Source of the DNA: Pseudomonadota bacterium
GTDB taxonomy: Bacteria > Pseudomonadota > Alphaproteobacteria > SP197
DNA length: 64,000 nucleotides
Assembly: GCA_039028155.1 (NCBI GenBank)
Contig: JBCCIS010000026.1
Location: forward strand, 1-64,000
Direction of reading: 5' to 3'
Shown: one piece after another, positions 1-64,000 of the stretch
Numbering within the stretch: position 1 is the stretch's first letter
How the letters are laid out: each line of letters opens with the position of its first letter
Program-made: the position numbers and the translations under genes
The notes under the pieces: generated by a model
What the model saw: only the letters and a program-made list of their open reading frames with translations
Told to the model about the DNA's origin: nothing
Database searches by the model: none

Positions 1-334
<334 letters not shown>

Positions 335-466
335 GCCGAACTCTTAAGTTCGGGTCAAAGCCCGCGCTCGACTACCGTATCAAGTCATCTTCGCATGGAA
401 GGCAACAACACACCGTTTCAAGCCGCACGCCCAGACAAGGGGCCTGTGGCGGGGCCGCGCTTCGAC

Positions 467-584
467 GGCCTGGTGGTCACAGCGAGGGGCCTGCACCCGA
501 TCCCATTCCGAACTCGGCCGTTAAATCCCTCTGCGCCGATGGTACTGCGTCTTAAGGCGTGGGAGAGTAGGACGCTGCCAGGCT
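467..584 (+). rRNA. rrf: 5S ribosomal RNA
   Basis: This is a complete 5S rRNA of about 117 nt. The terminal helix pairs GCCTGG at 468-473 with CCAGGC at 578-583. The conserved core CCGAACTCGG and the GGGAGAGTAGGACGCTGCC tail are both present. It lies 130 bp behind 23S in the same transcript, as expected for a bacterial rRNA operon. Confidence 0.96.
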
Positions 585-604
585 TTTGAAACGCGTCTCC
601 TCCT

Positions 605-625
605 GTTTGGCCCGAAGGGCCAAAC
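605..625 (+). other. hairpin between 5S rRNA and tRNA
   Basis: A perfect 9-bp stem (GTTTGGCCC / GGGCCAAAC) encloses the loop GAA. No T-run follows, so it is unlikely to be an intrinsic terminator. It may be an RNA-processing or stability element in the rRNA precursor, since the tRNA downstream belongs to the same transcript. Confidence 0.6.
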
Positions 626-743
626 GGACGAGAGCGGCAGCCGGATCCAAGATCCGGCGAAAGCGTTGCTGCCACATCGGCGATTGGCAGAGATCCGATA
701 CGCCGGCCGTCACGTCACACGATGTCATCTCTTACGAGCTTGC

Positions 744-820
<77 letters not shown>

Positions 821-828
821 TTACATGG

Positions 829-861
829 CGCCGCTGACTCATTCGGGTCGGCGGCGTTTTT
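829..861 (+). terminator. intrinsic terminator of the rRNA/tRNA operon
   Basis: A 10-bp stem, CGCCGCTGAC at 829-838 with GTCGGCGGCG at 847-856 (one G-U pair), has an 8-nt loop and is followed by TTTTT at 857-861. It lies 8 nt after the tRNA CCA end and closes the ribosomal operon. Confidence 0.88.
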
Positions 862-1015
862 GCGTTTGAACCTGTTGCTCGCGAAAGACATGGGTTGGGC
901 GACATAGGGTCAATGCACGTGGGTGTGCCAGATGCGTCTCCTCCGCATGCCACAGAGAGGGCCGCGGCGGAGGCACATGGAACCCGGCGTCACGGTCGCG
1001 GGAGTGGAGCAACGA

Positions 1016-1618
1016 TCAGGTTTCTGAGGGAAGTCCATAATAGGTGAGAAACATGTCGACGCAGTCCTCCATCACCGACTGCGGGTCTTCGACGTGCAGT
1101 TCGCCGATCAGGAATCTGGGCCAGAAGAAGAAGGCCTTCGCCCCGGCGGTCAGCATTTCGGTGGCGTATTGCGGATCGACCTCTTTCAGTTGCTTGGCGT
1201 CAATCGCGCCGGCCACAATCGCGCGCACCGGATTGTTGCTCATTTCCGCGCGGGCAAAGACGCGGCGCGCCAGCTCCAGGTCGCGCAGGTATTCGGTCAT
1301 CGCCATCCGGTTAAGGCCCATATAGCGCTCGTCGGTGATCGCTGCGATGTAGTCGCCGAGCGCCTTGAGCAGCTGCTCGCGCACCGGCTTGGCGGGGTCA
1401 TAGGGCGCTGAGGTGATCGCTCCGGTTTCGGCGACGATGATCTCGACGATCTCATCAAACAGCGCCTCTTTCGTGGGGAAATGGCGATAGAGCGTTCGGC
1501 TCGAAACATTCGCCCGCTTTGCGATGCGCGTCGTGCGCGCGCCTTCAAATCCGTGAAATCGGAACTCCTCCACGGCGGCGTCGATGATGTTTTTTCGTTT
1601 CATTTCAGAGCGTTTCAC
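1016..1618 (-). CDS. TetR/AcrR-family transcriptional regulator
   Basis: This is a 200-residue repressor of typical TetR length. The N-terminal helix-turn-helix spans about residues 10-57 and includes RIAKRANVSSRTLYRHFPTK. The remaining helical part would be the ligand-binding and dimerisation domain, whose ligand cannot be read from sequence. A second in-frame ATG at codon 6 is an alternative start. It is divergent from the hydrolase at 1729 across a 110-bp region holding two copies of an 18-bp palindrome, so it probably represses both itself and the hydrolase/SDR genes. Confidence 0.93.
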   Translation of the reverse strand: MKRSEMKRKNIIDAAVEEFRFHGFEGARTTRIAKRANVSSRTLYRHFPTKEALFDEIVEIIVAETGAITSAPYDPAKPVREQLLKALGDYIAAITDERYMGLNRMAMTEYLRDLELARRVFARAEMSNNPVRAIVAGAIDAKQLKEVDPQYATEMLTAGAKAFFFWPRFLIGELHVEDPQSVMEDCVDMFLTYYGLPSET

Positions 1619-1635
1619 GCATCGACTCCAAAAAA

Positions 1636-1653
1636 GTAAAATACCCTATTTAC
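1636..1653. promoter_or_regulatory. operator copy 1, GTAAA-N8-TTTAC
   Basis: This 18-bp palindrome has GTAAA at 1636-1640 and TTTAC at 1649-1653, 18 bp in front of the tetR start. An identical arrangement recurs at 1675-1692. Paired sites in a divergent tetR promoter are the usual pattern for TetR autoregulation; binding by this particular TetR is inferred. Confidence 0.7.
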
Positions 1654-1674
1654 ATCGTGGTTCCGCCTCACTAT

Positions 1675-1692
1675 GTAAACAGCATAATTTAC
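1675..1692. promoter_or_regulatory. operator copy 2, GTAAA-N8-TTTAC
   Basis: Second copy of the palindrome: GTAAA at 1675-1679 and TTTAC at 1688-1692, with the same 8-nt spacing. It starts 39 bp after copy 1 and ends 36 bp in front of the hydrolase start. The 39-bp phase is close to four helical turns, so two dimers could bind the same DNA face. Confidence 0.7.
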
Positions 1693-1728
1693 TTTGGCAA
1701 GACGCATCTGGTGAAAAGGACGCAGACC

Positions 1729-2676
1729 ATGACCGCTGAAACTTTCGTCGCAGGCGCGAACAAAGTCAGTTTCAAAAGCAAGGGCATCAACCTTGTTGGC
1801 GACCTCTACCTACCCGCGGATTTTGATCCGGGTAAGACCTATGAAGGGATCGTCATGACCCCGCCGTTCCCGCAGGTCAAAGATCAGGTCCTCGCCAACT
1901 ATGGTCCCAGATTGGCTGAGCGGGGCTATGTCGCCCTGGCGTTCGACTACAATTCGAAGGGCGAGTCCGATAGCTACGCCGCGAACTTCCGCGACGACGA
2001 GGACTTTCCACGCAAGTGGGAGGACCTGCGCAACGCGATCTCGTTCCTGGGCAGCCTGCCGTTCGTCGGCGCGATCAACGGGCTGGGCTTCTGTGGCGGT
2101 GGCAACATCATGTCATCCACCATCATTACGGACCTGCGTGTGAAGGCGTTCGCTTCGGTCAGCGCCATGATGGCGTCGGACATGATCCAGTTTGCCGACA
2201 TGGACATGTACAAGCAGCGCATCAAGGCCGCTAACGCTGCACGCCAAAAGATGTTCGAATCGGGTCAAGCGGTGTCGCATGACTACTTCGGCTATACCGA
2301 CCCGGACTACATGTCGAAAAACGCGAACGCCAGCCCCGGCGTGCTGGAAGGCTATGACTACTACGGTACCAAGCGCGGCGGCACGGAGACCTATCCCAAT
2401 TTCACAAACGTGCTGTTGTCCACGGTCGACGAGACTGCCCTTGTGAACCTTGGTGAGCAGTATGCCGACAAAATGATCCAGCCCTATTGCGGCATTGTCG
2501 GATCACAGGCCGAGACCGGTATCTGCACCAAGGTCTACTTCGACAAGGTGACTTCCGAGAAAGAGTTTCACGAGATCGAAGGTGCAAGCCACGTCGCGCT
2601 CTATGACCAGGCTGACTACATCGGCGAGGTCGTGGAGATCGTTGATGTTTTCTTCAAGAAGCACGGCGAGCTCTGA
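1729..2676 (+). CDS. alpha/beta hydrolase, dienelactone-hydrolase-like
   Basis: This 315-residue cytosolic hydrolase has an alpha/beta core. The nucleophile elbow reads GFCGGG with Cys122, as in dienelactone hydrolases and YcjY-type proteins rather than the serine of most relatives. The likely catalytic histidine is His288 in GASHVALYDQ. I start at ATG 1729, preceded by AAAAGGA; a longer frame back to 1657 would run through the operator and is less likely. It lies 77 bp before an SDR gene on the same strand and is probably co-regulated by the divergent TetR. The substrate is unknown, perhaps an ester or lactone xenobiotic. Confidence 0.85.
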   Translation: MTAETFVAGANKVSFKSKGINLVGDLYLPADFDPGKTYEGIVMTPPFPQVKDQVLANYGPRLAERGYVALAFDYNSKGESDSYAANFRDDEDFPRKWEDLRNAISFLGSLPFVGAINGLGFCGGGNIMSSTIITDLRVKAFASVSAMMASDMIQFADMDMYKQRIKAANAARQKMFESGQAVSHDYFGYTDPDYMSKNANASPGVLEGYDYYGTKRGGTETYPNFTNVLLSTVDETALVNLGEQYADKMIQPYCGIVGSQAETGICTKVYFDKVTSEKEFHEIEGASHVALYDQADYIGEVVEIVDVFFKKHGEL

Positions 2677-2753
2677 CGTCGCTCGGCGAAGAAACGCAAA
2701 CACCCTAGGCAGGAAGTCCTGCCTGTGAACAACCCTCAACTGAGTTTGGAACG

Positions 2754-3743
2754 ATGGCAAAAGAAAATCCATACGGCCCAAAAGGCTGGACCCCAGACAG
2801 CGTCGGCAACCTCGCCGGAAAGACATACGTGATTACCGGCGCCAATGCCGGCGCCGGCTACGAGGCAGCCAAGATCTTTCTGTCCAAAGGCGCAAGCGTC
2901 GTCATGCTCAATCGCAGTGTGCCCAAATCCGAAGCCGCCATTGCAGCTCTAAAGTCGGAGTTGGGTGCGGACGCCGACGTGCGTTACATCCTGATGGACT
3001 TGGCAGATCTCGCCTCCGTGCGCCAGGCGGCAGAGCGTGTCAACGCCGAGGTGCCGCACATCGATGCGTTCATCGGCAACGCCGCCATTGCCCAGGTCGC
3101 GACGCAGCAGTTCACGAAGGATGGCTTTGAAAGTCAGCTTGGCACGAACCACTACGGCCATTTTCTGCTGACCAGCCTGATCTTTGATCGGATTGTCGAG
3201 AGCAAGGGCCGGATCGTCATCGTGGGCAGCAACGGCCACAAGATGGGCCTTAAGCGCATTCAGTTCGAGGACATGAACTTCGACAAGAACTACAACCCGC
3301 ATTACACCTACTGCCACAGCAAGTTCGCGCAGATGATGTTTGCCTATGAGCTTGAGCGGCGGGTGAAGCAGGCCGAACTGCCGATCTCTGTCCATGTGTG
3401 CCATCCCGGTATGGCGAAGACAACGCTGGCACAAGACGAGTCCGCCGGGTTCATCAAGTTCATGCTGAAGATCGCGGCTCCTTTCGCGCAGTCCGCTGAA
3501 CGCGGCGCGTGGCCGGAGATCCTCTGTGCAACGGAAGAGAACCTTAAGGAAACCGCTTACTACGGTCCGACCAAGCGCAGTGAAATGGCGGGAGCAGTTG
3601 GCGAGTGTACCCTTGAGGAAAGCGTTCTCGACACGGACCAGGCCCGCAAACTGTGGGAACTTTCGGAGCAGGAGACCGGCATCACATGGGCGCTGGCATC
3701 GCATCAAGAGAGCCTTGAGAATGGACGGCGGGCGCAGGCTTAA
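2754..3743 (+). CDS. SDR-family oxidoreductase (retinol/protochlorophyllide reductase-like)
   Basis: This 329-residue classical-type SDR has a Rossmann nucleotide-binding motif TGANAGAG at residues 28-35. Catalytic Ser159 and the YxxxK pair Tyr186/Lys190 (YCHSK) are present. The length and the insertion around the substrate loop resemble the retinol dehydrogenase / light-dependent protochlorophyllide reductase branch, but no pigment genes are nearby. It would reduce a carbonyl or oxidise an alcohol with NAD(P). It follows the hydrolase by 77 bp and is probably in the same TetR-controlled unit. Confidence 0.87.
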   Translation: MAKENPYGPKGWTPDSVGNLAGKTYVITGANAGAGYEAAKIFLSKGASVVMLNRSVPKSEAAIAALKSELGADADVRYILMDLADLASVRQAAERVNAEVPHIDAFIGNAAIAQVATQQFTKDGFESQLGTNHYGHFLLTSLIFDRIVESKGRIVIVGSNGHKMGLKRIQFEDMNFDKNYNPHYTYCHSKFAQMMFAYELERRVKQAELPISVHVCHPGMAKTTLAQDESAGFIKFMLKIAAPFAQSAERGAWPEILCATEENLKETAYYGPTKRSEMAGAVGECTLEESVLDTDQARKLWELSEQETGITWALASHQESLENGRRAQA

Positions 3744-3789
3744 GGGTCGGCGACCCCTCCCGTCATTACGGTAACCAAGAGGCAGAACA

Positions 3790-4398
3790 GTGCGAACAGC
3801 CGGACTCGCGACGTTCGTCGGATTACGTGCGGTGCTTTTGGCGGCTTGTGAGACGCCATACTCTCCCTTGGAGTTTGACGCCGAGGGTGAACATTTTTCG
3901 GTGACCGGTGTTATCGATGAGAGCACGCCGGAGATCTTCAGGGCGATCACGAGCCAACATCCGCATATCAAAACCTTAGTTCTGCAATACGTCGAGGGCT
4001 CCGTTGACGACGACGCCAATCTTGAGTTTAGCCGCGACGTCCGCGACTTGGGCTTCGATACGATCGTGCCCTCGGACGGATTGATCGCGTCGGGTGGAAC
4101 CGATCTGTTTCTTGCCGGAAACCGCCGGACGCTCGAATCTGGTGCCTGTGTCGGTGTCCATAGTTGGGGTGGCGAGGGCCCGCCGGCGGCTGAACTTCCA
4201 AGGGACCACCACGAACATGCCAAGTATCTCGACTACTATCGTGACCTGGGTGTGGACCTGGAGTTCTATTGGTACACGCTTGCTGCGGCGCCGGCTGCTG
4301 AAATGCACTGGATGAGCGCCGATGAAGCCGATCGCTTTGGCCTGACGACCGGTCAGTCTCCCGAGCTTGGCGCTTCAATTGTTTGCCATGGCCGATAG
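3790..4398 (+). CDS. lipoprotein with ClpP/crotonase-like domain (COG3904-like)
   Basis: This 202-residue protein starts with GTG. A short hydrophobic leader ends in a lipobox-like LLAAC with Cys20, so it is probably a lipoprotein. The body resembles periplasmic ClpP-like proteins: ASGGTDLFLAG carries the expected serine region, and VGVHSWG matches the conserved IGVHS-type histidine segment. Proteolysis is therefore possible but not shown; several family members are of unknown function. It lies 46 bp after the SDR gene on the same strand. The leader is shorter and less hydrophobic than usual, so export is only moderately certain. Confidence 0.7.
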   Translation: MRTAGLATFVGLRAVLLAACETPYSPLEFDAEGEHFSVTGVIDESTPEIFRAITSQHPHIKTLVLQYVEGSVDDDANLEFSRDVRDLGFDTIVPSDGLIASGGTDLFLAGNRRTLESGACVGVHSWGGEGPPAAELPRDHHEHAKYLDYYRDLGVDLEFYWYTLAAAPAAEMHWMSADEADRFGLTTGQSPELGASIVCHGR

Positions 4399-4632
4399 CC
4401 CGGGCTGACGGAGGGTCAATCCAAAAAAGCGCTGGGACGACCACTTCGAAGAAGTCAGTGAGGGCATGCAGGCTGGACGTGGCGTGGTCGACATGATCAA
4501 ACCGAACCCGGCCGGACCGAAGGATAGGTCGGCAGTTCTCGTTCAAGGCGCGCCGATGCCGTTGCGGCGTCCGCCGTTTCGCCTCCGGCCTCGGGGCTGC
4601 TAGTCTCCCTTGGTGAAAGGGCAGGCGCGTTT

Positions 4633-6036
4633 ATGGCGGACGAAGGGCAAAGCCGGAAACTGACGACGATCGTCGCCGCCGACGTCGCGGGCTACAGCCG
4701 GCTGACCGCGGCCGATGAGACCGGCACGCTCACCGCGTTGCGCGCGCACCGCAGCGAGTTCATCGACCCCAGGATTGCCGCGCACCGGGGACGCATCGCC
4801 AACACGGCCGGCGACTCCCTCCTGATCGAGTTCCCGAGTGTGTCCGACGCCGTGCGCTTTTCCGTCGAGGTCCAGCGTGGCATGACCGAGCGCAATGGGC
4901 CGGTTGCCGAGGACCGGCGCATCGCCTTCCGTGTCGGCATCAACCTGGGCGACGTGGTGCAGCAGGACGACGACCTCCTGGGCGATGGCGTCAATGTCGC
5001 GGCGCGTCTGGAAGCCATCGCGCCGCCGGGACGTATCTGCGTGTCGGAGGTCGTGAAGGATGCGCTGGGCCAGGAGGCGGGGATCCGGTTCGAAGATCTC
5101 GGGCCGCAGCGGCTGAAGAACCTGTCGAAGTCGATTCACGCCTATCTGGTCGCGGATACCGATGGCGGTAGCACGGGCAGGTCGGGCAGCTACGGCCTCG
5201 CCGATCAAAGTACCGTGCGTTATCTGCAATCGAGCGATGGCGTCAGCATTGCCTATGCGGATGTCGGCGAGGGCTATCCCATGGTCATCATGGGCGGCTG
5301 GATGACGCACCTGGAGAAGGATTGGGAAAGCCCGATGATGGGGTACTTCCTCACCAATCTCTCCAAGAGCTTTCACCTTCTGCGGTTCGATCAGCGCGGC
5401 AACGGCATGTCCGACTGGGACAATGTCGAGATGTCGTTTGAGAAGATGGTCGATGACCTCGAACGTGTGGTCGACCGCTTTGACTATGAAAAGGTTGCGA
5501 TTTTCGCGACGTCGCAGGCGGCCTCCGTTTCGATCGCCTTTGCGGTGCGCCACCCCGACCGCGTCTCACATCTTGTGTTGCATGGCGGCTATGCCCGGGG
5601 CCGTCGCCATCGCGGCGAGCCCGGAGCGGACGCCGAGAGCGAAGCGCTGGTGACGTTGATCAGGCAGCGATGGGGCGCCGACAACCCGGCGTTTCGCCAA
5701 TACATGACGTCGCTCTTCATGCCCGATGCCAGCGCCGAGGAGGCCGCGTGGTTCAACGAGTTTCAGCGGACCTGCGGGCCCGGCGAAAACATGGCGGGCT
5801 TTCGCGCGATGTTCGACGACCTCGACATCGCCGAACGTTTGGAGCAGGTCCGTGCCCCGACGCTCATCCTGCACTGCAACGAGGATTCGGTGGCGCCACT
5901 CTCGGAAGGCAAATTCATGGCCTCGCGCATCCCCGGCGCCCAGTTCGTCATGCTGCGCAGCAAGAACCACATGATCTTCGAAAACGAACCTGATTTCCCC
6001 AAGTTCGTTCAGAGCATTCGAGACTTCGTTTCGTAG
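4633..6036 (+). CDS. class III nucleotidyl cyclase fused to alpha/beta hydrolase
   Basis: This is a 467-residue fusion. Residues about 8-175 form a class III adenylate/guanylate cyclase domain with both metal aspartates, Asp17 in AADVAGYSR and Asp61 in AGDSLLIEF, and the GDGVNVAARLE segment that carries transition-state residues. From about 195 there is an alpha/beta hydrolase with acid NEDS and histidine in SKNHMIFE. The nucleophile elbow is ATSQAA, lacking the usual glycines. Cyclase domains joined to hydrolases are known in actinobacteria and Alphaproteobacteria, where the hydrolase is thought to sense a small molecule. No membrane segment is visible. Confidence 0.88.
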   Translation: MADEGQSRKLTTIVAADVAGYSRLTAADETGTLTALRAHRSEFIDPRIAAHRGRIANTAGDSLLIEFPSVSDAVRFSVEVQRGMTERNGPVAEDRRIAFRVGINLGDVVQQDDDLLGDGVNVAARLEAIAPPGRICVSEVVKDALGQEAGIRFEDLGPQRLKNLSKSIHAYLVADTDGGSTGRSGSYGLADQSTVRYLQSSDGVSIAYADVGEGYPMVIMGGWMTHLEKDWESPMMGYFLTNLSKSFHLLRFDQRGNGMSDWDNVEMSFEKMVDDLERVVDRFDYEKVAIFATSQAASVSIAFAVRHPDRVSHLVLHGGYARGRRHRGEPGADAESEALVTLIRQRWGADNPAFRQYMTSLFMPDASAEEAAWFNEFQRTCGPGENMAGFRAMFDDLDIAERLEQVRAPTLILHCNEDSVAPLSEGKFMASRIPGAQFVMLRSKNHMIFENEPDFPKFVQSIRDFVS

Positions 6037-6045
6037 AACCTCGGC

Positions 6046-6402
6046 CTAATCCCGCGCGCCATCGCGGATCCTCTGAAGCCCATCTGGCGAGACGCGCCAC
6101 CGGACGCGACCGGTGATGGTGTCGCCGTCCAGGGCACCGATCGCATCGCTTCGTATCGATAGTGCGTTGTCGCCGGCGACCAGATAGCGTCCGTCGGCGT
6201 CGCGGGCGCGAACCCGCTTCACCATGCGACCCAAGGACGGATGCCGGATCACGACAACGGCGTTCGGCTCAACAGAGTTGCGGTCCCTTCTTGCCAGGAC
6301 ATAGTCGCCGTCGTTGAGCGCCGGCGCCATGCTGTTTCCGTCGACCCGCACAAGCGACCAGCCGAACAGACCGCGCCAACGGTCCCAAACGGGTGTCGTC
6401 AC
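6046..6402 (-). CDS. sodX: SodX-like nickel SOD maturation protease (S26 family)
   Basis: This 118-residue S26 (signal-peptidase-like) serine protease has catalytic Ser24 in DGNSMAP and Lys62 in GRMVKRV, followed by the family GDN segment. Such small S26 proteins next to sodN remove the SodN propeptide so that the new N-terminal histidine can bind nickel. The start is GTG and overlaps the sodN stop as GTGA, so translation is coupled. No strong transmembrane segment is visible, in keeping with a cytoplasmic maturation role. Confidence 0.9.
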   Translation of the reverse strand: MTTPVWDRWRGLFGWSLVRVDGNSMAPALNDGDYVLARRDRNSVEPNAVVVIRHPSLGRMVKRVRARDADGRYLVAGDNALSIRSDAIGALDGDTITGRVRWRVSPDGLQRIRDGARD

Positions 6403-6899
6403 AGCTGCGGATAGACGACCGGCATGGCGGGCGGGTAGGGCGCGGTCTTGCGTTCGGTCTTGATGTCCTTGGTCGCCCAGAAGATTTCGGCGAACTGGTT
6501 GACCAGCTCAACCAGCGCTTCCGCATCGGCCCGATCGGTTCCTTGTTTGCACGCGCTGGCCTTCATCATGATCTGATGCGTGACGTCATGGATCTCGGGA
6601 TGCGCCTCGAACTGGGGCGCCTTGAAATAGTCGCCCCAGATGATGCGCACCTCGTGCTTGACCTTTTCGGCTTCCTCTTCCTTGCGCAGCACGCAGCGCG
6701 AAAGCGTGTTCGCACGCTCTATGGATGCGGCATCCCCGCTACCTTCCGCCTCCTTCATGATGTCAATCATGCGAACAACCGACAGCGCGGCGATTAGCGC
6801 CGGTGCAGGGTCATAGATCTTGCAGGGGATATCGCAATGGGCCCGCGCGCCAGGCACGCGCAACATCGGGTCCGCAGACTTCAAGAGTTTGTGGAGCAA
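6399..6899 (-). CDS. sodN: nickel superoxide dismutase precursor
   Basis: This enzyme dismutates superoxide to oxygen and hydrogen peroxide. The nickel hook HCDIPCKIYDP is unmistakable: His21, Cys22 and Cys26 would be residues 1, 2 and 6 of the mature enzyme. I start at TTG 6899, which has AGAGGA six bases upstream and gives a 20-residue propeptide ending GARA. An ATG at 6866 with a weaker site would leave a 9-residue propeptide. The mature part of about 146 residues is longer than the Streptomyces enzyme of about 117. It is third in a four-gene operon. Confidence 0.96.
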   Translation of the reverse strand: MLHKLLKSADPMLRVPGARAHCDIPCKIYDPAPALIAALSVVRMIDIMKEAEGSGDAASIERANTLSRCVLRKEEEAEKVKHEVRIIWGDYFKAPQFEAHPEIHDVTHQIMMKASACKQGTDRADAEALVELVNQFAEIFWATKDIKTERKTAPYPPAMPVVYPQL

Positions 6900-6909
6900 C
6901 GTGAGTCCT

Positions 6910-7443
6910 CTAGTGAAAGTTTCGACCAGGTCTGGGTTTTGGTTTGACGGCCGCCAGGCACGACTGGGCAGCACTCTTGGCCATTCTGAAGGCGCGGTCA
7001 ATCTCTGCTTGGGGCGCGCCTGTCTTGTGTAAGTGGGCAAGAAGATTGGCGTAGGCGCGCTGCATATCGCGCAGGCAATTCATGCGCACCGCCGCGGGGG
7101 CGCCGTTGTCGAGAACTGCCTTGCGAAGAAGCGATGATGCATGCTCAAGAATGTGCAGCGCTTCCTGCGGCCGGCCGTCGTTCATATAGGCGTTGGCCGC
7201 ATTGTTTGTGGCAACCACGAGCGCCGGACCCGGCGCCGCACCTTCCCTGGCCGTACCGGCGAGGGCGGAGAAAAGCAGGCGTTCGGCTTCAAGCACACCA
7301 CCCAGATAGAAGGCCAACGCCGCCTCGTAGCTATCGGCGAGAAACGCGGCGTTGCCGCGCTCCATCATCTCCCGCCAGCGCGTGTCGGGTTGAGGCAGGT
7401 CGGACGCGGCGTCGCCGCCGGGATGATCCGTCTCAGGTTTCAT
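6910..7443 (-). CDS. TPR-like helical protein of the nickel SOD operon
   Basis: This 177-residue soluble protein has helical repeats that look like two or three tetratricopeptide units: around residues 29-55 (GNAAFLADSYEAALAFYLGG) and 77-105 (NNAANAYMNDGRPQEALHILEHA). The start ATG at 7443 overlaps the upstream stop as ATGA, and the next gene sodN begins 11 bp after its stop, so it is embedded in the nickel SOD operon. I know no established role for a TPR protein in nickel SOD maturation. A scaffold or chaperone for SodN and its protease is an inference from position only. Confidence 0.8.
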   Translation of the reverse strand: MKPETDHPGGDAASDLPQPDTRWREMMERGNAAFLADSYEAALAFYLGGVLEAERLLFSALAGTAREGAAPGPALVVATNNAANAYMNDGRPQEALHILEHASSLLRKAVLDNGAPAAVRMNCLRDMQRAYANLLAHLHKTGAPQAEIDRAFRMAKSAAQSCLAAVKPKPRPGRNFH

Positions 7444-7904
7444 ACGCGTTCTTCCCGTCGGCGTGACTTGATGTAGGCGTAGAGAACATGGGTGGCCCGC
7501 CATGCGCCCAGCGCGAGAAGCGCGCCGGCGATCGCCGTCTCGATGCCAAACAGAACGCCGCCGTGGATGCCGTGGCCAGCGCCGAGAATCAGCACAAACG
7601 CCAGCAAGATCAGATTGGCCGCCACGATGGCCGCGGGATGGCGAACCAGCATAAGCAGCGCGGCTGCAACACCGATGCCGAGAAAGACCGCGATATGATC
7701 GATGGACCCCAGCACATGAAACGTGCCGATTTCGCCTTCATGGCCGGGATGGGCCAGTGCTGCCGGAGCCAGCAAGGTGATGGGCATGGCGGTCAGCCAG
7801 ATGCTGCGCCACAGCCAGACCCCGCGCCACGTGAACCGGCTGACGGGCGCTTGATTGTTCGTGAGAGATCGCTTGTCTGTTGGTCGCCGAGTTTTAACCA
7901 TCAC
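7440..7904 (-). CDS. HupE/UreJ-like membrane protein, candidate nickel permease
   Basis: This 154-residue membrane protein has a leader-like segment (about residues 27-50, ending LAHPGHEG) and about three further hydrophobic helices. The histidine pattern after the leader (HPGH), the segment SIDHIAVFLGIG and GAGHGIHGG recall HupE/UreJ proteins, which bring nickel to hydrogenase and urease enzymes. It is shorter than the usual 190-200 residues. Its position at the head of the sodN operon fits nickel supply for SodN. Its start could be one codon later (tandem ATG). Confidence 0.72.
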   Translation of the reverse strand: MMVKTRRPTDKRSLTNNQAPVSRFTWRGVWLWRSIWLTAMPITLLAPAALAHPGHEGEIGTFHVLGSIDHIAVFLGIGVAAALLMLVRHPAAIVAANLILLAFVLILGAGHGIHGGVLFGIETAIAGALLALGAWRATHVLYAYIKSRRREERV

Positions 7905-7924
7905 TTAGAAGACTTTACGCTTCA

Positions 7925-7956
7925 GAATATGAGAATGAATTGCATTCGCAATATTC
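7925..7956. promoter_or_regulatory. palindrome in front of the nickel SOD operon
   Basis: Nested inverted repeats share a centre near 7940: outer GAATAT (7925-7930) with ATATTC (7951-7956), and inner GAATG (7933-7937) with CATTC (7943-7947). The arms TGAGAAT and ATTCGCA look like Fur-family half-sites. The site is 20 bp in front of the HupE-like start. A metal-responsive regulator such as Nur, Fur or Mur is the likely binder; which one cannot be told from the sequence. Confidence 0.55.
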
Positions 7957-8072
7957 ACATAGCCTTTGTCAAAGGGCAAGACGCTTGTTGGTCGGCTAGG
8001 TGCCTCTTTGCGTGTGGGATTCGGCACATCGGTGTCCGATTTCGTGATTTAAGAAAAGCAATTCAAATCATA

Positions 8073-8094
8073 GATAAGAAATATTTTTCTTATC
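8073..8094. promoter_or_regulatory. 22-bp palindrome in front of the flavin monooxygenase
   Basis: This perfect inverted repeat has GATAAGAA (8073-8080) and TTCTTATC (8087-8094) with a 6-bp AT spacer. It lies 67 bp before the monooxygenase start, in the AT-rich divergent region shared with the nickel SOD operon. The symmetry suits a dimeric regulator, but no regulator gene adjoins it. Confidence 0.55.
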
Positions 8095-8161
8095 CAGCGG
8101 TTTCCATAGTCTGGCGCTTGGACGGGCTGAGACCCCAGCCCTGTCAGCAGAGGATCCGGAC

Positions 8162-9415
8162 ATGGCAGTTGAAAACGTAGAAGCACTTGTTGTCGGCGCA
8201 GGTCAGGCGGGCCTCGCCATGAGCGAGCACTTGAGTGCGTGCGGCGTGCCGCACCTCGTTCTTGAGCGGCACCGCATTGCCGAGCGCTGGCGCTCGGAAC
8301 GATGGGACTCCCTGGTTGCCAATGGTCCAGCCTGGCACGACAGGTTTCCGGGCATGACGTTTTCCGACTCCGAACCCGATGCCTTTGCCCCTAAGGAAGA
8401 GGTTGCCGACTACTTCGCGGCGTATGCGGAGAAGATCGAGGCCCCGATCCGCTGCGGCGTCGAGGTCACGAATGTGCATCGCCATGCCGACCGGGCGGGC
8501 TTCCGTGTCGATACGTCAGAGGGTGCGATCGAGGCGCGGTACGTGGTCGCCGCCACCGGACCGTTCCAGAAGCCAGTCATCCCGCCCCTCGTGCCCGATG
8601 ATGCCGGCGTCCTGCAGATGCACTCCAGCGCTTACCGCAATCCCGACCAACTGCCTGAGGGCGCCGTTATGGTGATCGGCGCGGGATCGTCGGGCGTGCA
8701 AATCGCCGACGAACTCTCGCGCGCGGGAAAGCGCGTGTATCTCTCAGTCGGTAAACACGACCGTCCGCCGCGCAGCTATCGCGGGCGCGACTTCGTCTGG
8801 TGGTTGGGCGTGCTTGGTAAGTGGGACGCCGAGGTCACCGACCCCGGCACCGAGCATGTCACGATCTCGGTCAGCGGCGCCCATGGTGGCCAGACGGTCG
8901 ACTTCCGGCGGTTGGCCGCAGAGGGCATGACGCTGCTCGGCGTGACCCGGTCGTTCGAAGGTGGCGTGCTGAGCTTTGCTCAGGATCTCGCCGACAATCT
9001 CGCGCAAGGCGATGCCAACTACCTTTCGCTCCTGGACGAAGCCGATGCTTACATCGAACGCAATGGCCTTGATCTTCCCGAAGAGCCCGACGCCCGGAGA
9101 ATCCAAGCGGACCCGGCTTGCGTCAGCGACCCCATTCTCTCATTGAACCTGGCGGACGCCGGTATCGGCACGATCATTTGGGCAACAGGCTTTGCCGTTG
9201 ACTACAGCTGGTTGAACGTTGATGCCTTCGATGAGAACGGTCGGCCCAAGCATCAACGCGGTGTGTCGTCGGAACCCGGGATCTACTTCCTGGGATTGCC
9301 GTGGCTGTCGCGACGGGGATCGTCGTTCATTTGGGGCGTCTGGCACGACGCCAAACATCTGGCGGATCATATCTCCACGCAACGCAAATATCTGGCCTAT
9401 CGGGTTTCCGCTTAG
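8162..9415 (+). CDS. flavin-containing monooxygenase / CzcO-like NAD(P)/FAD oxidoreductase
   Basis: This 417-residue two-dinucleotide-binding flavoprotein has an FAD motif GAGQAGLAMS at residues 12-21. A second Rossmann motif for NAD(P)H, GAGSSGVQIAD, lies near residues 178-188, and ATGF near residue 342 is typical of the family. Such enzymes insert oxygen into amines, sulfides or ketones; the substrate is not evident. It is transcribed alone, divergent from the nickel SOD operon. Confidence 0.88.
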   Translation: MAVENVEALVVGAGQAGLAMSEHLSACGVPHLVLERHRIAERWRSERWDSLVANGPAWHDRFPGMTFSDSEPDAFAPKEEVADYFAAYAEKIEAPIRCGVEVTNVHRHADRAGFRVDTSEGAIEARYVVAATGPFQKPVIPPLVPDDAGVLQMHSSAYRNPDQLPEGAVMVIGAGSSGVQIADELSRAGKRVYLSVGKHDRPPRSYRGRDFVWWLGVLGKWDAEVTDPGTEHVTISVSGAHGGQTVDFRRLAAEGMTLLGVTRSFEGGVLSFAQDLADNLAQGDANYLSLLDEADAYIERNGLDLPEEPDARRIQADPACVSDPILSLNLADAGIGTIIWATGFAVDYSWLNVDAFDENGRPKHQRGVSSEPGIYFLGLPWLSRRGSSFIWGVWHDAKHLADHISTQRKYLAYRVSA

Positions 9416-9645
9416 AACAGCGCTGCTCTTGATCACACTTACGCCAGCCCGGCCCGCGTTAGCGCATCGCCCATGATCCGCTCTGGCGCGGGCGCCAGGT
9501 TATCGGCCATCCAGGGGTGCATCCATGCCAGTTGCATGGCGGCCTCGGCCGCGGCGGCCCGTGTGATCCCGTGGTGACCCCGCAGTGATCCTAACGGATA
9601 TGAGCGACGTAAGAGGGACACGAAGACGCAAGCTGGAGAAGCGCA

Positions 9646-9957
9646 ATGTTGTCGCTCTATCGGTCGGTTATGGACCCTGAGGTCAATCCACTTAATCAGT
9701 TGCCTCCCGTGCAACGCTTCCAGATGATGACTGTTCTAGCCATGATGTGGACTGCGATCTTCTGCGCCGCGACGGGCGCCTGGTTCTGGTACGGTGAACT
9801 GATCGTCGGTCATGTTCTCATTGCGATCGGATTGGTCGCGACCGGTCTGACCTTCCATCGCGCAACCAAGCGTCAAGCCGTGCGCGACCGGCGAATTTAT
9901 CGGGACCATCCCGCACCGGACGGCACGACGCGCTTCGATGATGTGTGGGGCGCGTAG
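9646..9957 (+). CDS. small two-helix membrane protein, unknown function
   Basis: This 103-residue frame has GGAG seven bases before its ATG. It carries two hydrophobic helices, about residues 30-48 and 53-71, then a charged cytoplasmic tail with many Arg/Asp residues. I do not recognise a family. It stands alone between a monooxygenase and a RidA gene on the other strand. The ribosome site and the clear membrane pattern support it being real, but it is short. Confidence 0.55.
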   Translation: MLSLYRSVMDPEVNPLNQLPPVQRFQMMTVLAMMWTAIFCAATGAWFWYGELIVGHVLIAIGLVATGLTFHRATKRQAVRDRRIYRDHPAPDGTTRFDDVWGA

Positions 9958-10027
9958 CCAACGGGCCCTGAACGTTCGGCGGACCCTTGACGCCTAGCGG
10001 TCGTGATGGCGTTTCGGTGACGCCGGA

Positions 10028-10375
10028 TCATTGAAGTACCTTCGCGGTGACGACGACCTCGATCAGCCAGCCGGGCTCCAGGTTGACGCCGATGCAGGCG
10101 CGTTGCGGCCAATTCTGCTCTGGGCCGATCCAATCGCACCAGACCTCATCCATTTCCGGCTTGTCGGCGATGTTCTCCAGGTAGACCGTTGCCTGGATCA
10201 TCCGGGTCTTGGCGCTCCCCGCTTCGGCAAGCACCTTGTCGAGCTTCTCTAAGGTATTCCTGGTTTGCGCGGCGATGCCGTCGGCGCAGTGCGGATCGGT
10301 CGCGACCGCATAGACAAGCCCGTCCGACTGAACGGCGGCACAGCGGCCGCGCGCATCTCCTGGAATTCTCTTCAT
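10028..10375 (-). CDS. RidA family protein (YjgF/YER057c/UK114)
   Basis: This 115-residue single-domain protein has the RidA length and pattern: QTRNTLEKLDKVLAEAG in the middle, the strand VYLENIADKPEMDEVW, and near the end QRACIGVNLEPGWLIEVVVTA where the family arginine (R in PxRA) sits. RidA enzymes hydrolyse reactive enamines and imines released by PLP enzymes and amine-processing pathways. It lies 50 bp behind the ureohydrolase gene on the same strand, so the two probably act on a related nitrogen compound. Confidence 0.9.
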   Translation of the reverse strand: MKRIPGDARGRCAAVQSDGLVYAVATDPHCADGIAAQTRNTLEKLDKVLAEAGSAKTRMIQATVYLENIADKPEMDEVWCDWIGPEQNWPQRACIGVNLEPGWLIEVVVTAKVLQ

Positions 10376-10425
10376 GGCGTTCTTCCTTTCGTTCGCTGTG
10401 AGAGTTTGGTGAAGACAGTCCTTGT

Positions 10426-11343
10426 TCAGCCTAATCCAGGGCGCGGCTTGAGCAGCGCCAGCATTTCTCCGGCTACGGACGCCGCCAGAGTTGCCGTAAC
10501 GCCTGCGGGATCATGCAGGGGCGTTACTGTGTTGATATCGAGTGCGACGATATCAAGCCCCTTGAGACCGCGGACCAGTGCCAGGCCCTCAGCAGCAAGC
10601 GCGCCGCCAGGCGTCGGCGTTTGAACGCCGGGCGCGACCGAGGGATCGAAGAAATCCATGTCGAAACACAGGTAGACCTTCTGGCCGCGCATGCGTTCGC
10701 GCATGTGGGCAATCAGTTTCTCTTCACCCCAATCGCTCACGACGTCATAGGGAATGACCTCGTAGCCAAGGGAGCGTGTGTAGGCGATGTCATTGGCGGC
10801 ATTGACCGGCGCCCGCGTCCCGATGTGAAGAGCATGGGATAAGTCGATCAGGCTCTCGTGGGCGGCATGGGTGAACTGGATCGCGTTGTCATAGTGGTCG
10901 TTCGTCGCGAGCTTCGCTGAATCGGTGTGCGCGTCGAAATGCAGCACCGCCACGGGGCCATGGGCCTTATGAATGGCGCGCATCTGGGGCAGGCTGACCG
11001 AACCGTCGCCGCCGAGCGTAAGGGGAACGCAGCCGGCGTCGAGCACGACCCCCATCGCCTGCTCTATTGCGTCGAAGGCCGAATGAATAGCGCCAGAGGC
11101 GATCACCACGTTGCCGGCGTCGATCACGCGGTCGAGCGCGTCAATGTCGGCATCCTGCAAGAGTTCGCGGGTCAATACGGAGGCATGGCGAATGGCGTTC
11201 GGTCCCATGCGGGACCCGAATCGCGTGGACGAAAGGCCGCAGTCAAAGGGGATACCGACCACAGCGGCGCGTGCGTTCTGGAAGTCATGGCTGAGCGGCA
11301 GTGAGAACATGGTCGAGGGGGCAGCGAAGAGCGTTTGTGTCAT
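10426..11343 (-). CDS. ureohydrolase (arginase/agmatinase) family protein with altered metal site
   Basis: This 305-residue protein has the arginase/agmatinase fold. Metal-site segments seen are DAHTD (Asp137, His139, Asp141) and DMDFFDP (Asp228, Asp230). The first signature, normally GGDHS, reads GGDGS, so the histidine ligand of the first manganese is Gly114. The substrate loop Glu in DxxE is Asn271 (ALDINTVTP). The fold is intact at normal length, so this is divergence rather than decay. It may use one metal, another guanidino or amidino substrate, or be non-hydrolytic. It heads a two-gene unit with RidA. Confidence 0.85.
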   Translation of the reverse strand: MTQTLFAAPSTMFSLPLSHDFQNARAAVVGIPFDCGLSSTRFGSRMGPNAIRHASVLTRELLQDADIDALDRVIDAGNVVIASGAIHSAFDAIEQAMGVVLDAGCVPLTLGGDGSVSLPQMRAIHKAHGPVAVLHFDAHTDSAKLATNDHYDNAIQFTHAAHESLIDLSHALHIGTRAPVNAANDIAYTRSLGYEVIPYDVVSDWGEEKLIAHMRERMRGQKVYLCFDMDFFDPSVAPGVQTPTPGGALAAEGLALVRGLKGLDIVALDINTVTPLHDPAGVTATLAASVAGEMLALLKPRPGLG

Positions 11344-11396
11344 GGCGATCGATCCCTTAAATCGCCGACAGTGTCACCGATCTGGTGCGCCGACCG

Positions 11397-12035
11397 CTAG
11401 CCGGTATGTTCGAACCGCCAGGGCTCATGGTCGAAGTCGACTCGCTGAACGTGCGGCGAGGCCGCCACGCGCTTCAGCCAAGCATTGACGTTCGGAAACC
11501 GGTCGGCGAACCACGTCGGCTCAATCCCTGCGAAACCAGCGACCGCCGGATAGACAGGAACATCGGCGGCCGATAGCGCGTTGCCATACATAAACGCCTG
11601 TGTCGCAAGCCGCGCCTCCAGCCCATCGAGGAACGGCTCGCAGTTCGACCTGTCCTGAAGTCGATCGCGATCGGGATAGTAGCTGGAGAACTTGTAGTAC
11701 ATGGAGGGTTCGCCGAACTCGCTGTCGTTCAGGTTGGCGAGCTCTTCGGCCAGTTCGAGCGCGGCGTCGTTGTCGCCGCACCAGTTGTCGGGGTCATCCT
11801 GCCGCATCGCCCACCGTATGATTGCCCAGCTCTCATCGATGACCGCGCCGCCGGACAAAATCAGGACCGGCACGGTTGCTTTCGGCGACGCCTGCAACAG
11901 GGCGGGCGGCTTGTTGTCCAGGTCGACCTCCCGGTGTTCGACATCGATGCCGGCGTAGGCGAGTGCGATGCGCGCCCGGAACACATAGGGGCAGCTGTCG
12001 TTGGCATAGAGGATGGGCAGATCATTGGGGCTCAT
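11397..12035 (-). CDS. glutathione S-transferase family protein
   Basis: This 212-residue protein has an N-terminal thioredoxin-like domain, with CPYVFRARIAL near the start (Cys active-site position as in omega/beta-type or stringent-starvation-like GSTs) and cis-proline segment TVPVL. A helical C-terminal domain follows. The start at ATG 12035 has AAGGAG eight bases upstream; a longer frame to 12071 lacks such a site. It is divergent from the LysR gene at 12235 and is a candidate target of it. A redox or glutathione-lyase role is likely; the substrate is unknown. Confidence 0.86.
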   Translation of the reverse strand: MSPNDLPILYANDSCPYVFRARIALAYAGIDVEHREVDLDNKPPALLQASPKATVPVLILSGGAVIDESWAIIRWAMRQDDPDNWCGDNDAALELAEELANLNDSEFGEPSMYYKFSSYYPDRDRLQDRSNCEPFLDGLEARLATQAFMYGNALSAADVPVYPAVAGFAGIEPTWFADRFPNVNAWLKRVAASPHVQRVDFDHEPWRFEHTG

Positions 12036-12234
12036 GATGGACGCTCCTTCTCTGGGTTGCGGGATTGCCAACCGGACGAACTATGATCAAACTGGGTTTG
12101 GTCGATCTCGTTCTTCGATCGGCTCGGCACCCGCTGCGTTGTGGCTTGGTGACGAGCAGAAACTATGAAACTCTGCAGGTCTCAACAAACGATATGATCT
12201 CGAACAATACGAAAGAAAAATTTGTCTATAGGTC

Positions 12235-13161
12235 ATGACCCGCCCGCTCCCACCGCTAAACGCCCTCAGGGCTTTTGAATCCGCCGGCCGGCACCTCAGC
12301 TTCACCAAGGCGGCGGCCGAGCTGAACGTGACCCCGGCCGCGGTCAGCCATCAGGTGCGGGCGCTGGAAGAGACGCTGGGCGTGCCGCTGTTTCACCGGT
12401 TAACCCGCGCGCTACGCTTGACCGATGCCGGTCAGGCCGCGATGCCGGCGCTTGCCCAGGGATTCGACAAGCTGACGCAGGCGGTCGAGCAGATACGCGC
12501 CATGAGCGAGAGCGGCGTCTTGACCATCAGCGTCAGCCCGTCATTTGGCGCCATGTGGTTGATGCCGCGCCTCGAACAGTTTCGCGTTCGCCATCCTGAT
12601 ATCGAGGTCCGCATCGACGGCACCGACCGCCGGGTCGATGTGGCACGCGGCGATGCCGACGTCGCGCTTCGTTATGGCCCGGGCGGCTATGATGGTGTTC
12701 GGGTAGATCGGTTGTTCGGTCAGCGCAACACGCCGGTCTGCAGCCCCGCCTTGTTGCAGGGCGAACATCCGCTCAGCCGGCCCGACGATCTGCGTTACCA
12801 CACGCTGCTGCACGTCGAATGGAAAGACGCCGAGGCCAGCTGGCGCATGTGGCTGTTGGCGGCGGGTCTTGACGACATCGATCCGACACGCGGGCCGCGA
12901 TTTACCCAGGAAACCATGGCGGTGCAGGCCGCGCTCGACGGTCACGGTGTCGCGCTGGTCGGCGATGTCCTGGTCGCCGACGAGCTGGCTTCCGGCCGTC
13001 TTGTGCGCCCGTTCGATCCCGGCCTCAGCACGCCGCTCACCTTCTCGTTCTATCTGCTGACACCGAAGGACAGCGCCGACCAGCCGAGGATCGCGGCGTT
13101 CCGCGACTGGATGCTGGTGGAGGCGCGAGGCTCACACCCTGGGTCGCGCGAGCCATCGTGA
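12235..13161 (+). CDS. LysR-family transcriptional regulator, GcvA-like
   Basis: This 308-residue regulator begins with the winged helix (residues 1-65: LRAFESAGRHLSFTKAAAEL, TPAAVSHQVRALE). The opening RPLPPLNALRAFE and the WRMWL segment in the effector domain are characteristic of the GcvA/AmpR-like branch. The co-inducer domain spans about 90-300. It is divergent from the GST gene across 199 bp, the classic layout for LysR control of the neighbour. Confidence 0.92.
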   Translation: MTRPLPPLNALRAFESAGRHLSFTKAAAELNVTPAAVSHQVRALEETLGVPLFHRLTRALRLTDAGQAAMPALAQGFDKLTQAVEQIRAMSESGVLTISVSPSFGAMWLMPRLEQFRVRHPDIEVRIDGTDRRVDVARGDADVALRYGPGGYDGVRVDRLFGQRNTPVCSPALLQGEHPLSRPDDLRYHTLLHVEWKDAEASWRMWLLAAGLDDIDPTRGPRFTQETMAVQAALDGHGVALVGDVLVADELASGRLVRPFDPGLSTPLTFSFYLLTPKDSADQPRIAAFRDWMLVEARGSHPGSREPS

Positions 13162-13577
13162 CATCAGGCTGCTGACCCACAGCTGACGCTGCAATAGCCT
13201 CATCGGCGCCCGACACAAGATCCGGTCGACTTTCGATTACGACGTGGACTGTGATTTTCAGCGGTGGACTGCACGCGGTGACCCCGCACGGAAACAACTC
13301 TCACAAGTGTGTGACTTCGCTGACGTCTGGGAACGACGGCGCGTGCGGTGCGAACCTCGCAGGAGCCGCGAAACCGCGCGGCGTACTGCATCCATGCAAG
13401 ACGACTGCCGCAGAAGCCCGGCCGACGGACGCACAGTCCCTTTGTTGGGGCGCCATGGGCGAGGCAGACGACGATCGATAGGCTTGTGGCGCGACGCGGC
13501 ACGAAGGCTCTGGCCTCTCTGGCCACTTCCCAATCTTGGGAACCTTTTCGCCGCTCGCGCATCTAAAGGATATGGCC
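13162..13577. other. intergenic region before the ECF sigma operon
   Basis: These 416 bp have several overlapping short open frames on both strands, none with a convincing ribosome site or recognisable product. It must hold the promoter of the sigma-factor operon. GGGAACC at about 13537-13543 resembles an ECF -35 element but is too close to the ribosome site at 13565-13570 to serve the sigma gene as annotated. I see nothing else I can support. Confidence 0.5.
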
Positions 13578-14390
13578 ATGAAACAGCGGATTGACGAAAC
13601 AGCCCCTGCGGACAACACCGCAACAGCCGATTTGGCGCCGCCTTCTGACGCAAGCCTGGTGGACCGCGTTCGGGCCGGGGACGCCGTCGCGTTCGAGCTG
13701 ATCATGCGTCGCTACAACCAGCGCCTCTACCGTCTGGCGCGCAGTATCCTTAGGAACGGCCTTGAAGCCGAGGATGTGGTCCAGGAGGCCTACGTTCGCG
13801 CCTACGAGAAGATCGACGGTTTCGTCGGCCCAGACGGATTCTCGGCCTGGCTTTCCCGGATCGCGGTGAATGAGGCGCTCGGAAGGCTCCGCAAGCGCGG
13901 CCGCGTGATCTCACTGGACGATTACGTAGCGGGCAACGGCGAGAGCGCGCCAAAAACCGAGACAATGAGAAGCCAACAGCCCGATCGCGAGAGGCTGGCC
14001 GCGAGCAGCGAACTGCGGCCTCTGCTTGAGGGTGCGATCGACGCCTTGCCGGACCATTTCCGCGCCGTCTTCGTGTTGCGCGCCGTCGAAGGTTTGAGCA
14101 CCGCTGAGACAGCCGCCTGCCTTTCGATTCCACCGCAGACGGTCAAGACGCGGCACTATCGCGCACGACGTCATCTGCAGGACACCCTCGGCGCTCGGTT
14201 CGACGCGCTGATGCCGGCGACCTTCGCGTTCGGCGGCGAGCACTGCGACAGCATCGTCAGAGGCGTTCTCACGCGCATTGGACATCAGCTTGAAGCCGTG
14301 CGCTGCCACACAAAATCGCCGGCCGGGTCGCCGTCCGCGGTCTCGCCGGTTCACCCGCGTGACGATGGGATATTCACGAAGGAGGACTAA
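13578..14390 (+). CDS. ECF-type RNA polymerase sigma factor
   Basis: This 270-residue sigma factor has region 2 around residues 40-105 (RYNQRLYRLARSILRNGLEAEDVVQEAYVRAYE, split by normal spacing) and region 4 around 165-225 (LPDHFRAVFVLRAVEGLSTAETA, PPQTVKTRHYRARRHL). About 60 residues follow, with FAFGGEHCDS, a tail seen in some ECF groups. I chose ATG 13578 because AAAGGA lies seven bases before it. No anti-sigma gene is beside it; instead its stop abuts the start of an exported protein and then a cupredoxin, which it probably controls. Confidence 0.92.
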   Translation: MKQRIDETAPADNTATADLAPPSDASLVDRVRAGDAVAFELIMRRYNQRLYRLARSILRNGLEAEDVVQEAYVRAYEKIDGFVGPDGFSAWLSRIAVNEALGRLRKRGRVISLDDYVAGNGESAPKTETMRSQQPDRERLAASSELRPLLEGAIDALPDHFRAVFVLRAVEGLSTAETAACLSIPPQTVKTRHYRARRHLQDTLGARFDALMPATFAFGGEHCDSIVRGVLTRIGHQLEAVRCHTKSPAGSPSAVSPVHPRDDGIFTKED

Positions 14391-14789
14391 ATGCTGAAAC
14401 CGCTTCTCGCCGGTGCGATTGCCGGCCTTGCCATGATGGGTGTCGCCAATGCCGACCAGGCACCGCCAGGCGGTGACTATCAAGAGGTCAGCCAACTCGT
14501 CGCGTTGCCCGACTTTATCCCGGGCCTTGGCACGCTCTACGTCCAGCCCGCGACGTTGCCGGCCGGGCCGTTTCTTGCCTACGACCGCGACAATCGCCTG
14601 GTCAGTTCGATCTACATGATCCCGACCAAGGATATCGAGGCCCAGAAGGCGCTCGACGACCTTGCGGTGGGCACGCAAACCGTCGTCGACGTCGACATGT
14701 ACTACAACGCCGGCCATCCAGGCGTGGAAGAGCCGCATTACCACGTGGTTCTGTGGCATGTGCCCGAGGGCGAGGCGAAGCTCGAATAG
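14391..14789 (+). CDS. exported protein, possibly DUF5602/TTHB210-like
   Basis: This 132-residue protein has a signal peptide (about residues 1-21, cleavage after ANA). The mature part ends with a histidine-rich segment YYNAGHPGVEEPHYHVVLWH, which suggests metal binding and recalls DUF5602 (TTHB210-like) proteins; I cannot confirm the match. Its ATG directly follows the sigma factor stop, with GAGGA in front, so the two are coupled. The cupredoxin gene starts 4 bp after its stop. A periplasmic copper or redox role together with the cupredoxin is inferred. Confidence 0.82.
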   Translation: MLKPLLAGAIAGLAMMGVANADQAPPGGDYQEVSQLVALPDFIPGLGTLYVQPATLPAGPFLAYDRDNRLVSSIYMIPTKDIEAQKALDDLAVGTQTVVDVDMYYNAGHPGVEEPHYHVVLWHVPEGEAKLE

Positions 14790-14793
14790 CATC

Positions 14794-15354
14794 GTGAAGC
14801 GCCGCGACATGTTGCGGGCCGGCGGGCGCATGCTCGCCGGTCTCGCGACCGGCCTGGCGGGCATGCCGGCCCTGGCCACGTCCGTCGTTGAGATCCACAT
14901 GCGCAGCGCTGATCTGGGTGCCCATGCGTGGTTCGACCCGGTCGGTATTCTGGTTCCGGCGGGCACGACCGTGCGCTGGATCGTCGATGCCGATGTGCAC
15001 ACGGCAACCGCTTATCATCCCATCAACGACGACCGCCCCTTGCGCATTCCCGAAGCGGCGGAACCGTGGGATTCCGACTATCTGGTCAACCCCGGCGATG
15101 CCTTCGAGCGGACACTGACGGTCGAGGGCGTCTACGACTACTTCTGTGCGCCCCACGAGCTGGCCGGCATGGTCGGGCGCATCATCGTCGGCCGGCCAAC
15201 GGGCCCGGGCGCGCTGCCATTCGACTATTTCACGGGCGATACGGCGGCTGCCGCCTGGATCCCGGTACCGCAGGAGGCGCGCGCGGCGTTTCCAAGTATC
15301 GAGGCAATCATGGAGACCGGGCGGGTCGAACGATCTGGCATCGCGGTCGACTGA
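14794..15354 (+). CDS. exported plastocyanin/azurin-like cupredoxin with Tat signal
   Basis: This 186-residue protein starts at GTG 14794. Its leader KRRDMLRAGGRML has the twin arginine of a Tat signal, ending near ALAT. The type 1 copper ligands are all present: His in DVHTATAYH, then Cys, His and Met in YFCAPHELAGMVG. Cupredoxins carry electrons in the periplasm; Tat export would fit folding before export. It is the third gene of the sigma-factor operon. An electron partner is not in the window. Confidence 0.88.
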   Translation: MKRRDMLRAGGRMLAGLATGLAGMPALATSVVEIHMRSADLGAHAWFDPVGILVPAGTTVRWIVDADVHTATAYHPINDDRPLRIPEAAEPWDSDYLVNPGDAFERTLTVEGVYDYFCAPHELAGMVGRIIVGRPTGPGALPFDYFTGDTAAAAWIPVPQEARAAFPSIEAIMETGRVERSGIAVD

Positions 15355-15361
15355 AACCGCC

Positions 15362-17350
15362 TCAGCGATCGCCAGACGATTTGACCGGCTCGGGCGCGGC
15401 GACCGGATGAGTGCCCGGTGCGCCGGCATCGGAACGTCGTCCCAGCAAAAAGATCAGGGCGATGACGATCGCGGCGCCGACCAGCAGGCACAGCCACCAG
15501 GAATAGCCGTAGCCCGTTGGTATCAGGCCGACGACAACGGCGACAAAGCCGACCGGAATGGCATAGGGCAGCTGCGTGCGGACGTGATCGATGTGATCGC
15601 AACTTGATGCCAGGGACGACAGGATCGTCGTATCGGAGATCGGCGAACAATGGTCGCCCCAAACCGCGCCGCCCATGACGGCCGCCGCCGTTGCGTAGAT
15701 GAGATGCAGATTGCTGTCATCGGCGGTCATGCCGTTGGCGGCCATGATCGCCCATACCAGTGGGATCGACAGTGGCATCACGATGCCCATCACGCCCCAA
15801 CTCGACCCCGTGGCAAAGGCCGTCCCAGCGGCCAGCACGAAGACGATGGCCGGCACCATTTGCGGCGCGACCGTATCGCCCAGGAGCGATACCAGATAGT
15901 CGCCCGTTTGGATGGTGTCATTGACGCTGGCCAGCGACCAGGCGAGCGTCAGGATGATGACCGCAAAGAGCATCGAACGGGCCCCGGCATACCACGCGTC
16001 CACGGTCTCGGAGAGCGTCAGAATACCCTGGCCCATCGACAGAATGGCCGCCGTCACGACCGCTACCGTTGAGGCCCACACCATCGCGAGATAGGCGTCG
16101 CCGTTACCGATGATATCGCGGAAGGAAGCGTCCGCGCCGGCCGCTTCCTGGCCGGTGACATAGATGCCGACGAATGTTCCCGCGACCATGACCAGGATAG
16201 GGATCACTGCATTGAAGCCGCGCTGTGGTTTCTCCGGCTTGGGCGCGTGTTCCTGTGCATCGGCCGACGATTCGCCCGTATGGGCGCCCTCGCGGCTGAC
16301 CAGACCGCGCGAGGACGCGCGTCGTTCGGCCTTCAGCATCGGCCCGAAGTCGCGTCCTGAGGCGGCAATCACGAGAACGAACAGCAAGGTGAGGATCGGG
16401 TAAAAGCTATAGGCGATCGATTTCAGAAAGATCGAATAGGCGGCTTCATCGTAACCGTCGATGTTCGCGACGCTGTCACCGATGAGCCCGACCTCGAAGC
16501 CGATCCATGTCGTGACCAGCGCGATCGTCGCGACCGGCGCGGCGGTTGAATCGACGAGATAGGCGAGTTTCTCACGCGATACGGCGAGTTTGTCCATGAC
16601 CGGGCGCATGGTCTTGCCGACGATCAGCGTGTTCGCGTAGTCGTCGAAGAAGATCGCGATACCCAGACCCCAGGTCGTCATCTGGGCCCGCTTGGGCGAA
16701 CTTGCGATCCCGACGATCGCCTTGACGATGCCGGCGGTGCCGCCATTGCGGGAAATGATTCCGACCATGCCGCCGATCATGAGCGAGAAGAGGATGATCG
16801 CGAGATGACCCCAGTCGTTGAGCGCGCCCAGAACATGCACTGGCACGGTATCCACCAGACCGTACCAAAGGGAGGTCAGCGAAAAGCCATAGGCGAGCGA
16901 ACCGCCAAGCCAAACGCCCAGGAACAGAGCCGGGATGACCTGACGAAAGACAAGCGCGATAAGGATCGCAAGCAGCGCGGGCAGGACGGACACCCAACCG
17001 GGAAGTCCCTCGGCCTGCGCCTCGGCAAGAGCTTCACTGCCGCCATGGGCGATCGAGAAGATGGGGTCCCCACCATCGACAAGAATGTCCTCTACCGTCG
17101 CCTCGCCGTCGACGACGCTGATGGGGTAGGTCTGATCGCCAACCTGAAGAACCGGGCCCATCTCGGGGATGATCTCGCCTTCGGGATCGCTGACTGTGAC
17201 GGAGAACGGCACGCCGTGGAGCACCACGCTCGGCGCATCGATCGCGACATCCTCGGCCTGAGCCGACGCTATCGACGACAGACCGATCACGATCACGGCC
17301 ACGACAAGGGTTATCGGAAGAGATGCCATCCATTTGCGATTCAACACCAC
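15362..17350 (-). CDS. NhaC-type Na+/H+ antiporter with N-terminal exported domain
   Basis: This 662-residue protein has, first, a signal-like helix (about residues 10-32, ending SASAQA). A beta-rich extracytoplasmic segment of about 75 residues (VVLHGVPFSVTVSDPEGE) follows, then about a dozen membrane helices of the NhaC family, including FFDDYANTLIVG and GDHCSPISDTT. It would exchange Na+ for protons or carry an organic ion. The start is GTG 17350 with GGAGAG upstream; ATG seven codons later is possible. The Ig-like front domain is unusual for NhaC and may bind a ligand or partner. Confidence 0.85.
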   Translation of the reverse strand: MVLNRKWMASLPITLVVAVIVIGLSSIASAQAEDVAIDAPSVVLHGVPFSVTVSDPEGEIIPEMGPVLQVGDQTYPISVVDGEATVEDILVDGGDPIFSIAHGGSEALAEAQAEGLPGWVSVLPALLAILIALVFRQVIPALFLGVWLGGSLAYGFSLTSLWYGLVDTVPVHVLGALNDWGHLAIILFSLMIGGMVGIISRNGGTAGIVKAIVGIASSPKRAQMTTWGLGIAIFFDDYANTLIVGKTMRPVMDKLAVSREKLAYLVDSTAAPVATIALVTTWIGFEVGLIGDSVANIDGYDEAAYSIFLKSIAYSFYPILTLLFVLVIAASGRDFGPMLKAERRASSRGLVSREGAHTGESSADAQEHAPKPEKPQRGFNAVIPILVMVAGTFVGIYVTGQEAAGADASFRDIIGNGDAYLAMVWASTVAVVTAAILSMGQGILTLSETVDAWYAGARSMLFAVIILTLAWSLASVNDTIQTGDYLVSLLGDTVAPQMVPAIVFVLAAGTAFATGSSWGVMGIVMPLSIPLVWAIMAANGMTADDSNLHLIYATAAAVMGGAVWGDHCSPISDTTILSSLASSCDHIDHVRTQLPYAIPVGFVAVVVGLIPTGYGYSWWLCLLVGAAIVIALIFLLGRRSDAGAPGTHPVAAPEPVKSSGDR

Positions 17351-17712
17351 GATACTCTCCGTGCACCGTTTCTAAGGGGGCTGCCGACTTCCCGCCCTGG
17401 AGCCACGTCATCGGCGAGCGATTCGACGCCTCTTGCTTGCATGCCCTCCCTTGGTCCATCGGGTCTTGGAACGGCGTTGCATGCCAGGCAACGATACACA
17501 CATCGACGTGCAACGGTATACGTTTCAAGCTGCAGCGTATTGGGGAGGCGCCCGCGGCGCTGCCATGATTGGGGAGTCAGACGGGAGGCATCGTTGGTGC
17601 TGGCCGGTCTGGATCGTTCATTGCCGCGCCGTGCGGTCCGCTTCTGCAGCCACGGCAGGTCATTCCCATATAAAGTGAACATGATCGGCATCGGTAAGGT
17701 GTTACGGCGTTG
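17351..17712. other. divergent intergenic region, antiporter / UbiH-like gene
   Basis: These 362 bp separate two divergent genes. No open frame here has a ribosome site or recognisable product. The AT-rich run CCCATATAAAGTGAAC near 17666-17681 could be part of the rightward promoter. No clear operator palindrome was found. Confidence 0.4.
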
Positions 17713-18966
17713 ATGACGAACAGCAAGGCGCAAGGTCAACTCTATGATTGCGCGGTGGTCGGGGCGGGCCATGCCGGTCTGATGTTGGCGCGGCTGCTTG
17801 CCGATCATGGTTTGAGCGTCGCGTTGCTCGACAAGCGCGGCAAACCGGGCGACGGGGCCATCGATGGCGCGCGGCCGAATGGTTGGGCGCTATCGGTCAA
17901 TCTGGGCAGTGTCGTCGCGCTTAGGACCGCCGGCCTTTGGGACTACCTTGCCGACCAGGCACAGCCGCTCACCGTCATGCGTGTTACCGACCCGGCAAGC
18001 AAACGGGATGTACTCTACCGGGCTAGCGATACCGGCAGCGAAGCCCTGTCGTGGGGCATCGCGGGCCGGGATCTGGCGCGTGGCCTGGAGCGGGCCCTCG
18101 CCGATCAGGGATCCATTGACGCGTTCTGGGGCGAGGAACTCGCGTGCCAGCATGCGGGGTTGGAGAGCTGCCGGATCACTTGCCGATCAGGACTGGCAAT
18201 CGACTGCCGGCTTGCCGTTGCTGCCGACGGACGCCGATCGCCGCTGCGCCAGACGGCCCGGCTTGACGGCCCCGGGGTCGACTTCAAGCAGGTCGCGCTG
18301 ACTGTGGGCGTGACGACCGGCGCAAGCCATGGCGGCGAGGGGTTTGAGATCCTACTGGCCGGTGGTCCCCTGGCTTTCCTGCCGTTGCCGGAGACGGGCG
18401 CGGGCCGGCCGTCTGCATCAATAACCTGGGTGCGGGACCGCGATCAGGCAGAACGCTGGCAAGCGGCGCCGCCAGAGATGTTCGCCCGGGCACTTCGACG
18501 CCATATGCCCGAACGGCTCGGCGATGTCCGGCCGGCAACACCGCTTGCCGCGTTTCCGTTGACCTTCAGCCATGCCAAACGCCTCATCGGCGATCGCCTT
18601 GCCCTGATCGGCGATGCCGCCCACGGCATGCACCCGATACACGCCCAAGGGTTCAACCTGGCGGTACGCGATGTCGCGTGCCTGGCGGAGTTGTTGGTGT
18701 CGGCACATCGTTACGGCCGTGACCCAGGATCGCGGGGGCTGCTGAAGCGTTATCAGTCGAGCCGTCTGCCCGATACGCTAGCGACAGGCGCCTTCACCAG
18801 CGGGTTCGGCCTGTTGAGCAGCAGTGCCAACCCGTTGGCCCGCGGCGTGATCGGCGGTGGCGCCTTTCTGCTTCAAAAGCTGCCCGCGCTGCGCCACGCG
18901 TTGACGCGTCAAGGCCTTGGTGAAGCGCCTGGCCGGCCCCGCCTGTTGCGCGGCGTTCCCCTTTAG
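17713..18966 (+). CDS. UbiH/COQ6-family FAD-dependent hydroxylase
   Basis: This 417-residue flavoprotein monooxygenase has an FAD motif GAGHAGLMLARLL near residues 17-29. The family DG motif is in AADGRRSPLR, and the second FAD motif LIGDAAHGMHPIHAQGFNLAVRD is strongly conserved with ubiquinone-ring hydroxylases (UbiH/UbiF/UbiI). It could hydroxylate the ubiquinone ring or another aromatic; no other ubi gene is nearby. A TTG sits directly before the ATG I chose. Confidence 0.87.
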   Translation: MTNSKAQGQLYDCAVVGAGHAGLMLARLLADHGLSVALLDKRGKPGDGAIDGARPNGWALSVNLGSVVALRTAGLWDYLADQAQPLTVMRVTDPASKRDVLYRASDTGSEALSWGIAGRDLARGLERALADQGSIDAFWGEELACQHAGLESCRITCRSGLAIDCRLAVAADGRRSPLRQTARLDGPGVDFKQVALTVGVTTGASHGGEGFEILLAGGPLAFLPLPETGAGRPSASITWVRDRDQAERWQAAPPEMFARALRRHMPERLGDVRPATPLAAFPLTFSHAKRLIGDRLALIGDAAHGMHPIHAQGFNLAVRDVACLAELLVSAHRYGRDPGSRGLLKRYQSSRLPDTLATGAFTSGFGLLSSSANPLARGVIGGGAFLLQKLPALRHALTRQGLGEAPGRPRLLRGVPL

Positions 18967-18983
18967 AACAGATCCTCATTTGG

Positions 18984-19004
18984 CGGAATCGCTAGGCGAT
19001 TCCG
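18984..19004. terminator. hairpin between convergent genes
   Basis: A perfect 9-bp stem (CGGAATCGC / GCGATTCCG) with loop TAG sits between the stops of two convergent genes. No T-run follows on either strand, so it is at best a weak or Rho-assisted bidirectional terminator, or a 3' end stabiliser. Confidence 0.5.
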
Positions 19005-19733
19005 TCAAGGCATGGCGGCGTCAATCTTGTCGCGCTCGCGGGCAGGTAGGCGTGCCTTGGCGTCGATGAAAGCATTGCCGGTGATGCCCTCTCGCGCCAG
19101 CGCCCGCTGTACGGACGGTCGTTCCTGCAGTTTGCTCAAGAACGTCGTCAGGTTCGTCATTGCCTTGACGTCAGAGCCGTCGATCGCTTCGTCACCGACC
19201 GGATAGATCTGCGCCCAGCGCACGCAGCAGCCGAGATAGAAATCGCAGACTGAAAGCCCGCTTTCCAGGAACCAGTCGCCATCGTGAGCGCCGATGACGT
19301 CATCGATCATCTGCAGGTGACCGTGCACGCGTTTGCGTGTCGCCAACAGGAGCGGATCGACCTCGGCCTCGCCGATGACGTAGCGCTCGGGATAAAAGCG
19401 CATGGCGAGGTCGGCGTGCAGTGTGTTGGAGAGCATGAAAAGCCACTTCAAGGCCGCGCCCCTTGCTCTTGGCTCTGTCACGGGCGGCGCCAACTGGCCG
19501 TGCTTGTCGGCCAGGTAAAGCAGGATCGCGCCGGTCTCGAAAAGGGCGAAGTCGTCGTCGTCATCGATCAGAACCGGCAGCAGCCCGCGCGGGTTGAGAC
19601 GCATGAACGCATCGTCGCGGTCGACACGTTTGCGCGGTACCTCGCGGTCCTGATAGGCGAGACCCATTTCCTCCAAGGTCATCCGGACAACGATGTTGGC
19701 GCTGTCTGGGCTGAAGTAAAGCGTGTAGGGCAT
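19005..19733 (-). CDS. glutathione S-transferase family protein
   Basis: This 242-residue protein has a thioredoxin-like N domain (MPYTLYFSPDSANIVVRM, cis-proline in LLPVLIDD, then FETGAILLYLADK, the classical glutathione-binding ESxAI position). A helical C domain follows (LSVCDFYLGCCVRWAQ). The start at 19733 is chosen because the fold begins there; upstream GGGA is weak. It stands alone. The substrate is unknown. Confidence 0.86.
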   Translation of the reverse strand: MPYTLYFSPDSANIVVRMTLEEMGLAYQDREVPRKRVDRDDAFMRLNPRGLLPVLIDDDDDFALFETGAILLYLADKHGQLAPPVTEPRARGAALKWLFMLSNTLHADLAMRFYPERYVIGEAEVDPLLLATRKRVHGHLQMIDDVIGAHDGDWFLESGLSVCDFYLGCCVRWAQIYPVGDEAIDGSDVKAMTNLTTFLSKLQERPSVQRALAREGITGNAFIDAKARLPARERDKIDAAMP

Positions 19734-19887
19734 CGATGAGCGTTCCCGTGGTGGTTCAGGCAAGGCGCGGCGCGCGGCCGGATGCTTTCACGGCGTCTGC
19801 GACCCTGACAAACGAGATTGTTCGCGCTTTCGGAAAGAAAAACTAATCCGATGACGGCATGGCGACGTGGCGCGTGTGGGACAACAA

Positions 19888-20454
19888 CTAAGCAGCCGGC
19901 ATCGTGCCAGGCCGAAGATAGGCGAACATGTGGGCGACATAGTCGGCCTTGCCGAGCTCGATGCCCTGGCCGCGCAGAATGGCGTAGGCGGTGACCACGT
20001 GAAAATAGAACTGTGCCAGCGCCCAATCGCGCGCGTAGGCGTCGCCGGTCATGTCGAAGATCATGCCGCCTGGAAGCTCGAGCGTGATCGGACGTTGCGC
20101 GCCATCATCAAGCGCGTCCGGCTTAAGCGCGTCGAGCGATTCGAGGGCTTCGCCGATCCGCGACTGGGCCTCCGCGATAGTGCCCGGCCGATCGCCGGCG
20201 TTTTGGCCTTCGCGCGCCAACTGGTCGAGCGCCTCCGCCAGCGGTTCGCCGCGAAGACGGTGGGCCGCTTCCCGCGCTTGCAAACAGGCAAAGCGGATCT
20301 GCGACGACAACGGAAACATGTCGGGCGCCAGCCGCGCGGACAACAAGGCCTCGGCGTCCGCGGCCGTCACCTGTTGCTGCGCTTTATCGAGCCAGGCCGA
20401 GAGGGCCTGCAGCAGGTTCCTATAGGTGGGGACAAGGAGAGTCGTCAGTGACAT
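19888..20454 (-). CDS. DUF1993 family protein
   Basis: This 188-residue helical protein has the DUF1993 layout: LLVPTYRNLLQALSAWLDKA at the start, RLAPDMFPLSSQIRFAC around residues 41-57, and the C-terminal FYFHVVTAYAILRGQG. DUF1993 proteins are related to DinB-like four-helix bundles and are of unknown function. It is divergent from a TetR gene whose start codon lies inside a palindrome, so it is probably repressed by that TetR. Confidence 0.85.
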   Translation of the reverse strand: MSLTTLLVPTYRNLLQALSAWLDKAQQQVTAADAEALLSARLAPDMFPLSSQIRFACLQAREAAHRLRGEPLAEALDQLAREGQNAGDRPGTIAEAQSRIGEALESLDALKPDALDDGAQRPITLELPGGMIFDMTGDAYARDWALAQFYFHVVTAYAILRGQGIELGKADYVAHMFAYLRPGTMPAA

Positions 20455-20501
20455 GGTTGCTCCGGTGACCTCTTGAACGGGGTTACGCGCGGCGGTTCCT
20501 C

Positions 20502-20522
20502 CATGTTAAACGTTTTAACATG
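20502..20522. promoter_or_regulatory. TetR operator overlapping the tetR start codon
   Basis: This 21-bp inverted repeat has CATGTTAAA (20502-20510) and TTTAACATG (20514-20522) with a 3-bp spacer. The tetR ATG at 20520 lies in the right arm. The half-site ATGTTAA recurs in the next intergenic region at 21239-21263, which suggests one regulator for both. Confidence 0.75.
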
Positions 20523-21158
20523 AGCTGGCACAAGAAGGACGAGGGACGGCGCGGCTACCATCACGGTCATCTGCGCGAGGCGCTGATCAAGGCGGCGTTG
20601 GATCTGATCGGCGAGAAGGGGCCGGCCGGGTTTTCGTTCGCCGAGGCCGCGCGCAGCGCCGGTGTCAGCGCGGCCGCGCCCTATCGCCATTTCCGCGATC
20701 GAGATGCCCTGGTCGCCGAGGTGGCGCGTCAGGGTTTCGAGCGCTTCGGCGCGTTCCTGGAGAATGCCTGGAGCGACGGCGCGCCAGATCCCGTGACCGC
20801 GTTCGACAACGTGGGCCGGGCCTATCTGGCGTTTGCGCGTACCGAACCCGCCTACTACGCCGCCATGTTCGAGGCCCAGGTGGCGCCCGACGCGACGCCG
20901 GAACTGGCCAAGGCGGCGGATGAGTCCTTTGCCGTTCTGCAGCGCGCCGCCGAGGCGATGGTGGCGCGCCTGCCCAAGGAACGCCGCCCGCCGGCGCGCA
21001 TGGTGAGCCTGCACATGTGGTCGTTCGCCCACGGCATCGCCTCGCTGTTCGCCCGTGGCGATGCGGCCCGGCGCAAACTGCCGATGACGCCGGAGGAGCT
21101 GCTGGAGGCCGGATTCCTCATCTATCTTGACGGACTGGGCAAAGACCCCAAATCGTGA
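20520..21158 (+). CDS. TetR-family regulator
   Basis: This 212-residue protein has an N-terminal helix-turn-helix at about residues 15-58 (FSFAEAARSAGVSAAAPYRHF). The opening HGHLREALIKAALDLI and the C-terminal half match TetR proteins with the WHG-type (TetR_C_33-like) ligand domain, including SLHMWSFAHGIASLF. The start codon sits in its own operator. It is divergent from DUF1993 and followed by DUF2852 after 115 bp; both intergenic regions carry ATGTTAA half-sites. Confidence 0.92.
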   Translation: MSWHKKDEGRRGYHHGHLREALIKAALDLIGEKGPAGFSFAEAARSAGVSAAAPYRHFRDRDALVAEVARQGFERFGAFLENAWSDGAPDPVTAFDNVGRAYLAFARTEPAYYAAMFEAQVAPDATPELAKAADESFAVLQRAAEAMVARLPKERRPPARMVSLHMWSFAHGIASLFARGDAARRKLPMTPEELLEAGFLIYLDGLGKDPKS

Positions 21159-21237
21159 GGTATTGGGTGGCGAAAGTGCCGATTTTTACCGATTTCTCGC
21201 CAAACCGGCCTTGACTCTGGGTTAGGCGGACCTTACG

Positions 21238-21264
21238 TATGTTAATGTATTAAACATTAACATA
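21238..21264. promoter_or_regulatory. palindrome in front of the DUF2852 gene
   Basis: Inverted repeat arms TATGTTAATGT (21238-21248) and ACATTAACATA (21254-21264) flank ATTAA. The 11-bp perfect arms lie 9 bp before the gene start. They contain the same ATGTTAA half-site as the tetR operator at 20502-20522, but with wider spacing (11 bp between half-sites, not 5). Confidence 0.65.
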
Positions 21265-21273
21265 GAGGCTGAG

Positions 21274-21681
21274 ATGGAACTCGCAGCGAAGGTGGACCAC
21301 TACGGAAAGCCAGCCTGGATCGTTTTGATGGTGCTTGGCTTTATCGTGTTCTGGCCCATTGGTCTGGCGATTCTGGCCTATCTGATATGGAGTGGACGCA
21401 TGGGATTCTGGCGTGACTGTGGCCGCCGCGGCCGTTGGTACTATTCCGAACCGCAAAACGGCAATGAGAAGCGGCATACCGGACCGTCGAGCGGCAACCA
21501 CGCGTTCGACGAGTATCGCGAAGAGACGCTGAAGCGTTTGGAAGAGGAGCAAGAGGCGTTCAAGGCCTTCCTGGACCAGCTTCGCCAGGCCAAGGACAAG
21601 GCCGAGTTCGACCAGTTCATGGCCGACCGTGGCCGCCGCCAGGGCATAGGTCCAGAGACCGGCGAGAGTGCCGTCTCCTAA
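21274..21681 (+). CDS. DUF2852 family membrane protein
   Basis: This 135-residue protein has a hydrophobic region at about residues 13-40 (WIVLMVLGFIVFWPIGLAI) and a long charged helix, HAFDEYREETLKRLEEEQEAF to KAEFDQFM, at about 77-118. This is the DUF2852 pattern seen widely in Alphaproteobacteria; function is unknown. The helix probably forms a coiled coil in the cytoplasm. A palindrome sits just before the gene, so it is probably in the TetR regulon. Confidence 0.88.
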   Translation: MELAAKVDHYGKPAWIVLMVLGFIVFWPIGLAILAYLIWSGRMGFWRDCGRRGRWYYSEPQNGNEKRHTGPSSGNHAFDEYREETLKRLEEEQEAFKAFLDQLRQAKDKAEFDQFMADRGRRQGIGPETGESAVS

Positions 21682-21759
21682 ACCAAGGCCAACCTGAATC
21701 GTTGAAGGCGCACCGGCGTCGGACAACCGTCCGGCGCCGGTTGTCATTTGGGATGGCGA

Positions 21760-22224
21760 TCAGTTCTGGCGCGTCAGACGTACACGGAAGATCGTCGCCT
21801 CGTGGTGGCCCTGTTCGTGATAGATCCCTTCCATCACATTGCGTCGCTCGAGCTCCAACTCGAAAATGCCGTTGTCGTGCGTTTCAAGCAGGGTGATGTC
21901 GTCGTCGTCGAACTCGACGACGCCGATCAGCGTCTCGTCGCCGCCACGAACGGCCTCACCGGCCACGTCCGGCTGGCCGGAATTGTCTTCGTGGAGCTCC
22001 CAGGTGTGGCTGGCAAAGATGAGTTCGCCCTCCTGGCGACTGATGGTCAGCACCATGGTGGCGCTGCCGATATGCGTGCCGTTGTCGTGATAGACGAGCG
22101 TGTTGTACGTCCCGTGCCACTCGCCGACGAGGTTAGGGATGTCGTCGGCTTGGGCAGGTGACACGGCAAGACCGGCAAGCGGCAATACGAGTAGCGTGGC
22201 GAGTGTGGCGGCAATCGATGGCAT
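21760..22224 (-). CDS. exported protein of unknown function
   Basis: This 154-residue protein has a clear signal peptide (about residues 1-26, ending PAQA). The mature part is a beta-rich, acidic domain with LVGEWHGTYNTL at its front, as in small lipocalin-like or avidin-like barrels, then alternating strands (FDDDDITLLETHDNGIFEL). No enzyme motif is visible. It sits alone with a short palindrome (22245-22262) in its leader. Confidence 0.75.
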   Translation of the reverse strand: MPSIAATLATLLVLPLAGLAVSPAQADDIPNLVGEWHGTYNTLVYHDNGTHIGSATMVLTISRQEGELIFASHTWELHEDNSGQPDVAGEAVRGGDETLIGVVEFDDDDITLLETHDNGIFELELERRNVMEGIYHEQGHHEATIFRVRLTRQN

Positions 22225-22341
22225 GACCGAACCTTCTTTGTGAACAAGCGCTCGTGCGCTTGATCCTTGAGCGCACCGGCGGTGGCGTCAAGCAAGGCGG
22301 CCAAGGCGCGCTCACGTCACCGGTCGGACTCGCTTGTTTCG

Positions 22342-23847
22342 TTATGGACCGCAGCTTCCGCGCAACATCACATGCTCGCCGGCCGGGTCGACATCCACAT
22401 CAACGACGATCTCGTCATCGCAGAAACTGAAGACGAGACGCGCATGGTTTGGGTCGCCGACATCGATCCAGTCCATCGTGAAGGTACTGTCGTCGGTCCA
22501 CCGACCTCTGAGCGCGATACGGTTATCGCACGGCATGCGACCGAAGAGGCCGGAGGCGGTCGAGCGGTAGAGACCGTCGAGACCGATGGCGAGCCGGTGC
22601 GAGCCGTCCTTGGTGGCCAACGTTATCCAAGCGCGATCGGACCGGTCAAAGTCGAACGTTATGGCGTCATAGGGTGACGTCCGGTCCGTACCGTCCATTT
22701 GATAGGCCCGTCCCGTGACGTCACGGGTGAGGGGCGGAAGTTCGGGAACCGATGTCGGCTCTGGATGCTGGATCGTCGAGACCAGCGCTTGCAGTTCCCG
22801 CGCGGCTTCGGGATTGGGCGGCAAGGTCTCACTGCCGATCCGCGAGACGTCGAAGCCTTCGAAGAACCTGCGCAGTCCGTTTGGGTCACCGAAGTTTGCC
22901 GCCACGACCATGTTCAGTCCGGGCAGCACGACGATGTGTTGGCCGCCCCATCCTGAGGCCCGGTAGCCGATATCGCCGGTCAGGTCCCGCCACCACCAGT
23001 AGCCGTACCGGTCGTCCGCGTCGACGCCCTGCATCTGGTTGCCCGTCGATTCCTCGACCCACGCCGCAGGTACGATCTGCCTGCCGTTCCAACGCCCGCC
23101 GTTGAGGTACAAGAGGCCGAAGGCCGCCATATCCCGAGGTCTCATGAAGAGCTCTGCGCCGCCGAAGTCATAACCCTGCGGGTCTTGCCGCCACTGGACC
23201 TCGCCGATGCCGAGGGGATCGAACAGGTGATCGCGGCAAAGCTTGAGCATGCGCCGGCCGCTGGCACGGCTCAGGATGCCTGACACGATGTGTGTCAGTG
23301 CGGTCGAATAGAGGAAACGCTCGCCCGGATCCGCCGACATCGGCCGGTCGAGAGCCGCTTTGATCCAATCGTCGCTGGAGACGATCCCGTCCCAGATCGG
23401 GCCGTTCTCGTCGAGATCCAGGCCTGAGGTCATGGTCAGGAGGTGCCGGAGTGTGATCGACTTCTTGCGCGGGTCGGTGTCGTCGGCGATGTACTCCGGG
23501 AAAGCCTGATGAACGGTCTGGTCGAGCCCCGTCAACAGACCCTCGCGAAGCGCCACGCCGACCAGAGCGGACATGATGCTTTTGCTCACCGACTTCACGT
23601 TGTGAAGTGTGTTCCTGTCGTAGGGCGGCGCATAAACCTCGAGAACGACGTCGCCGTTGCGCACGATGATCAGACTGTGCAGGGCAATGCCGTCATCGTG
23701 AAGGGCGCGCAAGGCGCGCGTGAGATGGCGCGAATCGATACCTTGGGTTTCCGGCACGGTAGGCCGCCAGGTAAAGGGAACCGCGGCATCATCGTGACCG
23801 CCGCCATCGGTGGCCTCGACGATTGATTGGCCCGTGTCTCTTTCCAT
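22342..23847 (-). CDS. beta-lactamase-related serine hydrolase (class C-like)
   Basis: This 501-residue protein has the serine beta-lactamase / penicillin-binding fold. The catalytic SxxK is SVSK in NVKSVSKSIMSAL, and the tyrosine motif is YST (usual YxN) in RFLYSTALTHIV. The segment after it, GWGGQHIVVLPGLNMVVAANFG, carries the third strand. A C-terminal beta domain of about 150 residues follows. No signal peptide is seen, so a cytosolic esterase or peptidase is more likely than resistance. Confidence 0.85.
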   Translation of the reverse strand: MERDTGQSIVEATDGGGHDDAAVPFTWRPTVPETQGIDSRHLTRALRALHDDGIALHSLIIVRNGDVVLEVYAPPYDRNTLHNVKSVSKSIMSALVGVALREGLLTGLDQTVHQAFPEYIADDTDPRKKSITLRHLLTMTSGLDLDENGPIWDGIVSSDDWIKAALDRPMSADPGERFLYSTALTHIVSGILSRASGRRMLKLCRDHLFDPLGIGEVQWRQDPQGYDFGGAELFMRPRDMAAFGLLYLNGGRWNGRQIVPAAWVEESTGNQMQGVDADDRYGYWWWRDLTGDIGYRASGWGGQHIVVLPGLNMVVAANFGDPNGLRRFFEGFDVSRIGSETLPPNPEAARELQALVSTIQHPEPTSVPELPPLTRDVTGRAYQMDGTDRTSPYDAITFDFDRSDRAWITLATKDGSHRLAIGLDGLYRSTASGLFGRMPCDNRIALRGRWTDDSTFTMDWIDVGDPNHARLVFSFCDDEIVVDVDVDPAGEHVMLRGSCGP

Positions 23848-23944
23848 GGTTACGGGAAAGCTAGCACGGCTCCGGTTGGCGGCCCAAGAAGGCGCGTTGG
23901 CGGCGCATCATGACGCATGTGTGCGCCATGATGCCTTCTGGCGG

Positions 23945-24400
23945 CTACACCGGGGTTTGTTCGCGCCAGCCCGGCTCGCGAACGCCGAACTCGGCGAACT
24001 TGGTGCTTTCGTGGCGCGGCAGTTCGTCGTCGGTATCGAACCACGGGATCGCGTGGCCGTGGAATACATGCTCGACCGGCTGGAAGTCCTCTGGATGGTC
24101 GAGCGTACTGACATGAATGCCGAGCCAAGCGTTGCCCTTCACCTCCGCCTCCCAGGTCAGCGATGTCCCGCAATCGCGGCAGAAGGCGCGAAAACGGCCA
24201 GGAGAGGACTCGTAGTAAGCGCGTTCGCCGGCCGTCCAGCGCACCTGCTGCGGGACGCAGGTGATGAGGACGCTGACCGGCGCGCCCGTGTGTTTGCGGC
24301 AACTGGTGCAGTGGCAGTACACATTCCAGGTCGGCGTGCCGTCCAACTCATAGCGCACGGCGCCGCACATGCATCCGCCGGTGGGTTTGTTCTTGGTCAT
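23945..24400 (-). CDS. GFA family (glutathione-dependent formaldehyde-activating-like) protein
   Basis: This 151-residue zinc protein has the conserved cysteine groups GGCMCGAVRY, CHCTSCRKHTG and CRDCGTSL. GFA-family proteins bind zinc; true S-(hydroxymethyl)glutathione synthase activity is shown for few members, so a general zinc role is safer. The start is ATG 24400 with AAGGA upstream; a longer frame has no support. Confidence 0.9.
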   Translation of the reverse strand: MTKNKPTGGCMCGAVRYELDGTPTWNVYCHCTSCRKHTGAPVSVLITCVPQQVRWTAGERAYYESSPGRFRAFCRDCGTSLTWEAEVKGNAWLGIHVSTLDHPEDFQPVEHVFHGHAIPWFDTDDELPRHESTKFAEFGVREPGWREQTPV

Positions 24401-25030
24401 GGATGGTCCTTGCAACGGTTGGCGATAGGTTCGTCCAGCGGCCTCACAAACCATGCGCCACGATCCATCGTCTGCGTAGTCACGAATGATGCAACGCAGT
24501 GTTGGATCAATTCGAACAATGGATGCCGCCGGGACGGCGCAGCGGCTCGTATCAGCCGGCCGGTTCGAAAGCCCCAGCCGCGTCCTGCGCCATGGGCAGG
24601 ATCGGGCCCAGATCCAGCGCCTCCAGTACGACCTGTTTGGTGAACGCACCGCTGGCGCGCGCGGCCACCGTCGCCGCCAAACAACTTCTTGCCGGCCACC
24701 ACCCGGTCCGAGCCGTCAATCAGGCCATTGACCGCGTTCGGTGAAAAGGTCGCCGGATACATCACACGAATGTCGTCGCACCATCCGTGAATTCGATCGA
24801 TTCACACGCTGCAAGTCCTAGCAGATCATCCGTAGCGTGGAGACGCGCCGGTCGGCCGCGTTCATGATGTGAAGGCCGTCTCTGCTCGTAGGTGTTGACG
24901 CCGAAACGCTGTGTTGTAACGATTTAGCCAATGGACGGGCTTCCGCCGAGCCGCGTGACCAGCCGAGATCACCCCTAGGAAACATAGGTGTGTTAAGCCA
25001 AGACTGCCCGTGTTTCATCGGAGGCACGCT
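24401..25030. other. intergenic region with a decayed gene fragment
   Basis: These 630 bp separate divergent genes. The only coding-like stretch is a frameshifted remnant on the minus strand at 24552-24765. The rest holds no supported gene; the last 50 bases carry a strong GGAGG ribosome site at 25019-25023 for the next gene. Confidence 0.5.
24552..24765 (-). pseudogene. frameshifted gene remnant, product unknown
   Basis: Read on the minus strand from ATG 24765, the frame gives MMYPATFSPNAVNGLIDG to about VVAGKKLF, then loses coding character near 24683. In the next frame it continues as AATVAARASGAFTKQVV and LEALDLGPILPMAQDAAG, ending at TGA 24552. A single indel would join them into a plausible peptide of about 70 residues. 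I do not recognise the family. It could also be a chance frame or a sequencing error. Confidence 0.35.
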
Positions 25031-26287
25031 ATGGAAAGGCAAGAAGATACAACCGGAAACGAAATGTCGGGCTTTGTGCCGTCGCTGGAGTTGACGGCGG
25101 GCCAGGCGCCGCCGATCGCCGCCAATGGCGGGGTCTCTTTCATGTCCTTCGAACGCAACGGCGATGCGGGCACCGGCGCCGCGCTTGAGGCGGCGCTTGA
25201 TCAGATTACCGGCGGCAAGGTCAAGGCGTTTGTCGACATGCTGGACACCGCACCGCCCGGCCCGATCGAAACAGATTGGGGTCCGGGATTCCGCGATTAT
25301 GACGAATGTGTCGCCCATATCCGCGAGCAGGGGATCCAGGCGCCGGAAGGCGGCGTGGTGTTGCCGTTGCGCTATACAGTGCTCGAGGAACCGTCCTATG
25401 TCGTCGTCTCGTCAAACGCGTTGTGGCAAGATCCCGCACGCGCCGAGGAGCAAGCGCTGTTGCGGCGTGGTGAAGACGAACTCTCGCGCCGGTTTCTCTA
25501 CTTTCCGCACGTCTTGCGCGACGCGCGACGCATCGCCGATTACTACCCCGGTCTCAAACCCGATACGCCCGAATGCATGGACAGGCTGGGTGTCGCCCTG
25601 GCGCATCATGAGTCCGCATGCACGAATTTCTATGATTCGGTCGAGGTCGAGCGGGTTTTCTATCCTGAGATGGAAGAGCTCTTGCTCGACTTCTTCCCCG
25701 GTGCGACGGATGCACTGGTCTATAACCACGACGTCTTCGACAAGGACTACGATGGCGACCGCACTGAAGATCAGGCGGCCAAGAACCCGGGCGTCAACGC
25801 CAGCTACGTCAACCTGGTGCACAACGACCTGAACGACAACAGCGGTCGCGTGCGCTGCCGTGAGCTCTTGACGCAGAACCTGAGGAACTTCGGGCGCGAA
25901 CAGCACTATACGGAGGCCGAGGCCGACGCGAAAATGTCGCGCCGCTTCATGTCGATCAACTTGGCACTGCCCATGGAGACGGTAGAGCAGTACCCGTTCG
26001 TCCTGGCTGCTTGGCCGTCGTTCGCCGATCAGGCTTACATCAACAACTATCGGATCTACGACGATCGCGTCGGCGAGACGACACGATTCACCTATCGCCC
26101 CGACCACGAGTGGTATTGGATCCCGCAGCAGACACCGACGGAAGTCTCGATGCTGAAGTGCTATGACTCCGTGACCGACGGTTCGGTGTCGCGCTGGTCG
26201 TTCCATTCCGCCTGCATCGACCCGACAGCGCCCGCCGACGCGCGCTGCCGAAAGAATGTCGTGGTGCGGTCCTACGTGTTCTTCTAA
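25031..26287 (+). CDS. CmcJ/NvfI-like putative non-haem iron oxygenase
   Basis: This 418-residue protein has the layout of the CmcJ/NvfI (AsaB, GA4-desaturase-like) family. It shows a histidine segment VYNHDVF, an HxD pair in NLVHNDLND, then INLALPMETVEQYPFVLAAW, the HEWYWIPQQTPTEVSMLKCYDS block and FHSACIDP. Family members hydroxylate, methoxylate or desaturate small molecules. ATG 25031 has GGAGG seven bases upstream. A second, diverged member lies at 29298-30296. An M24-family gene follows 70 bp later on the same strand. The substrate is unknown. Confidence 0.82.
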   Translation: MERQEDTTGNEMSGFVPSLELTAGQAPPIAANGGVSFMSFERNGDAGTGAALEAALDQITGGKVKAFVDMLDTAPPGPIETDWGPGFRDYDECVAHIREQGIQAPEGGVVLPLRYTVLEEPSYVVVSSNALWQDPARAEEQALLRRGEDELSRRFLYFPHVLRDARRIADYYPGLKPDTPECMDRLGVALAHHESACTNFYDSVEVERVFYPEMEELLLDFFPGATDALVYNHDVFDKDYDGDRTEDQAAKNPGVNASYVNLVHNDLNDNSGRVRCRELLTQNLRNFGREQHYTEAEADAKMSRRFMSINLALPMETVEQYPFVLAAWPSFADQAYINNYRIYDDRVGETTRFTYRPDHEWYWIPQQTPTEVSMLKCYDSVTDGSVSRWSFHSACIDPTAPADARCRKNVVVRSYVFF

Positions 26288-26357
26288 AGGCGGCCCACGT
26301 CAGCTTGTGCTTAGAGACGCAGCCTCGGCGGCAAGACATGTTCAGGGGCGTGACATC

Positions 26358-27533
26358 ATGAAGCCGCCGTTTTCCAGAGCCGAGTATCGGCGCCGTGTCG
26401 ACAACACCAGACGACACATGCGTGAAGCCGGTGTCGATGTGCTGATGGTCTCCGACCCCGCCAATATGAACTACTTGACCGGTTATGACGGTTGGTCCTT
26501 CTTCGTTCACCAGATGGTTGCCCTGGGTCTGGAGGATGATGAGCCCATCTGGTTCGGCCGCCCGATGGACGCCAACGGCGCGCGGGTGACCACATTCCTG
26601 AAGGACGAAAGCATCTTCGAGTATCCCGATCACTACGTGCAGTCGGACCGATTCCACCCGATGGAGGTTCTGGCCGAGATTGCGAAAGAAAAGGGATGGG
26701 CCCGTGCGCGTATCGGTGTCGAGAAGGAGGCCTATTACTTCACGGTCAGGGCGATGGAGGTGTTGGAGCGTCACCTTCCAAAGGCAACGTTCCAGGATGC
26801 GACCGGGTTGGTCAACTGGGTGCGTCTGGTGAAATCGAAGAACGAGATAGCGTACATGACGCAGGCCGCGAGGATCGCGGAGAAGGTCATGCGTACTGGC
26901 ATCAACGCGGTCAAACCAGGTGTCAGACAGTGTGACGCGGCGGCGGAGATCTGGCGGGCGATGGTCAAGGGCACCCCGCAGTTTGGCGGCGATTATCCGG
27001 GGTTGCCGCCGGTCCTGCCGTCAGGCGGGGCCATCGCGGCGCCACACCTGACGTGGAGCGATGAGACGTTCAAGAAAGGCGAGGGAACCGTGCTCGAACT
27101 GGCGGGCGTTCGGTTTCATTATCACTGTCCGATAACGCGCACCGTGTTTCTGGGGCCGCTGCCAAAAAAGGTTACCGAAACGGCCGCGGTCGTGCTGGAA
27201 GGTATGCAGGCGGCTTTTGACGCCATGAGACCAGGGGTCACCGGTCATGACGTGGAGGCTGCTTGGCGAAGCGTGGTTTCACGTCACGGCATAACCAAGG
27301 AATCGCGCATCGGCTACTCGACCGGTCTCGGCTATCCGCCGGATTGGGGAGAGCACACGGTCAGTCTTCGCCCAAACGACCGGTCAGTGCTGAGAGAGAA
27401 CGCGACACTTCATGTCATTCCCGCCGTAACGGTGGATGACTGGGCGGTCGACATCAGCGAGTGTGTTCGGGTCACGAAGCGCGGGGCCGTCCCGTTCTGC
27501 GATTTCCCGCGCAAGCTCTTCGTCAAGCGCTAG
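26358..27533 (+). CDS. M24-fold hydrolase, ectoine hydrolase (DoeA/EutD)-like
   Basis: This 391-residue pita-bread-fold protein has an N-terminal creatinase domain (about 1-150, with PANMNYLTGYDGWSF) and a C-terminal M24 domain. The segments APHLTWSDETF and HYHCPITRTVFLG closely recall DoeA, the ectoine ring-opening hydrolase. The usual M24 metal aspartates are absent (LAGVRFHYHCP in place of DxG and D), as in metal-independent creatinase-like enzymes. No other ectoine gene is near, so the substrate could be another cyclic amidine or N-acyl amino acid. Confidence 0.8.
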   Translation: MKPPFSRAEYRRRVDNTRRHMREAGVDVLMVSDPANMNYLTGYDGWSFFVHQMVALGLEDDEPIWFGRPMDANGARVTTFLKDESIFEYPDHYVQSDRFHPMEVLAEIAKEKGWARARIGVEKEAYYFTVRAMEVLERHLPKATFQDATGLVNWVRLVKSKNEIAYMTQAARIAEKVMRTGINAVKPGVRQCDAAAEIWRAMVKGTPQFGGDYPGLPPVLPSGGAIAAPHLTWSDETFKKGEGTVLELAGVRFHYHCPITRTVFLGPLPKKVTETAAVVLEGMQAAFDAMRPGVTGHDVEAAWRSVVSRHGITKESRIGYSTGLGYPPDWGEHTVSLRPNDRSVLRENATLHVIPAVTVDDWAVDISECVRVTKRGAVPFCDFPRKLFVKR

Positions 27534-27651
27534 GTCGGTGTTATCTGCTTTGACGGCATCGCGGGGCTTTGCCTTCGAAGCAGGATCTACTCTAGCATCG
27601 AAAGCAGGTAGGTTGGTGGGCAGAGACGTCAGAGGAAACCATGAGGGCCGG

Positions 27652-28050
27652 ATGCTGATTGGAAAGAAGCCGAGGCTGGTGGCAGCCTCGCTCTGTGCCA
27701 TGGCTGTACCAGCCGCGGCGCAGGACGAGGCGATGGCGACGCTGTCCGGGACAGAAATCCAGCAGGCCATTGCCGGCAGCACGCTGCTGGTAACGGTCCT
27801 TGGTGGCGACGAATACACGGAGTACTTCGCGCCTGATGGCACCATTACGATGCAGGGTGATGACGGGGTCTATGACGGGACATGGGTCGTCGTCAGTGAC
27901 ACGATCTGCATCGAACTAACCTTTCCGTCGAACGACGGCTGTTGGAGTGTTGCGTTGGATGGTGACGCCATCACCTTGATAGGGCCTGACGGCGAGGTCG
28001 ACTACGAAAAGACCATTATCGCTCGTGACGGCGAAGCTGCTGAACCATGA
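27652..28050 (+). CDS. small exported protein, unknown function
   Basis: This 132-residue protein has a signal peptide (about residues 1-20, ending PAAAQ). The mature part has alternating strands, YTEYFAPDGTITMQGDDGVYDG and TICIELTFPSNDGCWSV with two cysteines, suggesting a small beta barrel with a disulfide. No enzyme motif is visible. The start at 27652 is set by the leader; the ribosome site is weak. Confidence 0.65.
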   Translation: MLIGKKPRLVAASLCAMAVPAAAQDEAMATLSGTEIQQAIAGSTLLVTVLGGDEYTEYFAPDGTITMQGDDGVYDGTWVVVSDTICIELTFPSNDGCWSVALDGDAITLIGPDGEVDYEKTIIARDGEAAEP

Positions 28051-28203
28051 GATTGCGCCGGTAGGCGGGCGTATCGCCACCGGCCGACAAGGCGTCGCCT
28101 CAACAAACGCTTGCTGAGGGTTTGATTGGGTCCATGGCGCCTTGGCACAGCCCTAGAGTGGATCGCGATCTGGCCCAACGCGTAGGGCGCGGTTTTTGTT
28201 TCC

Positions 28204-29172
28204 CTAGTTCGCTTCCAGCCAGAAGATCTCCTCGGCCGCCGTGCTCGGCACGCTGCCCTCATCGAAGTCGAACCAGCGGGGTGCCAGGTAGCCGTCGCGC
28301 GGCTCGTAACCGGGCTCGCTGCGCGGACTCGCGACGATGGCGCCGCCGCTCACGATGATAGGAAATGTTCTGACGGCCGTGCCGTCGATTTCCATGACAA
28401 GGCTGTAGGTGGCGTCTTCACCCAGCAGGCGCTCCATGGGGAACCCGGCGGCATTGGGGTTGTCCACCGGTTCGTGCAGCGTCATGGCGAACTGGCCATA
28501 GAGGTTGGAGCCCTTGTGAACGATCTTGGCGTTCTTGTTGCGCGCCAGCAGTTCTCCGTCCTTATAGAGCATCATCATGAGTTCGCCGCTGCCGTCGGGC
28601 GACGGCAGATCGAGCGCGCTCGTCCAAAAGACGACCTCGACGGGATGGTCTTCGAACGTCCGCGACGTCTTCAGGAAGACGAAGTCGTCCCACGGCCCGC
28701 GATAATGAAACTTGGTGTCGGGATCGAACGGATCGTCGCTTTCTTCCGCGACAACCTCGAACGGGAACGTCGTCGCGATCTCGCCGTTGACCAGAAAATG
28801 CAGCTGGTAGTTGCCTGCGCCGGGCAGGTCCACCACGCCAGGCCCCTGCGGTCTGACGGCGGCGAAGACGGAGTCCGACCACAGGTAGTCAGGAAAGAAG
28901 GCAACGGTCGCCACGACGTCGCCTGAGTCGGCATTGACCACCTCGGCAACCGTGTTGTGGTCGCCGTCGGGCCGGAAGACGAGGCCCACGTCACTCAACA
29001 TCAAACGCGCGTTCTGATCGTAGAATCGCAAACTGCTACCGGTGCCGGAGGACATGAGGCGGGTCACGTCGACAACCGTGTCGGCGGCGCGTGCCGACGT
29101 TCCTGGTCCCGTCAGCGCGACGAGCACAAAGGTGAACAGACAGATCGCACCCAAAATTCTTGAAGATCTCAT
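28204..29172 (-). CDS. large exported protein of unknown function
   Basis: This 322-residue protein has a signal peptide (residues 1-31, ending ARA). The mature chain is beta-rich and looks like two Ig- or jelly-roll-like domains: about 32-140 (FYDQNARLMLSDVGLVF, VFRPDG) and 150-290 (DPDTKFHYRGPWDDFVFL). No catalytic motif is visible. The start at 29172 has GGGAGG before it. It lies alone between two oppositely oriented units. Confidence 0.7.
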   Translation of the reverse strand: MRSSRILGAICLFTFVLVALTGPGTSARAADTVVDVTRLMSSGTGSSLRFYDQNARLMLSDVGLVFRPDGDHNTVAEVVNADSGDVVATVAFFPDYLWSDSVFAAVRPQGPGVVDLPGAGNYQLHFLVNGEIATTFPFEVVAEESDDPFDPDTKFHYRGPWDDFVFLKTSRTFEDHPVEVVFWTSALDLPSPDGSGELMMMLYKDGELLARNKNAKIVHKGSNLYGQFAMTLHEPVDNPNAAGFPMERLLGEDATYSLVMEIDGTAVRTFPIIVSGGAIVASPRSEPGYEPRDGYLAPRWFDFDEGSVPSTAAEEIFWLEAN

Positions 29173-29297
29173 GGCCTCCCCCGATGCCAATGGTGTCTTG
29201 CCCGCCATTATCCAATTGTCCGGCCTTCCGCGCCAAGCCTGAATCGGTCATGTCTCCGCCGCATCAAGACGCTCGCGGTTGACCGAACGTCCGTGAC

Positions 29298-30296
29298 TCA
29301 GTCGTAGAGCACCACGCAGCGCACCTCGATGCTTTGGCGATCCGGCGCGTCGGGCGGTGACGCCGGATCCTTGAACGCCGTATGGAAGCTGAACGTGCAC
29401 GGCGCCGTACCGTTTCCAACACTGGCATCGGCGTGGGCACCGCCGGAACGGGCGAGTTCGCCCGCAGAGTCCCACTGTTTGATCAGCACCGCCTCGTCGC
29501 GGTTGGCCGCCGGGTAGTACCACCATCCGTGTTGGCCCGCGGGTTTGGCAAAGTAGTTCTCGCCAATGCGGTCGTGATAGTGGATCTCGAAGACGACGAG
29601 ATCGTCGGGCGCGACCGTCTGGCCGTCGCACAGCGCCAGTGGATGGATCGCAACGGGTTCAGGCGCGATGCTGCGCCATAAATTGATAATCGCGTAGCGT
29701 CCGCCGCCCTCCACCGCGTTTTCCACCTGGGCCGGATCGAGAAGTGTCTCGCCGTCCGCCAAGACGGTGCGCAAGGTGTCGTTGGCGCTCGGAGTCTGGG
29801 CCAGGTCACGCAGGCGCTGGGGTGCGCTGGTCAGCGTATAGTCGCCATGCACCATGTGTATGGGGTTCTGCACCGACTGGCCGCCGGCGGTCCGTCTCTT
29901 GCTTTCCTTACCGCTCGCCGAGCGCACGTTGTGGTCGAAGGCGAAGACGCCTCGGGCTCCGGTCTCGTGGCGAATGATCGCCTCGCAATCCGCGTAATAG
30001 GCCGACACGATCTGTCTGTGATCATAGAAGTCGAGGCCGGGATCACTGAGCGGCCGGTTGATGATCTCGAAGCCATGGGTATCGATGGTCCGGCGTTCGC
30101 TATCATCCAGTTGTCGCGCATCGTGGATGGCGACGTCCCGTTCCTCGATCAGCAGGCCTTCGGTGCCGGCATCGCTGCCGTCCTTGTCGCGGCGGGTCAG
30201 CACGTCACCGGTACGGTAAAGCGATGATTTGACAACCGGCGCCACATAAGTGAGGGCGCCGCGTGTGCCGTTGGTCGTGTCCACGCTGGATGTCAT
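29298..30296 (-). CDS. CmcJ/NvfI-like putative oxygenase, second copy
   Basis: This 332-residue CmcJ/NvfI-family protein has VFAFDHNVR, HMVHGDYT (HxD pair), INLWRSIAPEPVAIHPLALCD, WWYYPAANRDEAVLIKQWDS, FHTAFKDP and the terminal RQSIEVRCVVLYD. These match the family better than the copy at 25031. The ATG at 30296 overlaps the stop of the creatininase-family gene (ATGA), so the two are coupled; a GTG two codons earlier is possible. Oxidation followed or preceded by amide hydrolysis is a plausible joint role. Confidence 0.88.
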   Translation of the reverse strand: MTSSVDTTNGTRGALTYVAPVVKSSLYRTGDVLTRRDKDGSDAGTEGLLIEERDVAIHDARQLDDSERRTIDTHGFEIINRPLSDPGLDFYDHRQIVSAYYADCEAIIRHETGARGVFAFDHNVRSASGKESKRRTAGGQSVQNPIHMVHGDYTLTSAPQRLRDLAQTPSANDTLRTVLADGETLLDPAQVENAVEGGGRYAIINLWRSIAPEPVAIHPLALCDGQTVAPDDLVVFEIHYHDRIGENYFAKPAGQHGWWYYPAANRDEAVLIKQWDSAGELARSGGAHADASVGNGTAPCTFSFHTAFKDPASPPDAPDRQSIEVRCVVLYD

Positions 30297-30994
30297 GACC
30301 ACGGACTATCAATCAGCGCGCGCGTCTCTTCAACAGCAACCGCCCATATGGCCAGCATGTCGTCGTCGGAGCGCTGGTAGAAGCCACCGAAGTTGCCGTC
30401 GCCCAGCTTCTGACGCAGGACCTGCGGGTTGCGTTCGTCTTGATCGCTGATGTCGACAGGCGGTTTGGCCTCCGCAGGGTTTTCGATGCCGTCAAGCCGA
30501 GTCCACGGAAAGTTCTCCATCCACGAAGCATGGGTCGCCACCGGATCGATCGCCAACACCTTGGCTTTCGTCTGCGGCGCGTTCCACCAGTTGTGAAAGC
30601 GGATCTGGATTTCCGGATGGTCAGCCACCCATTTCTTCGCCGTGGCGCGGGCAGGCTGATTGCCGCCATGGCCGTTCACGATCAGAACCCGCCGGAAACC
30701 GCTTGCGGCCAGGCTCTCCAGGATATCTCGGATTAATCGGTCATAGGTGTCGCGCTTAAGGGTGACGGTGCCTGGATAGGCCATGAAATAGGGTGTCAGG
30801 CCATACGACACGACGGGAAACACGGGCACGCCAAGGGGCTCCGCGGCTTCGACGGCAACCCGTTCGCTCAGGATGCTGTCGACCGACAGGCTGAGCCCGG
30901 CGTGCTGTTCGGTGCTGCCGATCGGCAGCACGGCACGGTCGTCGCCCTCCAGGTATTCTTCAACCTGGCTCCAGTTCATCTGGCTGATGTGCAA
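30293..30994 (-). CDS. creatininase family amidohydrolase
   Basis: This 233-residue protein has the creatininase-fold metal ligands: Glu29 and His31 in GSTEQHAG, Asp39, and His109 in NGHGGN. Family members open cyclic amides or hydrolyse formamides (creatininase, ArfB, MftE). The best start is TTG 30994, with AGGAG seven bases upstream; ATG 30979 is an alternative. It is translationally coupled to the downstream CmcJ-like gene. No creatine-pathway gene is adjacent, so creatinine is not the likely substrate. Confidence 0.87.
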   Translation of the reverse strand: MHISQMNWSQVEEYLEGDDRAVLPIGSTEQHAGLSLSVDSILSERVAVEAAEPLGVPVFPVVSYGLTPYFMAYPGTVTLKRDTYDRLIRDILESLAASGFRRVLIVNGHGGNQPARATAKKWVADHPEIQIRFHNWWNAPQTKAKVLAIDPVATHASWMENFPWTRLDGIENPAEAKPPVDISDQDERNPQVLRQKLGDGNFGGFYQRSDDDMLAIWAVAVEETRALIDSPWS

Positions 30995-31141
30995 ACTGTT
31001 TCTCCTTTGCCGGTTGGACAGGCGTTGGCACGCGCTTAAACTCTCCCCATATCTGTCATCCGCGCGGGCCTTCGTGTCACTCACGCTCGCGTGATCTCCA
31101 TCGCTGCCGCATGCGCCTTCACAACGTGGAAAGTAACGACC

Positions 31142-31984
31142 ATGTCCGAATCATCGTCTTATACACCACCGAAAGTCTGGAAGTGGGAAGCCGATAGCGG
31201 CGGCACCTGGGCCAGTATCAACCGGCCGATCGCCGGCGCGACCCATGATAAGGAACTGCCGGTTGGCGACCATCCGCTTCAGCTTTATTCGCTCGCCACG
31301 CCCAACGGCGTCAAGGTGACGATCATGCTGGAGGAGCTACTGGCGCTCGGCGAGACCGGCGCCGAGTACAACGCCTTTCTGATCGAGATCGGCGACAGCC
31401 ACCAGTTCGGCAGCGGCTTTGTTGAGATCAATCCCAATTCCAAGATCCCTGCCTTGGTCGACCGCAGCACGACGCCGCCGACCCGCGTCTTCGAATCCGG
31501 CGCGATCCTGGTCTACCTGGCCGAGAAGTTCGGCGCGTTCTTGCCCGAAGAGCCTGCCGAGCGGGCGGAGTGTTTCTCGTGGCTGTTCTGGCAGATGGGC
31601 AGCGCGCCTTATCTTGGCGGCGGCTTCGGCCACTTCTATGCCTATGCGCCGGTGAAAATCGAGTACGCCATCGATCGCTTCACCATGGAAACCAAGCGCT
31701 TGCTTCACGTGCTCGACCAGAATCTGGAGGAGCGGCGTTTCGTGTGCGGCGACCACTACACCATTGCCGACATGGCGAACTACCCGTGGTACGGCGGCCT
31801 TGTGCTGAACGATTCCTACGAGGCGTCGGAGTTCATCGACGCCGCGTCCTACAAGAACGTCATCCGGTGGGCAGAGGAGATCGAGGCACGCCCGGCGGTA
31901 AAGCGCGGCCGCAAGGTCAACCGGACCTGGGGCCCGGAAGAGCACCAGGCGCCCGAACGCCACGCAGCGAGCGATCTGGACTAG
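31142..31984 (+). CDS. yghU: YghU-like glutathione S-transferase (GSH-dependent disulfide-bond oxidoreductase)
   Basis: This 280-residue protein matches YghU of Escherichia coli in layout. It has an N-terminal extension (YTPPKVWKWEADSGG, INRPIAGATHDKELPVG), a thioredoxin domain with LYSLATPNGVKVTIMLEE and SKIPALVD, and a long helical C domain with SWLFWQMGSAPYLGGGFGHF. YghU binds two glutathiones and reduces disulfides. The start at 31142 follows GGAAAG. It is divergent from the creatininase gene. Confidence 0.92.
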   Translation: MSESSSYTPPKVWKWEADSGGTWASINRPIAGATHDKELPVGDHPLQLYSLATPNGVKVTIMLEELLALGETGAEYNAFLIEIGDSHQFGSGFVEINPNSKIPALVDRSTTPPTRVFESGAILVYLAEKFGAFLPEEPAERAECFSWLFWQMGSAPYLGGGFGHFYAYAPVKIEYAIDRFTMETKRLLHVLDQNLEERRFVCGDHYTIADMANYPWYGGLVLNDSYEASEFIDAASYKNVIRWAEEIEARPAVKRGRKVNRTWGPEEHQAPERHAASDLD

Positions 31985-32084
31985 TTTGTCGTCTAAAGAC
32001 TGATCGATGGGATGTTGGCGACCGCGCCGATGGTGGTGTCGCCGCGGAGGTCGGTGGCGGTGAGCGCGAGGGGGCTGAAGCGGT

Positions 32085-34118
32085 ATGCGTGTGCAAAACG
32101 GACATGACGATCCGCTCTTCAGCTTCGCCATCGTCGCCGATACCCATCTGACCGAGGAGGAGAACCTCTCCTTCGAAGGCAGCGATGCATCCGGTAACAG
32201 ACTGGCCGACCTCTATGACGATCTGGTCGCACGCGTTAATGCCATGGAGCCGGCGTTTGTCGTTCATCTGGGCGACATAACCGATCCCGTGCCCGTGTCG
32301 TCGGCGTTTGTCGATTCGGCCCAGGCGTTTCACAAGGCCTCCGATTCGTTCTCCATGCCTTACCACCTGGTGCCGGGCAATCACGACATCGGCGAGAAGC
32401 TTCATCCCGCGTTGCCGAACATCGATGCCAACGTTTCCATCACGAAGCGCGCCATCGATCAGTACGAGCAGCACTTCGGTCGGCAACGCTACAGTTTTGA
32501 GCATGAGGGCTGCTTGTTCCTTGTGATCAACACCATGTTGATCAATTCGGATTTGGAGGAGGAACAAGACCAATGGGATTGGCTGGAAGCGACGCTGTCG
32601 GCCAATGCCGGTAAGCGGACGTTCGTCTTCGCCCACTACCCGCTCTATCTGTCCGCAAGGGACGAGCCGGGCTTCTATGACAACATTGACGAGCCCGGGC
32701 GTTCACAGCTTATCGAACTGTTGGGGCGCTACCGGGTCGAAGGTTACTACGCCGGGCACGTTCATAATTTCTTCTATAACCACCTGAACGGCATGCACCA
32801 GTTCGTGCTGCCGTCGACGGGTATTATCCGCGCCGACTACATGGAGTTCTTCCGCACCATGCCGACGCGCGATATGGGCAGCTTCGATCCGTCGAAGATC
32901 GGGTTCTTCTGGGTCGACGTGTTCGCGGACGGCCATGTGCCGCATCTGATTCGCGCCAGCGACGATCACCCCTGCCGCACGCATTCGTGGCGCGATAGCG
33001 CGTCATCGGTCACCGTGGATCTGCGGATTCCGTGGTGCGATGAAGTGGATATCCCGACGCCTTGGGGGCTGGAAATCTTCGAACGCAAACACGTGCGTAA
33101 CGACTACCCGCTCGCCGCTCTTTGGGAGATGGGTATCAGGGACCTGAGGATCCCAATTTCCGACCTTTTGGACCCGCGGGTGTCTGAGCGGGTTAAACTG
33201 CTGTCATCGCTTGGCCACCACTTCACCGTTGTTATGTTCGGGCCGCCGAACGAGGAACGCCGCGCCGCACTCGCCGCACACGCGGCGGACATCAGGGCCA
33301 TCGAGGTGGTCGCCGTGTTCGATCAGTGGCCGGCTTTGGCCGGGCCGCTAAGGGACCTGCGTCAATCATCGGGCTTTGAGGTCTACCTGCACGCTGTTCG
33401 CCCGGAAGTCGAAGGCTGGACCACCCATCACGGCATGCACGCGGACTTGGCCGACGAGGTGGCGTGGGTGTTGAGCCAAGCCGACCTGGTCGACGCGGTG
33501 GACGGGTTCGTCTTCGGCATCAGGCGCGATACGCCGCCGTTGGACGGTTGCCTGGCGGTGCAGCGGTGCCTTGCCGATACAACATACAAGGCTCTGTTGC
33601 ATGTGCCTTGCGTTGGCATGTTCTGGACCATGGCGTCCAACGATGACGTCGGACAGAACGACGAGCTCGCCCGTGTGGCCGAGGCGATCTTGATGGCGCG
33701 CGCTATGCCTGAGCTTGCGATCGTCATCGACAACTTCATCGAGTTGGATCGTGGGTACTGTAGCTGCTGGGGTCTGATCGACAGGCTGTGTAACCCGAAG
33801 ATCGGCAGTCGGGTCGTCAGGGCCTTGAATGCGCTGCTGCCTGAGAAGCTCCAGGGTCTCAAGAGCCATGTTGCCCTGGGTTGCCGCATCCTCTCCGCGG
33901 TGCACGACGGAGGCATGGTTCTGTTGCTGCCTGGAGGCAGCCTGGCGATATCGGACGAGGACGGGGATAGCGTCGCGGAAGAAATCGCCGATAAACGCGG
34001 CCGTTTGATCGATCTGACGACAGGAACTGAGACCGGCGCAAGCCTTCACGAGGCAATTGCCGAACGGGCCGAGGAAAAGATCAGGCGTTCACCAGCCCTG
34101 CTGCTTCTCAGCGATTGA
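32085..34118 (+). CDS. metallophosphoesterase with a large unknown C-terminal domain
   Basis: This 677-residue protein has a calcineurin-like phosphoesterase as its first ~300 residues: ADTHL, HLGDITD, PGNHD, AHYPLY and YAGHVH supply the dimetal ligands. Residues about 310-677 form a second domain, ILMARAMPELAIVIDNF and CSCWGLIDRLC being its most notable stretches, which may be a TIM-barrel-like fold. I do not recognise that combination. No signal peptide is seen, so action on a cytosolic phosphodiester or phosphomonoester is likely. It lies alone on its strand. Confidence 0.85.
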   Translation: MRVQNGHDDPLFSFAIVADTHLTEEENLSFEGSDASGNRLADLYDDLVARVNAMEPAFVVHLGDITDPVPVSSAFVDSAQAFHKASDSFSMPYHLVPGNHDIGEKLHPALPNIDANVSITKRAIDQYEQHFGRQRYSFEHEGCLFLVINTMLINSDLEEEQDQWDWLEATLSANAGKRTFVFAHYPLYLSARDEPGFYDNIDEPGRSQLIELLGRYRVEGYYAGHVHNFFYNHLNGMHQFVLPSTGIIRADYMEFFRTMPTRDMGSFDPSKIGFFWVDVFADGHVPHLIRASDDHPCRTHSWRDSASSVTVDLRIPWCDEVDIPTPWGLEIFERKHVRNDYPLAALWEMGIRDLRIPISDLLDPRVSERVKLLSSLGHHFTVVMFGPPNEERRAALAAHAADIRAIEVVAVFDQWPALAGPLRDLRQSSGFEVYLHAVRPEVEGWTTHHGMHADLADEVAWVLSQADLVDAVDGFVFGIRRDTPPLDGCLAVQRCLADTTYKALLHVPCVGMFWTMASNDDVGQNDELARVAEAILMARAMPELAIVIDNFIELDRGYCSCWGLIDRLCNPKIGSRVVRALNALLPEKLQGLKSHVALGCRILSAVHDGGMVLLLPGGSLAISDEDGDSVAEEIADKRGRLIDLTTGTETGASLHEAIAERAEEKIRRSPALLLLSD

Positions 34119-34151
34119 TTGAGCCAGAGGACGGCCTTGCCCCGGGAGCCG

Positions 34152-34820
34152 TCAGCCGGGCTTCTTCGCCAAGATAAAGACGCCGACGCTTTCTTCCGGC
34201 CGCCACTGATGTTCGATTCGGAAGCCGGCACCGGTGATGCTGTCGATGAGCGCCTGTTCGGTGAAAATCCTGACGAGCGGGATAAGGCCGAAGAACCGGC
34301 CGACCGGCGCGATGATCTTGAACCACTTCATGGTGTCGCCCAGGCATGCGGTGCTGGAAACGAAGATGCCACCGGGTTTGAGCATCTCGTAGACCTTCGC
34401 AATCGCCGGATTGCGCTCGTCGAGCAGGTGCAGAATGCTCATGCCCAGGATAGCATCGAAGCCATCCGCCGGCGCCGTGATGTCGTCGAACTCGACGCGC
34501 TGAAAGGTCACGTTCTCGATAGCCCCGGAACGGGCCTTCTCCTCGGCGATCTCCAGCATCTTCGCCGAAATGTCGGTCGCCAGGATGTGTTTTACGAAGG
34601 GAGCATGGGCAAGCGCCGTCGACCCGGTGCCGCAGCCGAACTCCAGAACCTCCATGGTGGGATCGAAGTACGCCCGCGTCACGCGGAGTTTTTCTTCGTA
34701 GGCCGCCTGGTTGGCGACGGGACGTTTGGCATAGCCCTTGGCGTGCCGGTCCCAGAACTTTGCTGACGGTTTCATGGGCGTTGCCGGATGGTCGATGACG
34801 GTCATGGCGATGTCTTTCAT
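34152..34820 (-). CDS. class I SAM-dependent methyltransferase
   Basis: This 222-residue protein has motif I, VLEFGCGTGSTAL, at about residues 59-71, the acidic post-I ATDIS, and ILGMSILHLL in the motif IV region. This is the small-molecule methyltransferase type (UbiE/Methyltransf_11). It is divergent from a LysR gene 77 bp away, which probably controls it. The substrate is unknown. Confidence 0.9.
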   Translation of the reverse strand: MKDIAMTVIDHPATPMKPSAKFWDRHAKGYAKRPVANQAAYEEKLRVTRAYFDPTMEVLEFGCGTGSTALAHAPFVKHILATDISAKMLEIAEEKARSGAIENVTFQRVEFDDITAPADGFDAILGMSILHLLDERNPAIAKVYEMLKPGGIFVSSTACLGDTMKWFKIIAPVGRFFGLIPLVRIFTEQALIDSITGAGFRIEHQWRPEESVGVFILAKKPG

Positions 34821-34896
34821 GCTGAGAGTAACCTTTCGGCGGTGCTTTTATCTCTGCATAGATAGGATATGAATTGACAGTGTTTGCCTATTAGAT

Positions 34897-35799
34897 ATGC
34901 ACAAACGCATGGATTGGCGGGCGGTCAAGTTTGACTGGAATCGCGCGCGGGCCTTCCTGGTAACGGCAGAAGAGGGCTCGCTCTCGGCCGCCGCGCGCGC
35001 CCTCGGCATGACGCAGCCGACCCTGGGGCGCCAGGTCGCCGCATTGGAGGCGGAGCTTGGCGTCGTCCTCTTTGAACGTGTCGGTCGTGGGCTGACCTTG
35101 ACACTGAGCGGGCTGGAGCTGGTCGAGCATGTCCGCGCCATGGGCGATGCGGCCAATAGGGTATCGCTGACCGCCTCGGGCCAGTCTCAATCGATCGAAG
35201 GTACGGTGTCGATTACGGCGACGGAGGTCACGTCCGCCTACCTCTTGCCGCCGATCCTGGCGAAGCTGCGCGCGAAAGAACCCGGCATCGCGATCGAGGT
35301 GGTGGCTTCGAACAGCATCAGCGACTTGCGCCGCCGCGAAGCCGACATCGCGATACGCAGTGTCCGGCCGACCGACTCCGATCTGATCGCCAAGCGTCTC
35401 AACGATGGCATCGTCCGTCTTTACGCAAACGCCGACTACCTCGCCAGGATCGGTCCGCTTGATGGGCCGGACGACATGGCGAAGGCAACATTCATCGGCT
35501 TTCACGAGAACGACCGCTACATGGAAGCCTTGAATGACCGCGGCATGGCTCTGACCACCAAGGCCTTCGCGCTCTCATCGACCAGCCATCTCGTGCATTG
35601 GGAGCTGGTCAAGCAAGGCCTGGGCATCGGCGTCATGATTGAGCAGGTCGGCGATGCCGAGCCCCTGGTGCGCCGCGCGGCTACCTGGCTTGATCCGTTT
35701 GTCATTGATGTCTGGCTGGTTGCCCACCGCGAACTCAACACCAGCCGCCGTATTCGCCTGGTGTTCGATTGGCTGGCCGAGGAACTAATCACCGGCTAG
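34897..35799 (+). CDS. LysR-family transcriptional regulator
   Basis: This 300-residue regulator has its helix-turn-helix at about residues 14-66 (FLVTAEEGSLSAAARALGMTQPTLGRQVAALE). The effector domain starts near 95 (VSITATEVTSAYLLPPIL). The divergent layout with the methyltransferase gene suggests it controls that gene. A fourth-codon ATG (MDWRAVKFDW) is an alternative start. Confidence 0.92.
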   Translation: MHKRMDWRAVKFDWNRARAFLVTAEEGSLSAAARALGMTQPTLGRQVAALEAELGVVLFERVGRGLTLTLSGLELVEHVRAMGDAANRVSLTASGQSQSIEGTVSITATEVTSAYLLPPILAKLRAKEPGIAIEVVASNSISDLRRREADIAIRSVRPTDSDLIAKRLNDGIVRLYANADYLARIGPLDGPDDMAKATFIGFHENDRYMEALNDRGMALTTKAFALSSTSHLVHWELVKQGLGIGVMIEQVGDAEPLVRRAATWLDPFVIDVWLVAHRELNTSRRIRLVFDWLAEELITG

Positions 35800-35881
35800 C
35801 GGCGAACACTTAAAAGAGTCCCTTAGAGTCGGTTGGGAGCCAACCCCTGGCGTGTGGCGGTGCGACGATGAACAGGCGGCA

Positions 35882-36904
35882 TCACGCCTTGCCTGTATCC
35901 TTACGCCAGCCTTGTTTCATGCGATCGTGCGCGGCTTCGGTGCCGTCGTGGAACGAGCCAAACCATTTGTCCCAAGGCATTTCCAAGTTGCCGTAATTGC
36001 AGCGGAAGTACCGGTGGTGCATCTGATGGTGGAACGTGCCGAGCGCCAGGCGGTTCTTGTCCTTGACCGTGAGGCCTTCGAAGCCGGTATGGGACGTCGC
36101 CGCGGTCAGGGCCTGATGCTGCATGTGGAACAGGATGTGGATGGGATGCGCGGCAACAACGAAATGGATGAGGATCGAGGAAAAGAAAATCACGTGCTCG
36201 ATCGGATGCATCGATAGACCCGACCACGGGCCGACATTGACGTTGCGGTGGTGCAACGCATGGGCGCGCTTGTAGAGCGGTGGCCAGTGCAGCCAGCGAT
36301 GCACCCAGTAGAAATGAAACGAAATCCAGATCGGCGTCAGGAAGAACAGGACGACGAACCAGACCGGACTGTCGTCCCATAGCAAAAGCGGCGCATAGCC
36401 GTTCGCCATCGCCCAGAACATCAGGACTTCGTAGGCGGTCCAAACGGCGACACCGCTGGTCAGCGTCCAGAACATGTTGTCGCGCAACTGACTACCCAGC
36501 GTGAAGCCGCGTTTGTTTCCGGTGAGATCCCTGGCGTCATAACGCAGCCGATCGCCCTGGCGACGGAACGTATGGAAAAAGAGGTGGAGGCCGCCGGCGA
36601 CGATGATCATGAGGACGAGGTTGCGCAGATAGATCTCGGCGATCCAACCGGGCGCCAGGTCGCGCGTGACCGAGAGCGGCGGCTGAAAATAGAACCAGGA
36701 CAACAACGCGACAACGACCAGGATCGACCGTTCGGTGATGACAAACCAGGAGCCCCAGATCCAGCGCGCGATCTTCAGGGGTTCCAGCGGCCAGGCGAAC
36801 AGGGGCGAGACCTGGATCGGCACGTCGGGGCGGTAATGCCACTGACTGGCGAACCCGCCGCGGCGTTGTTGGCCGGCGGCTCCGGCGGTGTCCTGGATGC
36901 TCAT
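35882..36904 (-). CDS. sterol desaturase / fatty acid hydroxylase family membrane protein
   Basis: This 340-residue integral membrane diiron protein has four or more hydrophobic helices. The histidine boxes are HRWLH, HALHHRN and, later, HHQMHHRYFRCNYGN, the classical fatty acid hydroxylase clusters. It would hydroxylate or desaturate a lipid. The segment GTFHHQMHHR is highly typical. AGGA lies seven bases before the start. It is divergent from a LysR gene with a palindromic operator between them. Confidence 0.9.
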   Translation of the reverse strand: MSIQDTAGAAGQQRRGGFASQWHYRPDVPIQVSPLFAWPLEPLKIARWIWGSWFVITERSILVVVALLSWFYFQPPLSVTRDLAPGWIAEIYLRNLVLMIIVAGGLHLFFHTFRRQGDRLRYDARDLTGNKRGFTLGSQLRDNMFWTLTSGVAVWTAYEVLMFWAMANGYAPLLLWDDSPVWFVVLFFLTPIWISFHFYWVHRWLHWPPLYKRAHALHHRNVNVGPWSGLSMHPIEHVIFFSSILIHFVVAAHPIHILFHMQHQALTAATSHTGFEGLTVKDKNRLALGTFHHQMHHRYFRCNYGNLEMPWDKWFGSFHDGTEAAHDRMKQGWRKDTGKA

Positions 36905-36974
36905 GCTGGCGTCCTGACTGATGGAGTTGGCTCACTCTAATCAAAACCCCAAACACTTGAAAAATTTGTCTTTT

Positions 36975-37004
36975 AGGTCAATAAAACCTGATTAATTGAG
37001 GTTT
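36975..37004. promoter_or_regulatory. LysR-type operator in the desaturase/LysR divergent region
   Basis: AAACCT (36984-36989) and AGGTTT (36999-37004) form an inverted repeat with a 9-bp spacer. A further AGGT at 36975-36978 pairs with the same ACCT. Three half-sites in an AT-rich region, 21 bp before the LysR start, fit the recognition and activation sites of a LysR-type regulator. Confidence 0.6.
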
Positions 37005-37024
37005 AGACGCGATCGGAGCGCGTA

Positions 37025-37954
37025 ATGCGCCTGTCGATCAAGGCACTGTCCTATTTCTTGACGGCCGCGGAACGCGGTTCGATCGCGCGGGCCGCCGAAG
37101 AGCTGCATGTCGTACCGTCGGCGATCGCAAGCGCCATCGAGCAGGTCGAGCAGGAGTTTGGTCTGAAACTCTTGCAGCGCTATCCCGCCAAAGGCATCAG
37201 GCCGACAGCGGCGGGTATCGAACTAATGCGCAAGATCCGCCATTTGCTGGACGAGTATCGAAACCTGATGCTTGAAGGCGCCGAACTACGCACGGCACTC
37301 TCGGGCCGCTTGTCGGTCGGATACTACGCACCGGTCGCGCCCGCGTTCATGCCGTCGATTGTTGGACCGCTCGTTCGTGACAACCCCGACGTTCGCATCA
37401 ACTTTGTCGAGTGCGATAACGAAGGCGCGCAGGCCGGCCTGTTGAACGGTGCGTTTGATGTGATTGTCTTCGTCGCTGAGAACGTTCGGCCGGGCATCGA
37501 ATGGGAAGCGCTGATCGAAGCGCCGCCCTACGTACTCGTGCCCGGCAAGCATCGTTTGGCCAAGCGTCCATTTCTTGCCTTCGACGATCTGGATCAAGTC
37601 CCGCTGGTGTTGCTCGACCTACCGTTCACCAGCGAATACTGCCGCGCGTTGCTCGAGGCTCACGGGTTGGAGGCCACCTTTGTCGCCACGGCATCGACGA
37701 CGGAAATGGTCAGGAGCCTGGTCGGCGCTGGCGTCGGGTGCGCGCTCCTGAACATGCGACCGTCGACGGACATCAGCTACGCCGGCGATAAGATCAAGGC
37801 GCTACCCCTCAGAACGCAGGCGAAACCGCTCAAACTGGTCCTGGGTCAGCAAAGCGGAAAGCCGCGCCGCCTGGTCGAGGCCTTTGCTGATGCCTGCCGC
37901 GCCTATTTCGCGCGTGCCGAGGCGGGTGAATTGATCGTGCCGGCAAAATCCTGA
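37025..37954 (+). CDS. LysR-family transcriptional regulator
   Basis: This 309-residue protein has its helix-turn-helix at residues 3-62 (LSYFLTAAERGSIARAAEEL, PSAIASAIEQVE). The effector domain spans about 92-300 (VGYYAPVAPAFMPSIV). It is divergent from the desaturase-family gene and 57 bp before the PEP mutase-family gene on its own strand. It is therefore a candidate regulator of both sides through the operator at 36975-37004. Confidence 0.92.
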   Translation: MRLSIKALSYFLTAAERGSIARAAEELHVVPSAIASAIEQVEQEFGLKLLQRYPAKGIRPTAAGIELMRKIRHLLDEYRNLMLEGAELRTALSGRLSVGYYAPVAPAFMPSIVGPLVRDNPDVRINFVECDNEGAQAGLLNGAFDVIVFVAENVRPGIEWEALIEAPPYVLVPGKHRLAKRPFLAFDDLDQVPLVLLDLPFTSEYCRALLEAHGLEATFVATASTTEMVRSLVGAGVGCALLNMRPSTDISYAGDKIKALPLRTQAKPLKLVLGQQSGKPRRLVEAFADACRAYFARAEAGELIVPAKS

Positions 37955-38011
37955 CTTGATCCCCGCAGCCCACCCGCTTACGCCGGGCGAGACTGTATTG
38001 ATGAGGACATC

Positions 38012-38884
38012 ATGACGCCTGCCAACCAACTCCGTTCGCTGCTGGACCAGGATCGCCTGCTCACCACGCCCTGCTGCTACGACGCTCTATCGGCCAAGCT
38101 GATTGAGCAGGCAGGCTTTGATCTGACATTCATGTCGGGTTTTGCCGCATCGGCCAGCCGCATCGGTGAGCCCGACCTGGGCCTGATGAGTTACGGCGAG
38201 GTCATCGATCAGGTCCTGAACATTCGCGACGCCATTTCGATCCCGTTAATCGTCGACGGCGATACCGGCTATGGCAACGCAATGAATGTGCGGCGCACGG
38301 TGCGGGGCGCGGCGCATGCCGGCGGCGCCGCGGTCATGATCGAAGATCAACTCGCGCCCAAACGATGTGGCCACACGCCGGGCAAAGAGGTGGTCGGGCG
38401 CGGGGAGGCGTTTGACCGCATCCGTGCCGCCATCGATGCGCGCGATGCCGGCGCCGACATCTTGATCCTGGCGCGCACCGACGCGCGCGAGACCCATGGC
38501 CTGAGCGAGGCGCTGCACCGCGCCGAAGTCTTCGCCGAACTAGGCGCGGACATCCTGTTCGTCGAGGCGCCGAAGGATGAAGCGGAGATGCGCGCCATTT
38601 GCGACAATCTGCCGTTGCCGAAGATGGCGAATATTATCGAAGGCGGCCATACGCCGGACTTGCCGCCTGACGAACTCTACGACATCGGATACCGCCTGGC
38701 CGTCTATCCATTGAGCCTGATGGCCGCCAGCATGCAGGCGATGGTCGAAACCCTGGCCGACATGGCTGAAGGACAACCGCGCCACCGGCGGCTGATGGGT
38801 TTTGACGAACTGCGCCGGCGGATTGGCTTCGACACCTACTATGACGTATCCGCCGCCTACGAGACGTCGCGACGCGACAGTTAG
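38012..38884 (+). CDS. isocitrate lyase/PEP mutase superfamily protein, oxaloacetate decarboxylase-like
   Basis: This 290-residue TIM-barrel enzyme has PCCYDALSAKLIEQAGFD at the front and DGDTGYGNAMNVRRTV with its metal aspartates. KRCGH at about 117-121 is the loop cysteine motif shared by isocitrate, methylisocitrate and 2,3-dimethylmalate lyases. The segments ARTDAR and FVEAP complete the site. It would cleave or decarboxylate a 2-oxo or 2-hydroxy dicarboxylate. GAGGACATC precedes the ATG. A shorter paralogue lies at 61006. Confidence 0.88.
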   Translation: MTPANQLRSLLDQDRLLTTPCCYDALSAKLIEQAGFDLTFMSGFAASASRIGEPDLGLMSYGEVIDQVLNIRDAISIPLIVDGDTGYGNAMNVRRTVRGAAHAGGAAVMIEDQLAPKRCGHTPGKEVVGRGEAFDRIRAAIDARDAGADILILARTDARETHGLSEALHRAEVFAELGADILFVEAPKDEAEMRAICDNLPLPKMANIIEGGHTPDLPPDELYDIGYRLAVYPLSLMAASMQAMVETLADMAEGQPRHRRLMGFDELRRRIGFDTYYDVSAAYETSRRDS

Positions 38885-38948
38885 AGCGACTTATGGTGAG
38901 GTGGAATTGCCTCGGCCTGCGTTGTCAGCACGGGCCGGACGTCCACGA

Positions 38949-41483
38949 TTAGCTTTCGGAGAAACCCGCTCGACTCAGCACCTCTCGGGCATGCGACCAC
39001 AGATCAGGATCCATGACGCGTCCGATTGTCGACATTCTCTCGATGGTAACCTCCGGGCGCATGTCGATCACGATCTTAGCCTCCGCATTGGCCTCATCGA
39101 TGCGATCTTGGTGGGCCAAGATGAGGGCCAAGACAATGTGGAGGCCCGGGAGATTCTCGCCATGACTCAGCGCTTCGCGAGCAGTCGCTTCGGCTTCCTT
39201 GCCCCGATCCAGAAAGGCCAAAACGGCGGCTTTGGTCGCCAATTTTATCGGTAACAAGGGGCCTTTCGGACTTAGGTCGATGGAGATATCGATGTGCGGA
39301 ATGGCCTCGGTCAGTTGGGCATCCCAAATCAGGGCAAGTGCCAAGAAGTAGTGGGCCCTTTGGGAGTTGGGATTGAGCGCGATTGACGCTTCGGCTTCGG
39401 CAATTGCCCGATCCCGCTTGCCGCGCAGCGTATAGGTCCTGGACAACGCATAGTGTGCCGCACTGCTGCCAGGATCCAGTGAGACGGCTTTGGTGGCAGC
39501 CTCGTGACCGCGCTTCAACGACCCCTCCAGATCGTCGGTCTGCAGCCAAAAAACGGCGCGCGCCTCAATGAGAGCAATCTGGGCATAGGGAGGCGCATAG
39601 TTCGGCGCCTTTTCGATCGCCCTGAGCGAGAGCTCATAGGCCTTGCGCGAACCTTCCTCGTTCAATTGGTAGAAGTACCAACTGGCGCGCAAGTACAGGT
39701 CCCACGCGTCGAGGTTCTCCGGTGGTTTGCGCAGGGCGCGTTTGCTCTCGCTCTCGTTCACCTCCAGGCCGATGGTTGCGACAATGGTGGCGGCGATGTC
39801 CTCTTCGGCGGCGATGACATCCTCGACATCCATGTCCATCGTGTAGCGGTTGGCCCACAGTTCGGTCGCGGTCGCGGCCTCGATGAGGTGGACTGTGATG
39901 TCGAGCTTCTGACCGTCCTTGCGGACGCTGCCCTCGACCACATACTGAACGTCCAGCTCGCGGCCGACCTGGCGCGGATCCGGGTTTTGGCCGCGATAGA
40001 CAAAACTGGTCGACCGCGCGATCACCATCAGCCAGTCCATGCGCGAAAGATCCGCGATGATCTCGCCGGCTATGCCTTCGGCAAAATAGGTTTGATCGGG
40101 ATCGTCGCTGTGGTTTTCAAACGCCAAGACGGCGATCGCGGGTTTGGATGGGTGGGCCGAGTCGATCGCTGCCGAAGCCGCGCTGGAAGCCGGCGATGGC
40201 GCCGCGTATGTCTTGGTCGTGGAGACCACGGGCGCGGCGGCCGGGCTGGCGACGGCTCCTGCTTGGTCATAGGAAAACGCCGGCCCGTTCTTCGGCCAAT
40301 CGATATCGTGCAGCGTCAGGAAGTCCTGCAGGCTGGATGCCGCATAGAGGAACGCCATGGCGCGAACGGCGTTTGAGCGCGTTTGATGCGTCAGGGCCAG
40401 GCCCGCGGCGATCCTGCCCATCAGGCACTGGCTTTCCATGTAGGACAGGCGGTTGGGTTCGTGCCGGTCGACCCATGTCTTCACCTTGTCGCGCATGTCG
40501 GCGACGAGCTGCAGCATGCCGACGTCGTCACCGGTGACGACATCATCTTCCTGCATATGGGCGCGGGGACTGAGCGCGTTGAGGATCGACTTCCATCGGC
40601 TGGGCTCAATCGATTGGCGTTCGCCGAGCAGGTAGGTGAGCTCGAAATAGGCGTGGTCGAAGAAAAGGAAACCGTCGTCGCGATAGAGATCGAGATCGAT
40701 GAGATAGTATTCCGGCTTCACTTCGGCCTGGCGATGCACCAGCACATTGAAACCGTGGAGGTCGCCGTGGACGTTGCCGCGGATCGCGCGCAACAGTGTC
40801 GACGGACCGATGTCGACGACTTCCTCCGCGAACGCCAGGGGATTGGGGCGCCATTCGCCCTCGAACGACAGTGCGGGCGTCAGCGGGTCCAAGCCGCAGG
40901 TTGAACTGATAAAGTCATGAATCCGCCCGCCATCGCTGGGGTCGAGCCGGTAGCCGAGCCACGATTGCAAGAGATCCCGCGGCTTCAGCATGGCCGGGTC
41001 GAGAAAAGACTTCTCGTTCCAGCACTCCAAGAGGTCGTCGGCCAGGCGCCCCGCGACGTTCAGTTGCGGCATCCAGGCGCATTCGGCCCATGGCAGGGCG
41101 TATTCCAGCCCACGCCCGGCAATCGTGGAGAGAATGGCCACCTCGTCGCCGCTTTGAACCGCGTGAACGATGCGCGGCAGGTGCGCGGCCGCGTAGTCCG
41201 GATTGACCTCGAAGGCGCGGCGGTGGCGCTCGAACTCCCGATCCTGCGACCAGTCCGTGCCGGAGGTTCGATCAAGTTTCAAAATAGCCTGTCCGGCAAA
41301 GTCCTTGCCGGTCAGATCAGCCGCGAACACCAGGGCGCCAGATTTGCCGCTGAGCTGGCGGTTTAGGTAGATTTCACCCTCGACACCCCATTCGTGACGC
41401 AGGACAGGCTCCAGGTCCCGATAGTTGTCGGGCCAGGGCAGGAGGGATTGTCTATCTTCCTGTTGCGAGGGGACGTCGGTCAC
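38949..41483 (-). CDS. kinase-like domain + TolB/FlgO-like domain + TPR protein
   Basis: This 844-residue three-part protein begins with residues about 10-390 resembling an aminoglycoside-phosphotransferase-like kinase: catalytic loop HGDLHGFN at 239-246 and metal motif IDLD at 262-265. An Ala/Ser/Pro linker follows (about 405-445). Residues 449-580 form the TolB/FlgO-like domain common behind class III cyclases (AIAVLAFENHSDD, VVEGSVRKDGQKL). TPR repeats fill the rest. I start at GTG 41483 with AGGA upstream; a longer frame to 41789 would run into the divergent gene. The combination suggests cytosolic signalling. Confidence 0.78.
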   Translation of the reverse strand: MTDVPSQQEDRQSLLPWPDNYRDLEPVLRHEWGVEGEIYLNRQLSGKSGALVFAADLTGKDFAGQAILKLDRTSGTDWSQDREFERHRRAFEVNPDYAAAHLPRIVHAVQSGDEVAILSTIAGRGLEYALPWAECAWMPQLNVAGRLADDLLECWNEKSFLDPAMLKPRDLLQSWLGYRLDPSDGGRIHDFISSTCGLDPLTPALSFEGEWRPNPLAFAEEVVDIGPSTLLRAIRGNVHGDLHGFNVLVHRQAEVKPEYYLIDLDLYRDDGFLFFDHAYFELTYLLGERQSIEPSRWKSILNALSPRAHMQEDDVVTGDDVGMLQLVADMRDKVKTWVDRHEPNRLSYMESQCLMGRIAAGLALTHQTRSNAVRAMAFLYAASSLQDFLTLHDIDWPKNGPAFSYDQAGAVASPAAAPVVSTTKTYAAPSPASSAASAAIDSAHPSKPAIAVLAFENHSDDPDQTYFAEGIAGEIIADLSRMDWLMVIARSTSFVYRGQNPDPRQVGRELDVQYVVEGSVRKDGQKLDITVHLIEAATATELWANRYTMDMDVEDVIAAEEDIAATIVATIGLEVNESESKRALRKPPENLDAWDLYLRASWYFYQLNEEGSRKAYELSLRAIEKAPNYAPPYAQIALIEARAVFWLQTDDLEGSLKRGHEAATKAVSLDPGSSAAHYALSRTYTLRGKRDRAIAEAEASIALNPNSQRAHYFLALALIWDAQLTEAIPHIDISIDLSPKGPLLPIKLATKAAVLAFLDRGKEAEATAREALSHGENLPGLHIVLALILAHQDRIDEANAEAKIVIDMRPEVTIERMSTIGRVMDPDLWSHAREVLSRAGFSES

Positions 41484-41670
41484 ACGCCAATCCTGGTTTG
41501 TAGCGGCATGAGCCAGTTTTCCAGGTGTCGGTGTCGGGTACAAGTCGGTCGTGGCGTGATCGGGACAATCCTGCGGAGGTTTACTCAGATGAATCCGATC
41601 CGGCCAAGGCTTCCGGCCTGCGTGGATTATTCTCGGCCGCTCCGATAATCTCCCGCTGCACGGAGCCTCT

Positions 41671-43578
41671 ATGAACCAATATTCGGCCATTTTGTCGACG
41701 GCGATCGTCGGATATTCGCGCCTCATGCGGATGGATGAGACGCGCGCGGCGGCGTCTTTGAAGCGTATCCGCGCCGAAATTGTCGACATTCGGCTTGCCC
41801 GTCACGGCGGCTCGATAACAAAGGCGGTCGACGATCGCCTGGTGATCGCCTTCGAGACCTGCATGCAGGCGGTCGCCTTCGCGATCGACATGCAGATCGC
41901 GATGCGCGAACGCAACAAGAAGCGGCGCGAGGATCGGCAGATCCACTACCGGATCGGCATCGAGGCCGTCACCGATCCCGAGGCCGATGCTGGAGGATCC
42001 GGCGGTCCGGAGAGCGTAGCCGGCGGCCTTTCCGAGCTCGCCTTCCTGGGCGGTGTCTGCATCTCCGGCCTGGTGCATGACGACATCACCCCCGCCGCCG
42101 ATCTCAACTTCGACCAGATTGTCGAGCGCCGGGTCAAGATCCATCCCGAGCCCGATGCGGTCTATGACGTCGTGCTGGACGAAAAGGCCGCGGCGTTCGT
42201 GGAAGCGCCACCGAAGGTCAGGTCCAAACGGCAGATCAAACGGACAACGATGTTGACTGCCGCCGCGGCGCTGGTGCTGGTGCTGATCGGTGCCGGCGGC
42301 GCCTGGTTTGTCCTGAGCCAAAATCAGACAACAGTCATACCGGAGACCTCGTCCGAACGTTTTCCGAACCGGCCCTCGATCGCCGTTTTGCCGTTCGAGA
42401 ACCTCTCGATGAGCGACGAGGGCAACATGATTGCCGACGGCATGACGGCATCCATCATCAGCGCGCTGGCTGATGTGCCCGAGATCTTCGTGATCTCGCG
42501 CAACTCCATCAACAGCTACAAGGATCAGCCGGTCGATGTCCGTCAGGTCGGTCAGGACCTGAACGTCGCCTATGTCGTTGACGGCACGGTGCAGCTATCC
42601 GGCGACAACGCGCGCATACTTGTCGAGCTCGCCGATACCTTGCGTGGCGAGAACCTATGGACCGGCCGCTACGATCGCCATGTCGGCGATCTCTTCAGTC
42701 TCCAGGACGAGATCGCGCTCAGGGTGCTCGTTTCGCTCCAGGTGCAGTTGACAGAGGGCTATCAGGCGGCCGTTCGCGGCGCCAGCACCGACAATGTCGA
42801 TGCCTATCTGGCGCTGATGCGGGCCGAGGCCGAGTTCCGCGAGTACAGTCGCCAGGGGTCGATGGAAGCGCGGCGATTGATCAAGGAAGTTCTGGCGCTC
42901 GATCCCAATTACCGCGAAGCCTATTTGCTGGAGGCGCGCACCTATATCCGCGATGCCCAATGGGGCCATAGCGACGACCCCACGGCGTCGCTGGAGAAAG
43001 CGGCGACGCTTCTTGAAAAGGCCGCGGCATTAGACGAGCAGACCTCCGACGCCGAACAGGCCGAGCTCGACATTCTGAACGCCTTTATCGATCAGGTCGC
43101 GGGCCGCTACGACGAGGCCATGGCGAAGACGTCAAGCGCGACCGAGCTTGACCCCAACAACTCGTTCGTCCTGGCGCTTGCCGGGTTCCTCGCGTCGTTC
43201 AACCGGCAATACGACAAGTCGATCGAGCTGATCGACCGGGCAATGCTTATCAATCCGGTTTATCCAAGCTGGTACTCGCTCTATTTGTCGCGCGACTACA
43301 CGTTCAAGGGTGAGGTGGACCAGGCCGTCGACTGGGCGCTCGATGCGGTGAGCCGGGCCGAGAACGACAACCGTCGCGCCTGGACGCTGGTCAATCTGGC
43401 CTTCGTCTACGACCAGGCAGGGCGGCCCAACGATGCGCAAGCCGCCGCTGCTGAGGCGCTTGCCCTGTCGCCGGACCTCAGCATTAGCAGCATCGATAGT
43501 GCGCAGCCCTACAGCAATGCGGAAGACTGGGAGACGCTGACGGCATCCCTGGTGCGGGCGGGCATTCCCGAGCAGTAA
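41671..43578 (+). CDS. degenerate class III cyclase domain + TM + TolB/FlgO-like domain + TPR protein
   Basis: This 635-residue protein has residues 1-175 aligned with class III cyclases (VGYSRLMRMDE, HGGSITKAVDDRL). The first metal aspartate is Ala11, and the GDGVNVAAR segment is replaced by an unrelated Gly/Ser-rich stretch, so catalysis is very unlikely. One transmembrane helix follows at about 193-215. The TolB/FlgO-like domain is at about 235-365 (SIAVLPFENLS, VVDGTVQLSG), then TPRs. It is divergent from the kinase-like/TolB/TPR gene, sharing the same two C-terminal modules. Confidence 0.85.
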   Translation: MNQYSAILSTAIVGYSRLMRMDETRAAASLKRIRAEIVDIRLARHGGSITKAVDDRLVIAFETCMQAVAFAIDMQIAMRERNKKRREDRQIHYRIGIEAVTDPEADAGGSGGPESVAGGLSELAFLGGVCISGLVHDDITPAADLNFDQIVERRVKIHPEPDAVYDVVLDEKAAAFVEAPPKVRSKRQIKRTTMLTAAAALVLVLIGAGGAWFVLSQNQTTVIPETSSERFPNRPSIAVLPFENLSMSDEGNMIADGMTASIISALADVPEIFVISRNSINSYKDQPVDVRQVGQDLNVAYVVDGTVQLSGDNARILVELADTLRGENLWTGRYDRHVGDLFSLQDEIALRVLVSLQVQLTEGYQAAVRGASTDNVDAYLALMRAEAEFREYSRQGSMEARRLIKEVLALDPNYREAYLLEARTYIRDAQWGHSDDPTASLEKAATLLEKAAALDEQTSDAEQAELDILNAFIDQVAGRYDEAMAKTSSATELDPNNSFVLALAGFLASFNRQYDKSIELIDRAMLINPVYPSWYSLYLSRDYTFKGEVDQAVDWALDAVSRAENDNRRAWTLVNLAFVYDQAGRPNDAQAAAAEALALSPDLSISSIDSAQPYSNAEDWETLTASLVRAGIPEQ

Positions 43579-43598
43579 ACGCGAGCCGCCATTCGGCT

Positions 43599-45614
43599 TC
43601 AGGGCCCTGCCAGCCAACCCTTCTGTGTCATGGCGTCAATAATCTGATCGGCGATCATCGTCGCGCCCTTAGTATTGACGTGGTGACCGTCGAAGTAGAG
43701 CGGATCACCATCCAACTGGGCGACGCACCGTCCGGCGACATAGGTGTCGCAGAAAGCGGTCTCGGGTTTGACGCGGATCAGGTTTGCGTTCTCACCCAGC
43801 AAGTCGAGCTGTTGGTAGGATTGTGCCGTGCGCTCGCGAAAGACATCGTGGCTGGTGGAAAGCGGCCCCTCGCGCTCGATGCCGAACTGGATTTCGCGCG
43901 CCAGATGGATCGGGACACTCCATCCGACTTCAGGCACCGGATAGACCAGCACGACGCGATGACCGTTGGCCAGAAGGCTCTCGACCGTTTCGCGATAGAG
44001 CGTTCCGACCTTGTCGATACGGTCGGGATCGAAAGCCGCGCTGCGCTCACTGCCAAGCGGGATGGATACATCATTGAGGTGATCGGGAAGGACACCGCCT
44101 TCCATGTTGTCAAATGGCTCGAGTTCAAGGTGCACCGGCCATCTCGCCACAACGACAATCGTGGTGGGCGGCTGTTCCAACAGGTAGTCCATGACGTGCT
44201 CTGTAAAGCGGACGCATTCGAGTCCGGCTCGGGCACGATACACGCCGAGAGCGGGAACACAGGCGCTGCTAGAGAACTGACGGACCGACGTATCATGCGC
44301 GGCAAGGGTATCGGTCAGTGCGCCCGCCAGTTCGACCGCATGGCTGTCGCCCCAGATGATCAAATTGTCGGACCGTTCACCGGCGTGGAGACAGGATTCA
44401 TCAAGGACAGATTGGTCGGCAATGTTGGCATGGCAGTCTCGGGTCCTGGCATCCGGCCGTCCGCTCAATGCGGCCATCTGAATGGCGTCGGGCGGCAAGC
44501 GTTGTGGCAGGCCGCGGGTGAGATGGCCAAACATGCCGAAGCCGGCCACCAGAACCGAGACGCAAGCCGCGCCGACGAAGATCTGCCTGCGTGAAAAGAC
44601 CGTCCTTTGTCGGAACGGGCGTTCGACAAATCGCCACGACAGATAAGCCAGGACCAGGGCGGCGACGCTTAGGCCCAGATAGACATCCGGCGTGACATGA
44701 TCCAGCAAGCGGATACGCGCGAACGCGAACAAGGGCTGGTGCCAGAGATAGGCGCTGTAGCTGATCAGCCCGATACCGACCACCGGGCTCCAGCACAACA
44801 TCCTGCCGACCAGCGTGCGCGGTCGTGTGAACGCGACAACCAGGGCCGTGCCGATGACCGGGATCAGCGCCCAAAGGCTGGGGAAGGGCGTGCTCTCATC
44901 GAAGGCAAAGACGGCATAAAGGATCATGCCGAAGCCAAGGGCCGATCCGGTTTGTGCGACGACGCCGTCGGTCCGCAGCCAGGTCGGCGCTGTCAGCGCC
45001 AGCATGGCGCCCACCGCCAGTTCCCAGGCGCGTGTCGGCAACAGGTAGAAGTTGGCGATGGGGTGCGTTGTCGAGGCCCACTCGGCCAGTGCCAGGCTGA
45101 CAATGGCGCACAGGATGATGACGGCGAGCAGCGACTTGACCGTCAGGCGCCGGAACAACAACAGGAAGAGCGGGAAGAAGACATAGAACTGCTCTTCAAC
45201 CGCCAGCGACCATGTGTGCAGCATGGGTTTCAGCTCGGCGGCCGCGGCGAAATAGTCGCTTTCCAGCCAGAACAGGATGTTCGATGCAAAGACGCTGATC
45301 GCGACCAGACTTTGGGCGAAGTTCCGGAACTCGTTCGGCAGCATCCACATCCAGGCAAACGGGATCGAGACCAGGCACACCAGCATGAGCGCCGGCAATA
45401 TTCGTCTGATCCGCCGGTCATAGAAGCCGAGGATTGAAAACGAACCGGCTTGGATCTCCGTGTGGATGATGGTGGTGATCAGGTAGCCGCTGATGACAAA
45501 GAAGACGTCGACACCGACATAGCCGCCGCCGAAGAGATCGAAGCCGGCATGGAACAGGATGACCGGGATAACCGCGAGAGCACGAAGGCCGTCAATCTCT
45601 GCTCTGTACTGCAT
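43599..45614 (-). CDS. acyltransferase 3 (OafA/YrhL) with C-terminal SGNH domain
   Basis: This 671-residue membrane protein has ten or so helices of the acyltransferase-3 family starting YRAEIDGLRALAVIPVILFH, with GGGYVGVDVFFVISGYL and FYDRRIRRILPAL, all family hallmarks. The last ~280 residues are an SGNH/GDSL-like domain: IIWGDSHAVEL supplies the Ser block and FDGHHVNTKGA the His block. Such proteins O-acetylate LPS O-antigen or other glycans at the envelope. It lies just left of the biosynthetic cluster but on the other strand. Confidence 0.93.
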   Translation of the reverse strand: MQYRAEIDGLRALAVIPVILFHAGFDLFGGGYVGVDVFFVISGYLITTIIHTEIQAGSFSILGFYDRRIRRILPALMLVCLVSIPFAWMWMLPNEFRNFAQSLVAISVFASNILFWLESDYFAAAAELKPMLHTWSLAVEEQFYVFFPLFLLLFRRLTVKSLLAVIILCAIVSLALAEWASTTHPIANFYLLPTRAWELAVGAMLALTAPTWLRTDGVVAQTGSALGFGMILYAVFAFDESTPFPSLWALIPVIGTALVVAFTRPRTLVGRMLCWSPVVGIGLISYSAYLWHQPLFAFARIRLLDHVTPDVYLGLSVAALVLAYLSWRFVERPFRQRTVFSRRQIFVGAACVSVLVAGFGMFGHLTRGLPQRLPPDAIQMAALSGRPDARTRDCHANIADQSVLDESCLHAGERSDNLIIWGDSHAVELAGALTDTLAAHDTSVRQFSSSACVPALGVYRARAGLECVRFTEHVMDYLLEQPPTTIVVVARWPVHLELEPFDNMEGGVLPDHLNDVSIPLGSERSAAFDPDRIDKVGTLYRETVESLLANGHRVVLVYPVPEVGWSVPIHLAREIQFGIEREGPLSTSHDVFRERTAQSYQQLDLLGENANLIRVKPETAFCDTYVAGRCVAQLDGDPLYFDGHHVNTKGATMIADQIIDAMTQKGWLAGP

Positions 45615-45673
45615 GGCGGTGCTTTGGTGGATCTAACCGTGACGAGGCGATGGTGGGTATGGCCGCGATGCGT

Positions 45674-45823
45674 TTACCGGTCGGTGGCGTGGCGCATGCC
45701 AAGCTGCCGCGACCGGGTCGCCGTCGCGTAGACGGTGGCCAGAAGGTTCGCGACCAGGCTGATCATCGTGATCAACCATACGCCCATGATGGTCGCAAAG
45801 CTCGTCCAAAGCGCTGAGATCAT
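45674..45823 (-). CDS. 49-residue single-helix membrane protein
   Basis: This short frame from ATG 45823 has GGGAGG eight bases upstream. It encodes one long hydrophobic helix (about residues 4-31: WTSFATIMGVWLITMISLV) and a basic tail (TRSRQLGMRH). Basic residues after the helix suggest an outside-to-inside topology. It lies leftward from the palindromes at 45950-45997 and could share their control. It is too short to assign a family. Confidence 0.5.
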   Translation of the reverse strand: MISALWTSFATIMGVWLITMISLVANLLATVYATATRSRQLGMRHATDR

Positions 45824-45949
45824 GTCACCTGCCTCCCACCACCTGCATAGGCGCTGGCGCGCGCCATGTCGATTCCCGACGACAGAAAAACCGCTGAATC
45901 CTGCAGTTTTTGGGCTATTTGGCCCAAAACGGCGGCATCTCAAGAAATT

Positions 45950-45968
45950 AATTGAACGACGTTTAATT
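45950..45968. promoter_or_regulatory. cluster TetR operator, copy 1
   Basis: AATTGAAC-GAC-GTTTAATT is a 19-bp palindrome 73 bp before the first gene of the biosynthetic cluster. It matches copy 2 at 45979-45997 and the site in front of the cluster tetR at 52042-52060. The shared core is TTGAAC or CTGAAC, three bases, then GTT. Confidence 0.72.
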
Positions 45969-45978
45969 GATCCCATAT

Positions 45979-45997
45979 AACTGAACGGTGTTCAATT
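45979..45997. promoter_or_regulatory. cluster TetR operator, copy 2
   Basis: AACTGAAC-GGT-GTTCAATT is a 19-bp palindrome with inner TGAAC/GTTCA arms. It starts 29 bp after copy 1, near three helical turns, and ends 44 bp before the first cluster gene. Two adjacent sites suggest tight repression of the cluster promoter. Confidence 0.75.
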
Positions 45998-46041
45998 AAT
46001 GCGCCTTTCGGACATGTTCCAAAAGGGGCGGGAGGTTCTCC

Positions 46042-46605
46042 ATGGATGCCGTTCTGTTTGTTCTGATTGGCGGTCTGTTTGCCTTGATCGGCGCCCTGCC
46101 GGTGATCTTCTTCCAGCGGCGTGGTGGGCTGAACCTGCGCTGGTGGCTGACGGCGGCACCGTTCTTTGTCGCCGGTGCCGCGCTGCCGGTCACCTATCTG
46201 GGGCTCGCGCCGATCTGGCAGTTGCCGCAACCGGTTGCCTTGGCTTTCACGATACTGGCGACACTGGCGGCGTCATTCGCGCTGGCGCTGACGACCTACA
46301 CGCTCGGCATCCATCGCCGCCGTATTGCGCTGTGGCACCAGAGCGATGACGCGCCCGAGGAGATCGTTACCGACGGCCCCTATCGCCTGGTGCGCCATCC
46401 CTTTTACACGGCCTTTCTGGCCGCGCTTCTGGCGGCCGTCTTCGCCGCGCCGTCAACGGTCACATTGGTCTGCCTGCTGTGGGGGTTTGCCGCGCTCTTC
46501 CTGACGGCGCGCCGTGAGGAGCGGCGGCTTCTGGGTTCGACGCTTGGCGCCACGTATGAGGCCTATATGCGTCGCACCGGTCATTTCCTTCCGTTGAGGG
46601 GATAG
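46042..46605 (+). CDS. isoprenylcysteine carboxyl methyltransferase-like membrane protein
   Basis: This 187-residue protein has five hydrophobic helices. The C-terminal part carries the ICMT/phospholipid methyltransferase signature: TDGPYRLVRHPFYTAFL, then EERRLL and YEAYMRRTGHFLP. Bacterial relatives methylate lipids, isoprenoids or unknown carboxylates with SAM. It is the first gene of the cluster, directly behind the two TetR operators, and the KAS III gene follows after 7 bp. Methylation of the final product or of its carboxyl end is a plausible but unproven role. Confidence 0.85.
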   Translation: MDAVLFVLIGGLFALIGALPVIFFQRRGGLNLRWWLTAAPFFVAGAALPVTYLGLAPIWQLPQPVALAFTILATLAASFALALTTYTLGIHRRRIALWHQSDDAPEEIVTDGPYRLVRHPFYTAFLAALLAAVFAAPSTVTLVCLLWGFAALFLTARREERRLLGSTLGATYEAYMRRTGHFLPLRG

Positions 46606-46612
46606 AACAGTC

Positions 46613-47566
46613 ATGCAAGACATCTTCCTAAGCGATCTTGCCTATGCGCTGGGTGACGATGCGGTCACGGTGCATGAGAGCGCCAAGGCGGGCCGGCTGG
46701 TCTCCGATCCCGACGCCCTCCTAAACGCGGGTTTCCGGACACACCATCTGTGCCGACCACAGACCACGGTGGTCGATCTTGCCGCGCGGAGTCTGGATCG
46801 CTTTCAAGCGCCGCTATGCGCCGCGCCGATCCTGATCTTCGCAACGGCGTTAACGCCGAACGGCAATCTGGGTGATCCCGTGACGTGCGAGGAAACCGGC
46901 GATGTCCGTCACCTCATGGACTTCCCGGCAAGCCGTCTCCAGGTTCAACTTGGCCTCGCCGATACGGCGGTCATCGGACTGAACCAACAGGCGTGCACGG
47001 CAACGTTGGGCGCAATCCGGGTCGCGCGCGGCCTGCTGGCCGCCGAACCCGATCTGGGTCAGGTCATCTGTGTCAGCGCCGATCGATTTCCCGAAGGTGC
47101 GACTTATGAGCAAAGCTACAACGTCATCTCCGACGGGTCGGCGGCATTTCGGATCAGCAAGTGCGAAGGTCCCTTCCGCGTGCTCGCCTGCCATCAGTTG
47201 ACCAACGGTACATTGGCCGCAGCGTCGGACGACGAGACGGTCGGCGCGTACTTTTCCCACACCCAGCGCCTGATCGGCGAGACCGTCGCCCGTGCCGGAC
47301 TCGGCATTGCGGATGTCGATTGGCTGGTGCCGCAGAACATGAACCGCGCGGCATGGCTGGTCATGGCGCGACTGCTGCAGCTGCCCGAAGAACGCGTTGC
47401 CTGCGCCACGCTGGGCGATGTCGGCCACGTCATAGCCGCGGACAACATCATCAACCTGCACAGCCTGGCGGCGAGTGGTCAGCTCAAGCAAGGCGAGCGC
47501 GTGCTTATGGTCATGGCCGGTTTCGGCATGAACTGGCAGGCGGTGCTTCTGGAGGTGACGTCATGA
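46613..47566 (+). CDS. KAS III (FabH)-like synthase with altered catalytic triad
   Basis: This 317-residue thiolase-fold enzyme of FabH type has the nucleophile Cys128 in NQQACTATLGAI. The usual His of the PHQAN motif is Gln241 (VPQNMN), and the usual Asn of GNTSAAS is replaced at His272 (GDVGHVIAADNI). Such changes occur in KAS III-like enzymes that transfer an acyl group to O or N rather than condense with malonyl-ACP. Its stop overlaps the next start as ATGA. It sits between a methyltransferase and a diiron oxygenase gene with carrier proteins downstream. Confidence 0.87.
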   Translation: MQDIFLSDLAYALGDDAVTVHESAKAGRLVSDPDALLNAGFRTHHLCRPQTTVVDLAARSLDRFQAPLCAAPILIFATALTPNGNLGDPVTCEETGDVRHLMDFPASRLQVQLGLADTAVIGLNQQACTATLGAIRVARGLLAAEPDLGQVICVSADRFPEGATYEQSYNVISDGSAAFRISKCEGPFRVLACHQLTNGTLAAASDDETVGAYFSHTQRLIGETVARAGLGIADVDWLVPQNMNRAAWLVMARLLQLPEERVACATLGDVGHVIAADNIINLHSLAASGQLKQGERVLMVMAGFGMNWQAVLLEVTS

Positions 47567-48417
47567 TGAACCACGCCAAAACCAAGGGCTACGACCGCCT
47601 GGTGACACTGTCCGAAGAGTCGGCCGGCGAAGCGCCGATCCGTTGGCCGGAACACCTGGATGATGACGATCTATGCTTCGCGCCCGACCTGGTGTCGCTT
47701 GCCGGCACCGAGGATTATGCCGGGATGGATGATGCGGCGCGGCGACGGCTTACCCTGTTCGAGGCGGCGAACTTTTTCAGCCTCAACATCCACGGCGAAA
47801 CTCACGTGATCAAAGGCATCGCCGCGCGCCTGAACGAACCGCGATTTGCCGCCCATCGCGGCTATCTCCAGCACTTTCTGGAAGAGGAGGTGCGTCATAG
47901 CGCGATGTTCGCGACGTTCTGCCGCCGTTATGCCGGCAAGGTTTACGCCGAACGTTCGCTCGCCATGTCCGATGACCACGGGCCGGACGGCGACCTGTTG
48001 TTCTTTGCCCGCATCGCCGTCTTCGAGGAGATCGTCGATGCGTTCAACCGCACGATGGCGCGCGATCAAACGCTGGCGCCCGTCGTGCGGGAGATCCACC
48101 GCCGCCATCACGTTGATGAAGCCCGCCATTTGGCATTTGGCAGGAGCTTCTTGAACGACATTGTAGCCGCGCGCGCGTCAGACTGGACAGCGGATGAGCG
48201 CCATGCCGTCGCTCACAAGCTGGAGCGGTTTGCCGATCAGTCGTGGCGACTCTTGTTCAATCCCGAAGTCTATGCCGATGCCGGCCTTGGCGACGTCTTC
48301 GCGCTGCGTCGCCGCGCCATAGCCAGCGAGGCGTCACAACAGCGTCGCGACTGGACCTTGCGCGGCTGCCGGCGCCTGCTGTCGCGTCTGGATCCTGTCG
48401 GTCCGGCGGTGTCATGA
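47563..48417 (+). CDS. AurF-like diiron oxygenase
   Basis: This 284-residue protein has the AurF (p-aminobenzoate N-oxygenase) family diiron ligands in order: Glu79 (NIHGETH), Glu109 and His112 (EEEVRHSAMF), Glu155 or Glu156, and the H-x3-E-x2-H group His182, Glu186, His189 (HHVDEARH). AurF relatives oxidise amines to hydroxylamines or nitro groups, and some hydroxylate carrier-bound amino acids (CmlI and CmlA are comparable chemistry). GGAGG lies seven bases before the ATG, which overlaps the KAS III stop. The carrier-protein gene overlaps its end. Confidence 0.88.
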   Translation: MMNHAKTKGYDRLVTLSEESAGEAPIRWPEHLDDDDLCFAPDLVSLAGTEDYAGMDDAARRRLTLFEAANFFSLNIHGETHVIKGIAARLNEPRFAAHRGYLQHFLEEEVRHSAMFATFCRRYAGKVYAERSLAMSDDHGPDGDLLFFARIAVFEEIVDAFNRTMARDQTLAPVVREIHRRHHVDEARHLAFGRSFLNDIVAARASDWTADERHAVAHKLERFADQSWRLLFNPEVYADAGLGDVFALRRRAIASEASQQRRDWTLRGCRRLLSRLDPVGPAVS

Positions 48418-48683
48418 CCGCGCACGCTGACATTCGTAGCTGGCTGCGCGACTGGGTGGCCGAGACAAGTGGCGAACCGGTGTCGTCGTTCGACGATGAG
48501 ACCGCGCTGTTCGCTGATGGCCTCCTGGACTCCACCGACTTTGTCGAGCTGTTGCTGGTGATCGAGGAGCGTACCGGCCGGCCGGTAGACCTCGCGCGTT
48601 TCGAACCCAATGCGTTTGCGAGCATTAACGCCATGACGCGCCATCTGTTTGCGGAGACGTCTTATGAACCATCTCTGTCTTGA
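48414..48683 (+). CDS. acyl carrier protein 1
   Basis: This 89-residue four-helix carrier protein has Ser40 in DGLLDSTDFVELL as the phosphopantetheine site. The helix after it, LLVIEERTGRPV, is the usual partner surface. ATGA coupling to the diiron oxygenase and a 20-bp overlap with the next gene, a carrier-protein-directed amino acid ligase, suggest it is the acceptor of that ligase. It is not the housekeeping fatty acid ACP. Confidence 0.88.
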   Translation: MTAHADIRSWLRDWVAETSGEPVSSFDDETALFADGLLDSTDFVELLLVIEERTGRPVDLARFEPNAFASINAMTRHLFAETSYEPSLS

Positions 48684-49485
48684 TCATTCGGACCTGGCAG
48701 GGCTTAGCGCAAGGCCCTTGCACGGCGTCGAACTCGACTTCGTTGATGACCTCGATGCGATGATTGTCGCATTGGCCCGTGCCGATGGCGCAGAGGTCTG
48801 GCGGTTCGCGCCTTTGATTGCAATGTCCACGCTGCAGCGCGCCGGATACTGCGACTCGTTTCCTCAGCATGTCACGGTTCCCGTGCCCATGACGCAAAGC
48901 CGTGAGGCTGCGGTCGACTGTGCGCACCAGCCACATGCTTTGGCTCCGGCTGCCTGTCTGCCGCTGTATGACGCTATTGCCGGCACGGATCGTGACGGGC
49001 GGTTGCTGATTACGACCTCCAACACGTGCTGGCGCCATGAACGCCATTACGCCGTCCACCGGCGCCAGTGGGCGTTCACGATGCGGGAAGTCGTGTGCAT
49101 CGGGACGGATGGTGATGTCAGATCGTTCTTGAACGCATGGCGTGGGCACCTGGCGACGATCGCGCGGCTTCTGGGCCTGAATGTCTCATTGATGGCGGCT
49201 TCGGATCCGTTCTTTGGTCCCGGCGATACGAAAGCCTTCTACCAGACGCTTGCGGGCGCGAAGACGGAGCTGACGGTCGGCGACGATCTGGCGATCGCGT
49301 CGCTCAACAACCATCGTCACCACTTCGCCAACGCTTTCGATATACGTGTCGCGGGCAACACCGCATCGACCGGCTGTGTCGCGTTCGGTCTGGATCGCTG
49401 GCTGGCCGCCATGAACGAACGCCACGGCACCGATGCCGCGGCGTGGCCCGCCGTTCCCGGTCCCCAACAGGTTCTGGAGGCCTAG
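48664..49485 (+). CDS. amino acid:[carrier protein] ligase, class II aaRS-like
   Basis: This 273-residue protein resembles the truncated class II seryl-tRNA-synthetase homologues that charge carrier proteins instead of tRNA. Motif 2 is in TCWRHERHY with Arg124 and Glu126, motif 3 is FGLDRW with Arg245, and the zinc ligands are Cys122, Glu142 (FTMRE) and Cys238 (STGCVAFG), the Cys-Glu-Cys set of that family. There is no tRNA-binding domain. It overlaps acyl carrier protein 1 by 20 bp. The amino acid used, Gly or Ala in known relatives, cannot be read here. Confidence 0.87.
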   Translation: MNHLCLDHSDLAGLSARPLHGVELDFVDDLDAMIVALARADGAEVWRFAPLIAMSTLQRAGYCDSFPQHVTVPVPMTQSREAAVDCAHQPHALAPAACLPLYDAIAGTDRDGRLLITTSNTCWRHERHYAVHRRQWAFTMREVVCIGTDGDVRSFLNAWRGHLATIARLLGLNVSLMAASDPFFGPGDTKAFYQTLAGAKTELTVGDDLAIASLNNHRHHFANAFDIRVAGNTASTGCVAFGLDRWLAAMNERHGTDAAAWPAVPGPQQVLEA

Positions 49486-50577
49486 ATGACAACGCGAACC
49501 ATCCTGATCACCGGTGCGGCGGGCTATATGGGCGCACGCGTGGCGCGGGCGTTGGCACGCGATCCTGATGCGCACCTTGTGCTGTGGGTTCGTGCGCCGT
49601 CGCGCGAGGACGCGAAGGCGCGGACGGCGCGGCTTTGTGCCGACCTCACACGAGAAGGCGCCACCGTCACGACGCTTCATGGCGACCTTACAAATAACGC
49701 CCCGTTTGCCGATGTCGACCAGCATGCCGTCACTGATATCGTTCATGGCGCGGCCGTCACCCAGTTCGGTGTCGCGTATGACGAAGCCGTCGCGATCAAC
49801 GTGGCGGGCACACAACACGTGGTCGATCTGGCACGCGCCTGTCCGCGGCTCCAATCCATCAACCTGCTCAGCACGCTCTATGTGGCCGGCCTGAAGGAGG
49901 CGCCGATCGCCGAAGCATTGCTGCCCATGCCCGAGGCGTTCGCCAACCATTATGAACGTTCCAAGTGGATGGCCGAGGAGATTGTCGGACGGTCAGCCGG
50001 CGACCTGCCGTGGCGTATCCTGCGTCTGCCGACCGTCGTCGCCGACAACGACGCCGGCCGGGTCGTGCAAGTCAATGCGGTGCATAACGCGCTGAGGCTC
50101 CTGTTTCACGGTCTGCTTCCCGTCGTTCCGGGCAAGTCCGAAACGCCGCTCTATCTGGCGACGGCCGAAGAACTCGATCAGCCGATACGCGAAATCGTGA
50201 TGTCAGCTCCGCTGGAGCAGGTTTTCAACGTCGTGCCGGATGCGCGGGAGCCTGCGTCGTTGGGCGACATCATTGCCGGCGCCCACGAGGCCTTTTCCGA
50301 TACACCACGCTATCGCGCGAGAACAATGGCGTTGCCGCCATGGTGCGACTGGCAAGCCTTTACCGCTCTATCCGAGGCGGTCGACCGCTTCAGCACGGAT
50401 CTGGTGCGCCAGGCCAACCGCGTGATTGCGCCTTTCGCGCGGCAGCTTTACGTCAACCATGCCGTCGAGACCGGCGCTGCCATGCCCGGCATTCGGTGTC
50501 ACACCAGCCTATCGCGCGCCGTTTTGACGGCGCGTGTCTGCCGCCATCTTGTCGCCACCCGATGGGGATTTTCATGA
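49486..50577 (+). CDS. thioester-reductase-like extended SDR
   Basis: This 363-residue protein has the Rossmann motif TGAAGYMGARVA at residues 9-20, a catalytic SxxY-type segment NLLSTLYVAG, and Tyr156/Lys160 in YERSK. The layout matches NAD(P)-binding domain 4 / thioester reductase domains that release carrier-bound acyl groups as aldehydes or alcohols. The C-terminal ~90 residues (KVNAVH and beyond are helical) may dock the carrier. The ATG follows the ligase stop directly, and the next gene overlaps its stop. Confidence 0.85.
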   Translation: MTTRTILITGAAGYMGARVARALARDPDAHLVLWVRAPSREDAKARTARLCADLTREGATVTTLHGDLTNNAPFADVDQHAVTDIVHGAAVTQFGVAYDEAVAINVAGTQHVVDLARACPRLQSINLLSTLYVAGLKEAPIAEALLPMPEAFANHYERSKWMAEEIVGRSAGDLPWRILRLPTVVADNDAGRVVQVNAVHNALRLLFHGLLPVVPGKSETPLYLATAEELDQPIREIVMSAPLEQVFNVVPDAREPASLGDIIAGAHEAFSDTPRYRARTMALPPWCDWQAFTALSEAVDRFSTDLVRQANRVIAPFARQLYVNHAVETGAAMPGIRCHTSLSRAVLTARVCRHLVATRWGFS

Positions 50578-51149
50578 TGATCGACAACGACAGCCTATGG
50601 ACACTCAGCTACTACCGCCTCTCGGAGATTACGGGGTCATTGTTCTTCGGCCGCGTGATCAAGACGGTCGGCGATCACCCGTTGCAGGGCGAACTGACGA
50701 AACACTTCGCCGATGAAGCACAGCACGCCTGGCTTTGGACCGACTGCCTGAAACGTCTCGGCAAGGAGCCGCTGAAGCTGGATCGCGCCTATCAGGACCA
50801 GTATGCGTCGGTGATCGGCGCGCCGGGCAGTCTGATGGAGGTGCTGGCCGCGACGCTGGTCTTCGAGCAGCGCGTGATCGGTCAGTACGCGCGTCATCTG
50901 AAGGCGCCTGAACTGACGCCCCAGGTGGCGGCGACGTTGCGGACTATCATGGATGACGAACGCTGGCATCTCGCATGGGTGCGCGAAGCGCTCAAAGGTA
51001 TGTGGGCCGACTACGGCGAAGCGACGGTCGAAGCCACGCTGGCGCGCTACCGCGATGCCGACCGCACGGTGTTCTCCGAAACGGTCAGCGACGCGACAGA
51101 GCGGTTGGCGCGCACAATCGGCCTTAACGTGAAGAGGGTGTCATCATGA
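50574..51149 (+). CDS. ferritin-like diiron protein, putative oxygenase
   Basis: This 191-residue four-helix protein has the complete diiron pattern: Glu18, Glu48-x-x-His51 (DEAQHAW), Glu98 (VFEQRVIG) and Glu129-x-x-His132 (DDERWH). It is a ferritin-like carboxylate-bridged diiron protein, distinct from the AurF-like enzyme upstream. It might oxidise a carrier-bound intermediate or an aldehyde (compare aldehyde-deformylating oxygenase). The start overlaps the reductase stop as ATGA and the second carrier-protein gene overlaps its end. Confidence 0.85.
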   Translation: MMIDNDSLWTLSYYRLSEITGSLFFGRVIKTVGDHPLQGELTKHFADEAQHAWLWTDCLKRLGKEPLKLDRAYQDQYASVIGAPGSLMEVLAATLVFEQRVIGQYARHLKAPELTPQVAATLRTIMDDERWHLAWVREALKGMWADYGEATVEATLARYRDADRTVFSETVSDATERLARTIGLNVKRVSS

Positions 51150-51400
51150 TTGAGCGCAATGAGATCGACCGTGTTGTCGATAGTCATCTGATCAATCCGA
51201 TCGCCAGCTTCGATCCGGCAACGCCGATTATCGATGCGGTCGCCGACTCGTTTGCGTATGTCGAGCTGGCGCTGGATCTGGAGGAGCAGTTCGGGTTGCG
51301 GTTGTCCGATGGTGATCTAGCCGAGATGGCGACGGTCGGCGACTTGTCCGGTGTCATCAATGATCGCGTCGCCGCCTTGAACGACGGGGCGCTGAATTGA
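51146..51400 (+). CDS. acyl carrier protein 2
   Basis: This 84-residue carrier protein has Ser35 in VADSFAYVELALDLEEQFG as the attachment site. It differs clearly from carrier protein 1 and has a shorter N-terminus. It overlaps the diiron gene by 4 bp and ends the cluster six bases from the converging tetR gene. Two unlike carriers suggest one for the amino acid and one for an acyl or oxidised intermediate. Confidence 0.85.
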   Translation: MIERNEIDRVVDSHLINPIASFDPATPIIDAVADSFAYVELALDLEEQFGLRLSDGDLAEMATVGDLSGVINDRVAALNDGALN

Positions 51401-51405
51401 CGCTC

Positions 51406-52014
51406 CTAACGGGCCGACGTGGCCTCGTCAGCCGCGGCGCCGGTGGCCAGGTAGCGCACCATGTCATGCGCCAGATCAGCGGGTTTTGGCTCGCCAAAAG
51501 CCGCGAGGTTGCCGGCATTGGCGAGAACCATCAGGCCGTGAACACTGGCCCAGGCGATCAACGCGAATGAGCGGCGGCGGTTGGCGGTGATCTCAGGCGC
51601 GACAGCGCGCTCAAGAATGGCGATCGTTTGATCGACGTGCGGGGTGTACCAGGGCGGCAGGCTTACCCGTCCGGGAACGGTATAGTCGAGGACGGCGGCC
51701 CAATCGCGTTGGTGGTCTTCGGCAAACTTGAAGTAGCAGACCAGCAAGGCCTCGAGGTTGGCGGTGATGTCATCGCCCAGCTCGACCTTCGCCATTTGCT
51801 CATAGAGCCGGTCCAGCGTGCGGGCGTTGACGTGCAGCACGAGCTCATCGAAGTTCTCGAACAGGCTGTAGATCGTGCCTGGCGAATAGCCGATGCGTTC
51901 GGCAACGGCGCGCGCGGTGAGGGCAGCGAGCCCCTTTGTCGCGACGATGTCGTGTCCGGCGGTAAGCGCAAGTTCCGTCAGTTCCTCACGCGTGTGATCG
52001 CTGCGGCGTCCCAC
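51406..52014 (-). CDS. TetR-family repressor of the biosynthetic cluster
   Basis: This 202-residue protein has its helix-turn-helix at about residues 33-66 (LTARAVAERIGYSPGTIYSLF). The C-terminal domain is of the TetR_C_13/WHG-like kind (WYTPHVDQTIAILERAV, ALIAWASVHGLMVLANAG). The GTG start has AAAGGAG five bases upstream. Its promoter carries the same 19-bp palindrome as the cluster promoter, so it probably represses both. Its ligand may be the cluster product or an intermediate. Confidence 0.92.
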   Translation of the reverse strand: MGRRSDHTREELTELALTAGHDIVATKGLAALTARAVAERIGYSPGTIYSLFENFDELVLHVNARTLDRLYEQMAKVELGDDITANLEALLVCYFKFAEDHQRDWAAVLDYTVPGRVSLPPWYTPHVDQTIAILERAVAPEITANRRRSFALIAWASVHGLMVLANAGNLAAFGEPKPADLAHDMVRYLATGAAADEATSAR

Positions 52015-52041
52015 GGTTCTCCTTTCGGCCAGGAGCGATAG

Positions 52042-52060
52042 AATTGAACAATGTTCGTTT
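52042..52060. promoter_or_regulatory. cluster TetR operator, copy 3
   Basis: AATTGAAC-AAT-GTTCGTTT lies 28 bp in front of the cluster tetR start. It shares the AAYTGAAC-N3-GTT core with the two sites at 45950-45997. This copy has the weakest right arm (GTTCG), as often seen in an autoregulatory site. Confidence 0.72.
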
Positions 52061-52086
52061 ATCGCTCGGTGTCAACCGTCGGGATC

Positions 52087-52152
52087 TCACGCGCGTTTCA
52101 TGTCGGCCAAGACGAGTTTGTCGACGTCGTGGTGTAGGTGGGCCCAAAACGG
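52087..52152 (-). pseudogene. 3' remnant of a Rieske-like oxygenase gene
   Basis: On the minus strand these bases read PFWAHLHHDVDKLVLADMKRA and stop at TGA 52087-52089. The intact Rieske-like protein at 55945-57156 ends PFWDDLHHYFNKLVMTDMMRP, 12 of 21 residues identical, and the DNA is also similar. The fragment has no upstream part, so it is the leftover end of a lost paralogue. Confidence 0.75.
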
Positions 52153-52169
52153 CAGGCGGCATCAAGGGA

Positions 52170-52244
52170 GCGCAGCCATATGGCTATCCGGAAGACTGGG
52201 GCCTGCTGACGGCGGCTCTGGTCCAGGCGGGTATCCCGGAGCAG
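52170..52244 (+). pseudogene. 3' remnant of a TolB/TPR protein gene
   Basis: On the plus strand 25 codons read AQPYGYPEDWGLLTAALVQA then GIPEQ. The intact gene at 41671-43578 ends AQPYSNAEDWETLTASLVRA, GIPEQ and stop: 18 of 25 identical. Here the stop is lost and the frame runs on into GTRP. The upstream part is missing. It abuts the Rieske-like remnant on the opposite strand. Confidence 0.75.
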
Positions 52245-52254
52245 GGGACCCGGC

Positions 52255-53586
52255 CTATTCCCGGAACGATCGGTTCAGTCCGGCCTGGATCGGTTCGAGG
52301 AGGTAGTTCAGCGCCGTGCGTTCGCCGGTAAGGATCATGACTTCCGCTGGCATGCCCGGGACAAGCTCGACGTCGTTCAGTCGCTCGATCTCGTCTTGCG
52401 GAATGATGACACGGGCCTCGTAATAGTCCTCGCCGCGCTGCTGGTCGGTCAGGCGGTCGGCGGAGATGGTCAGCACCTGGCCGTTCAGCGTCGGGGTGTC
52501 GCGCTGGCTCAAGCCGGAGAACCTGACTTCGGCTGTTTGACCGGTGATGACGTTCTCGATGTCGTTGGGCTGGACGCGGGCCTCGATGATCAGCGGGTCA
52601 CCCTCGGGCACGATGTTCATGATGTCGTCGCCCGGCGAGATGACGCCACCCACCGTGTGAGCGTTCAAGCCCAGAACCGTACCGCTGGACGGGGCGCGAA
52701 CCTCGATGCGGTTCAGGATGTCGGCGGCACCGATCTGGCGTTGCTCCAGATCGAAGATCTCAGACTGCACGTCACGCAATTCGGCGACGACTTCCTCGCG
52801 CAGACCCTTCTCAAGCTGAAGTATCTGCAGCGACGCCTCGCCGATGGCGGCCTCGGACTCGGCGATCGCCGCCAGATCCTCGCCGCGCTCGCCGCGCAAA
52901 CGTTCGGACTCGCGTTCCAGCGCCAGAATGCGGCTGCGCGTGACATAGCCCTCGTCATAAAGTTCGCGCAGGCCGTCAAGCTCCTGCTCGATCAGCGTGA
53001 TCTGGGCGTAGCTTGCCGATTGCTGTACCTCCAGCCCTTTAATCTGGTTGCGCAACTGGTCGATGCGCTGGTTCAAGATGCTGACTTGTCCAGCCAGACT
53101 GTCGCGTCTGGCAACGAACAAGAGCTCCTGGCCGGACATGATCATGGCGACTTCCGGTTCACCGTGCCGTTCGAACAGCCCCGTGGGAAAGACGATCGCA
53201 TCGGCGCCGTCGCGTTCGGCAATCAGCCGCGCCTCGGTGGCGAGCGCCAGATCGAGTTGGCCTTCGATAATCGTGATCGAGGCTTCGGCCCTTGTCGCGT
53301 CGAGGCGTAGCAGCAGATCGCCTTCTTCGACGTAATCACCGTCGCGCACGAAGATCGCGGCGACAATGCCGCCCTCCAGGTGCTGGATGGTACGCCAGTT
53401 GGTGTCGACCGCCACCACCCCGGGCGCAATTGCGGCGCTGGACAGTTGGGCGGTCGCCGCCCAGGTCCCGATGCCGCCGAACAAGATGACGACGACGATC
53501 AAGCCCAGCACGATGAAACGGCGCGCCGACGAGCGCCTTATCGGCACGACCTCGCGGCCGTCTGATCCGAGCAGCGTCATACTCAT
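52255..53586 (-). CDS. type I secretion periplasmic adaptor (HlyD/PrtE family)
   Basis: This 443-residue adaptor has one N-terminal transmembrane helix (about residues 22-46), then a lipoyl half-motif QHLEGGIVAAIFVRDGDYV. A long coiled coil spans about 120-290, and the beta-barrel region follows with VRAPSSGTVLGLNAHTVGGVISPGD and the C-terminal VPGMPAEVMILTGERTALNYLLEP typical of PrtE/HlyD. It links the inner-membrane ABC protein to an outer-membrane TolC-like channel. The start overlaps the ABC gene stop by 4 bp. Confidence 0.93.
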   Translation of the reverse strand: MSMTLLGSDGREVVPIRRSSARRFIVLGLIVVVILFGGIGTWAATAQLSSAAIAPGVVAVDTNWRTIQHLEGGIVAAIFVRDGDYVEEGDLLLRLDATRAEASITIIEGQLDLALATEARLIAERDGADAIVFPTGLFERHGEPEVAMIMSGQELLFVARRDSLAGQVSILNQRIDQLRNQIKGLEVQQSASYAQITLIEQELDGLRELYDEGYVTRSRILALERESERLRGERGEDLAAIAESEAAIGEASLQILQLEKGLREEVVAELRDVQSEIFDLEQRQIGAADILNRIEVRAPSSGTVLGLNAHTVGGVISPGDDIMNIVPEGDPLIIEARVQPNDIENVITGQTAEVRFSGLSQRDTPTLNGQVLTISADRLTDQQRGEDYYEARVIIPQDEIERLNDVELVPGMPAEVMILTGERTALNYLLEPIQAGLNRSFRE

Positions 53587-55292
53587 GACGCGTCCTCCAA
53601 CTGCACCTCTTCGGTTCGCCGGACCATGACCTTGCGCAGGACGTCCTGCTTCTCGCCGAAGGTCTCGATCCGCCCGTCGCGCATCATGATGAGTTGATCG
53701 ACGGCGGCAATCGCACTTGGCCTGTGCGCCATGACGACGACGGTCTTGCCGCGTTCCTTCATGGTCACGATAGCTTCGCTCAACGCTTTGTCGCCATCGG
53801 CATCCAGGCTGGCATTGGGCTCGTCGAGCACGATCAGCGAGGGCTCGCGGAATAGCGCGCGGGCCAGCGCGATGCGTTGCCGTTGGCCGCCTGACAAGCG
53901 CCGCCCGCCTTCGCCGATCGGCGTATCGTAGCCCTGGGGCAGGTGCAGGATCATATCGTGGACGTTGGCGAGCTTCGCCGCCGCGACGATCTCCTCCGGC
54001 GTCGCGTCTTCGCAGAAGCGTGCGATGTTATGGCCGATGGTGCCGTCGAAAAGCTCGACATCCTGCGGCAGGTAGCCGATGCAACTGCCCAGTTCGTCGG
54101 GCAGATAGTTCGAGAGTTCGGCGCCGTCCAGCCGCACCGTTCCGTCATAGGGCTGCCAGACACCGACCAGGATGCGCGCCAGGCTGGATTTGCCGGCGCC
54201 GGTCGGTCCGATGACGCCGACCGCGGTGCCCGGCTGCAGTTCGAAACTGATTCGATTCAGGGACGGTGCGCTGGCGCCCGGCGGGACCGCCACGACGCGA
54301 TCCAACGCCACGGCGCCACTCGGTTTGGGCAGGCGCATGCGATCGGGCTGATCGCCGACGTTGGTCAGGAGCTGTTTCAGGCGGCGATAGGACTGACGCG
54401 CCGAGACGAAGGCGCGCCAGCTAACGATGGCCTGCTCCACCGGTTGCAGGGCGCGTGCCATGATGATGGACGCGGCAATCATGACGCCGGGCGTGATGAT
54501 CTGCATGATGGCGAGGTAAGCGCCGGTTCCCAGAATGGCGAGCTGCGCGATCAGGCGGATCGACTTCGACATCGCGCTGATTGTGCCGCCGCGGTCGCTG
54601 GCAACGCTCTGCAGGTGAAGCGAGGACTGGTGGCGGCCGCGCCACATGCTGCGCAACGCCGGCATCATGCCCATGGCCTGTATGGCTTCGGCGTTGCGCA
54701 GGCTGGACTGTGCGAACATCTCGGCTTCGGCCGCATGCCTGCCGGCCTCTTCAATCGGCGGCCTGGTGCGGACTTCGTTGATCAGCGCCAGCGCGAACAG
54801 AAGCAGCGCGCTCGATAGCGCGACGAATCCCAGCAGCGGGTGGAACAGGAAGATGACAAGCAAATAGATCGGCGTCCACGGCGCATCGAACAAGGCGACC
54901 GGCCCGGTCGTGGCCATGAACTGGCGCAGCGAAACCAAGTCACGCAGTGCTTCGCCGCGGTCCAGCCGCGCCGCCGACAAGCTGCGCGCGAACGTTGCGG
55001 TGAACACGAAATCGCCAAGCTGCTCGTCAAGCCGCGCCCCGATGCGCACCAGGATGCGGCTGCGCATGACCTCCAGGAAACCCATAACCATAACCAGGCC
55101 GACGGCCAGCACGGTAAGCGACACCAAAGTCGATTCGCTGCCGCTGGTCAGGACGCGGTCGAACACCTGAAGCATGTAAAGCGGCGCCGTCAGCATCAGG
55201 ATGTTGATGAACATGCTGAAGAAACCGACGGCCAAAAATGTCCGGCGCATGGCGCGGACGGCTTGTTTCAGCGGTGTGCGTTCCCTGGTCAT
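53583..55292 (-). CDS. type I secretion ABC transporter (PrtD family)
   Basis: This 569-residue half-transporter has six membrane helices in about residues 20-310 (YMLQVFDRVLTSGSESTL is a family hallmark). The ATPase domain has Walker A GPTGAGKSS, signature LSGGQRQRIALARAL, and Walker B LIVLDEPNASLD, with the H-loop in MAHRPS. It exports RTX-type proteins with HlyD. No RTX substrate or TolC-like gene lies in the window, so the cargo is encoded elsewhere or is not RTX. Confidence 0.93.
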   Translation of the reverse strand: MTRERTPLKQAVRAMRRTFLAVGFFSMFINILMLTAPLYMLQVFDRVLTSGSESTLVSLTVLAVGLVMVMGFLEVMRSRILVRIGARLDEQLGDFVFTATFARSLSAARLDRGEALRDLVSLRQFMATTGPVALFDAPWTPIYLLVIFLFHPLLGFVALSSALLLFALALINEVRTRPPIEEAGRHAAEAEMFAQSSLRNAEAIQAMGMMPALRSMWRGRHQSSLHLQSVASDRGGTISAMSKSIRLIAQLAILGTGAYLAIMQIITPGVMIAASIIMARALQPVEQAIVSWRAFVSARQSYRRLKQLLTNVGDQPDRMRLPKPSGAVALDRVVAVPPGASAPSLNRISFELQPGTAVGVIGPTGAGKSSLARILVGVWQPYDGTVRLDGAELSNYLPDELGSCIGYLPQDVELFDGTIGHNIARFCEDATPEEIVAAAKLANVHDMILHLPQGYDTPIGEGGRRLSGGQRQRIALARALFREPSLIVLDEPNASLDADGDKALSEAIVTMKERGKTVVVMAHRPSAIAAVDQLIMMRDGRIETFGEKQDVLRKVMVRRTEEVQLEDAS

Positions 55293-55944
55293 CGTGATGT
55301 CATCGCTGCTTCGCGGTCTTCAAGGCGTCAATCACCGTCATGCTCATGTCGGACAGTGGTCCGGCCGATCGCGGCGGCCGGCGGATCAGGCTCCGCTTGC
55401 TCGCTTGCCGACCGTCAAGGTCCGATGTCCTCCTCCGCCTTCGTGCCCGTCACGCGACTTCCGGCTCGTCAAAGGGCGGTGCTCTTCACGTCTCTTTCGA
55501 CGACGGCGACAACGTATGGCGGCGCGCCAAAGTTGCTCCGTCGTTGCGTACAGTTTCCCAATCTGGCTTACAAATCACCAAGATTACAACACTGATACTC
55601 TACATTTGACGTTATGGTTCACAGCGGCGTTTCAGCTTAAGCGGAATGCGCGGTTCATGTATCACTTTCGTTGAGCTACCGCGACACCACCGTGTTGTAT
55701 CGCATGGCCCGCACGTGGCGTTGCAGGCGTCTCGAGTTCCCCATTCCCGCAATCCTATCGAAAGACGATTTTTACGCGTTGGTTTCGGCCATGCGGTGAT
55801 CCGCGTCTCAGAATATCCATCATAGAGTTAGGGTTTCTGCGCAACGTTTTGTCACGACATATCGGCCCGACCTTGCACACCTGCATGGTACGGTCGGGCG
55901 GGACACTTGGATGATTTGGCGGCCTTATCTGGACCAGCGGCGTA
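55293..55944. other. non-coding region before the type I secretion genes
   Basis: These 652 bp separate the secretion operon's start from the 3' end of the Rieske-like gene. Short open frames exist but none has a ribosome site and recognisable protein. Bases about 55555-55680 are AT-richer than the surroundings and may hold the leftward promoter. I see no palindrome strong enough to call. Confidence 0.5.
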
Positions 55945-57156
55945 TCAGGGACGCATCATGTCGGTCATGACGAGCTTGTTGAAATAGTGGTGCAGGTCGT
56001 CCCAGAACGGTGCGTAGAAGTGCTGACCCCAGACTGGTGAGTGGCGCGCGCTTTGGACCGCCTCTATGGCGAGCTTGTCTTCATAGTGCACGACGTCAAA
56101 GAGTGTCTGAACCGAGGTTTCCTCGGCTTGGAAGCAGTCGTCGGCAAGTGCCTCGGGACTGTAGAAGCGCAGGTGCTGCAGATACGTCTCGTTCGGTGCC
56201 ACGGGCACGGCGATGTTCACCTTCATGAAAGCATCCAGCAACGGCACGTTGACGTTTGGGTATAGCGTCGTGAAGTAGCCCCAGTCGGGCTGTCGTTGAA
56301 TGTCGTGACCGGCAGTCGGCAGACGAATGGGATCATAGGTCTTGCCGCTTTTCTGCCGGCTATGCCCGAAAGCGACGAGCGCATCGTCCATGAAGAGTTT
56401 GAAGCCCGGATTGCCATCGGCATCGACGCGCGGCACCTCCTGCGACTTGCGATAGAGATCGTGCGTGAAACCCTCATGCAGCAGATTGATCGAGGCGTTT
56501 TCCTGATAGGTCTTCCAGTTGGCCTTGACCGTTCGGGCTTCGATCAGCGGTTTGCCGTCGCCGTCACGGGCGGGCACCAGGCGTTCGACCGCGTAGTCGC
56601 CGCCGACCGCGCGTATCCATGGCGCAAGCCAGTCGTCAATATCGGGGGCGGCGCCGTCGATATCGATGAAGACGGTGCCAATGCGCACGGCCGTGCGAAT
56701 CTCGACCAGATTGCCGTCATGGCCGTTGAGTTCGCCGGGTCCAGTCTGCGGCTTGCCGGACCAATAAGGCGCGTCGACCAACTGACCGCGCAGGTCGTAG
56801 CGCCAGCCGTGATAGAGCACCTCGATCTCCGCCAGACCCTTGCGATCGCCGCGCACGGCGGGGCAGCCGTCATAGGGGCAGATGTTGTGGAAGACGCGCA
56901 AGATGCCGTCATCGCCGCGCAGGGCAAGGAGCGGCATACCGAAGAGATCAAAGGTGTGGGCGTCGCCGGGGTCGGGTAGGGCGCAGTCGAACATCACCGC
57001 TGTCCAGTTGCGCCGGAAGATGCGTTCGGCTTCAAGCGCCAGCCAGTCGTCGTCGGTGAAGGCCGGCGGCGGCGGCGTCATGGCGTCGCCGATCGGCGCC
57101 ATCACGGCGTCGCACTCAGCCTGGGTGATCAAGGCGCCAAGTCGGGTGTCCATCAC
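55945..57156 (-). CDS. Rieske-type ring-hydroxylating oxygenase-like protein with degenerate cluster site
   Basis: This 403-residue protein has the alpha-subunit layout. The Rieske region keeps Cys93 (NICPYDG) and His116 (LYHGW). The first-pair His is Tyr95 and the second-pair Cys is Val113, so a normal [2Fe-2S] Rieske cluster cannot form. The mononuclear iron site keeps NWKTYQEN with His227 and His232 (LLHEGFTH). The bridging Asp is lost. It is last of a three-gene operon behind an amine oxidase. A homologous 3' fragment lies at 52087-52152. Its electron supply is unknown. Confidence 0.85.
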   Translation of the reverse strand: MMDTRLGALITQAECDAVMAPIGDAMTPPPPAFTDDDWLALEAERIFRRNWTAVMFDCALPDPGDAHTFDLFGMPLLALRGDDGILRVFHNICPYDGCPAVRGDRKGLAEIEVLYHGWRYDLRGQLVDAPYWSGKPQTGPGELNGHDGNLVEIRTAVRIGTVFIDIDGAAPDIDDWLAPWIRAVGGDYAVERLVPARDGDGKPLIEARTVKANWKTYQENASINLLHEGFTHDLYRKSQEVPRVDADGNPGFKLFMDDALVAFGHSRQKSGKTYDPIRLPTAGHDIQRQPDWGYFTTLYPNVNVPLLDAFMKVNIAVPVAPNETYLQHLRFYSPEALADDCFQAEETSVQTLFDVVHYEDKLAIEAVQSARHSPVWGQHFYAPFWDDLHHYFNKLVMTDMMRP

Positions 57157-57174
57157 GGTTCTCTCCCTTTTGTC

Positions 57175-58461
57175 TTATGCCAGTGCGTCGTGCACGGCCT
57201 TTGCCGCGGCCTCGGCGGTTCGGACCGCGCCTTCCATTTGACCGGCAAACTGCTCGCTGATCTCGGCGCCGGCCCAACGGATCCGTCCGACCGGTTGACG
57301 CAAGGCGTGTCCCCAGTTCGTCCAAACGCCGGTGGTCATGAATGAGTTGCAACCCCGGCTCCAGGGTTCGGCGGCCCAGTTGACCATGTGCACGGCATGG
57401 GCGTCGCGCGCGGCGGGGCCAAGGCCGGCGGCAAGGTCGTCGAGCAGGGCACCCTGGCGGTCGCCGTCCGGCAGTGTCCAGATCTGGCGCGAGCGGCGGA
57501 TCGAAACCAGCATGGTGAAGGCGGCGGGAAGCTCATCGCCGCCTTCGTCCCAGGCGATCATGGCGTCGGACGCATAGCTCGTGATGCCGGCATCGCGCCA
57601 GAACGGCTGGTCGTACATCGCCGCGGCGGTGATCTTGCCGCGGATCGGCATGCGTTGAGTCAGATAGTCGCGGGCCGGCGACAACGGTGGATCCCAGCGC
57701 AGGCGACCGGCGAGCACCGGCGGCAGCGTGACAATGGCGTGGCTTGCGTCAACGGTCAGATCGTCGCCGACCACGGCGACGCCACTGTCGTCGTGACGTA
57801 CCGACATGGCTGATGTTTCCAGATAGATCGCATCGCCCAGGCGGTCCGCCAGTTTATCGGTCAGGGCATGCGCGCCGCCGACGAAGATCTCGCTGTCATG
57901 GGCCGGCCCGTCCAGGCCCAGGATGCTCGCGAACCCACCGTTTGATTTAAGATAGAAGAGCGCGTGGAGCAGAGAGACATCCTGAGGCTCTGGCAGGAAG
58001 CCGGTCAGGATGTCGCCCAGGGTCGCGGCGTGCTGCGGACCGAATGTGGTCGACAGCCATGTGGCAAGCGTTTGGCCGTCAAGCACGTCGGCGTCCGGCA
58101 CGGTCCACGGTTGATCCAGCGGCACCATCTGAGCGGCGTTGTCGATTTCGCGTATCGACTCGATCAGCTCGGGTTGGGTGACGCCGCGCGCCTCGGCCGC
58201 ATCGTCGAAGATTTGCAGCGGCTTGACCGCGACGCCGAACGCGTCCGCAAGCCGCTTGATGGCGTCCTGCCCGGGCCCGATCCAGCGTCCGCCGAGTTGC
58301 ACCACCCGCTCGGCGATGGAAAAGCCGTAGATGCGGCCGCCGACGCGGCTGTTGGCTTCAAGAACGGCGACAGAGTGACCGGCTTCACGCAGGCGCCAAG
58401 CCGCCGTCAGACCGGCGATGCCGGCACCAATGATGACCACATCGGCATCGATCGCCCTCAT
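57175..58461 (-). CDS. flavin amine oxidase (monoamine oxidase family)
   Basis: This 428-residue flavoprotein has an N-terminal FAD motif GAGIAGLTAAWRLREAG and the hallmark VGGRIYGF. QLGGRWIGPGQ resembles the monoamine oxidase substrate-FAD region, and the C-terminal GRIRWAGAEISEQFAGQMEGAVRT closes the FAD site. It would oxidise an amine to an imine, releasing ammonia and peroxide. It lies 3 bp behind the alpha/beta hydrolase gene and 18 bp before the Rieske-like gene. Confidence 0.92.
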   Translation of the reverse strand: MRAIDADVVIIGAGIAGLTAAWRLREAGHSVAVLEANSRVGGRIYGFSIAERVVQLGGRWIGPGQDAIKRLADAFGVAVKPLQIFDDAAEARGVTQPELIESIREIDNAAQMVPLDQPWTVPDADVLDGQTLATWLSTTFGPQHAATLGDILTGFLPEPQDVSLLHALFYLKSNGGFASILGLDGPAHDSEIFVGGAHALTDKLADRLGDAIYLETSAMSVRHDDSGVAVVGDDLTVDASHAIVTLPPVLAGRLRWDPPLSPARDYLTQRMPIRGKITAAAMYDQPFWRDAGITSYASDAMIAWDEGGDELPAAFTMLVSIRRSRQIWTLPDGDRQGALLDDLAAGLGPAARDAHAVHMVNWAAEPWSRGCNSFMTTGVWTNWGHALRQPVGRIRWAGAEISEQFAGQMEGAVRTAEAAAKAVHDALA

Positions 58462-58464
58462 GGT

Positions 58465-59175
58465 TCACCCATAGCGCAACCATTGCTGCAAAAGGGCTGT
58501 AACCGCGTGGGGGCGCTCCATGGGGGCATAGTGATTGCAGTCCTCAATCAAGGTGACGCGCGCGCCGGAAATGCCATCGCCCATTTCCTCCGAATGCTCC
58601 GGCGGGATCAGCGTATCCTGACGTCCGCAAATCACCAGTGTCGGACAATCTATCGCGGCAAGGTCGGGGCGGCTGTCGGGCCGGCTCATGATGGTGCGTT
58701 GCTGGCGCACGAAGGCCTCGGCGCCGACGCGCAGCGCCATGGTGCGCAGTTCCGTCATGAGCGCTTCATCGTTATGGCGGCTGGGGTGGATGACATTGGG
58801 CAGGGCCTGGTCGACGATGGCCGGATACTTGCCCGATTGGGCAAGCGCGATCTGACGGTGACGGTCGGCCGTGCGCTCCTCGTTATCGGCACGCGCGGAT
58901 GTGCCGATCAGCGCCAGCTTGGTGACGCGCTCGCGCGCGCGGCGGAGAATCTCAAAGGCGACATATCCACCCATGGAGAACCCGACCAGGGCGAAAGAGC
59001 CACTGATAGTGTCCAGTACCCGCGCAGCGCCGTCGCCGACAGTCTCCTGGTCCAGCAGGTCGACGGCAATCGGCCGCGCGACATCGCCCAGATGGTCGAG
59101 CTGATGGCGCCACATCTGGATGTCGTCGAGAAGGCCGGGCAGAAGGACAACGGGCGCAAGGTCGCGGACAGACAA
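58465..59175 (-). CDS. alpha/beta hydrolase
   Basis: This 236-residue hydrolase has its nucleophile elbow GFSMGGYVAFE (serine), acid ICGRQDTLIPPE and histidine DCNHYAPMERP, the complete triad. This is the BioH/MenH-like esterase group. It is the first gene of the operon, 73 bp from a divergent TetR gene with a palindrome between. It may cleave an ester or amide upstream of the amine oxidase. Confidence 0.9.
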   Translation of the reverse strand: MSVRDLAPVVLLPGLLDDIQMWRHQLDHLGDVARPIAVDLLDQETVGDGAARVLDTISGSFALVGFSMGGYVAFEILRRARERVTKLALIGTSARADNEERTADRHRQIALAQSGKYPAIVDQALPNVIHPSRHNDEALMTELRTMALRVGAEAFVRQQRTIMSRPDSRPDLAAIDCPTLVICGRQDTLIPPEHSEEMGDGISGARVTLIEDCNHYAPMERPHAVTALLQQWLRYG

Positions 59176-59215
59176 GGTTTCGGTCCCTTCTTAGAGATTG
59201 ACAGAATGGGCCAGG

Positions 59216-59233
59216 GGCCTAAAAATATAGGCC
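59216..59233. promoter_or_regulatory. TetR operator, GGCCTA-N6-TAGGCC
   Basis: This perfect 18-bp palindrome has GGCCTA (59216-59221) and TAGGCC (59228-59233). It lies in the 73-83 bp between the hydrolase start on the left and the TetR start on the right, where a TetR would repress both. Confidence 0.65.
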
Positions 59234-59257
59234 AACGACCTAAAGTCAATGGAAACC

Positions 59258-59914
59258 ATGATGAACGCATCCGCCGACTACCTGCCGGCGACCCTGGGCG
59301 AGGGCGTGCGCGGCGATGCGGCGGCGACGCGCAAAGGGACGCGCCGCGCCGCGCAGATCCTGCGGGCCGCGCTCGATGCCGTGGTGGAGACGGGTTACAC
59401 CGAGTTGACGCTGGAGGCGGTCGCCCGGCGCGTCGGTATCAGCAAGGGCAACCTGCAGTACTACTTTCCGACCCGATCCCATCTTCTGCAGGCCGCGTTC
59501 GCCGAGCAGATCGAGACCCACAAGCGCACCTGGCAGGACGTCCACGATGCGCCGGCGCGGGATGCGCGCACAAGGCTATGTCGGCTCGTCGCGTTCGAAT
59601 TGGCCGCCAACCGGGACCCCCGGTTCGTCGCCCAGGTGCGCGAGCGCTGGTCGCTGGCCGAGCGCGACCGGGAGCTCAGGCGCCTCAGCAACACCTGGCA
59701 CCGCTGGGTCACCGGACGTTATGCCGGCGTCGTCGGCGCGATGCGGCCGGATCTGGACAAACGGGCCTGCCGCCAGATCGGCATCATGATCTACGCGTTG
59801 TTGGTCGGATCGACGCCTTACTTCGGGCCCGACCGTGCCCTGCCATCGATGAGCCGCGGCCTTGACGGGCGGATCGAGGACACGGTCCTGCGGATGGTCG
59901 AGGCCGCCGCCTGA
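59258..59914 (+). CDS. TetR-family regulator
   Basis: This 218-residue protein has its helix-turn-helix at about residues 38-75 (LEAVARRVGISKGNLQYYFPTR), with an N-terminal extension of ~25 residues. GGAAACC precedes ATG 59258; an ATG three codons earlier is possible. The divergent layout and the palindrome at 59216-59233 point to control of the hydrolase/amine oxidase/Rieske-like operon. Confidence 0.9.
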   Translation: MMNASADYLPATLGEGVRGDAAATRKGTRRAAQILRAALDAVVETGYTELTLEAVARRVGISKGNLQYYFPTRSHLLQAAFAEQIETHKRTWQDVHDAPARDARTRLCRLVAFELAANRDPRFVAQVRERWSLAERDRELRRLSNTWHRWVTGRYAGVVGAMRPDLDKRACRQIGIMIYALLVGSTPYFGPDRALPSMSRGLDGRIEDTVLRMVEAAA

Positions 59915-59936
59915 CCGGCGTGGTGAGACACGTGCT

Positions 59937-60854
59937 CTAGTCGCGGTCCGTGGGCGCCGCAGGTGTCCTTGGGTCAGCGACCGGTTCCAGGATGCGTGTC
60001 TTGACGGCAGCTGGAAAGCAAGCGTCGAAGTCCACGTCGTCGATATCGCCCTTTTGCTCGTTCTCGAACCGCATGACCAGGGTATCGAGCAAGACCGTGA
60101 CCATGGTGGGAAGCGGTTCAAGCATCTTCTCGAACATCGCGAGCGTGTCGGGAATGGCGCCTTCCGTGTCACGGATGTTGACCGGCGGCGACTGGCCAAT
60201 TACGGGGCCGGCATCGACCACCTCGGTCACCTGGTGTACGGACCACACGGTCGTTCTGGCGTCGCGTTCGGCGATGTCGCCAAACGGCGCAGCGCCCGCA
60301 CCGTGATGGTGGGCGAGGTCCGCCGGGTGAAAGTTGTAGCTGCCATAGGGCGGCAGATCGATCAGCACCCGATCGAGTACCTGGCCGAGACCGCAGACCA
60401 GAATGACATCGGGTCGCCGTTCGCGGGCCCACTGGCGGAACCAGTCGACCTTGATCTCTCCGGTGTAAACCGACGTGCCCCGTTCGAGCGCGGTTTCGAT
60501 CGTGGCGGTTTCCATGGTAAGGCGCTGATCGGCGTCGAGATACTGCCACAGGCGCCGCTTAAGACTGATCTTGGCACCGGCGTTCGCCGGGTCGTCGGTC
60601 ACAAGGCCAACGAGGTTGATACGCTCGCGGTGGCGTTCTTCATACGCCGTCACCGTCTGCACCGCGCGCAGGCCCATCGCCATGCTGGCAAACAGCAGGA
60701 TGCGCATGCCGGTGTCGCGCTTGGCGGCCTTTTCGCCGGGCGCCGGTTCGATCAGCTCGCCCCACGCCGCGTCGTCGTTGGCGGTGAACCGGCGGTCCGG
60801 CCGGTCGTGGGCCAGACGCCGGTTCAGCCGGGCATCTTGGTCAAGGCGGCTCAT
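59937..60854 (-). CDS. formyltransferase-family protein (methionyl-tRNA formyltransferase-like domain)
   Basis: This 305-residue protein has a formyltransferase N-terminal fold beginning MRILLFASMAMGL. The folate/catalytic segment has NFHPADLAHHHGAGAAPF (the Asn-His of the family) and the later VTEVVDAGPVIGQ, matching the conserved VTxxxDxGxI. A substrate such as an amino sugar or amino acid is possible; tRNA formylation is unlikely as it lacks the C-terminal barrel. The start is uncertain; ATG 60854 and 60869 are the best. Confidence 0.78.
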   Translation of the reverse strand: MSRLDQDARLNRRLAHDRPDRRFTANDDAAWGELIEPAPGEKAAKRDTGMRILLFASMAMGLRAVQTVTAYEERHRERINLVGLVTDDPANAGAKISLKRRLWQYLDADQRLTMETATIETALERGTSVYTGEIKVDWFRQWARERRPDVILVCGLGQVLDRVLIDLPPYGSYNFHPADLAHHHGAGAAPFGDIAERDARTTVWSVHQVTEVVDAGPVIGQSPPVNIRDTEGAIPDTLAMFEKMLEPLPTMVTVLLDTLVMRFENEQKGDIDDVDFDACFPAAVKTRILEPVADPRTPAAPTDRD

Positions 60855-61005
60855 AGTCGCTTCGATCATCTCCGTCGGAACGGTATACCTGATAGGGCGG
60901 CCGGGCCGGCCTGGCAATGGCCCTCTGCCGCCGGCCAGATTGGCCCTCGCGCCCCGACGGCGCCGCCGCGTACCATGCGGCGAACCGCAACCGGAGAGCC
61001 ACGCC

Positions 61006-61830
61006 ATGACACAATCGCAGCACGACAAGGCCGCACGCTTTCGCGCCCTGCACGAAGGTCCAGGCGCCTTCGTCATGGGCAACATCTGGGACGCCGGCTC
61101 GGCAAGAATCGTCGCCGGTCTGGGCTTCCAAGCGGTCGCGACCTCGAGTGGCGCGTTCGCCAACACCCTGGGCCGCGGCGATGGCGAGGTCAGCCGCGAT
61201 GACGTCCTGGTCCATGCGCGCGATGTTGCCGCCATCGTCGACGTGCCGGTCTCCGGCGACTTCGAGAATGGTTTCGGTCATGCGCCCGACTATGTCGCCG
61301 AAACCATCCGGCTGGCGGCCGATAGCGGCCTGGTCGGTTGCTCGATCGAGGATTTCGCCGGCAATGAGGCGGACCGGCTCTATGACAAGTCGGAAGCCGC
61401 CGAGCGCATCGCCGCGGCGGCCGAGGCGGCGTCCGGCGTCGGGTTTGCGTTCACGCTGACCGGGCGCGCGGAGAACTTCCTGCGCGGCAATCCCGATCTC
61501 GACGACACGATCGCGCGCCTTGTCGCCTATCAGGACGCCGGCGCGGATGTCCTGATGGCGCCCGGCCTGCCGGATCTGGATGCAGTGAAAGCGGTGTGCG
61601 GCGCGCTCGACAAGCCGCTCAACTTCATGGTTGGCGTGCCCGGCCGGTCGTTCGCCAAGGCGGATTTGGAAGCCGCCGGCGTCAAACGCATAAGCCTGGC
61701 GACCTCGCTCTACAAGGCCGCCCTGACCGGCTTCATCGCCGCCGCGCGCGAGGCACAGGACGACGGCACGTTCGGTTATGTGGAGACGCTGATCGGTGGC
61801 GCCGAGCTGGGCGAGCTGATGGATGAATGA
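61006..61830 (+). CDS. isocitrate lyase/PEP mutase superfamily protein
   Basis: This 274-residue TIM-barrel protein has WDAGSARIVAGLGFQAVATSS at the front, GDFENGFGHAPDYVAE with its metal residues, and CSIEDF. It lacks the KxCGH loop motif found in the paralogue at 38012, so it belongs to the cysteine-less branch whose reactions are mostly unknown. GGAG lies eight bases before the ATG. It is divergent from the formyltransferase-like gene and convergent with the DMT permease. Confidence 0.88.
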   Translation: MTQSQHDKAARFRALHEGPGAFVMGNIWDAGSARIVAGLGFQAVATSSGAFANTLGRGDGEVSRDDVLVHARDVAAIVDVPVSGDFENGFGHAPDYVAETIRLAADSGLVGCSIEDFAGNEADRLYDKSEAAERIAAAAEAASGVGFAFTLTGRAENFLRGNPDLDDTIARLVAYQDAGADVLMAPGLPDLDAVKAVCGALDKPLNFMVGVPGRSFAKADLEAAGVKRISLATSLYKAALTGFIAAAREAQDDGTFGYVETLIGGAELGELMDE

Positions 61831-61833
61831 TGC

Positions 61834-62769
61834 CTATTGGCGCTGCTCGCTGACGGTCGCGTTGACCGCGCCGGCGGACGCCAACATGGCACCGACGAAG
61901 AACACGCCAAGGCCGGCCAGCGTCGCCGTCGAATAGGCGACGCGGCCCTCGATCATCTGCAGCGCGAAGATGACGAAGGGGCCGAGCGCGGTGAGCGTGC
62001 CGATGGTGAGCGTCGAGACTGACGCGATGGCGCGTTGTAGCGCATAGAGCGGCGGCACCGTCAGCACCAGGCCCAGCGCGACCATGACCGCCATGTCGGA
62101 GAGCGGGACGGCGCCTTTGTGGTCGAAGCCGAGCACGGCGAAGCCGCCGGCGAACATCACATAGAGCGGGAAGCGCAGGCCGAACACCGCGCCCGGCCCG
62201 ACGCCGACGCGATCGAGCCGCTGGCAGAAGATCAAGACCCAGGTGAACATGACACCGTCGACAACCGCCAGCAGCACGCCAAGGATCGCGGTCCCCGCAT
62301 CGCCGCGCACGAACCCGGACCAGCCGCCGATCGTGACGACCGCGAGATAGACCACGCCGGCGAACAGCAGGATGTTGCCGAGCGACTCGGTCGTGTTGCG
62401 CATGGGTTCGCCCTCTGCCACGCCGAAGCGGTAGGCGAGATAGGCGGTCATCGGCATGACGCCGCCGGAGATGGTGTAGGTGATCGCCGGTTCGATAAGC
62501 TGGACAGAGAGCAGATAGGCGCCGACCGCGAAGACGACCGCGACGTTGGCGGCGATCAGGGGCCGTGGATTTGCCAGCGCGGCCTTGACCTGGCTTGGCG
62601 CGGTGATCGCCGCCCAGCCGATGAAGCCGACCGCGATGATGCCGAACACCAGAAAGCCGAACAGAAACGAACTCATGCGCTGGAACAGCCCGCCGAAGAA
62701 GACGAACTGGGCGGACTCCAGGATGACGAAGGCGAGCGCCCACGCGATGCCGAACAGCGCTGTCTTCAT
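61834..62769 (-). CDS. DMT-superfamily (EamA-like) permease
   Basis: This 311-residue protein has about ten hydrophobic helices in two repeats, as in EamA/DMT exporters. Segments such as ITYTISGGVMPMTAYLAYR and SVSTLTIGTLTALGPFVIFALQM occupy the expected repeat positions. It would export or import a small metabolite. Its stop converges 3 bp from the PEP mutase-family gene. Confidence 0.85.
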   Translation of the reverse strand: MKTALFGIAWALAFVILESAQFVFFGGLFQRMSSFLFGFLVFGIIAVGFIGWAAITAPSQVKAALANPRPLIAANVAVVFAVGAYLLSVQLIEPAITYTISGGVMPMTAYLAYRFGVAEGEPMRNTTESLGNILLFAGVVYLAVVTIGGWSGFVRGDAGTAILGVLLAVVDGVMFTWVLIFCQRLDRVGVGPGAVFGLRFPLYVMFAGGFAVLGFDHKGAVPLSDMAVMVALGLVLTVPPLYALQRAIASVSTLTIGTLTALGPFVIFALQMIEGRVAYSTATLAGLGVFFVGAMLASAGAVNATVSEQRQ

Positions 62770-62804
62770 GGCAACACCTGGTCGTTAGCCGTCATGGTGG
62801 GTGA

Positions 62805-63485
62805 TCATTGGGCGAGGTCACCCAGCTTGCGCTTGAATTCCGACTGCCAGCGCTCGCGCCCGGCATTGATCTGATCTTCAGTCATCCGGACGGCGTCATC
62901 GAACGCGCCTCGCCGCAGGACATCGACAATGCCACCGTGAATGGCGCGCCAGTTCTCGCTCAAGCCGACCTTGTTCCACACCGGGCACCAGTAGCGCGAC
63001 ATCGCGACATAGAGCGACTCGATCTGGGCCAGCAGCCGGGGGCGGTCGGCCCTGTCATAAAGCGCCAGGTGAAACTGCCAGTGCAGTTCCGCGCGCTCGG
63101 CGGCACCACCCGCGACCGCAACGGCATCAAGGATCGCCTCGGCGGCACTGAGATCAGCGGTGGTCAGGCGCGGCGCTGAGAGTTCCAACGCCCGCGGCTC
63201 CAAGAGGGCGCGCAGCTCCATTATGTCGAGAAAGTCGCGTTCGGACATGACCGCCACGGTGACGCCGCGATTGGGCGCCTGGGTCGCTAGGCCCGAGGCG
63301 ACCAGGCTGTGCAGTGCCTCGCGCACCGGCGCAGCGCTGACATTGAACGCGGCCGCGATCTCGTTCTGCTTCAGCTGCGTACCGCCGGCGATGTCGCCGA
63401 TTAATATGGCTTGGCGCAGGGAGTCCAGGACCACCCCGGCGGTGGACTTCACCTCGCCCGCCACAAACCGCGCGTTTTCCGCCAT
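62805..63485 (-). CDS. GntR-family regulator with FCD domain
   Basis: This 226-residue protein has a winged helix at about residues 15-80 (LKQNEIAAAFNVSAAPVREALHSLVASGLATQAPNRGVTV split as usual) and an FCD helical ligand domain at 88-215. It lies 35 bp upstream of the DMT permease on the same strand, so it may be co-transcribed with it and sense the same small carboxylate. A perfect palindrome is in front of it. Confidence 0.92.
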   Translation of the reverse strand: MAENARFVAGEVKSTAGVVLDSLRQAILIGDIAGGTQLKQNEIAAAFNVSAAPVREALHSLVASGLATQAPNRGVTVAVMSERDFLDIMELRALLEPRALELSAPRLTTADLSAAEAILDAVAVAGGAAERAELHWQFHLALYDRADRPRLLAQIESLYVAMSRYWCPVWNKVGLSENWRAIHGGIVDVLRRGAFDDAVRMTEDQINAGRERWQSEFKRKLGDLAQ

Positions 63486-63508
63486 CGCCCCTCCCCAGAA
63501 GAAAGATC

Positions 63509-63522
63509 GATTATCGATAATC
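63509..63522. promoter_or_regulatory. GntR/FCD operator, GATTATCGATAATC
   Basis: This perfect 14-bp palindrome is 23 bp in front of the gntR start. FCD-type GntR proteins bind compact palindromes of this length, and the position fits autorepression. Confidence 0.72.
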
Positions 63523-63726
63523 TGGCAAGTCCGTCAAGCGTCTCACGTGTCGGACAGGTGTGGAATTGAGGGGTGTGTCGACGGAAAAGTGACGGTTGCC
63601 TGGGTCCCTGCGTGCATCGCTCGTGTCGGCTGTCACTGCCAGGGCTGCTGTCCGCTGCAAGTCTGGGTCGTCGATGCGATTGGGAATCACACGCGAACCG
63701 GAACCGGTAGAGGGTAGGCACAGGCG

Positions 63727-64000
63727 ATGGCGACAGTTGATGCGACGATGCCCATGCTGTCATTTGACGATGCGATGTACAGCGAGGCCGCGCGGTCGGG
63801 CGGCCACACCAGCGCATCCGCCAAGGACGAGTTGGAGCGCATCGTCTCCGACATCATCGGGAAGCCGACGGTGCTCGGCGTCTCAGACCGCCTCTATCAC
63901 GACGTCAACCTTGCCGGTGACGATGCCACCCGGCTTCTCGACGAGGTCCATCAACGTTTCGGCGTGCGGTTCGCCGGCTTCCGGTTCGACAGCTACTTTC
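63727..64000 (+). CDS. DUF1493 family protein (carrier-protein-like), 5' part
   Basis: The first 91 codons of a frame are cut by the window end. They read MATVDATMPMLSFDD, then SDRLYHDVNLAGDDATRLLDE and FGVRFAGFRFDSYF. The GDDA segment and the following hydrophobic helix match DUF1493, an acyl-carrier-protein-like fold whose serine is replaced by aspartate in most members. Function is unknown. The gene continues beyond the window. Confidence 0.8.
   Translation, partial: MATVDATMPMLSFDDAMYSEAARSGGHTSASAKDELERIVSDIIGKPTVLGVSDRLYHDVNLAGDDATRLLDEVHQRFGVRFAGFRFDSYF

Follow-up and report, generated by a model that had tools for sequence, protein, structure and literature searches.

The eight-gene locus and its probable regulator

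Within the 64,000-nucleotide stretch of DNA analyzed here (the window), eight open reading frames lie in a row on the plus strand between positions 46042 and 51400. The gene-to-gene junctions measure +7, -4, -4, -20, 0, -4, and -4 nt, in order, and the row of eight genes with mostly overlapping ends described in the original prediction is thus present in full. The family assignments made there also proved correct by Pfam and NCBIfam comparison, with the ligase, the reductase, and the second diiron protein falling under some curated cut-offs. Neither an A-T-R NRPS nor a haem-oxygenase-like HamA/PvfA was found among the eight encoded proteins in the family search, and the cluster contains no acyl-activating gene. 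The sole FAAL relative found in the window's genome belongs to a separate PKS locus and was dropped as a candidate for the missing cluster partner.

Beyond the last gene, a TetR-family regulator is encoded on the minus strand (51406 to 52014; TetR_N and TetR_C_33); it is probably a local repressor and shares 95% identity with its counterpart in a sister genome (L003). Two operator-like palindromes lie upstream of the operon on the plus strand. The distal copy, TTGAACGACGTTTAATT (45952 to 45968), a putative TetR site, corresponds to TTGAACATCGTTTAGTT in the sister genome, and the proximal copy, CTGAACGGTGTTCAATT (45981 to 45997), with the first ATG 44 nt on, is identical in the sister genome and represents the single occurrence of TGAAC-N3-GTTCA in the 64-kb window. 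A further operator-like palindrome, TTGAACAATGTTCGTTT (52044 to 52060, plus strand), lies at the tetR promoter and is a perfect TGAAC-N3-GTTCA in the sister genome. Given that operator-like palindromes precede both tetR and the eight-gene operon, the arrangement suggests that the two are under joint control. A sigma-70 promoter scan returned no site.

Recurrence in other genomes

The original prediction had named a lack of conservation in other genomes as grounds for rejecting the cluster, but the gene set recurs in the sister genome, in a member of another class of Pseudomonadota (G156), and in Gemmatimonadaceae. All eight genes are present in the sister genome at 81 to 94% protein identity, with third codon positions varying most in each of them. 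All eight are likewise present in G156, which additionally encodes a PPTase and, after the cluster, FAAL-like, MMPL, and LolA-like proteins. Fourteen Gemmatimonadaceae loci carry a variant core, KAS III-SDR-ACP1-ligase-diironX-diiron2; the diiron marker was present in 18 of 179 genomes of this family. DUF3419 proteins and MMPL genes also occur in Gemmatimonadaceae, and some of the loci have a polyketide-cyclase-like gene upstream. The occurrence of the set in a second class and a second phylum shows that the cluster is not a chance arrangement. The operon is absent from other genera of the window organism's own family.

AurF, ACP, and ligase genes occur together on plasmids of Tistrella, Agrobacterium, and Streptomyces (two plasmids in the last), and searches of plasmids with diiron2 and KAS III, as well as a scan of viral contigs with diiron2, gave no match. 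On three plasmids, nitronate-monooxygenase-family genes follow AurF and the ligase, and nitro products were considered on this account; they were set aside because this family includes FabK enoyl reductases and because no such gene is present in the window. A Kitasatospora locus (L005), in which a related ligase lies near an ACP and a P450, was also rejected, as it is not this cluster.

Catalytic residues and carrier protein pairing

The amino acid-activating enzyme of the operon appears to be a class II, SerRS-type aminoacyl-tRNA synthetase-like amino acid:[carrier protein] ligase (48664 to 49485; 273 amino acids [aa]). It scores just below the cut-off of Pfam tRNA-synt_2b (28.9 versus 29.3 bits), and its best NCBIfam match is the amino acid--[acyl-carrier-protein] ligase model NF005479 (157.2 bits, E value of 5e-46, under the model cut-off of 357). 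The protein aligns with Bll0957 of Bradyrhizobium (PDB 3mey) with an E value of 1.7e-35, and C98, E142, and C238 fall on the Cys-Glu-Cys of Bll0957, a triad kept in 18 of 18 loci. We take C131, E176, and C279 of Bll0957 to be its zinc ligands. In a tree with long branches, 28 classical ligases formed a clade with 100/100 support, with the window ligase outside it.

Both ACPs match PP-binding above the cut-off of 20.8 bits (26.9 and 31.4 bits), and gene fusions decide their assignment. ACP1 (48414 to 48683; 89 aa), the presumed acceptor of the ligase, carries its phosphopantetheine site at Ser40, a serine invariant in 18 of 18 loci. ACP1 and the ligase form one open reading frame in six Gemmatimonadaceae loci, and on this basis ACP1 is the carrier paired with the ligase. 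The ligase accordingly paired by fusion, and assigned its reaction by family, appears to load an amino acid onto ACP1. ACP2 (51146 to 51400; 84 aa; PP-binding; Ser35) is fused to the second diiron protein, diiron2, in five loci, and by the same reasoning ACP2 is the presumed partner of diiron2. No ACP2 was seen in DUF3419-type loci, so a role for ACP2 as acyl donor would not be universal.

Diiron2 itself (50574 to 51149; 191 aa) is a ferritin-like protein with candidate ligands E18, E48xxH51, E98, and E129xxH132, which are kept in 20 to 21 of 21 loci; its Pfam matches are ferritin-like and all below cut-off. The AurF-family diiron oxygenase (47563 to 48417; 284 aa) matches PF11583 well above the cut-off (124.2 versus 29.6 bits). 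Its E155, H182, E186, and H189 align with E, H, E, and H of AurF, including the extra histidine of HxxxExxH, and these residues and other ligand candidates are invariant among seven AurF homologs. The aligned AurF residues are presumably metal ligands. Two more close AurF homologs adjoin NRPS genes. In the Gemmatimonadaceae loci, a different ferritin-like protein, diironX, takes the place of AurF, and no convincing AurF profile match was found there; oxidation may therefore not occur at nitrogen. AurF-related enzymes also halogenate or oxidize hydroxylamine, as described for CylC (PMC12101540) and DnfA (PMC9478400). N-oxidation by the pathway's diiron enzyme is likely but not certain.

The KAS III-like protein (46613 to 47566; 317 aa) scores above the cut-off of Pfam ACP_syn_III_C (69.4 bits) but reaches only 42.6 bits against a FabH model whose cut-off is 292. 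Alignment identified a Cys-His-Asp triad (C128, H272, and D277) that is invariant in 17 of 17 KAS III loci. The position of the FabH asparagine is histidine in all 17, followed five residues later by the invariant aspartate, and the position of the FabH histidine is histidine in 14 and glutamine in the three Pseudomonadota loci; the FabH-type Cys-His-Asn triad was found neither in the window protein nor elsewhere among the 17 loci. The KAS III acyltransferase ChlB3 has a Cys-His-Asp triad (PMC9573744), and amide formation is described for AfcL, a KAS III-like enzyme (PMC12186527). Judged by these residues, the cluster KAS III probably belongs with acyltransferases such as ChlB3 and AfcL; its triad is not that of FabH.

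Of the remaining proteins, the thioester-reductase-like SDR (49486 to 50577; 363 aa) has an extended-SDR fold with GxxGxxG and a Ser/Thr-Tyr-Lys active site (S129/T130, Y156xxxK160), the Tyr and Lys being invariant in 17 of 17 loci. It exceeds the cut-off of Pfam NAD_binding_4 (109.9 bits), and its best NCBIfam match, the thioester reductase domain TIGR01746, is below cut-off (97.7 versus 213 bits). NRPS/PKS R domains were the top structural matches of its structure model, whose pLDDT is only 62. The first gene of the operon (46042 to 46605; 187 aa) encodes a membrane SAM methyltransferase-like protein of the PEMT/ICMT family (PF04191 and PF04140; 34.7 and 30.5 bits, above cut-off), a homolog of which is encoded in the G156 cluster.

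Proposed pathway and comparison with known systems

We propose, with a probability of roughly 55%, that the locus encodes a TetR-controlled, NRPS-free carrier-protein pathway proceeding through loading, oxidation, acyl transfer, reductive release, and capping. The ligase would activate one amino acid with ATP and load it onto ACP1, as its family suggests, after which the AurF-type enzyme would oxidize the aminoacyl group on its carrier, with nitrogen the most likely site; HamC/PvfB provide the precedent, with HamC oxygenating NRPS-tethered valine (PMC11659414). The KAS III would take an acyl group onto Cys128 and transfer it without malonyl-ACP condensation, as in the AfcL and ChlB3 precedents, the simplest route being for ACP2 to donate it and for aminoacyl-ACP1 to accept it on an amino or N-hydroxy group. 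Given its fusion to ACP2, diiron2 may oxidize the group carried by ACP2. The SDR, by family and active site, would carry out reductive release from ACP1, yielding an aldehyde or alcohol that a SAM-dependent enzyme would then cap. In the window this would be the ICMT-like membrane protein; in other lineages, a soluble methyltransferase or a DUF3419 protein would take its place. The product is predicted to be small, N-oxidized, and probably lipophilic, an acyl-amino aldehyde or alcohol that might serve as a signal or metal ligand. The fusions, the shared operator-like sites, and the invariant catalytic residues thus support the original prediction of one pathway in which an amino acid is loaded, oxidized, and released by reduction; that prediction is refined by the acyltransferase-type triad of the KAS III, the ACP1/ligase and ACP2/diiron2 pairs, and the replacement of AurF in Gemmatimonadaceae.

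The PEMT/ICMT-like membrane methyltransferase, the FAAL-like, MMPL, and LolA-like genes after the G156 cluster, and the DUF3419 and MMPL genes of Gemmatimonadaceae would also fit a membrane or outer-membrane aminolipid, in which a fatty acyl group and an amino acid are joined, reduced, altered by SAM enzymes of the lipid type, and exported by MMPL/LolA-like proteins, instead of a diffusible metabolite. DUF3419 presumably includes BtaA of betaine lipid synthesis. Nevertheless, no glycerolipid acyltransferase or phosphatidyl-transferase gene was present among the loci read, MMPL-family proteins export other lipophilic products too, and the dedicated TetR and the absence from other genera of the family look like specialized metabolism; we therefore consider an aminolipid unlikely. 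Decarboxylative C-C condensation with malonyl-ACP by the KAS III, which would lengthen the aminoacyl or acyl chain and yield an amino-ketone before SDR release, is distinctly improbable: the KAS III fold and the histidine kept in 14 of 17 loci are compatible with it, but the FabH asparagine is replaced throughout, the aspartate completes the ChlB3/AfcL triad, three Pseudomonadota loci have glutamine, and the FabH score is low.

The SDR and the adjoining diiron2 might instead resemble the cyanobacterial pair of acyl-ACP reductase and aldehyde-deformylating oxygenase (ADO), with the thioester reduced to an aldehyde that diiron2 would deformylate to a product one carbon shorter. Structures of ADO match the diiron2 model from end to end (Z up to 17.7, 2.5 to 3.4 Å), but MiaE (Z of 17.5) and bacterioferritins (Z of about 16) match nearly as well, so the fold does not discriminate, and the fusion to ACP2 suggests a carrier-bound substrate; we regard this reading as very unlikely. 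Lowest of all do we rate a diazeniumdiolate or other N-N product like fragin or valdiazen, with the ligase, ACP1, and SDR replacing the A-T-R synthetase. The logic of activation, carrier, AurF, and reductase equals that of HamD/HamC and PvfC/PvfB, and the polyketide-cyclase-like gene of some Gemmatimonadaceae loci recalls HamE as described, but the operon has no HamA and no cupin HamB, and no second nitrogen source is evident.

Returning to the carrier-protein pathway, we tentatively suggest, at somewhat less than even odds, that it represents an undescribed class occurring in two or more phyla, with an aaRS-derived ligase as its sole amino acid activator and with a dissociated carrier, N-oxygenase, KAS III acyltransferase, and stand-alone thioester reductase leading to N-oxidized acyl-amino aldehydes or alcohols. 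If true, this would be the first metabolic role for one branch of the orphan amino acid:[carrier protein] ligases. The operon that houses this divergent branch is compact, regulated, and conserved, and the partners of the ligase are defined, so that its role can be tested directly with eight small proteins. The plasmid-borne AurF/ACP/ligase trio suggests a reusable module joined to other chemistry. The cluster may escape genome-mining rules that look for NRPS/PKS megasynthases, and the ligase plus AurF offers a simple search key for new N-oxidized metabolites.

Searches of the open-access literature found no described pathway combining an aaRS-like ligase with an N-oxygenase, in agreement with the original claim that no pathway with this gene set has been described. 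Structures of amino acid:[carrier protein] ligases have been solved since about 2010, and we know of no pathway for them. Like these enzymes (Bll0957, NF005479), the window ligase has a class II SerRS-type core, Cys-Glu-Cys, and a small ACP adjoining or fused, but it falls below the NF005479 cut-off and outside the 28-member clade. Two classical loci contain ACP, acyl-CoA dehydrogenase, ligase, DUF1839, and GH2 genes, without AurF, KAS III, or reductase.

The ham/pvf systems (mgo; fragin, valdiazen) share a carrier-bound amino acid, an AurF-type N-oxygenase, and reductase release (PMC11659414); they use one A-T-R synthetase, whereas in the window its functions are divided among three proteins, of which the activating one is unrelated, and the KAS III, the second ferritin-like diiron protein, and ACP2 are present in addition. 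The afc cluster of AFC-BC11 similarly lacks a condensation domain and has a Cys/His/Asp KAS III-like acyltransferase and a carrier protein, and its FAAL and acyl-ACP-desaturase-like enzymes are a further likeness (PMC12186527), but its activator is A-domain-like and the genes described include no AurF or thioester reductase. In the lipothrenin (lit) cluster, KAS III, FAAL, ACP, and an AurF-like N-oxygenase lead to an N-hydroxy N-acyl amino acid (PMC10616846); the gene list consulted has no aaRS-like ligase or thioester reductase, and the amino acid is not reported as carrier bound. Finally, the window KAS III, albeit divergent in sequence, shares with ChlB3-type acyltransferases both the Cys-His-Asp triad and the His-Asp spacing of five (PMC9573744).

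Operon structure and putative operators

All eight open reading frames of the original prediction are present on the + strand at 46042-51400, with successive gene junctions of +7, -4, -4, -20, 0, -4, and -4 nt. Pfam and NCBIfam upheld the predicted families, although less strongly for the aaRS-like ligase, the SDR, and the second, ferritin-like diiron protein (diiron2). The ligase fell slightly below the Pfam class II synthetase cutoff and was a clear relative of the NCBI amino acid:carrier protein ligase model yet scored far below its cutoff; the SDR scored below the NCBIfam thioester-reductase cutoff; and diiron2 gave ferritin-like matches only, all of them weak.

A tetR gene lies downstream of the operon and is oriented toward it. 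The palindrome TTGAAC-N3-GTT occurs at three sites in the window, two upstream of the first gene and one upstream of tetR; a pattern scan of both strands returned 5 matches versus 0.2 expected, with two of the three sites counted on both strands. Given that the palindromes lie at both promoters, that three of the four exact matches in the 5.3-Mb genome are these sites, and that the sister genome (L003) retains all three, the data support the view that the operon and tetR form one locally regulated unit, with the palindromes as putative operators. Also beside tetR, an 89-nt stretch (52156-52244) is 75% identical to the 3' end (43487-43575) of the adenylate-cyclase-like gene at 41671-43578, and the two encode nearly identical C-terminal peptides; the stretch beside tetR resembles a degenerate copy of the cyclase tail. 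The HlyD/ABC-type export genes at 52255-55292 are flanked by the two copies (52075-52139 and 55933-55997) of a 65-nt direct repeat, which share 72% identity.

Distribution of the gene set and its relatives

Co-occurrence of the ligase, AurF, and KAS III genes elsewhere was sought in genome samples, and the whole set was recovered in L003 and in G156, a genome from another class of Pseudomonadota. L003, deposited as an Alphaproteobacteria MAG, carries 8/8 genes at 81 to 94% identity, with substitutions mostly at third codon positions in all eight. A ligase relative was present in 45 of 397 genomes in a phylum sample; when 29 of these loci were examined with 1.5-kb flanks, KAS III, AurF, ACP1, and SDR genes adjoined it in one, that of G156. 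The full G156 locus encodes all eight proteins plus a PPTase, a FAAL-like AMP-binding enzyme, an MMPL transporter, and a LolA-like protein. No further clusters were found among 369 genomes of G156's class or 385 of the window's class, and within the taxonomic order of the window's organism diiron2 was confined to the two members of its own genus. The window's genome has a separate PKS locus (G000:C9:14000-33900), which contains a very large multidomain gene and a FAAL-like gene whose product includes a carrier-like domain.

In the Gemmatimonadaceae, diiron2 was found in 18 of 179 genomes. The order KAS III, SDR, ACP1, ligase, diironX, diiron2 was observed in 14 of these loci (the other 4 were incomplete or truncated by contig ends), with diironX, another ferritin-like protein, occupying the place of AurF. 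These loci fall into two types: one has a DUF3419 gene downstream of diiron2 and no ACP2 was seen in it, and the other has a soluble methyltransferase gene between the ligase and diironX. In methyltransferase-type loci, a polyketide-cyclase-like (SRPBCC) gene reminiscent of HamE/PvfD lies upstream of KAS III (L090, 838-1269; L093, 2007-2441).

AurF genes also lie near an ACP and a ligase relative on plasmids of Tistrella mobilis, Agrobacterium vitis, and two Streptomyces strains. Two further close AurF homologs adjoin NRPS genes, and one more distant homolog does not. Classical ligases formed a 100/100 clade separate from the window ligase and its plasmid relatives in a tree that carries long-branch warnings, and the two classical loci examined have an acyl-CoA dehydrogenase instead. 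On the Streptomyces sp. NBC_00335 plasmid (1196-16690), the three genes belong to a larger cluster that includes pabB and ketosynthase/chain-length-factor genes and also encodes two PPTases, two additional ACPs, and a protein with weak similarity to transglutaminases. The A. vitis F2/5 plasmid (4533-11656) encodes an ACP, AurF, a nitronate-monooxygenase-family protein, the ligase relative, and a PPTase, with an IS6 transposase immediately upstream and an IS66 element downstream. A divergent ligase relative in Kitasatospora phosalacinea (5718-10795) may belong to another ligase-based pathway: annotation by eye places it near an ACP and near P450-like, aminotransferase-like, and RraA-like genes.

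Active sites, carrier pairing, and the proposed pathway

At the sequence level, our analysis establishes which genes the cluster contains, their order and conservation, the fusions, the active sites, and the operator-like sites. Across 17 to 21 loci, key residues show no or almost no variation. Ligase residues C98, E142, and C238 align with what we take to be the Zn ligands of Bll0957, and AurF E155, H182, E186, and H189 align with residues of the AurF structure. Diiron2 retains six ferritin-type ligands; since its model (pLDDT 82) matched ADO, MiaE, and bacterioferritin about equally, the fold does not choose between chemistries. The SDR model was weak (pLDDT 62), with NRPS/PKS reductase domains as its top structural matches. 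In every locus, the KAS III homolog has His in place of the Asn of the FabH triad and Asp five residues further on, which is the arrangement of ChlB3 (Cys113-His296-Asp301; PMC9573744). AfcL, which forms an amide during AFC-BC11 assembly, has the same kind of triad (PMC12186527). Based on this likeness, we read the KAS III homolog as a probable acyltransferase.

Gene fusions link ACP1 to the ligase and ACP2 to diiron2 as presumed partners, a pairing that could not be decided in the original prediction. ACP1 and the ligase share a single open frame in all six methyltransferase-type loci with a readable ligase. The ACP1 portion of these fusions gave no Pfam score and was assigned by a purpose-built ACP1 profile (E about 1e-7 to 1e-11) and an invariant Ser. 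In five loci, diiron2 and ACP2 share a frame, as found by model in L045, L089, L090, and L093 and by sequence reading in L091, with Pfam PP-binding domain matches of 1.7e-13 in L045 and 6e-14 in L090.

The view that the eight genes encode one pathway of amino acid loading, oxidation, and reductive release holds in outline. The ligase would charge ACP1, N-oxygenation would follow loading, an acyl group would move from ACP2 to the aminoacyl group, and the product would be released reductively and capped by a SAM-dependent enzyme. The most doubtful points are the site of oxidation, since AurF is swapped in the Gemmatimonadaceae, and the role of ACP2, since one Gemmatimonadaceae type is without it. 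This gene combination, in which an aaRS-like ligase serves as activating enzyme, had no match in the literature searched. The ham/pvf, afc, and lit clusters already follow this pathway logic; for the succession of loading, oxidation, and release, the nearest working precedent is HamC/HamD, in which HamD is a synthetase with a terminal reductase domain and the AurF homolog HamC oxidizes the valine tethered to it (PMC11659414).
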